Source: a virus
Length of the DNA: 25,564 nucleotides
Direction: 5' to 3' (one strand)
IMG/VR virus record: IMGVR_UViG_3300036859_000582
Span: 1 to 25,564 of that record
Shown: in pieces, positions 1 through 25,564 of the stretch
Position numbering within the stretch: the stretch's first letter is position 1
How the letters are laid out: every line of letters begins with the position of its first letter
Position numbers and translations under genes: made by a program
The notes under the pieces: model-generated
The model's database searches: none
Told to the model about the DNA's origin: nothing
Seen by the model: the letters and a program-made list of their open reading frames with translations, nothing else

Positions 1-21
1 GTGCTTCGTCACGTACTCCAC
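1..21 (-). CDS. 5' end of a gene following the major capsid gene (partial)
   Basis: Only the first seven codons lie in the window: a GTG start at 21-19 reading V-E-Y-V-T-K-H and running off the left edge. The start is supported by a perfect AGGAGG ribosome-binding site at 33-28 with a 6-base spacer. In lambda-like genomes the position after the capsid gene usually holds a head-completion or connector protein, but the sequence here is too short to assign a function. Confidence 0.55.
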
Positions 22-36
22 GGGCAACCTCCTGGG

Positions 37-64
37 GGGGCGGCGACCTCACGGTCGCCGCCCC
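37..64 (-). promoter_or_regulatory. perfect 12-bp hairpin with GNRA-type loop after the capsid gene
   Basis: Read on the minus strand, a 12-bp perfect stem (GGGGCGGCGACC and its complement) closes a GTGA loop, which fits the GNRA tetraloop class. It sits 35 bases after the capsid stop codon and just before the AGGAGG of the next gene. There is no T-run after it, so it is not a classical rho-independent terminator. It could protect the 3' end of capsid mRNA, attenuate downstream expression or affect access to the next ribosome-binding site; this role is inference. Confidence 0.6.
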
Positions 65-99
65 TCGGGGTCACTATAAGGCTCAGGCCGCGTCCGGGT

Positions 100-1128
100 T
101 TAGAGGACGGAGGCCTTGAGCGAAGCGTTCACCCGGTGCGGCACGAGCAGCGGTGCCGACTGGGTCATGATGAACCGCCGCGCGGGGTCCTCTTCCTCCC
201 AGCTCTTCGAGAAGAAGGGCAGCGCCTGGTAGCCCGCCTTGGAATCCAGGACCGCGCCGAAGTAGCGCGCCCCGTCGAGGCCGGCCTCACCCGGGGTCGT
301 CATGATGACCGTCCCGTTGGCGAGGAACTTCTGCGTCGCGCCGGCGTCGTCCTGGTAGCGGTCCTGGTACACGAAGATGTTGAAGCCATCGATCGTGCCC
401 TTGAAGCTCCCGCCGATCTCGGTCAGGGCGCCGAGGTCGATCTCGCCGCCACGAGCATTCCGCACGTCGAGGCGGCCCTGCACCGTGGCGTGCTTGCGGA
501 ACGCCTTCCAGGCCCCGATGTCCATGACGACATCGATCGCGGCCGCGCCCGACTTGTCCACGATCAGGTCGGCCCAGTCCTGGAGGTCGTCCAGCGGGAA
601 GGACGTGCCCGCCGCGCTCCAGAGCGCGCCGCCCGCCAGCGTCACCGTGAGCGCCGCGTCGCGCGCGAAGCTCACGTTCACGGTCGGGTACTTCTCGCCC
701 GAGATCGTGACCGCACCGGCCTTGAGGATCTCGGAGGCCATCCACTCCAGCCGCCGCTGGATCATCTGCCGGTGATTCTCGAGCTCCTGGGCGATCAGGG
801 CCTGCATCCGCTGCTCGGGCGAGAGGGAGCCGGCGATGGCCTCCCCGATGACTCGCTTGAGCGGGCGCAGCGGATCGAACGCCGTCTTCGGCTTGATGTA
901 CGCGGGCTTCACCGTGTCCGTGGTGTAGCCCTGCTCCTCCACGATCTGGCCTTCGACCACGGGCGACACGAACGGCGCGAGTTTCCGCGACCGCCCGGCT
1001 TTGTCGAAGTGGATTTCCTCCGACTGCTCCGTGATTTCGACGCCGAAGTACCGGCTCGAGAGGAACCCCGACGGGATGAACAGGTTGTTCACCACGCGCG
1101 TCAGGATGTTCGTCGAGAACAGGTCCAT
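100..1128 (-). CDS. E: major capsid protein, lambda gpE family
   Basis: This encodes the main shell protein of the virion, 342 aa, almost the same length as lambda gpE (341 aa). The N-terminus (MDLFSTNILTRVVNNLF), the FVSPVVEGQ segment near residue 53, the long mid helix around residues 105-135 and the C-terminal SAPLLVPHRVNA strand are typical of the phage major capsid E family. The ATG is preceded by a perfect AGGAGG (1141-1136) with a 7-base spacer, as expected for a highly expressed gene. It follows the decoration protein gene, the same order as lambda D-E. Assignment is from recognised family features and gene order; no structure was modelled. Confidence 0.92.
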   Translation of the reverse strand: MDLFSTNILTRVVNNLFIPSGFLSSRYFGVEITEQSEEIHFDKAGRSRKLAPFVSPVVEGQIVEEQGYTTDTVKPAYIKPKTAFDPLRPLKRVIGEAIAGSLSPEQRMQALIAQELENHRQMIQRRLEWMASEILKAGAVTISGEKYPTVNVSFARDAALTVTLAGGALWSAAGTSFPLDDLQDWADLIVDKSGAAAIDVVMDIGAWKAFRKHATVQGRLDVRNARGGEIDLGALTEIGGSFKGTIDGFNIFVYQDRYQDDAGATQKFLANGTVIMTTPGEAGLDGARYFGAVLDSKAGYQALPFFSKSWEEEDPARRFIMTQSAPLLVPHRVNASLKASVL

Positions 1129-1146
1129 CGCTCTGCCTCCTGTGAC

Positions 1147-1165
1147 GCGCCCGCTTCCCGGGCGC
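1147..1165 (-). promoter_or_regulatory. hairpin 2 between decoration and capsid genes
   Basis: A perfect 7-bp GC stem (GCGCCCG paired with CGGGCGC) closes a 5-base loop. It lies just upstream of the AGGAGG of the capsid gene and next to a second perfect hairpin (1174-1196). No T-run follows. It may be an mRNA-stability or processing element, or it may tune transcription between the decoration and capsid genes. Confidence 0.5.
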
Positions 1166-1173
1166 AGGTAGTA

Positions 1174-1196
1174 GCCGCCGGCAGCTCGCCGGCGGC
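1174..1196 (-). promoter_or_regulatory. hairpin 1 between decoration and capsid genes
   Basis: A perfect 9-bp stem (GCCGCCGGC with GCCGGCGGC) closes a 5-base loop within 30 bases after the decoration-protein stop codon. Together with the hairpin at 1147-1165 it fills the 75-base gap before the capsid gene. High GC makes chance pairing easier, but two tandem perfect stems in one gap, with a third after the capsid gene, are suggestive. Confidence 0.5.
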
Positions 1197-1203
1197 CGCC
1201 GGG

Positions 1204-1575
1204 TTACGGGTTCAGCGCCTTCCGCAGCACGATGCCCTTGCCGCGCAGGCCCTCACGGACCGTGTCGACCGTGTGCGCCGCGCCGAGGGTGACCTCCGTC
1301 TCGTTGAAGCCGCCGCGGAAGTGCGCGACGGTGACCTTGTCCGCCGCCGTGGCGTCGGTCGCCTCCGCGAGAATGGCGTCGGGCGTCTGCGACCCATCGA
1401 CCGCCGCCGAGAGGGAGAGGTTGTACTTCCCGGACGCCGTGATTTTCCCGAGCAGCGCCCCGCGGGCCAGGTTCTGCCCGGTGATCAGGGTGATCTGCCG
1501 GCTCTCGAGCGGGTCCGGGCCGGTGACCAGCTTGTCCGGCGTGAACGCCGACGAGCTGTAGGAGGCAGGAGGCAT
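1204..1575 (-). CDS. D: head decoration protein, lambda gpD family
   Basis: This 123-aa protein belongs to the head decoration protein family (lambda gpD, 110 aa), which trimerises on the outside of the expanded capsid and stabilises it. Visible family features are the LITGQNLARGALLGKITASG segment (about residues 30-49), which is the conserved core, a ...GKYNLSLSAAVDGSQTPDAILA stretch with the typical late strand pattern, and the C-terminal region ending in GIVLRKAL. The ATG is preceded by a GGAGA-type ribosome-binding site. It lies between the S49 protease/scaffold gene and the capsid gene, exactly the lambda order C-Nu3-D-E. Confidence 0.9.
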   Translation of the reverse strand: MPPASYSSSAFTPDKLVTGPDPLESRQITLITGQNLARGALLGKITASGKYNLSLSAAVDGSQTPDAILAEATDATAADKVTVAHFRGGFNETEVTLGAAHTVDTVREGLRGKGIVLRKALNP

Positions 1576-1625
1576 GGTTCAGGTCTCCGTGATGGTCGCG
1601 ATCGGCTTCGCCGCGACGGTGATGG

Positions 1626-2051
1626 TCAGTTGCCCCGACCGAGCGCGGGTTGGCCCCGCATGGCGCGATGCAGCCCGATGATCTCGGCCGCGGCCGTCGC
1701 CTCGTCGGCGCCACCGGCGTCGCCGCTGATCACCGGCGCCGGGGCGTCCAGGGCGGCCTCGTCCGCACGCAGGCTGCCGAGCTTCGCCTTCGACTTCTGC
1801 TTCTGCGCTTCCGCCTGGAGCACGGCGAAAGCCTCCACCGTGGTGCCGTCCGCTTTGGCCTTCGCGGCGAGCTGCTCGTAGCTCGGCAGTGCCAGCGCAG
1901 TGATCCGCTCGATCCGTTGGCGCTCGGCTTCCGCGCCCTCGCGGCGGAGCTGCGCGGGATCGGCGACGCTGGGAACCGGGGCGGGAGCGGGGGCCGCCGC
2001 CACCGGCGGAACGGTCGGTGCGGCTGGCGTGTCGGCGTTCTGAGCTGACAT
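1626..2051 (-). CDS. Nu3: nested in-frame scaffold protein, lambda Nu3-like
   Basis: Inside the protease gene, in the same frame, an ATG at 2051-2049 (Met287 of the protease) is preceded by GAGGAG at 2064-2059 with a 7-base spacer, a strong ribosome-binding site buried in coding sequence. Translation from it gives 141 aa: an Ala/Pro-rich linker, then a charged helical stretch (about residues 30-95) rich in Glu, Arg, Lys and Gln and without a hydrophobic core, as expected of a scaffold. In lambda the scaffold Nu3 is made the same way from within C. The start signal is seen in the sequence; the role is inferred by analogy. Confidence 0.65.
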   Translation of the reverse strand: MSAQNADTPAAPTVPPVAAAPAPAPVPSVADPAQLRREGAEAERQRIERITALALPSYEQLAAKAKADGTTVEAFAVLQAEAQKQKSKAKLGSLRADEAALDAPAPVISGDAGGADEATAAAEIIGLHRAMRGQPALGRGN

Positions 2052-2909
2052 GATGGGGCTCCTCATCGGATTGTTCAGGGTTTCGCTGAACTTCTGGAGC
2101 GTGCCGCGAATCGTCCCTACCTCATCGGCCAACCGTGCGCTGACGCTCGCCTGGCCGACGAACACGCCGGCATCTGTCGCCCGCACAGCAGCGGCTGAAA
2201 GCCCGCGGTACGTGGCAACCGCGTTGACGAAGAGGTCGTAGAAGCTCGTCACGTACGAGACGAGCGCCTTCTCCTCGTCGGAGCCGGGCTTCCACGGCTG
2301 GACCTGTGACCCATCCAGCTTGCGCGCGCCGGCGGCGATCTGAATCACCTGGATGCCCTCGGCATCCAGCGCCTTGGTGACGTCGAACCGATTGAGCACC
2401 ACGCCGATCGAGCCGGTCGTCGCCTCTTGGCTCGTGAAGAACCGCTGCGTGGCGCAACCCAGCAGATAGGCTGCCGAACAGGCCTGTGCCGCGGCGATAC
2501 CCCAGATCGGCTTCTCCACCTGGCGGATCCGCTGTGCGAGGTCGAACACGCCGCCGACTTCGCCACCCGGGGAGTCGAGCCGCAGCAGGATGCCACGGAT
2601 AGAGGCATCAGCCGCCGCGGCCTCGATCTCACTCGTCAGCTGCTCGTAGCTGAGCAAGGGCGCGGAGTCGGCATCCATTTGGCCAGCCCGATTCACCAGC
2701 ACCCCGCTCACATCGATGAGCGCGATGCCATTCTCCACCTGCAGGCCTTCGCGCCGTGCGGGCCGCATCTCACCAACGCCCCGCAGGTCGGGAAGCACCA
2801 TCGTGCCCAGGATGCGGCTGGCGAGGTAGTGGGCGATGATCCGTCCCTTGGTGGGTTCGATCATCAACGGCTGATCGAAGGCGAGGGCCGCGATGTGCTG
2901 ATATCTCAC
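1626..2909 (-). CDS. C: S49-family head maturation protease, lambda gpC-like
   Basis: This is a 427-aa SppA/S49 serine protease of the phage head-maturation type (lambda gpC, 439 aa), expected to act inside the procapsid and degrade scaffold. Residues 108-120 (LLRLDSPGGEVGG) form the glycine-rich oxyanion loop. The likely nucleophile is Ser145 in QACSAAYLLG and the likely general base is Lys197 in GARKLDG; the 52-residue spacing matches lambda gpC. The C-terminal third (from about residue 287) is Ala/Pro-rich then helical and charged, like a scaffold domain, and has its own internal start (listed separately). The GTG start overlaps the portal stop codon (GTGA), implying translational coupling. 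Confidence 0.9.
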   Translation of the reverse strand: MRYQHIAALAFDQPLMIEPTKGRIIAHYLASRILGTMVLPDLRGVGEMRPARREGLQVENGIALIDVSGVLVNRAGQMDADSAPLLSYEQLTSEIEAAAADASIRGILLRLDSPGGEVGGVFDLAQRIRQVEKPIWGIAAAQACSAAYLLGCATQRFFTSQEATTGSIGVVLNRFDVTKALDAEGIQVIQIAAGARKLDGSQVQPWKPGSDEEKALVSYVTSFYDLFVNAVATYRGLSAAAVRATDAGVFVGQASVSARLADEVGTIRGTLQKFSETLNNPMRSPIMSAQNADTPAAPTVPPVAAAPAPAPVPSVADPAQLRREGAEAERQRIERITALALPSYEQLAAKAKADGTTVEAFAVLQAEAQKQKSKAKLGSLRADEAALDAPAPVISGDAGGADEATAAAEIIGLHRAMRGQPALGRGN

Positions 2910-4570
2910 GCGTTGGCCTCCGCGAGCTCGCGCTGCTCAGCGGCATCGGCGGCATCGGGTGAGTCGTCTGGGAGCGTGTCGGCAGGCGGGGCGCCGGCGG
3001 GCAGCGCCTTCGGCGCACCCGACTCGAGGCCAGCCGCGAGCCGCATCCGATGCTCCTTGGCGCGCTGGACGTGCACTTCTTCCCAGTCCATCCCCGTCAG
3101 CTCTGCGGTCTCACGCTCGACGGTGGACACGCCGATCGCGATGCGCTTCTCGGCCCCGCGCGCTTCCTTCTCGGGGTCGATCTGGCCTTGTGCGGTACCG
3201 ACCCATTCGCTCCCCAGCCAGGCCGCCCGGACGACTGGGTCGTCGAAGCCAGGGGCTTCGATCATCCCGCGCGCGATCGCTTCGACGATGACCCACTCGT
3301 AGCAGGGCTGGCAGAAATCCTGCGCAATCCACGCGCGGCGCGTGCGGTACATCTTCCACGCCTCGAGCAGCGCGGCCCGCGCGGCGGAGTAGCTGGACTG
3401 GAAGTGCTTGATCAGCACCTCGAACGGCAGCTCGAGCCCGACGCCGATCTGCCGATAGACCGAGAGCACGAACGCATCGAACACGCTGTTCGGGCGCTTG
3501 GGCTCCACGACGCTGACGTCCTCACCGGGCAGGAGCCCGACGACGCTGCCCTCGCCGAGCTTGATTTCGTCGGCCTTCAGCCCTTCGTCGGGATCGCCCG
3601 TTCCCGCGAGCTGCGCACCCGCTTCATCGGCGTCGGACTTGATGAACACGGTGAGCAGGGCGTTGATCACCGCAGCCGTGATCTCTGCCTCGGTGTAGCG
3701 GTCGAGCTGCTTCAGGGGTTCGATGACGGGGGCGAGCAACGGCACGCCGCGCACCTGCCCGGGGCGCATGCGCCGATAGACCAGCTTCGCGATGAGATCG
3801 TTCGACGTCTTGCCGCGCGCGGGGACCTGGCTCCAGTTCGTACTCTTCCGCATGAAGCCGAACGCAAAGAAGTCACCCGGGTGCGTGTTCCGGACCCAGT
3901 ACCCGGTGGGGGCGCCGTTCCCGTCGACCGCGACACCCGCCGCGAGGCGCTCGCTGTCCATCTGGAGATTGGGATTCGAGACCCGGTCGCCCTCGATCAA
4001 CTGCACCTTCGTCCCGAGCACGTCGCCCTGTCGCTCCTGGAAGCGACGCACCAGGAGCACGTCACCCGACTCCAGGGCCGAACGGAAGGCGAGATCCTGG
4101 AGCCCGGCAAACGATTGCTCGCGTGTGATGTCGCAGTTGCGGCTGCTGGCCCACGCCCAAAAGATCATCTCGACGCGACGTTCCCAGTCATTCGCCTCGT
4201 CGTCGGTCAAGCCCAGGAGGTCGCGGTCCACGTGCGCATGGAGCTGGAGCCCCGTGCCGATCACGTTGGTGACGATCGTGTTGTGCGCACCGGCGGCGAG
4301 CGGCGTGTTGCGGATGAGGTCCCGCGAACGGGCCCGCAGCGTCGGGAGGTCGAGTAGGGTGTCGGCGTTCGCGCTGCCCGCGGCAGGATTCCAGTTCCGC
4401 ATCGATCGACGATCGCTGCGGCCGCCAACGTACCCGGACATGAGCGAGATGCCGGCGCGTGCGCGCAGCCGCCGGAGGGCGGTGGCAGGGCTCAGGTACC
4501 CGATGACCCGGTCCAGCGCCGTTGGCTGGACCTGCAGATGCGCGGCGAGGTTCGAGAGATTGACGCTCAC
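2906..4570 (-). CDS. B: portal protein, lambda gpB family
   Basis: This 554-aa protein is the lambda-family portal (gpB, 533 aa), the dodecameric ring at the DNA-entry vertex that binds terminase and the head-tail connector. Recognisable features are the N-terminal Arg-rich segment followed by LRARSRDLIRNTPLAAGAHN (about residues 78-97), the VGLELPFEVLIKHFQSSYSA region (about residues 375-394) and the AALLEAWKMYRTRRAWIAQDFCQPCYEW stretch that is diagnostic of this family. A disordered Ala/Pro/Asp tail ends the protein. The GTG start overlaps the gpW stop (GTGA), and the end overlaps the protease start, so gpW, portal and protease are translationally coupled. Confidence 0.92.
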   Translation of the reverse strand: MSVNLSNLAAHLQVQPTALDRVIGYLSPATALRRLRARAGISLMSGYVGGRSDRRSMRNWNPAAGSANADTLLDLPTLRARSRDLIRNTPLAAGAHNTIVTNVIGTGLQLHAHVDRDLLGLTDDEANDWERRVEMIFWAWASSRNCDITREQSFAGLQDLAFRSALESGDVLLVRRFQERQGDVLGTKVQLIEGDRVSNPNLQMDSERLAAGVAVDGNGAPTGYWVRNTHPGDFFAFGFMRKSTNWSQVPARGKTSNDLIAKLVYRRMRPGQVRGVPLLAPVIEPLKQLDRYTEAEITAAVINALLTVFIKSDADEAGAQLAGTGDPDEGLKADEIKLGEGSVVGLLPGEDVSVVEPKRPNSVFDAFVLSVYRQIGVGLELPFEVLIKHFQSSYSAARAALLEAWKMYRTRRAWIAQDFCQPCYEWVIVEAIARGMIEAPGFDDPVVRAAWLGSEWVGTAQGQIDPEKEARGAEKRIAIGVSTVERETAELTGMDWEEVHVQRAKEHRMRLAAGLESGAPKALPAGAPPADTLPDDSPDAADAAEQRELAEANA

Positions 4571-4776
4571 TCGGGCACCACCGTCATCACACGGACGCCG
4601 CCGCGCGTTTCGCGATCGACGAGCCGACGCAGCCGCGCCTCGCGACGGTACAGTGCCGGGAGCTCCGCACGACCGAGCGTGCGGTTGTTGACGGTGACGG
4701 TCTGCCCCCGCAGCTCGATCGCTTCGATCGCGGCCTGTACCGACTCGAGCTGTTGCGTGTAGGTCTTCGTCGCCAT
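4567..4776 (-). CDS. W: head-tail connector protein, gpW-like
   Basis: This 69-aa protein has the size (lambda gpW is 68 aa), position (between large terminase and portal) and composition of gpW, the small head-completion protein needed for tail attachment. It begins MATKTYTQQLESVQAAIEAI, an amphipathic helix, followed by a short strand pair (GQTVTVNNRTL) and a second helix rich in Arg (about residues 36-56), matching the alpha-beta-beta-alpha layout of gpW. The ATG was chosen because GGGAG lies just upstream and the DNA immediately before it is a terminator hairpin (4789-4827), so the longer upstream frame is not coding. Confidence 0.8.
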   Translation of the reverse strand: MATKTYTQQLESVQAAIEAIELRGQTVTVNNRTLGRAELPALYRREARLRRLVDRETRGGVRVMTVVPE

Positions 4777-4788
4777 CGAACTCCCGGG

Positions 4789-4827
4789 AAAAGAAAAACG
4801 GGGACGATCCGCAATGGATCGCCCCCG
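4789..4827 (-). terminator. strong rho-independent terminator in the gpW leader
   Basis: Minus-strand reading gives a 12-bp stem (4827-4816 paired with 4810-4799, one G-T pair) with a 5-base ATTGC loop, followed directly by TTTTTCTTTT (4798-4789). This is a textbook intrinsic terminator. It ends only 12 bases before the gpW start codon and downstream of a promoter-like sequence, so it may both end terminase transcripts and attenuate the head operon. Confidence 0.88.
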
Positions 4828-4870
4828 TGGGCTAGACGTCGCTGTCGCACCAGGTTGGCGCGCTGCCCTT

Positions 4871-4898
4871 AATTTAGGGGTCCTGCCGTGCAGGTCAA
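4871..4898 (-). promoter_or_regulatory. sigma70-like promoter for the head operon
   Basis: Just after the terminase stop codon the minus strand reads TTGACC (4898-4893, 5 of 6 matches to the -35 consensus), a 16-base spacer and TAAATT (4876-4871, 4 of 6 to the -10 consensus). The AT-rich -10 is striking in such GC-rich DNA. Transcription would begin near 4864 and pass through about 35 bases before meeting the terminator hairpin at 4827-4789. Host sigma-factor preferences are unknown. Confidence 0.55.
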
Positions 4899-4900
4899 GC

Positions 4901-6883
4901 CTACTCGACGCCTTTCGACAGCACCCGCCGACCCCGACGCACGGCCGGGGGCGCGGCACCCTCACCCCGCTGGAGCCGTGCCGCTAGCTCGCCGAGCGAG
5001 GCACGGACGGTCGGCCCGAGGATGTAGAGCGCCGCGAGCGCATAGACGGCGCAGTCGAGCGCCTCATTCCGCTGCCCCGGACGGAGCTCCCACCGGCGCA
5101 CCGGCCGCCGGTTGATGTAGCGGATCCGGGCGGTCTCCGCCGCGAGTTGCTGGAAGTAGTCCTCCGGCAGATGCCAGGGGAAATGCACGTGCCGGGGGCC
5201 GGCGCTCAGGACGGCAAGGCGCGCAAACAGGGAATCCTTGAGGGCGTCCGTGCCGAGGGGGAAATGCCGCATCCCCGGCCAGCCCGGCATCGCCGACATC
5301 TTCCCGATCGCCTGGGCGCCGGGCACGCTGATCCCCTTGATGGAGAACACATTCATCCGCCGGCGCGCCTGGCAGAACGCATAGACCTCGTCGGTGTGGT
5401 GACCGCCCGAGTCGATGCACGTCGCGCTGATCCGGACCTTCGCCCCCGCCTCGTGGTCGAAGTCATGCCCGAGCAGGAGGTCGAGCCGATTCCAGACGTC
5501 CGCCTCGACGGGGTTCCCGACGAACACCTCGTGGTTGATCACGTAGGCTTGCTCCTCGTGGGCCCAGCCCCAGACGCTCGCCTCGAGCCGATCACCCTGG
5601 ACGTCGACGCCGCACGTGAGTACACCCACCGGCGAAGGCACATCCGCGGCCCACCGCGTACGCCGTGCCGCGAGGACCTGGTGGTCGAGCTGCATCTCGG
5701 TGTCCTCCCATTCCTCGCCAAGCACCGTGTTGACGAAGGCCTTCAACGCCCGCCGATCGCCCTGCGCGTTGATCCATTCCTCGACGAGCCGCGACCAGGT
5801 GACGAACGGCGAATAGCCTGCCCAGATGAAGTAGCCGCGCACCGTCCGGTCTGGATAGCGCGCGCGCCACTCCCCGCGCTCGAGCATGACGTTCTTGTGA
5901 TGTTCCTCGATCGACTTCCCGCAGCCGGCGGTCCGCGTGATCGTCCCGTCGGCGTGCCGCTCGTAATCGCCACACTGATAGACCACGGTCGAGGCGTCGC
6001 GTTCCTGCCATTCGAGATTGTCCCACTTGAGCGTCTGCATGTAGCCGCAGTGGGGGCAGGGCACGAAGTACTCGCGCTGATCCGACCGCTCGTGTTCACG
6101 ACTGATGCGCGAGACGCCCTTCTCGGTCGGTGTCGATTCGAGATAGATCTTCCGCGACCGGACGTTCTGCGACCGCCGGATCGCCAGGGAGAGCGGGTCG
6201 CCTTCCTTGGCCGTGCCGCCCTTGGCCTCCAGCGCGAACCCGTCCACCTCGCTGCAGAGGACGTTGGCGATCGATCGCCGGCGCAGCCCGGCGGCGGCGT
6301 TGGACCCCATGATCGCGAGCAACCCGCGCCCACCGGCGAACAGTTTCACCTGGATCGTGCTGCCCTTGGCGCGCCGGCCGCTGTCGGAGTCTCGGACCCG
6401 TCCCCGTAAGCACCGGGTGTCCCGGAGCATGGGGTCGAGCGTCTCCTTCGACCAGCCCTTCGCCTCGTCGACGGTGGGCAGCACCACCATCGTGGACCGG
6501 GGGCGGAGGTGGATCACGTAACCGAGGAAGTTGTTGAGCACCTCAGTCCCGCCAACGCGTCCGGACTTCTTGAAAACGACGCGCTCCACCCGCGGGTTGC
6601 TGAGCGAGTCCATGATCTCGGTGAGGTAGGGCACCCGGCGATTGCGCCACGGCCCGGGCTCCTCAGGGTTGTGCTCCGCGGAGACGTACCGCTCGGTTTC
6701 AGCCCATTCCGAGCAGGTGAGGTTGGGCTGCGCGGCGAAGATCCGCGCGCGCACCTCCCGCTCGACACGGCGTAGGTGGCGGTGTCCAGTGACGGTCGGT
6801 AGGCCCGCGACGATCGCGGCCGCGGTGACGGTCGCAGCGCGCCGGCGTGCAGCCCGATGGGGGTGGCGGGGAGCCACAATCAT
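4901..6883 (-). CDS. A: terminase large subunit, GpA family
   Basis: This 660-aa protein is the ATPase-nuclease motor that cuts and packages phage DNA. The N-terminal ATPase shows a GpA-type Walker A variant, KSGRVGGTE (residues 106-114), in which the lysine precedes the loop as in lambda gpA, and a Walker B VLCSEVD (208-214). A zinc-ribbon-like set of cysteines (C276, C279, C304, C321) follows. The nuclease domain begins at CGVDVQGDRLE (424-434), with the first catalytic Asp, and continues through CIDSGGHHTDEVY. The family C-terminal RNEALDCAVYALAA is present. The ATG overlaps the small-subunit stop (ATGA). The gene ends before an intergenic promoter and terminator. Confidence 0.95.
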   Translation of the reverse strand: MIVAPRHPHRAARRRAATVTAAAIVAGLPTVTGHRHLRRVEREVRARIFAAQPNLTCSEWAETERYVSAEHNPEEPGPWRNRRVPYLTEIMDSLSNPRVERVVFKKSGRVGGTEVLNNFLGYVIHLRPRSTMVVLPTVDEAKGWSKETLDPMLRDTRCLRGRVRDSDSGRRAKGSTIQVKLFAGGRGLLAIMGSNAAAGLRRRSIANVLCSEVDGFALEAKGGTAKEGDPLSLAIRRSQNVRSRKIYLESTPTEKGVSRISREHERSDQREYFVPCPHCGYMQTLKWDNLEWQERDASTVVYQCGDYERHADGTITRTAGCGKSIEEHHKNVMLERGEWRARYPDRTVRGYFIWAGYSPFVTWSRLVEEWINAQGDRRALKAFVNTVLGEEWEDTEMQLDHQVLAARRTRWAADVPSPVGVLTCGVDVQGDRLEASVWGWAHEEQAYVINHEVFVGNPVEADVWNRLDLLLGHDFDHEAGAKVRISATCIDSGGHHTDEVYAFCQARRRMNVFSIKGISVPGAQAIGKMSAMPGWPGMRHFPLGTDALKDSLFARLAVLSAGPRHVHFPWHLPEDYFQQLAAETARIRYINRRPVRRWELRPGQRNEALDCAVYALAALYILGPTVRASLGELAARLQRGEGAAPPAVRRGRRVLSKGVE

Positions 6884-7491
6884 CCGGCGGCCAGCTCCTG
6901 GTCTTCGGGCACGTCATCGCCAGCCTCGAGCTCCGCCATCTGGTCCTGCATCATGCGCCGGATGAACTCCTCGGCGCGGATCAGGTCGTCGGCACGGAGC
7001 CGTTCAGGAAAGGCAGCGAGCAGCTGCGGGGCGTACCGACCGGGCGCGTTGAGTTGATGCGCGACCATCCGCGAACAGGCAGCTTCGAACTCCTGGCGAA
7101 AGAGCGCCGCTGGCATCAGCGCGCCGCGGCGTTCGGCGACCTCCATCTCTCGCAGATCCGCGTCAGCGGCCAGCTTCCGGGCGCGCGCCTCCTCGACGGA
7201 CCCAGGGCGGACCGACGCCACCCCCTGCTGGATGAGGTTCTTGTCGCGCCACTCACGCAGCTCGGGCCACAAGAACATCCGGTCCCTACCGTGCCCAACG
7301 GTAGGCACGTCGCGGTGTTCGGCGATGTACTGCTGGAGCCGACGCGGGGTGAGACCGAGGCGGGCGGCAGCCACCGCGATCGGCAGGCGCTCACGCTCGA
7401 GGTGGCCGGTTGTAGCCGGTGCAGGACGGCGCGCGCTGCTCTTCGACCGTGGTTTCGAGCGGTGGCGCCGGTGCTGCGACCGCTTGGTCAT
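6880..7491 (-). CDS. Nu1: terminase small subunit, Nu1-like
   Basis: This 203-aa protein likely recognises the packaging site and recruits the large subunit. After a basic N-terminus (about 28 residues rich in Arg/Lys/Ser) it has a winged-helix domain (about residues 36-85: LPIAVAAARLGLTPRRLQQYI then FLWPELREWRD), like the Nu1/MerR-type fold. Next is a long helical region (EEARARKLAADADLREMEVAERRGALM) typical of Nu1-like terminases, ending in an acidic tail. It lies directly before the large subunit with a 4-base ATGA overlap. The ATG also overlaps the stop of the preceding HTH gene. Confidence 0.85.
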   Translation of the reverse strand: MTKRSQHRRHRSKPRSKSSARRPAPATTGHLERERLPIAVAAARLGLTPRRLQQYIAEHRDVPTVGHGRDRMFLWPELREWRDKNLIQQGVASVRPGSVEEARARKLAADADLREMEVAERRGALMPAALFRQEFEAACSRMVAHQLNAPGRYAPQLLAAFPERLRADDLIRAEEFIRRMMQDQMAELEAGDDVPEDQELAAG

Positions 7492-8114
7492 GAATCGCGA
7501 AACCGAAATCGCATTTCAGCGGGCCCGGTATATGCGTCCACCGAGCTGGCGCGGCACCCGCGGCCATCCTGTGTGTCAGAAGGACCCGCGTTTTTATTCC
7601 GTGAGAGATTCAGGACGCGGTAGCGCGGTGGATCAGTCAGCATGATGCGTCCCCCACCGTTTGGCGTTTCCAGCGAACCGGCCTTGCTCGCGTTGGCGGC
7701 GAGCCAGCTGCGCGTACCGTTGGCGATGAGCCGGTCACTAACCGCCATGGTCGGACAGTCTGACATTGGCACCGGGATGAAGCGGTTCAACTCGGCTGAC
7801 CAGATGCGCGCTGGTGATTGCTTGTGAACGCTCGTAAGCCCACAGCAGCGCAGCCACTTTGATATCGCCGAGGTGCTCAATCCGAACCCATTAGCGAGAT
7901 CAGACACGCCATAGCCCTGTCCAACCAACGATTCAAGCGACGCTGCTAAGTGCGGGACTCTCTCAAAGGCGGCAATACACCCTGTGCGACCACGTACGTA
8001 TTGCGGTCCAGCAATAGCCAGCCAATGCCGGCGTAGGATGGCGCGTTCTGCCCGAGTCAGAACAGCATCCCCACGCAGGTTAGGCACGACAGGTCTCGCC
8101 TTGTTCGCCCTCAC
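7488..8114 (-). CDS. HTH protein of lower GC, function unknown
   Basis: A 208-aa protein I cannot assign to a family. Residues about 66-94 (GQGYGVSDLANGFGLSTSAISKWLRCCGL) form a clear helix-turn-helix; the N-terminus is basic and the C-terminal third looks disordered and Ser/Arg/Asn-rich. The DNA has noticeably lower GC than its neighbours (sampled 60-base stretches of 55-60% versus about 70-75% in adjacent genes), suggesting recent acquisition. Its GTG start overlaps the stop of the minor-tail gene (GTGA) and its stop overlaps the terminase small-subunit start, so it is neatly embedded in the late operon. It could be a regulator or the DNA-binding remnant of a homing endonuclease; no nuclease motif was found. 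Confidence 0.6.
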   Translation of the reverse strand: MRANKARPVVPNLRGDAVLTRAERAILRRHWLAIAGPQYVRGRTGCIAAFERVPHLAASLESLVGQGYGVSDLANGFGLSTSAISKWLRCCGLTSVHKQSPARIWSAELNRFIPVPMSDCPTMAVSDRLIANGTRSWLAANASKAGSLETPNGGGRIMLTDPPRYRVLNLSRNKNAGPSDTQDGRGCRASSVDAYTGPAEMRFRFRDS

Positions 8115-8800
8115 CGCGCCGTCCTCACCGCGCGGTCGAAGCTGCGGCTGAAGTGGCCCTTGAACGTGACCTGCACGGTGTCGGTCACGGTCGTCACGAA
8201 CTGCAGCCGGCTCGCGATCGGCACCGAAGTGTCGAGGACGTAGAGCACCGACGTTCCCTCGAACAGCGATCCGTGCTTCCCTCTCCCCACCCGCTTGAGA
8301 ATCCAGCCGCTGCCGTCCGGTCGCTGGATCATGAACGTACGCTTCTGTCCCTTGAAGACCTTGGTACCTCCAGTCCCTCGGACCATCTCCTTGAACGCGA
8401 ACGCCTTGGGGCGATTGCGCTTGGCCACGACATCCTGCTTATTGGCGCGCGCGGCGACCGGGACGGCGAGTGCGCGGCCCTTGAAGGGAACGCGGAACCC
8501 GCGCTCCTCATGCCTCGTGAGGATGTCGGCTCGTGACTCACCACCGGGGGGGTCGACGGCGATCGTCGCTACCAGGCGGCGCTTGGTAGCGAACGGCTTG
8601 ATCTTGATGCCGCGCTCTACCCACGCCTTGCGACGGATGGTGAACCGCTGCGCCATGCCCGAACGCTGGGCGCGCTGGGCGTCCTTGGCAGTGTCGTTGA
8701 TTGCCTGCTTGATCGCGAACGGGAGCTGATCGCGGTAGAGGACGCCGAACGCCCCCGCGACCTCGATGGCATTGGTGCGGACGCGGATCGCGACGGGCAC
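8111..8800 (-). CDS. minor tail/tail-completion protein, gpZ-like
   Basis: This 229-aa protein resembles the prophage minor tail protein Z family, involved in joining or completing the tail. The segment LPFAIKQAINDTAKDAQRAQRSGMAQRFTIRRKAWVERGIKI (about residues 26-67) is the characteristic pattern of a helix followed by the FTIR strand. Later parts are basic with alternating strands (residues 110-225) and no enzyme motif. It starts with GTG four bases after the stop of the large virion protein, with AAGGA upstream. lambda gpZ is 192 aa, so the size is compatible. Family assignment rests on pattern recognition only. Confidence 0.6.
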   Translation of the reverse strand: MPVAIRVRTNAIEVAGAFGVLYRDQLPFAIKQAINDTAKDAQRAQRSGMAQRFTIRRKAWVERGIKIKPFATKRRLVATIAVDPPGGESRADILTRHEERGFRVPFKGRALAVPVAARANKQDVVAKRNRPKAFAFKEMVRGTGGTKVFKGQKRTFMIQRPDGSGWILKRVGRGKHGSLFEGTSVLYVLDTSVPIASRLQFVTTVTDTVQVTFKGHFSRSFDRAVRTAR

Positions 8801-8804
8801 GGCG

Positions 8805-11042
8805 TCAGTCCTTCAGGTGCTGCACGACGCCGAATCGGCGCACGCGACGGGCCTGCACGTCCACGTCCGTGACAATGGGGCAGGTGACTTGAGGCCGCGT
8901 CCCGAAGCGCGCGGCCGAGAAGGGACCGATCAGGCGCTCGCCCGCAGCAGGCACCTCAACCGTGTGGGCCTGACGCTGGAGCGCGGGAGCAATCCGTGGG
9001 ATCGTGATCGTGATCACGCCTGAGCCCGCGTTCCGTACGTGCAGGTAGACTCTGCCGTCATTCCGGAACCTCATCAGCAACGCAGCGGGGCGAAATGCGG
9101 GCGCAACGCCATCCAGGTACAGATCATAGACGGTCAGCTCAGCATACGGCTCTCCCGCCGTAGCCACCGTGAGGTCGGCCGCGCTCACGGCTTCGCCGAG
9201 TACCGATCCTTCGAACGTAATGGCGGTGAGCAGCTCGCCCGCTGCGACGGCCGCGCCTGTCACAGTGCCCTCGAACTGGATCACGGTCGTGAGGCCAGCC
9301 GCGACGGTGGCGCTCCCCAGGACCGACGCCTGAAACTCTGCCAGGCCGCTGACGGTCAGATCGCCCGTAGCGACAGCGGGCGCGAGCAAGCTGCCGGCGA
9401 GCTGAATGGCGGTCGTGAGGGCACCGCTGGTCGTCCCTGTAGCGGCGCAGGCCCCTGCCAACGCGATCTCGGTAGTGAGGCTACCGCTAGCAGTCGCAGT
9501 GGCCGTCACCGCACCCGCCAGCTGGATTTCTGTGCTGAGGGCGCCCACCGCAGACGCGGACCCCGTCACGGCGGCCGCGCACTCGATCGCCGTCGCCAAC
9601 GCCCCCGCAGCACTCGCCGTCCCGCTGAGCGACGCCTCAAAGAGCGCCTGCTGCGGCGCGGTGAGCTCGGCGACAACGGTCGCACTCCCCAGGGCCGCGG
9701 CGGCGAGCGGAATCTCCGTCGTCAGGGCAGCGGCGACCGTCGCGCTGCCCGTCGCCGCGGCCGCCATCTGGATTTCTGTCGAGAGGGAGGCGGCCGCGCT
9801 GGCGGATGTGCTCACCGCAGCTGCCATCTCGATGGCCGTGGTCAGCGCACCAGCGATGATCGCAGAACCCACCACAGCCGCCTCGAACTCGGCGGCAGCG
9901 CCGAACGCGACGCTGTTGACCGCATTGCCCGCGAGGACAGTGCTGGCCCGCCGCCACGCCACATAGAAGCGGTCGCCCATGATCGGCGCCCACGTTTGGA
10001 GCACCACGGCCGCCGCGCCCTCCATGTACGCCGTGTCTCCCGACGACCACGTGGTGCCGTCGTCCGTGGACTTGGTGTAGTAGACCTTCGTGGCCGTATC
10101 AAGCGTCTCCGACCCGTCCCGCTTGCCGTTGTACGCCACGTAGAGATCGTTGGTGGCCTGGTGGATGAACACCGATGGGTAATAGTGGTCTTCGCTGTCG
10201 GTGGCGATGTTGGTCAACGCGGTGATGGAGCCCGTGCCGTTGACGTCGAACACGCGGTGATCCTCAGAGATCCCGCGCCCAGTCAATGCCGCGATGACCA
10301 GATGCCCATCGCTGTGCCGAATGGAGGCGGAAAAAGGGTACTGCCCAGTGAGATCCGTGGAAAGTTCAACCACCCCCATGATGGTCGCGGACTCCGACCA
10401 CGAGTCCGCCGAGTTGTCGTACGCCTTCAGCGTCAGCGCGTTGGCGTCGGCGTCGAAGTAGACCGCCCAGATGTCCTGATTGTCCGCGGCATTGCCGGGG
10501 AATAGCATCGACCAATCCCCAACCGCCTCCACCGCCACCGCGCGCGCCCCGAACGTGGCGCCCCCGTCCACCGACCGGGAGAAGAAGCGTTCCGCCCCGG
10601 CGTCGATCTGCCCGGAGACGTAGAGATTGCCGCCGACCGCCTTGGTGATGGAGGCGTGGACGCCGATCCCGGCGGCGGTGCTCGTGCCGGTGAAGACGGT
10701 GACCTGCGTGCCGAGGGTGTCGTTGCTGGTGTCGAGTGAGACGTATTGCGGGTCGTCGTCGCCCTGATCCACCCACACGATGTGGATCTTGGTGCCAGTG
10801 GTGTCGCCCGGCGTCCACCGGTCGTACCAGACGTCGAACCAGTCGACGGTGGTCGTGATATCGGTATCGATCTCGACCGCGCCGCTCCACGACGCGCCGC
10901 CGTCCGTGGTCTTGATGTAGAAGAAGTCGGCGTCGCCGTCGATGAAGAAGCAGTAGCCGACGTCCGCGCTGACGAACACCAGCGACCGCATCCCGCGCGC
11001 GGTCGCGGTGCCGATGGCAGCATCAATGCTTACGTCGGCCAT
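8805..11042 (-). CDS. virion protein: Asp-box domain, twelve 20-aa repeats, beta-sandwich-like C-terminus
   Basis: This 745-aa protein has three parts. Residues 1-380 contain Asp-box (BNR) signatures TTDGGASW (45-52), SVDGGATF (157-164) and STDDGTTW (325-332), as in sialidase-like beta-propellers; the sialidase catalytic residues were not identified. Residues 385-628 consist of twelve 20-residue repeats of the type xxAAAxxGSATVAAALTTEI, two of them followed by a 2-residue insertion. Residues 630-745 (YLHVRNAGSGVITITIP, GERLIGPFSAARF) look like a small beta-sandwich domain often found alone in phage structural loci. It sits between a Gp80-like tail protein and a minor tail protein, so it is probably a virion surface or tail appendage that touches host glycans; that role is inference. 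Confidence 0.7.
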   Translation of the reverse strand: MADVSIDAAIGTATARGMRSLVFVSADVGYCFFIDGDADFFYIKTTDGGASWSGAVEIDTDITTTVDWFDVWYDRWTPGDTTGTKIHIVWVDQGDDDPQYVSLDTSNDTLGTQVTVFTGTSTAAGIGVHASITKAVGGNLYVSGQIDAGAERFFSRSVDGGATFGARAVAVEAVGDWSMLFPGNAADNQDIWAVYFDADANALTLKAYDNSADSWSESATIMGVVELSTDLTGQYPFSASIRHSDGHLVIAALTGRGISEDHRVFDVNGTGSITALTNIATDSEDHYYPSVFIHQATNDLYVAYNGKRDGSETLDTATKVYYTKSTDDGTTWSSGDTAYMEGAAAVVLQTWAPIMGDRFYVAWRRASTVLAGNAVNSVAFGAAAEFEAAVVGSAIIAGALTTAIEMAAAVSTSASAAASLSTEIQMAAAATGSATVAAALTTEIPLAAAALGSATVVAELTAPQQALFEASLSGTASAAGALATAIECAAAVTGSASAVGALSTEIQLAGAVTATATASGSLTTEIALAGACAATGTTSGALTTAIQLAGSLLAPAVATGDLTVSGLAEFQASVLGSATVAAGLTTVIQFEGTVTGAAVAAGELLTAITFEGSVLGEAVSAADLTVATAGEPYAELTVYDLYLDGVAPAFRPAALLMRFRNDGRVYLHVRNAGSGVITITIPRIAPALQRQAHTVEVPAAGERLIGPFSAARFGTRPQVTCPIVTDVDVQARRVRRFGVVQHLKD
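9159..9890 (-). repeat. twelve tandem 60-bp coding repeats
   Basis: The DNA has a 60-base period across about 730 bases, encoding twelve 20-aa units of the large virion protein, with two 6-base insertions between units. Units have diverged at the DNA level (recurring motifs such as GGCGCTGACGACC vary), but the protein pattern Gly-Ser-Ala-Thr ... Leu-Thr-Thr-Glu-Ile is kept. The set may expand and contract by recombination. Confidence 0.85.
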
Positions 11043-11056
11043 TCAACGCCCAGGCT

Positions 11057-11461
11057 TCAGGCGAAGGTGATGTCGAGCGCGCCCGCGACCCACTTGGGGG
11101 CCGGATCCCCGTTGTTCACGGTCTTCGCCTGCGTGAGCGCGCCGTACAACAGGAAGTTCGGGACCTGGTCCTTGATCGCGAAATGCGTGACGGAGCCCCA
11201 GTTCGCCGTGGGTGCCGGGTACACGAGGTCCGCCACGTTGTCCGTGAGCCCGTCCGTCGCGCTCGCGCCCGACCAGTTCGCATCGAGCGGGGGCCGCGAG
11301 ACCGGCGCGTAGCTGCCGCCGACGACTTCCGTCCCGCCACCGGCCTCGCCGGGCGCCGCCGTGTAGAGGTGGACCGTGAGATCGGTGGGCTTCGCGGAGG
11401 CACCGGTCCGGAAATAGTGCTTGCGGACGTCGGCTTCCATGAAATCGCTCATGGCGGACAT
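11057..11461 (-). CDS. Gp80-like phage tail protein
   Basis: This 134-aa protein matches a small phage structural family often annotated as tail fiber or Gp80-like. It opens with a short helix (SDFMEADVRKHYFRTG) followed by LTVHLYTAAPGEAGGGTEVVGGSYA, and ends with VYPAPTANWGSVTHFAIKD and AKTVNNGDPAPKWVAGALDITFA, all hallmark segments of that family. Two start codons (11461 and 11452) are possible; the first is used here. It is followed 14 bases later by the large repeat-bearing virion protein, so the two probably build the same tail substructure. Confidence 0.7.
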   Translation of the reverse strand: MSAMSDFMEADVRKHYFRTGASAKPTDLTVHLYTAAPGEAGGGTEVVGGSYAPVSRPPLDANWSGASATDGLTDNVADLVYPAPTANWGSVTHFAIKDQVPNFLLYGALTQAKTVNNGDPAPKWVAGALDITFA

Positions 11462-11463
11462 GG

Positions 11464-11856
11464 TCAGGCCTCCTCAGCGACGATGTAGGTGACGCCTCCG
11501 GGCATCGGCCGCGACCCGTCCATCCACGTCTGGGCCCGGCGCACATCATCATCGCCGAACGTCTCGGGCCAGAAGTACTCCGCCTCGCCGTAGCGGGCGA
11601 CGAGTAGCGCCGTGATCAAGTCCAGATCGTTCTCCCACACGCGCACCTTGGGACCGTGGCGCGCGGTCATCTCGGCCGCGAACTCCTTCAGCTCGGGCGG
11701 CACCGTCATGGCCTTCACGAGCGGCGCCCACCGCATGCGCCGGTCCTTGTTGATGGCCGCCCGAATCTCCCCGTCGCTGCGCTGCCCCGCGGCGCGCGCG
11801 CGATCCGCCACCTTGAACTCGCGCTCGCGGAGCGCATCCTGCGTTGGCCTGCTCAT
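11464..11856 (-). CDS. hypothetical protein, 130 aa
   Basis: I do not recognise this protein. It has a basic, helical N-terminal half (SRPTQDALREREFKVADRARAAGQRSDGEIRAAINKDRRMR), a mid segment KVRVWENDLDLITALLVARYGEAEYFWPE and a strand-rich C-terminus. There is no membrane segment or obvious metal-binding motif. The ATG is supported by a perfect AGGAGG (11867-11862) five bases upstream. It precedes the Gp80-like tail gene by 2 bases and so is likely co-transcribed with the tail genes. Confidence 0.65.
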   Translation of the reverse strand: MSRPTQDALREREFKVADRARAAGQRSDGEIRAAINKDRRMRWAPLVKAMTVPPELKEFAAEMTARHGPKVRVWENDLDLITALLVARYGEAEYFWPETFGDDDVRRAQTWMDGSRPMPGGVTYIVAEEA

Positions 11857-11880
11857 GTCCGCCTCCTGCCTTGACGTGAT

Positions 11881-12111
11881 TTACGCCGCTGAGCCCAACC
11901 GCTCGCAGACGAGCTGCATCGCACGCTTCATGTCCGCATCGATCGCCACGCGGTAGATCATGTGCTCATCACCCTTCGGGTCCGGCACGACGATCACGTT
12001 GCACATCCCGTCCCGCTTTCCCGGCCTCGGGTGCGAATTCGACACCGCGACCCGCACGCGGTGGAACAGATGTCGGATCCACGTCCCGCAATGCGGGCAC
12101 TGGAGGCTCAC
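11881..12111 (-). CDS. small zinc-finger-like hypothetical protein
   Basis: A 76-aa protein beginning MSLQCPHCGTWIRH, with a CxxC pair at residues 5-8 that may form half of a zinc site, and a C-terminal helix (IDADMKRAMQLVCERLG). No family is recognised. The GTG at 12111 is preferred because the same open frame further upstream runs through the terminator hairpin (12131-12170); an ATG at 12195 is an alternative that would add about 28 residues. The ribosome-binding site for GTG is weak (GGCGGG). It is the first gene after the early-block terminator. Confidence 0.5.
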   Translation of the reverse strand: MSLQCPHCGTWIRHLFHRVRVAVSNSHPRPGKRDGMCNVIVVPDPKGDEHMIYRVAIDADMKRAMQLVCERLGSAA

Positions 12112-12130
12112 CAGCAGCCCGCCAGGTATT

Positions 12131-12170
12131 AAAACGAAAGGGGCGATCCCCCCTGGAAGCGGGACGCCCC
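12131..12170 (-). terminator. rho-independent terminator after the ruvC-like gene
   Basis: Minus strand: GGGGCG (12170-12165) pairs with CGCCCC (12145-12140), and after a single bulged T four more pairs (TCCC with GGGA) extend the stem, closing a 10-base loop. TTTCGTTTT (12139-12131) follows. It lies about 30 bases after the ruvC-like stop codon and would end the early polycistron. The flanking sequence (CTACGCCAC before the stem) resembles that of the terminator at 4789-4827 (CTAGCCCAC). Confidence 0.8.
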
Positions 12171-12199
12171 GTGGCGTAGCTGTCATGTCCAGCATCAAG

Positions 12200-12781
12200 T
12201 TAATTCCCAATCCCGATTCCCGCCATGTTCTGGTGGTGCCGGACCTTCAGGACGTGTTGCAGCGCCAGAGCACTGGCCATTACCTCATCGTCGGTCGCCT
12301 CTGTGGTACCGGGGATGATGAGCCGGGCTTGGGCGAGCAGATCCTTGTGCGACATCGGGTGTTTCCAGCCGCCGCCTCGACGCCCCCCAACCTTGGGAAT
12401 CCACTCGTTGACCCCGTAGGTCACGAGCGGCAGGCCGAGCTCGTGGCAGGCGCACTGGGCCGCCAGAAGCGCCACGCCCACGCCGGCGCCGAAGCGGATC
12501 AGCTGCGACACCCCGCTCTTGCCAGGCACCCGGAAGTCCGATGGGTCCTCGGCCGCGGCGGTCATCGGCTCTGGCCGCCCCGCGATCGCCGTCAGCACGG
12601 CCTTGTAGACATCCCGATACAGCGCCTCGAGTCGCGAGACGAGCGCGCCCTTGGCCGGCGGCCGTACCGTGTGCCGATAGACCAAGCGCCACGCCCCCGG
12701 GTCGCCATCCCGCTGCAGCGCCACGATCCCCGTCGCCGACAGCGAGGGATCGATGCCGAGGACCGTGCGGTAGAGGCTCAA
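12200..12781 (-). CDS. RuvC-like Holliday junction resolvase
   Basis: This 193-aa protein has the RNase H-like fold signature of RuvC-type resolvases, which cut branched DNA to debranch phage concatemers before packaging. The first strand carries VLGIDPSLSATGIVAL with catalytic Asp11. Glu78 in AAAEDPSDF and Asp164/Asp165 in TEATDDEVMASALAL supply the remaining acidic residues. The start is the TTG at 12781, which overlaps the preceding stop (TTGA); the longer frame upstream has no ribosome-binding site. It is the last gene before a terminator. Confidence 0.85.
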   Translation of the reverse strand: MSLYRTVLGIDPSLSATGIVALQRDGDPGAWRLVYRHTVRPPAKGALVSRLEALYRDVYKAVLTAIAGRPEPMTAAAEDPSDFRVPGKSGVSQLIRFGAGVGVALLAAQCACHELGLPLVTYGVNEWIPKVGGRRGGGWKHPMSHKDLLAQARLIIPGTTEATDDEVMASALALQHVLKVRHHQNMAGIGIGN

Positions 12782-12957
12782 CGCACCGCGGGCCCCCGCA
12801 CGTCCCGCTCCCTGAGCCAATCCGCTTGGCGGTAGAAGGGCTGATGCTCAGGCTCGGATAGCAACTCCCACGGCGCCCAGTCCGAAGGGCTCGGTCGCTG
12901 TGCGCGGAATGACTCGTAGAGCAGCTCCGCAAGTGTCGGGGGTTGAGCGTTGGCCAT
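12778..12957 (-). CDS. small hypothetical protein, 59 aa
   Basis: A 59-aa protein starting MANAQPPTLAELLYESF and ending QADWLRERDVRGPAVR, acidic and Trp/Pro-rich, with no known motif. Its ATG overlaps the preceding stop by one base (TGATG) and its stop overlaps the ruvC-like start (TTGA), which supports it being translated. It may be a small partner of the resolvase or an unrelated early protein. Confidence 0.6.
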   Translation of the reverse strand: MANAQPPTLAELLYESFRAQRPSPSDWAPWELLSEPEHQPFYRQADWLRERDVRGPAVR

Positions 12958-13175
12958 CAATCGCATCCGCAGCCGGGGAAGTGCTTCCCGTCCTTCGACG
13001 CAGGGCAACGTTCCGGTAGGTCAAGGACCCGCACCCTGTCAGCCTCCCGATCATCGAGCCAGCGGCAAATCACGCGCTCGGCCGCCCCCTCAACGGAGCC
13101 CCCGTAGAAACCGGTGTCCACCAGACGCTGCAGCGCCTCCAGTGCCGGTTCGGTCAGTTCAACTTCGATGATCAT
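12957..13175 (-). CDS. nested ribbon-helix-helix-like protein from an internal start
   Basis: An ATG at 13175-13173 (Met71 of the longer frame) is preceded by AAAGGAG (13188-13182) with a 6-base spacer, the best ribosome-binding site in this block. The 72-aa product starts MIIEVELTEPALEALQRLVD and continues VEGAAERVICRWLDDR, a strand-helix-helix pattern typical of CopG/ParD-like DNA-binding proteins. A tail with C-x7-H-x3-C-x-C could bind a metal. If made alone it could be a small repressor or an antitoxin-like protein, but no toxin partner is visible next to it. Confidence 0.6.
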   Translation of the reverse strand: MIIEVELTEPALEALQRLVDTGFYGGSVEGAAERVICRWLDDREADRVRVLDLPERCPASKDGKHFPGCGCD

Positions 13176-13385
13176 TGGCTTCTCCTTTACCCCGTTACTC
13201 AAGGTCGGCATAGTCCACGGGTGATCGCGGACGATCGGCCGCATCCAGCGGAACACGCGCCGGCCGAGCCAGCCGCGCTCCCACGCCTTGTAGTCCGCGA
13301 CGAAGCCGAGCGCGCCCCGGAACACCAGGATGATCGCGAGCACCTGGACGAGGTAGCGCGCGATCGCGGGCTCAGTCGCGGTCAT
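12957..13385 (-). CDS. membrane segment fused in frame to a ribbon-helix-helix-like domain
   Basis: A 142-aa frame whose first half has a single hydrophobic helix (about residues 9-28, YLVQVLAIILVFRGALGFVA) followed by a basic stretch. The second half (from Met71) resembles a small ribbon-helix-helix domain with a Cys-rich tail. Between them is a strong internal ribosome-binding site, so the two halves may be made as a fusion, or the second half alone from the internal start. The 5' start is an ATG overlapping the previous gene by 14 bases. Function is unknown. Confidence 0.5.
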   Translation of the reverse strand: MTATEPAIARYLVQVLAIILVFRGALGFVADYKAWERGWLGRRVFRWMRPIVRDHPWTMPTLSNGVKEKPMIIEVELTEPALEALQRLVDTGFYGGSVEGAAERVICRWLDDREADRVRVLDLPERCPASKDGKHFPGCGCD

Positions 13386-13641
13386 ATTCCCAGTGGCTCA
13401 TCAGGCCGTCGAGGAACATCGCGTTCGGGACCGCGCGCGTTCCCGGATGCCGAACCTGGTCCACAAACTCGGTGCCGCCAGCCAGGACCACTCGCCACTT
13501 GAAGGACATGCCGTAGTCGAAGTACACGCGCTGAATCCGCGCGCGGTCGTTGGCGGTCTTGTGCCGCCAGACCGCACCGACCCGACAGTTCGGCGGCGGA
13601 TCAGGGGCCTCCGGCCAGGTCGGATCCGGTGTATCAGTCAT
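13372..13641 (-). CDS. hypothetical protein, 89 aa
   Basis: An 89-aa protein with a Pro-rich start and a compact strand-rich core: CRVGAVWRHKTANDRARIQRVYFDYG then FKWRVVLAGGTEFVDQVRHPGTRAVPNAMFLDG. The pattern suggests a small SH3-like beta barrel, but no family is recognised. The ATG overlaps the preceding stop (ATGA). Confidence 0.6.
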   Translation of the reverse strand: MTDTPDPTWPEAPDPPPNCRVGAVWRHKTANDRARIQRVYFDYGMSFKWRVVLAGGTEFVDQVRHPGTRAVPNAMFLDGLMSHWEYDRD

Positions 13642-14075
13642 TGCCGATCCCGACAGTAGCCGCAGCGCCGACCGTGCCGGCCGTTCCTGCGGTTAATTCC
13701 ATGACCACAGGAGCAGCGTCCCCGTGGGTGGCCGCGGCGCTGGCCCGCCTTGTCAAGCACGTGCTGCACAGAGGCATCGGTGCGACCGAGCGCCAGAGCG
13801 ATCTGCCGTACCGTTTGGCCCCGCGCGCGGTACGCCATGGCCTGCGCTCGCTCCGTCGCCGACCAGGCACGCCACGTCCGCGACCGCCCACGACCAGGAT
13901 CGATGCTCACCGCCCGCCGGCGGGGCAGTATCTGACAGTGCTCTCCCCCCATGCAAGTCACGATCGTTCGTCCAAATAGCGGCTCCGAGCTGATGAGCAG
14001 CTGGTGGCCCTGGCCACAGGTCTCTCCTCGTACGGGAGCGGCACCGGACAGAGCTTGCGGCAGTCCCAGACTCAT
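13638..14075 (-). CDS. protein with two Cys clusters and a central HTH
   Basis: A 145-aa protein. Residues 20-47 hold Cys20, His24, Cys41 and Cys47 (a possible zinc site). Residues 78-110 form a helix-turn-helix (AQAMAYRARGQTVRQIALALGRTDASVQHVLDKAG) like those of small phage transcription or DNA-binding proteins. The C-terminus has a second Cys cluster (CSCGHG and CGYC, residues 121-141). The arrangement zinc - HTH - zinc suggests a DNA-binding regulator. The ATG at 14075 overlaps the previous stop (ATGA); a longer upstream frame is not supported. Confidence 0.65.
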   Translation of the reverse strand: MSLGLPQALSGAAPVRGETCGQGHQLLISSEPLFGRTIVTCMGGEHCQILPRRRAVSIDPGRGRSRTWRAWSATERAQAMAYRARGQTVRQIALALGRTDASVQHVLDKAGQRRGHPRGRCSCGHGINRRNGRHGRRCGYCRDRQ

Positions 14076-14473
14076 GACGGGCGTCCCATGTGTGCGAGCA
14101 CCTCGTCGATGGCGCATCGCGCTGACGCATCCATGCGCCAGCGCGGCACGACCCGCGAAGGTCTGCGGGCGAGGATCTGCGGGCCGAGACCTGTGGCCTG
14201 CAGGATGCTGCGGCGGCGAGGCCGGGCAGACGCGCGCGCAACCGCGTCGCTGATCTGTCGGCTGATGCGGTCAGCCTCTTCGAACTCGGCGAGACGACGG
14301 AGGCGCTCCGGATCAGGTGCCGAGTTGATGGTGGCCGAGTACCTGAACCGTTGCAATGGCGGACCGTGACCCGTCAGCAACCAGAACCCGAATGCGAGGA
14401 CGCAGGCGACGGCACCGCAGACTATCCAGAGCACCACGATCAAGGCGCGAGCGACGAATGCAAGCACCGTCAC
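14072..14473 (-). CDS. single-pass membrane protein, function unknown
   Basis: A 133-aa protein with one long hydrophobic helix at residues 4-34 (VLAFVARALIVVLWIVCGAVACVLAFGFWLL) and a basic, Arg-rich tail likely facing the cytoplasm. It has no lipobox, and its size and single helix do not clearly match a holin or spanin. It is translationally coupled (GTGA) to the helicase-methyltransferase gene upstream, an odd context for a lysis protein. Confidence 0.6.
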   Translation of the reverse strand: MTVLAFVARALIVVLWIVCGAVACVLAFGFWLLTGHGPPLQRFRYSATINSAPDPERLRRLAEFEEADRISRQISDAVARASARPRRRSILQATGLGPQILARRPSRVVPRWRMDASARCAIDEVLAHMGRPS

Positions 14474-16989
14474 GAGGCCGCCTCGCTCCGGGCTTCGTCC
14501 AGCTCAAGCATTTCGAAGAGCGTGGGCACCGGCCGGTTGGCCGCCGCCTCGACCACGTACCGCGCGCCATCCCGGAAGTACGTCGGGCTCAGCTCAATCC
14601 CGATCGCGCGCCGCTTGAGCGCGACCGCCCGGTAGGGGACCGTCATCAAGCCGGCGAAGGGATCGAACACCGTTTCGCCGGGCATGGAGAGCTGCGTGAT
14701 TAGCCGGTCGACGAGGTCAAATTGGATCGGGCACAAATGCATCTCGCGCCCCTTCGCCTCCTGCATCGTGTTCAGCGTCCGCATCCGGGCGACGTCGGTC
14801 CAGACGTCCGGGTGCCAGCTGTGCGGCGGCAGGAGCATGAAGGTCACCGGCAGCCGGCGCCCCTGCTCCAACGCCTCCTGGAGCTTGGCGTGATGATCGG
14901 CGTCGTAGGGATGGCTCAGCGAGTACCGCTTGAACAGCCGATACATCACGTCATGCGCCAGGCCCTCCAGATCCTCGGGCGCGAGCAGGCGGTTGCCGTT
15001 CGACCGCTGGAAGGCGTGCGCGTCGATCTGCCACCGCCCAAGGGAATAGCTGTCCTTCGACTTCACGACCGGGATGTCGGCGTAGCCGTTCGAGCGATCG
15101 GTCGGCGGCTTCCGGAACAGCAGCAAGTACTCCGGCATGCCACAGCCCATCCGCGACCCGTCCCTGCACTGCTCGGTATAGCCCAGCCGGTAGGTCTGGT
15201 TGTTCTCTCGGACCACGTCGGTCACGATCGTCTTCATGCCAAGGTATCCGAAGCCGTGCCGCTGGTAGTGTGTGATGGCCTCGGCGTGGAGCGGGGCCAC
15301 CGTCTGGAACCCGAGCCCCAGCATCCCGCTCGGAACGATCCGGTCCTTGACGTGGATGACCATCACCCGCCCGGGCTCGAGCACGCGCAGCAGCTCGGGG
15401 GTGAGGAAGTCCATCTGCTCCCAGAACTCGGCGTGCGATTCCGAGTGCCCGAAGTCGTTGTAGGTGGGCGTGTACTCGTACTGGGTGGCGAATGGGATGC
15501 TGGTGACGATCAGGTCGACGCTATCCGACTCCAGCGTCCGCGTCTCCTCCACGCAGTCGTTCTGGATGAGCCGGTAGCCGTCGCCCTGGACCTCGAGGCG
15601 CTCGACACCGATCGCCCGCTGTAGCGCCTGCACCATCGAGGCCTGCGCGAGCCCGTACTCGCGCACGATCGCCCGCATCTGCTCGGTCTGCTCGTTGTAG
15701 CGCGCCCACTTCTCCTCGAGAATCTTCCGGATCGGTCGCTCGGCCTCGGAGTAGATCAGGTCGATGCGCACGCGCTTGGTCTGCAGGAAGCGGTGCAGGC
15801 GGTGAATCGCTTGGATGAAATCGTGAAACTTGAACCCGATGCCGAGGAACACCGCCCACGCGCAGAACCGCTGGAAGTTGCAACCGGCGCCGGCGAGCAC
15901 CGGCTTGGCGGCGAGCTCGGCGATCTTCCCGTCCGAGAACCGGATGACCGACGCCTCACGGGCGTCGAGGTCCTGGTTGCCGTAGACCGCCACCACGTCC
16001 GGGATCGCCGCCTGGATCGCCTCGCGTTCTGCCTCCAGGTCGTGCCAGATCAGCCGGTGGGCGCTCGGATCCTCGGCGCGCAGCTCCATCAGCTTCGCGA
16101 CCCGCGAGGGGAGACTGCCGCGCTTCTCGCGCGAGGCCTGGCTCACCCCGAGGCTCGCGTCCTGGAAGAGCCGCGCCTGGCCGTCGCGCTCGGGTGCGGC
16201 CGCGGCGTGATCGCTCGCCACCTCGTGCCAGCGCACATCCAGCTCGGGCAGGATGTAGCCGTGATCGGGGAAGCCGAGGTCCGACGGCCGGTAGAGAAAC
16301 AGCGCCCACGACGCCACCCAGAGCCAGAACTCCCGCTCCTTGTGCGGGTGCAGGGTCAGCTGGTCGGCCTTCGTCGAGTCGCGCTTGAACCACCGTGTCT
16401 TCGCCTGGCCCACATCCATCACGTCGAGGAAGGCGGCGTAGGCCAGCAGCTCGATGTATTCGTTGGGGTCGGGCGTGGCCGTGGCGACGAACCGGTACGT
16501 CGCCGTCCCCTCGAACACCCGCATGAACTCGCGGAAGGTCTTGGTGCCGCCGAACCCGCGCAGCACCGCCGCCTCGTCCAGGCTGACGACGGTGAAGCTG
16601 CGCGGGTCGAGCTTCTGGTCCCGCACGGTCTCGTAGTTGGTGAGGTAGATGCCGGCCGCACCCGCTTCCTCAATCCGGCGGATGAACGTCACCGTGAGGC
16701 CGAGCATCGTGGCGTCGCGCTTGAACTCCTGGCGCACGCCGAGCGGCAGCACGATCAGGCCGCGGCCGCCCGCCTTCTGCAGGATGAGCCGGACGATCTC
16801 GAGCTGGATGATGGTCTTGCCGAGGCCGAACGCCGCGAAGATCGCGCGCCGCCCACCCCGCAGGGCCCACAGCACGATCGCCACCTGGTGCGGCTTGAGC
16901 AGCGGATTCACCTCGTCGGCGGAGACCTCGAACCCGGTCGCCGTGGCGAGCTTCGCCTTCCGCTCAAGGAACGCGCGGTAGTCGGTCAC
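14470..16989 (-). CDS. SF2 helicase fused to an N-type DNA methyltransferase
   Basis: This 839-aa protein joins two enzymes. Residues 30-440 are a superfamily 2 helicase: Walker A AAFGLGKT (52-59), DEAA (138-141), TATP (170-173) and a C-terminal motif QAIHRLHRFLQTK (393-405), which departs from the canonical QxxGRxxR. Residues 470-820 are an amino-methyltransferase with the catalytic motif as TSIPF (496-500) in place of the usual DPPY/SPPY, and the SAM-binding motif FDPFAG (775-780) with IGIELS (796-801) near the end, giving the catalytic-then-SAM order of beta-class enzymes. It may methylate phage DNA while translocating. Target base and site cannot be read from the sequence. Confidence 0.85.
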   Translation of the reverse strand: MTDYRAFLERKAKLATATGFEVSADEVNPLLKPHQVAIVLWALRGGRRAIFAAFGLGKTIIQLEIVRLILQKAGGRGLIVLPLGVRQEFKRDATMLGLTVTFIRRIEEAGAAGIYLTNYETVRDQKLDPRSFTVVSLDEAAVLRGFGGTKTFREFMRVFEGTATYRFVATATPDPNEYIELLAYAAFLDVMDVGQAKTRWFKRDSTKADQLTLHPHKEREFWLWVASWALFLYRPSDLGFPDHGYILPELDVRWHEVASDHAAAAPERDGQARLFQDASLGVSQASREKRGSLPSRVAKLMELRAEDPSAHRLIWHDLEAEREAIQAAIPDVVAVYGNQDLDAREASVIRFSDGKIAELAAKPVLAGAGCNFQRFCAWAVFLGIGFKFHDFIQAIHRLHRFLQTKRVRIDLIYSEAERPIRKILEEKWARYNEQTEQMRAIVREYGLAQASMVQALQRAIGVERLEVQGDGYRLIQNDCVEETRTLESDSVDLIVTSIPFATQYEYTPTYNDFGHSESHAEFWEQMDFLTPELLRVLEPGRVMVIHVKDRIVPSGMLGLGFQTVAPLHAEAITHYQRHGFGYLGMKTIVTDVVRENNQTYRLGYTEQCRDGSRMGCGMPEYLLLFRKPPTDRSNGYADIPVVKSKDSYSLGRWQIDAHAFQRSNGNRLLAPEDLEGLAHDVMYRLFKRYSLSHPYDADHHAKLQEALEQGRRLPVTFMLLPPHSWHPDVWTDVARMRTLNTMQEAKGREMHLCPIQFDLVDRLITQLSMPGETVFDPFAGLMTVPYRAVALKRRAIGIELSPTYFRDGARYVVEAAANRPVPTLFEMLELDEARSEAAS

Positions 16990-17165
16990 GACCCCGCCTT
17001 ATCCACTGCACGGACAAACGTGACGATCACCTTGCGTGCCCAGACCTCAGCGATCAGCTGGCACTTCTCATCGTCGCGCCAGTGCATCGACTCCCGCAGC
17101 GAGCGGCCAGCCGCTATGAGCGCCTTCTCTGAAAGCGAGCGGGTGTCGATCGTGGCGCGGCTCAC
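16986..17165 (-). CDS. small 59-aa hypothetical protein
   Basis: A short frame from GTG at 17165 to TGA at 16986 begins VSRATIDTRSLSEKALIAAG and ends VWARKVIVTFVRAVDKAGS. Both ends overlap neighbouring genes by 4 bases (GTGA on each side), the same pattern as the rest of the operon, which supports it being real. It is helical and basic with one Cys. No family is recognised. Confidence 0.65.
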   Translation of the reverse strand: MSRATIDTRSLSEKALIAAGRSLRESMHWRDDEKCQLIAEVWARKVIVTFVRAVDKAGS

Positions 17166-17524
17166 TTGCGCTGCTCCAGTAGTTCACGAGGGAGTTCTAA
17201 TGTTCGGGTGATCCGTTCCGTCATTTCATCCACGAACCCGGCTAATCCCTCCTCGCGCGCACGGCGGCGTAGCTTCATGGTCGCCGCTACGAAGTGGCGG
17301 TCTACCTCAATCGCTCCCCGCTGCACCGCAGCTTCCCGCCGGCGCGGGTTCAGGTCGTAGTGCGGGAGGCGTGGGTCGTCCTGGAACCAGTCGCGCCGCA
17401 GTCCGAGGCCTCGGGCGAACGGGTGCAATTCTTCTGGGGAGTCTGCGAAGAGGTGGCACGAGGACCAGAACGGCCACCGGCGGCTGCGCACGGTGCGGAT
17501 GAGGGAATCCACGTACACGCTCAC
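17162..17524 (-). CDS. DUF4031-family protein
   Basis: A 120-aa protein of the DUF4031 type, a small domain common in phages and actinobacteria whose function is not established. Visible features: VYVDS at the N-terminus, WSSCHLFADSPEELHPFARGLGLRRDWFQ (about residues 20-48), and LPHYDLNPRRREAAVQRGAIEVD (53-75), which is the signature stretch. The DNA in the first half is of lower GC than the neighbours. It is coupled to the SNF2 helicase stop by a GTGA overlap. Confidence 0.8.
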   Translation of the reverse strand: MSVYVDSLIRTVRSRRWPFWSSCHLFADSPEELHPFARGLGLRRDWFQDDPRLPHYDLNPRRREAAVQRGAIEVDRHFVAATMKLRRRAREEGLAGFVDEMTERITRTLELPRELLEQRK

Positions 17525-19191
17525 GCGGCCAGTCCTCGCTGCTCCAAGTACGCGGCGGCGAGCCGTCGCACGTGCCCGCCATCGAGCGCGAGCTTCTCGA
17601 TCAGCTCCGCGTGCGGGTCCCGGATCGCCTCACTCTGCTGCCGCTTGATGCCGTTGATGTCGGCGACGACCGGGTCGGAGCCAGCATCGGCGAGGAGGAA
17701 GTAGGCGAGGACCGGCTCGTCCTGGCCATCACGGTGGATGCGGCCAATGCATTGCTCGTGCACGCCCGGGCTCCAGTCGAGTTCCCCGAACACGACGGTG
17801 CGGCACACCTGCTGGAGGCCGTCGAGGCCCATGCCCGCGCGCAGCGAGACGATCAACACCTTCGAGTCGCCCGCGACGAATGCCTGCTTCGAGGCGTCCT
17901 TCTCGTTCGGCGACTCGTCGCCCGTGTAGAACACCGGTTTCAAGTCGTCTAACTCGTCCCGCCAGACCGCGTACACGGCCTTGTGCCAGCCGTAGAGGAC
18001 AACCTTCCCCTCGCTCTCGCAGAGCAGGCGGACGAACGCGGCGACGTGCGGGGCCTTGGCCACGCCGGTGGCCTGGCGCAGCAGCATGCTCAGCTCCTCG
18101 GACGCGTGGAGCTTCTGACCCCGGAAGGCCTCGCCCTGCCTGAGGATGGTCCGCGCCAGCTCAGCGGCGGTGACGCTCACCGCCTCGAGCGCGTGGGGGT
18201 CGGCATCGATCTCGTGCACCACCCGCGTGACCTCGGGTAGCTCCCGCCCCACGTCCTTGCGGGTGCGGCGGAGCATCAGCCCCTGATCGCGGAGGTAGCT
18301 CCCGAACGCCTTAGGGTCATCGATCTTCGCCTTATCACCCCAGTCGCCGCGGTTGCACCACTCGCGACCGAACTCCTGCCGGCTGCCCAGCGCGTCGGGC
18401 GCAATGCAGCTCATCACGGCGTACATCTCGGAGCCATAGTTGTAGATCGGGGTTGCGGAGAGGCCCAGGCGGTAGCGCGCATTGGCCGCCAGGTGGGCCG
18501 CCGCCGAGTACTTCTGGGACTCGGTCCGTCGCAGCTCCTGTACCTCGTCGAACACGACCGTCTTGATCACGGGCGCCAGGACGTCGGCCCACCCGCCGAG
18601 CTTGTGGTAGCTGCTCACGATCACATCGGGGAACGGCTCGATGGGGTAGGGGCTCCCGCGCTTCAGGATGTGGGCGCGAAGCCCGGGCGCGAACTTCGCC
18701 AGCTCGGCTACCCACTGCCGCTGCAGGTGGGTCAGCGCGACGACCAACGCCGGCCGGGTGGATGGGTCGGTGAGCGCCGCGATCGCGAGCGCCGTCTTGC
18801 CGAGTCCCACGTCGTCGGCGCACAACAGATGGCCGGAGCGGAGCAGCATCTCGGCGGCCAGCGCCTGGTAGTCGCGCGGCGGCAGGGCCATGGTGAAGGC
18901 GCGCGGCACGATCACCGAGTCGAGAACCTGGCGGATTGTCAGCTGCCGCTCGTCGTACGCCTCGGCCTGCGCGCGTAGGTACTCCCTCGCGTCCTCTGGC
19001 ATGTCCATCGGGAACCGCTGGAGGAACCACAGCAGCTCGCGGCAATTCTCCAGCGTGTCGCTCAGGAAGAGGAAGTCGTGACCGCGCTTGTCGATGCGCT
19101 CGAACACCCGCTTCAGCCGGAGGCGCACCTGCGGCTGCGTCTTGATGATCCAGACGCCGCTGTTGTTGCGGTGGACGGTGCCGTAGCTCAC
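17521..19191 (-). CDS. SNF2-family DEAD-like helicase
   Basis: This 556-aa protein is an SNF2-type superfamily 2 ATPase that remodels or unwinds DNA. Motifs in order: the Q-motif-like LPPRDYQALAAEMLLRSG (103-120), Walker A DDVGLGKT (126-133), Walker B DEVQ (215-218), SATP (245-248) and the C-terminal motif QCIGRIHRDGQ (480-490), the standard SNF2 arginine-finger motif. A 100-residue N-terminal region resembles the HARP-like or accessory part of phage SNF2 helicases. It is coupled (GTGA) to the truncated cytosine methyltransferase upstream, and these may work together in DNA modification or replication. Confidence 0.9.
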   Translation of the reverse strand: MSYGTVHRNNSGVWIIKTQPQVRLRLKRVFERIDKRGHDFLFLSDTLENCRELLWFLQRFPMDMPEDAREYLRAQAEAYDERQLTIRQVLDSVIVPRAFTMALPPRDYQALAAEMLLRSGHLLCADDVGLGKTALAIAALTDPSTRPALVVALTHLQRQWVAELAKFAPGLRAHILKRGSPYPIEPFPDVIVSSYHKLGGWADVLAPVIKTVVFDEVQELRRTESQKYSAAAHLAANARYRLGLSATPIYNYGSEMYAVMSCIAPDALGSRQEFGREWCNRGDWGDKAKIDDPKAFGSYLRDQGLMLRRTRKDVGRELPEVTRVVHEIDADPHALEAVSVTAAELARTILRQGEAFRGQKLHASEELSMLLRQATGVAKAPHVAAFVRLLCESEGKVVLYGWHKAVYAVWRDELDDLKPVFYTGDESPNEKDASKQAFVAGDSKVLIVSLRAGMGLDGLQQVCRTVVFGELDWSPGVHEQCIGRIHRDGQDEPVLAYFLLADAGSDPVVADINGIKRQQSEAIRDPHAELIEKLALDGGHVRRLAAAYLEQRGLAA

Positions 19192-20180
19192 TGGAGACCG
19201 CCCATCAGCGGCACCACGGTGACGCTCTTACCGAGGATCTCGCTCGGCTGGCGGGCGAGCTGCCGCCGATCGGTGACGAGCACCACCGGCCGGACGCGGC
19301 CGCTGTCGGTGGTCATGTTCGTCCGCACGACCAGCGCCATGCGACCATACTTGTCGAGGCCGTACCGAATCCGCTCAAGCGTGCGGGGCCGGAGCGGGCG
19401 TTTCCGATCACCGATTCGCTCAGCCGGGAGGCTCAGATCGATCGCGTTCAGGCCGGCGTAGTAGAACGGGACCACCTCGGTGCGGCAGCCGGGGCAGGTG
19501 TAGATGTACTGCTGCCGGTACTTGCCAGTCCGACGGTTATTCTTCCACGTCTGCCGCGACTCCACGACGCGCCCGCAGCCCGCGCACGGCGCCGGCGGCG
19601 TGTGATCCAGAAGCGGCGCGCGGTTCCCCTTCCGCCACAACACGATGTAGATGCGATCGCGCGACTGCGGTGTCGGGTGCGCGAACCGCGAATTGAGGGA
19701 GACGATCCGGTGCACATACCCGAGCTTGGCCATCGCCGCCAGCCACTCGGGGAACAGCTCCCACCGCGTCACCTCGATGACATTCTCGACGATGATCGCG
19801 TTGTAGCGGTGGTACTCGGCGAACCGCGGGACGTCCCACATGGTGGCACGCGATCGGATCGTCGCCGGGTCCTCAAGGTAGGGCCGGAAGATGTCACGCT
19901 GAGGCTGTGAGCGCCGACTCCCTCCCGCTGGCGAGTGCGTGGTGCACTCCGGGCTCGTGATCAGAATGTCGGTCGAGGGATAGCGCCGAGGATCCGCCGC
20001 GCTGACGTCCGTGCAGTCGTGATCGGTGTCCGGGAAGTTCGTGTTGTGGGTCTCGATCGCAAGTTTCCAGTGGTTCAGCGCCAGCCGTACCCGGATGCCC
20101 CGCGCCCGGGCGCCGAGGGAGGAACCGCCGGCGCCGCAGAACTGGTCCGTGCACGTGATGTCGGAGTTGCGCGGCGGCAT
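19188..20180 (-). CDS. C5-cytosine DNA methyltransferase, apparently lacking C-terminal motifs
   Basis: This 330-aa protein has motif I FCGAGGSSLG (14-23) for SAM binding, motif IV SPECTTHSPAG (76-86) with the catalytic Cys79, motif VI ENV (132-134) and motif VIII QSRDR (172-176). The middle carries CAGC (199-202) and CPGC (229-232), likely a zinc-binding part of the target-recognition region. The standard motifs IX (RExxRLQ) and X (GN-A/S-V), which normally close the SAM site, are not seen before the stop, so it is either truncated, a divergent form, or completed by another subunit. The ATG at 20180 is two bases after the preceding stop. Confidence 0.8.
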   Translation of the reverse strand: MPPRNSDITCTDQFCGAGGSSLGARARGIRVRLALNHWKLAIETHNTNFPDTDHDCTDVSAADPRRYPSTDILITSPECTTHSPAGGSRRSQPQRDIFRPYLEDPATIRSRATMWDVPRFAEYHRYNAIIVENVIEVTRWELFPEWLAAMAKLGYVHRIVSLNSRFAHPTPQSRDRIYIVLWRKGNRAPLLDHTPPAPCAGCGRVVESRQTWKNNRRTGKYRQQYIYTCPGCRTEVVPFYYAGLNAIDLSLPAERIGDRKRPLRPRTLERIRYGLDKYGRMALVVRTNMTTDSGRVRPVVLVTDRRQLARQPSEILGKSVTVVPLMGGLQ

Positions 20181-20181
20181 C

Positions 20182-20775
20182 TTACTCGGCCACGCCGGCG
20201 GCCGCGGGCGCGCCGGCCGGCTCCTGGAAGAGATCGCGCTGCACGCTCCGGACATCCCGACCAAAGTTCCTGAGGTCGAGCGTCCACAGCCCGTAGCGCC
20301 GCACGATCTCCCCGAACTCGGCGACGTCGGGGTGGCGCATGACGTAGAGGCCGCTGTCGCTGTCCTTGGCGCACCGACAGAGGTAGTGATCGACGCAGGC
20401 GAGACGCTGGAGTGGGGTGAACTGACCCCACGCGGTCCAGTTGAACTCGATGACGAAGTCGAGGCTCGTTAGATATTCGAGGAGCGCCGACGACCGACCC
20501 GCCTTGGCGTACTTCACCTGGCCGCCGCTGCGCATCTTCTCCCGAAACAGGTACGCGATGTTCGCGCCGACGAGCTCGCGCCGGAGGGCCTCGATCAGCA
20601 CGCCGCCGATCGCTTGCGGCTGGTCGGCCGCATGGAACGTCTGGCCCTCAGGCCAGGTGCCGGCGAGGACTGCGGTGTCGAGCGCCTTCTCGATCGCCTC
20701 GCGGTGGCCGCCCAGCTCTGCGGGGAGCGGCATCACCGGCGGGTCCAGCGTGAGACGCGTGGGTCGTTTCGTCAT
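20182..20775 (-). CDS. phage metallopeptidase-family protein with a degenerate zinc motif
   Basis: This 197-aa protein resembles the putative phage metallopeptidase family: ANIAYLFREKMRSGGQVKYAKAGRSSALLEYL (71-102), DFVIEFNWTAWGQFTPLQRLACVDH (106-130) and HPDVAEFGEIVRRYGLW (148-164) are its usual segments. The family motif HExxH here reads His130-Tyr131-Leu132-Cys133-Arg134, so the catalytic Glu and second His are missing. The change is not a simple frameshift. The start at 20775 is chosen because AAGGA lies just upstream; the longer frame has no such signal. It is likely non-catalytic, perhaps a DNA-bound or structural protein. Confidence 0.75.
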   Translation of the reverse strand: MTKRPTRLTLDPPVMPLPAELGGHREAIEKALDTAVLAGTWPEGQTFHAADQPQAIGGVLIEALRRELVGANIAYLFREKMRSGGQVKYAKAGRSSALLEYLTSLDFVIEFNWTAWGQFTPLQRLACVDHYLCRCAKDSDSGLYVMRHPDVAEFGEIVRRYGLWTLDLRNFGRDVRSVQRDLFQEPAGAPAAAGVAE

Positions 20776-20785
20776 GGCGCCGTCC

Positions 20786-21061
20786 TTAGAACGGTTCTTC
20801 GCCGGGTTCGCGCGTGGCGGCGGCGACCGAGTCGGTGCCAGATGAGACGCCGCGATCACGGAACTGCTGGTACGCCCAACACAGCCCACCCCAGAGAGTC
20901 TCGCCGATCTGAACCCACCGGCCCTCGACCTTGCGATAGCCAGACTGCACGCGCTGTCGAGTCTCGACGCAATGCGCCGCAAACTCGCAGGGCTTCGTCT
21001 CGTCATCGGCCGACCGGCAGATCGGTGACTCAGGGATCGTGTCGGGAACAGGGGCGCTCAC
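20786..21061 (-). CDS. small Cys-containing hypothetical protein, 91 aa
   Basis: A 91-aa protein with Cys15, Cys25, Cys31 and Cys61, which may bind a metal, and a compact hydrophobic middle (GYRKVEGRWVQIGETLWGGLCWAYQQFRDRG). No family is recognised. The GTG at 21061 overlaps the stop of the upstream winged-helix gene (GTGA); its TAA stop is directly joined to the ribosome-binding site of the next gene. Confidence 0.6.
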   Translation of the reverse strand: MSAPVPDTIPESPICRSADDETKPCEFAAHCVETRQRVQSGYRKVEGRWVQIGETLWGGLCWAYQQFRDRGVSSGTDSVAAATREPGEEPF

Positions 21062-21876
21062 TCGCCGACCGCCTTCCGATGCCGTGCCTGACGATCGGGC
21101 GGCTGACGCTTCAACCATTCGCGCACCAGCGCCTGCTCGTCATGGGTGAGCTGCTTGCCCTGGGTGAGCCGAATCAGCGCCAGCCCCTCTGCCCGGACGA
21201 CCTTCGGGTCGCGGAGCTCGTGGTGCCGACCGCCCGCCTCTCCCTCCTCAGTCTCTGGTGCGACTGCACCAACTCCCTCCTGCTGTTCCGGTGCCGTAAC
21301 TGCAGGTGAGAGCGTACTTTCGTACGTAGCTTCTGAGGTGGGAGGTGCCCCCCCGACCCCCCCAAGAGCGGCCGCCGTGCTGGTGGAACCCCGTCCGGGC
21401 CGGGGTGCTGAACCCGTCCGATAGCGGGTGCTGGACTCGTCAGCCGACGGGTCTATAGCCCGGCCTTCATCGGGCGCTTGACCCGCCCGCCCAGCGGCCC
21501 ACGCGAGGCGGGCGACCAGGTGCCGGTCGAACAGGAACGCGAGACCCGGGGCCTCCCGGTACGCGTCCCGAAGCACGCGCGCACGCGGCACGAACTCCGC
21601 CGGCATCAGGCACACCCAGCCGCGCTGCCGCGCGCCAGGCCGCGGGAGGCTCATCAACAGGCCCAGCTGCACCAGCCGCGCGCGGATGTCCTCGATGGTC
21701 TTGGGGCTGAGGTGCAGCCGCTGCGCGAGGGAGTCGGTCGCGATCCACGCGCCCTCGGGCCCGTTGTCGAGCGACCAGAGGTGGTAGTAGACGATCTTCT
21801 CGTTGGCCGACAACTCGCCGCACGCCCAGATCGTGCACAGGGCGACCAGATGCAGGCGCGGGGGACGCTCGATCAA
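21058..21876 (-). CDS. winged-helix protein, replication-initiator-like
   Basis: A 272-aa protein whose residues about 20-85 (ELSANEKIVYYHLWSL then IATDSLAQRLHLSPKTIEDIRARLVQLGLL) form a winged helix-turn-helix typical of small phage replication or transcription proteins. A long Ala/Gly/Pro/Ser linker follows, then a basic helical end. The start is uncertain: TTG at 21876 or the CTG at 21882; TTG is used here. The role could be origin binding, but no partner replication genes (primase, polymerase) lie nearby. Confidence 0.65.
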   Translation of the reverse strand: MIERPPRLHLVALCTIWACGELSANEKIVYYHLWSLDNGPEGAWIATDSLAQRLHLSPKTIEDIRARLVQLGLLMSLPRPGARQRGWVCLMPAEFVPRARVLRDAYREAPGLAFLFDRHLVARLAWAAGRAGQAPDEGRAIDPSADESSTRYRTGSAPRPGRGSTSTAAALGGVGGAPPTSEATYESTLSPAVTAPEQQEGVGAVAPETEEGEAGGRHHELRDPKVVRAEGLALIRLTQGKQLTHDEQALVREWLKRQPPDRQARHRKAVGE

Positions 21877-21878
21877 GG

Positions 21879-23498
21879 TCAGGCCGCCTCGACGATGTTG
21901 ATCTTCATGCCCGCGACCGTCTTGTAGCCGTCGGCTTCCTTCGTGAGAAAGCCTAGCTTCGCGAGCTGATCGCACGCCTTGTAGACGTTCGGCTTGGCGC
22001 TCCCGATGCCACGACGGTTGAGTTCGACGAACGCGGCGTATGCCTTCGTGGCCTCGTCGAAGAAGCCCTTCGAGATCAGGATGGCGAGCCGACCGATCAG
22101 CGTGTCGCCATTCGCCTCGATCGTGCGGCGCTCAACGGCGACCCGGAGCTCGGGCTTGTCGCCGAGCACCTGCAGCACCGCCGGCGCCTCTGCGATCAGC
22201 CGCGCCTTGAACGCCTGGTAGAGAACCTCGTCGGTGACAGTGCCGACGAGTCGCTCTGCGGCGCCCAGCGAGCTGGGGGGTGCGGGGGACGGTGGTTCGA
22301 CGAAGTCACGGCCACTTGCCCTCGCGTCCTCTGCGGCGGGCATCTTCGCCCCCGACGTACCGACGGTTCGACCAGCCAGCTGCGCGATCTGCTCCTCGAG
22401 GTCTCCGATGCGCTGGCGGAGATCCGCGTTCTCAGTGCGCAGCGCGGTCGCTTCCTGTTCAGTCACGGTGTCCTCGGCAACGTTGGGGGTGGGGTGGCGC
22501 CGCGGACCGCGGGCCGGCTGCGCGCCGCGGGCAATCGCCGCGGCCTCGGCCGCGTCCAGCCAGATCGGCTGCACGTAGGTCTTGATGGCGTGCTCGCCAT
22601 AACAGGCGTAGAACTCGCCGAGCTTGAGGGTCGCGACTTGGCGGGGGGTCAGCTTGGGCATCGCGACCGGCATCTGATCGAGCGTGCGCTTCACCTCGTT
22701 CACCTCGCGCTGTACGCCGAGGATCCAGACGGGCACGCTCTTCAGGATCAGCTTCTCGATGCCGGCGATGTCCTGGCTGTCGAGCCAGAGATAGTTGCGC
22801 ATCGCCGCGGCCTGCCGGATGAACGCCTCGGCAGCGCGCTTGACGGGCGTCCCGCGGCCCTGGGGGATAAACTTCCACGCCTCGGGCACGACGACGACAG
22901 TGTCCTCGGCGTGATGCAGCACCCAGTCGATCGTCGAGCGGATCACCAGGTGCTGCAGCTCGATGCCGAGCGCGCCCAGGTCCATGGCGTTGATGCCAGG
23001 CACGAGCTCCACCTTCCGCGCCCAGCGGACCGCGGCGATCTGGGGCACCACCGCCTGCAGGTACTCGTTCAGGGCGAAGTAGATGTCGCCGCTCAGGCCC
23101 TTGTTCGTCTTTGGATTCTCGAGCGCGGCGCGCACGTTGCGCTGGACGTCCGCCAGCGTCGTCGCGCCCTTGGTCGCCCGCATGATCCAGGTGCGCTCGA
23201 ACTTGAGCTTCTCGCCCAGGCTGGCCTCGAGGATGGATGCGACGTAGCGCCACTCGATGTAGCCAGCGTCCGTCGTCTCCTCGCTGAAGTACGGCGCGAT
23301 CGTGTGGGCATCGCTGAAGCTCCCCTCGCCGCGCTTCGTGACGAACGCGACCGCGCGGACGCCGGCGCGCGCGATCAGTGCCTCGAGCGTCGTGGTCTTC
23401 CCCGCCTCCTGGGTCTGGCCGGTGACCACCATGTGTCGGAGCGGTATCTCGACGGGATCGCCCGAGCCGACCTCAAAGCCGAGATGCACGGACGTCAC
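21879..23498 (-). CDS. HerA/FtsK-like P-loop ATPase with coiled coil and winged helix
   Basis: A 539-aa protein. The N-terminal ATPase has Walker A GQTQEAGKTT (27-36) and Walker B VVVVPEAW (201-208, with the catalytic Glu following), matching the HerA/FtsK superfamily of hexameric DNA-translocating ATPases. A coiled coil covers about residues 345-376 (EQEATALRTENADLRQRIGDLEEQIAQL). The last 120 residues look like a winged helix (FVELNRRGIGSAKPNVYKACDQLAKLGFL). The start is GTG at 23498, which overlaps the upstream stop (GTGA). No adjacent nuclease (such as NurA or Sir2-type partners of HerA) was found, so the working partner is unclear. Confidence 0.75.
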   Translation of the reverse strand: MTSVHLGFEVGSGDPVEIPLRHMVVTGQTQEAGKTTTLEALIARAGVRAVAFVTKRGEGSFSDAHTIAPYFSEETTDAGYIEWRYVASILEASLGEKLKFERTWIMRATKGATTLADVQRNVRAALENPKTNKGLSGDIYFALNEYLQAVVPQIAAVRWARKVELVPGINAMDLGALGIELQHLVIRSTIDWVLHHAEDTVVVVPEAWKFIPQGRGTPVKRAAEAFIRQAAAMRNYLWLDSQDIAGIEKLILKSVPVWILGVQREVNEVKRTLDQMPVAMPKLTPRQVATLKLGEFYACYGEHAIKTYVQPIWLDAAEAAAIARGAQPARGPRRHPTPNVAEDTVTEQEATALRTENADLRQRIGDLEEQIAQLAGRTVGTSGAKMPAAEDARASGRDFVEPPSPAPPSSLGAAERLVGTVTDEVLYQAFKARLIAEAPAVLQVLGDKPELRVAVERRTIEANGDTLIGRLAILISKGFFDEATKAYAAFVELNRRGIGSAKPNVYKACDQLAKLGFLTKEADGYKTVAGMKINIVEAA

Positions 23499-24496
23499 GC
23501 AGGCACCGCCTGGGGGAACTCCCGAATGCGGAGGTCGGTGGGCCACTCGTCCCAGTCGCCACCCTTGGGGTCGCGTACCCGGAACCCGATCGCGTTGGTG
23601 GGGCGCGTGTGCACGGCAGGCCCAAAGATTGGCGGCACGAAGCCGCGGCCGTCATCGAGCAGCCAATGGTGGACCTGGAAGCCGGTGTGGTCACCGAGCA
23701 CCCACCGGCCCATCTGCTTGACGAAGCGTGCCACGCCGGCCGCACGACACTGCGCGACGATCGCGCGCGCCCACGCGAGATCCATCGGGCGAGCATGAGG
23801 TCCGCTCTCGCCGCCGACGATCACCCAATCGATTGGCCGATATGGCGAACCCTCTGGCGCGGGGTCGAATGCGTTGCCGCAGTCGATCGGCCCCAGCAGT
23901 GGCTCCGCGCTGACGAACCGTACGGCCGCAGGGATGCGACCGAGGATCTCCACCCGCTCATCCCAGCACGGCTGGTCCTCGACGCTGACGCCAAGCCAGA
24001 CGTTCGATAACCACCCCCGCCGGAAAAAGGCGCCAAGCATCACGTCCGCGCTACCACCGCGGCCGCCATCGACCGCCGTAAAGTCAAGTGGGCGGTTGCG
24101 CAGATCGGAGCAGTACTTACGCATGCGCTCTGGTCGCTTCGTGAGAATCTGGAACGTGTGCGCCGGCGCCAGCGCCATCACGGCGAACACACGATCGATC
24201 TGCTCGTCCGTGAGCGCCTCGTGGAAGAGGTCGCTCATCGAGTTCACGAAGATGCGCCGACCATCACGCCAGCGCAGTGGATCCTCAAGGTGGCGCTCGA
24301 CCAGTTGCACCCGCCCGGTCCACCGCGGGCCAGCCTTCGTCCGCCGCGCCAGACCCTCATACGCCTGTCCGGGTCCACTGAAGCGCGCGGCGATCAATTC
24401 CGCATAGCAGTTGCGGCAGCCCTCGGAGACACGCGAGCAGCCGCGCACCGGATTCCAGGTCGCGTCGGTCCACTCGATGGACGATCGCTGAGCCAT
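23495..24496 (-). CDS. phage Gp37/Gp68 family protein (DUF5131)
   Basis: A 333-aa protein of the Gp37/Gp68 (DUF5131) family, found in phages and mobile elements; its biochemical function is not settled. Family signs: the N-terminal IEWTDATWNPVRGC, a C-x6-C-x2-C set (Cys20, Cys27, Cys30) recalling radical-SAM-like or spore photoproduct-like proteins, IFVNSMSDLFHEAL (82-95), ILTKRPERM, VWLGVSVEDQ, FVSAEPLLGPI and WVIVGGESGPHARPM. The ATG overlaps the preceding stop by one base (TGATG). It is followed by the HerA-like ATPase, coupled by GTGA, so the two proteins may act together. Confidence 0.88.
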   Translation of the reverse strand: MAQRSSIEWTDATWNPVRGCSRVSEGCRNCYAELIAARFSGPGQAYEGLARRTKAGPRWTGRVQLVERHLEDPLRWRDGRRIFVNSMSDLFHEALTDEQIDRVFAVMALAPAHTFQILTKRPERMRKYCSDLRNRPLDFTAVDGGRGGSADVMLGAFFRRGWLSNVWLGVSVEDQPCWDERVEILGRIPAAVRFVSAEPLLGPIDCGNAFDPAPEGSPYRPIDWVIVGGESGPHARPMDLAWARAIVAQCRAAGVARFVKQMGRWVLGDHTGFQVHHWLLDDGRGFVPPIFGPAVHTRPTNAIGFRVRDPKGGDWDEWPTDLRIREFPQAVPA

Positions 24497-25167
24497 CAGG
24501 CGCTCCGGAGGCGCAGCTGCGCCCCCGCTGTGTGGCTAGCTGGACGCCGCTCCCAGTCGTCGAGCATGAGGCTCGCGATCTCGGGCGTGAGAACCAGATA
24601 CGGGGGTGGCACTGGCTCGATCTGCGGGCAAACCACCTTGACCACCACGGGCCGCGGCTGGGTGGCATGCGCTCGCCGTGAGCCGCGTACCTTTCGGGCA
24701 ATGCCGTCCGTGCGTGCGAGGAGATCAATCGGCCAGGGGCGCTCTGACAGCAACCGATGCAGCGCCTCCACCTCCGCGCCGTAGCCACCCTCTTTCCAGG
24801 CCCGCAGCCTGAGACCGCGCAGCACATAGACGTGACGCGCGAACGACTGCGGACTGGAGAAGCCGATCACCCACGCGAGGTCAGCGGTCGCACACGCCCA
24901 CCCCTCGAGCAGCAGCGCCGCGATCGCGAGGCGGATGCTGGTAACCACGTCCCGCAGCGACGGTGAGCGGCGCCGGTTGAGGCGCGAGCTGACGGTCGAG
25001 TAGTTCGCTCCCCATTCCGCGACGTACTGCCGCATGCTCCGCACCCGCCATGCCTCCTTGGCAACGATGGCGAGTGTGGGCGGCCACCGAGACCCGGCGA
25101 GCATGCGGACGTCCTGCGCCACCGCCGCGCCGGCGCGCTGACAGTCCTCCTTGCTGAGCACCGGCAT
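24496..25167 (-). CDS. AraC-type HTH protein
   Basis: A 223-aa protein with an AraC-like double helix-turn-helix at about residues 70-125: SLRDVVTSIRLAIAALLLEG, then TADLAWVIGFSSPQSFARHVYVLRGLRLRAW, in which the GFSSPQSFARHV segment matches the conserved second recognition helix (consensus GFxSxSxFxRxF). A basic C-terminal segment and a final helix end the protein. The ATG overlaps the previous stop by one base (TGATG). It may regulate the early operon. No ligand-binding domain of the AraC family is seen. Confidence 0.75.
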   Translation of the reverse strand: MPVLSKEDCQRAGAAVAQDVRMLAGSRWPPTLAIVAKEAWRVRSMRQYVAEWGANYSTVSSRLNRRRSPSLRDVVTSIRLAIAALLLEGWACATADLAWVIGFSSPQSFARHVYVLRGLRLRAWKEGGYGAEVEALHRLLSERPWPIDLLARTDGIARKVRGSRRAHATQPRPVVVKVVCPQIEPVPPPYLVLTPEIASLMLDDWERRPASHTAGAQLRLRSA

Positions 25168-25373
25168 CAGCCCGCCACCCCGTTGCTCGCACGCTCAAGC
25201 GCGGCCTTCGCGTCCGCGAGCTCCTTCTGCTGGTGCGCCTGGTAGCCGGCGAGGAAGGCAAGCATCAACGCGACGCGCTGATCCGGCTCGCCCGCGAGGC
25301 GCGCCGCGCAAGCCGCCGCTGCCGATTGTAGCCGACCTTGAGCTTCCACTTCTTCGACGCGAAGTGCTGACAC
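25167..25373 (-). CDS. small helical protein, start uncertain
   Basis: The frame ends AGEPDQRVALMLAFLAGYQA then a helical HQQKELADAKAALERASNG, and its stop overlaps the next gene (TGATG), so the 3' part is probably real. The start is not settled: GTG at 25373 (used here, 68 aa), GTG at 25382, or ATG at 25268, which overlaps the upstream stop as TGATG and would leave a 33-aa protein. No clear ribosome-binding site favours any one. No family is recognised. Confidence 0.45.
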   Translation of the reverse strand: MSALRVEEVEAQGRLQSAAAACAARLAGEPDQRVALMLAFLAGYQAHQQKELADAKAALERASNGVAG

Positions 25374-25564
25374 GATCGACACGGGGTTCCGCGACCGGTC
25401 GGGCGACGGCAATCGATTGGGAACAGCTCCAGCTGCTTCTCTCCCCGGCATTGCGGACACTCCATGAAGAACTCCCCTTGTTCGCAGCGGCAGCACTCCG
25501 GGCACCGACCGCACGCCCCGCATCGAACGCGGCCATGCGGCGGACCACATCCGGCGGGCGCGGT
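25265..25564 (-). CDS. cysteine-rich zinc-ribbon-like protein, cut by the right edge
   Basis: The frame stays open to the window edge. It encodes the Cys-rich run CGACGRCPECCRCEQGEFF followed by MECPQCRGEKQLELF and CRSCQHF, several CxxC pairs of the zinc-ribbon type, then a basic end. Either the gene begins outside the window, or it begins at the ATG at 25465, which has GGGGAG a few bases upstream; both readings fit. It may be a small DNA- or RNA-binding phage protein. The function is unknown. Confidence 0.55.
   Translation of the reverse strand, partial: TAPAGCGPPHGRVRCGACGRCPECCRCEQGEFFMECPQCRGEKQLELFPIDCRRPTGRGTPCRSCQHFASKKWKLKVGYNRQRRLARRASRASRISASR

Follow-up and report, generated by a model that had tools for sequence, protein, structure and literature searches.

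The question raised by this locus is whether the short gap between the terminase and head genes of an uncultivated phage holds a control region for the head operon, or simply the end of the terminase message. To our knowledge, few phages have had the control of their late transcription worked out, and almost all of these infect cultivated Proteobacteria. The window, by which we denote the whole stretch of DNA analysed, is a linear phage record from IMG/VR of 25,564 bases and 67.7% G+C, and its main genes are all carried on the minus strand. Read along that strand, the gene for the large terminase subunit of the lambda gpA type (terL, 4901..6883; phrog_15, E 2.6e-216), which has its stop at 4901, is followed by a gap of 124 nt (4777-4900) and then by a gpW-like head completion gene of 69 aa (4567..4776, ATG at 4776), the portal gene (2906..4570; phrog_21, E 1.1e-126), and the genes for the head maturation protease (1626..2909; phrog_53), the head decoration protein (1204..1575; phrog_49) and the major head protein (100..1128; phrog_29). 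The gpW-like gene, which is gene 1 of the head operon, was assigned from its translation and from a gpW-family profile built from relatives.

Several other minus-strand genes of the window were noted in passing. A 745-aa protein with alanine-rich repeated segments, encoded among the structural genes (8805-11042), has no match in PHROG or Pfam. Modification of its DNA by the phage is likely, given a protein of 839 aa whose C-terminal part is an N4/N6 DNA methylase domain (14470-16989) and, farther upstream, a C5-cytosine methylase (19188-20264).

Anatomy of the terL-gpW gap

The first-pass annotation had read a promoter, a leader, a terminator and the gpW ribosome-binding site into the gap, and our reading agrees with it on all four and on where they lie. 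The promoter-like site consists of a -35 element TTGACC (4893..4898, minus strand), 3 nt past the terL stop, and a -10 element TAAATT (4871..4876, minus strand) across a 16-nt spacer, and spans 4898..4871. By consensus scan, it is the sole sigma70-like hexamer pair in 25.5 kb, against a chance expectation of 0.7 and 1.0 in the two halves; because about two such pairs are expected by chance in the whole window and one was found, the match taken alone is weak evidence. Scored with a weight matrix, which approximates E. coli sigma70 and may not suit the host, the same site tops both strands of the whole window at 13.6 bits, with the runner-up at 10.8.

Downstream lies an intrinsic terminator hairpin, ACGGGGGCGATCC-ATTGC-GGATCGTCCCCGT (4828..4798, minus strand; 13 pairs, 9 of them G-C; -25.4 kcal/mol), directly followed by the T-run TTTTCTTTT (4789..4797), so that the terminator ends at the ribosome-binding site of gpW, whose Shine-Dalgarno sequence GGGAG occupies 4781..4785. 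This hairpin is the top-ranked terminator of the whole window. The highest-scoring promoter-like site and the highest-scoring terminator in 25.5 kb thus share one gap of 124 bases, correctly ordered and on the proper strand, and it is unlikely that both maxima would meet in this way by chance. Between the hairpin and gpW, the weight matrix finds no promoter-like site above 9 bits, which agrees with the earlier remark that another promoter would not fit there.

With a start placed near 4864 on the basis of the -10 element, the presumed untranslated leader would cover about 36 nt (4829..4864, minus strand) and include a small predicted hairpin, CGCGCCA-acc-TGGTGCG (4862..4846). The hairpin and leader described at first as 12 bp and 35 bases therefore exist, but their sizes are 13 bp and about 36 nt. 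The 81-nt RNA of the gap has a folding z of -4.6. No Rfam match was obtained in the window, the exact hairpin sequence is absent from IMG/VR, and blastn of the gap against phages returned just one chance match of 37 bases. The initial transcribed region, AAGGGCAGCGCGCC, contains no obvious -10-like element. Between the -35 and -10 elements sits an inverted repeat, CCTGCacgGCAGG (CCTGC-ACG-GCAGG, 4882..4894, minus strand), which overlaps the end of the -35 element and the spacer. It is placed much as the elements bound by AlpA, GafZ and Q are, and one could conjecture that it is a regulator site; it is not conserved among relatives.

The same layout in relatives

To see how widely this arrangement occurs, relatives of terL, portal and gpW were collected from IMG/VR, GTDB genomes and a phage collection, and 298 non-redundant portal loci were screened, carriers among them being picked by their terminator and not by a promoter. 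In the majority of relatives the next gene comes close after terL, without a terminator, and among the isolated phages examined (AcaML1, CRP-823, Lily, phi3LM21, Cr-LKS3, vB_EalM-137 and others) the post-terL gene overlaps terL or comes shortly after it, or a strong terminator is missing from the gap. Strong terminators 165-344 nt ahead of the portal start, directly before gpW, are present in the window, L002, L012, L250, L254, L255, L270, L295, L310, L329, L359, L381, L382, L299 and L143, and pre-gpW terminators also occur in the prophages L457 and L460, which come from the phylum of a Gemmatimonadota genome. The hairpins of these carriers reach -20 to -38 kcal/mol with T-runs, and in all ten of the longer contigs tested at most one other terminator ranks above the pre-gpW hairpin. 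Hairpins of L405, L408, L428, L438, L449, L454, L455 and Pseudomonas phage KT1 were excluded, as each appears to lie within the coding end of terL.

The full order of promoter, leader, terminator and gpW is found in L002 (TTGAGC-16-CATATT), L012 (TTGCGC-17-CATATT), L250 (TTGCAT-17-TATCTT), L254 (TTTACC-17-TAAAAT), L270 (TTGCGT-17-CATATT), L310 (TTGACT-17-TAATAT), L382 (TTGACA-18-TAGGCT), L295 (TTGTCC-17-CATAAT), L457 (TTGCGT-18-TAAACT) and L460 (TTGCGG-17-TAGTTT), in sequences that cannot be aligned with one another. The hairpin sequences are likewise unrelated, and even the window and L002, whose terL proteins are 78% identical, have no convincingly alignable gap. At the level of sequence, the parts of the module, their order and their recurrence are established, and the module recurs by layout although its sequence has diverged beyond alignment.

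When promoter scores upstream of the hairpin were combined over 16 loci, they exceeded those of dinucleotide shuffles (Fisher p 6.6e-7) and of random windows of the loci's own contigs (p 3e-13), and the sense score was higher than the antisense score in 13 of the 16. Single loci can be weak: L381, L359 and L255 have weak, non-significant scores, and the site of L012 is non-significant against shuffles and ranks 45th in its contig. The hairpin starts 41-50 nt after the -10 element in 8/16 loci (p 0.0006, for an interval chosen after the fact), which is suggestive of a preferred promoter-to-hairpin spacing. In L143 and L299 the terminator lies 13-28 nt past the terL stop, too close for a promoter to fit, and these two loci show that the terminator may also act on transcripts coming from upstream.

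The first-pass annotation had proposed comparing the gap in related phages, and we placed the carriers on a portal tree. The tree is a quick one of 115 rows with long branches, so that exact placements are unsure; on it, ten carriers (the window, L381, L382, L012, L250, L270, L310, L002, L457 and L460) fall within one deep clade of 14, giving 10/14 members with promoter, leader, terminator and gpW. Two more have a promoter and a hairpin, namely L324 (TTGACA-18-TAACGT, p 0.002) and L401 (TTGACC-17-TATCCT, p 0.002), both with a strong hairpin and a poor T-run; having been missed by the terminator filter and found by reading the gaps of clade members, they provide a partly independent check. The remaining members are L396, which is weak (a hairpin without a T-run), and L003, which has no gap. 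Outside the clade are L254, L255, L295, L329 and the terminator-only L299.

Two of these outlying loci bear on the question of which gene the element belongs to. The terL gene ends about 3.0 kb ahead of gpW in L254 and about 4.6 kb ahead in L255, and both hairpins still lie directly before gpW. The element is thus part of the gpW/head operon, and not just the end of the terminase mRNA. The DNA upstream cannot be aligned between the two, homology starting abruptly at the leader hairpin CCCCGGCCTCATGAACCGG, and the promoter is not clearly conserved between them. We also observed that the 3-4.6 kb interval between terL and gpW in L254/L493 and L255/L494 contains few plus-strand ORFs, and that these two pairs are unalignable just upstream of gpW despite nearly equal portals.

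Some relatives depart from the layout in other ways. In L435 and L451, a strong terminator (GAGCCCCCCCC...GGGGGGGGCTTT) stands between gpW and the portal gene, not ahead of gpW. L319 has a perfect 22-bp palindrome, TTTGGCGAAACGTTTCGCCAAA, in the terminator's place at the 5' end of its terL-gpW gap, which could be a protein-binding site. In L472, L474, L477, L479 and L480, prophages from the same order of the Gemmatimonadota phylum, an apparent small helix-turn-helix gene right after terL replaces the promoter-terminator gap. The gpW gene itself also varies: those of L002 (2918-3238) and L012 (5530-5856) encode 106-108 aa that read as two tandem gpW-like repeats, with a similar look in L463, and that of the window corresponds to one copy.

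Readings of the gap

We give about even credence to the reading that the head operon is controlled from this gap, by a promoter whose transcripts are stopped at a nearby terminator until antitermination sets in. Under it, the sigma70-type promoter would fire early or constitutively, and RNA polymerase would meet the strong intrinsic terminator about 36 nt past the start and release an RNA of about 75 nt, such that little transcription would reach gpW, portal, protease and capsid genes while the terminator holds. At the proper stage, a factor encoded or recruited by the phage would load on the polymerase at the promoter or leader, and the loaded polymerase would read through the terminator, turning the head genes on. 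Three steps of this scheme are inferred, namely activity of the promoter, termination at the hairpin, and relief of the stop by an antiterminator.

The conditional switch suggested at the outset has thereby gained strong comparative support, the layout recurring in diverse relatives with unrelated sequences, but a search for the Q family, the only one sought, identified no antiterminator. Of the two forms of switch then proposed, antitermination fits the anatomy, and a factor loaded at the promoter would be the best match to it. Against it, PF06530 is absent at E<=1 from ten carrier contigs, which are mostly fragments, and no regulator gene common to the carriers was seen in these mostly fragmentary contigs. 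As a candidate antiterminator we considered the window's 208-aa protein with an HTH-like stretch (7488-8114, minus strand), encoded immediately upstream of the small terminase gene; it matches nothing in PHROG or Pfam and was rejected, having no relative in the other carriers. Attenuation by alternative leader folds, the other form, found no support. Only 0-11 of the 12-18 bases of the terminator arm pair with the leader, in a fold that is always weaker than the terminator, and because no leader segment can credibly sequester the terminator's 5' arm, a riboswitch-like attenuator with mutually exclusive leader hairpins is unlikely and was rejected. Two putative leader features were also dropped: a GACAAY motif in 5/13 leaders, since, over all 5-mers, 13.5% of shuffle sets yield one that is as widely shared (GACAA, p 0.135), and the first leader hairpin as a universal feature, which is clear just in L254/L255, L250 and a few others and departs from random only marginally overall (combined p 0.06 without L255).

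The main rival to antitermination is a small-RNA gene, in which a promoter, an RNA of ~60-90 nt and a terminator would act in trans, the head genes being transcribed by read-through from upstream. The predicted RNAs of the carriers, 63-109 nt long with strong terminators, do fit bacterial sRNAs, the one in the window has its own promoter and terminator and a length within 50-200 nt, and StxS, made from such a promoter-terminator pair, is a direct precedent (PMC7873438). However, that these RNAs cannot be aligned even between the window and L002, despite 78% identity in terL, argues against a conserved trans target, and the fixed place right before the gpW Shine-Dalgarno sequence suggests a role in cis. 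We therefore hold this reading to be unlikely, although it is compatible with antitermination and both may be true. It is rather improbable that promoter and terminator form a fixed, partly leaky attenuator setting a constant low level of head-gene transcription: this would require no regulatory factor, in keeping with none having been found by way of the Q family or a shared regulator gene, but hairpins of such strength followed by T-runs seem excessive for a tuning role, which a weaker promoter would fill more simply, and capsid genes must be expressed at a high level.

The fallback offered by the first-pass annotation, in which the hairpin does no more than end the terminase message and the promoter resemblance is fortuitous, draws on the hairpin of the window directly following terL and on L143 and L299, where it lies close past the terL stop without a promoter. 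It is disfavoured by the enrichment of promoters across carriers and by the hairpins of L254 and L255, linked to gpW and not to terL, and it would leave the head genes without a nearby promoter of their own, because nothing fits past the hairpin; we judge it very unlikely. Equally little credence goes to the hairpin serving, at the 5' end of the head mRNA, to stabilise or process that RNA. Its position immediately upstream of the Shine-Dalgarno sequence, the poor T-runs of L401 and L324 and the missing T-run of L396 would suit such a role, yet stability hairpins need no T-run, and runs such as that of the window follow the hairpin in most carriers.

A conditional switch is hence the best supported reading of these sequences, though unproven, and the observation is more general than a reading of a single sequence could tell. 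More tentatively, and with somewhat less than even confidence, we propose that a deep lineage of uncultivated phages, with prophages in the phylum of a Gemmatimonadota genome among its members, retains a head-operon switch conserved in layout and divergent in sequence, which would be run by a non-Q antiterminator or by the leader RNA itself. In such a lineage, a conserved promoter-terminator unit placed exactly where the head operon begins gives the search for new antiterminators a defined target of 124 bases. It also suggests promoter-proximal termination as a recurrent way to restrain capsid synthesis, and indicates that such modules can be recognised by layout when sequence alignment fails.

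Comparison with known systems

The pR'-tR' region of lambda lies upstream of the lysis genes and terminase. The window shares with the lambdoid arrangement a promoter followed by a near intrinsic terminator upstream of late genes, with a short terminated RNA predicted from sequence; it differs in that the module lies between terL and gpW, in that no Q-family gene occurs in the ten, mostly fragmentary, carrier contigs, and in that no clear -10-like pause element was noted in its initial transcribed region. In lambda and phage 21, Q loads at pR' and carries RNA polymerase past terminators (PMC6606751). In Stx phages, a stable regulatory sRNA, StxS, is made between the late promoter and tR' (PMC7873438), and the RNA predicted for the window would likewise be short and run from a late promoter to a promoter-proximal terminator.

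The alpB system of P. aeruginosa has a terminator that starts 54 nt after the transcription start, just upstream of gene 1, and AlpA binds between -35 and -10 (PMC7969949). The likeness to the window, with its 36-nt leader, a terminator adjoining gene 1 and an inverted repeat between -35 and -10, is evident, but the alpB system targets lysis genes whereas the module of the window fronts head genes, and the AlpA element GGGACGN5GGTA is absent from the window's spacer, TGCACGGCAGGACCCC. GafZ, which acts on the Caulobacter GTA, recognises a palindrome located between -10 and -35 and takes RNA polymerase past terminators (PMC11150451). In the GTA, too, a head and packaging cluster is under a promoter and antitermination (GafY/GafZ), and a palindrome in the promoter spacer is also present in the window; the terminator of the GTA, in contrast, consists of three 150-bp repeats downstream of gene 1 (PMC11150451), compared with a single hairpin ahead of gene 1 in the window. 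Control by a promoter-proximal terminator is thus already known from lambda, alpB and the Caulobacter GTA, and what would be new here is its place before gpW and the head operon, and a layout that is kept without the sequence.
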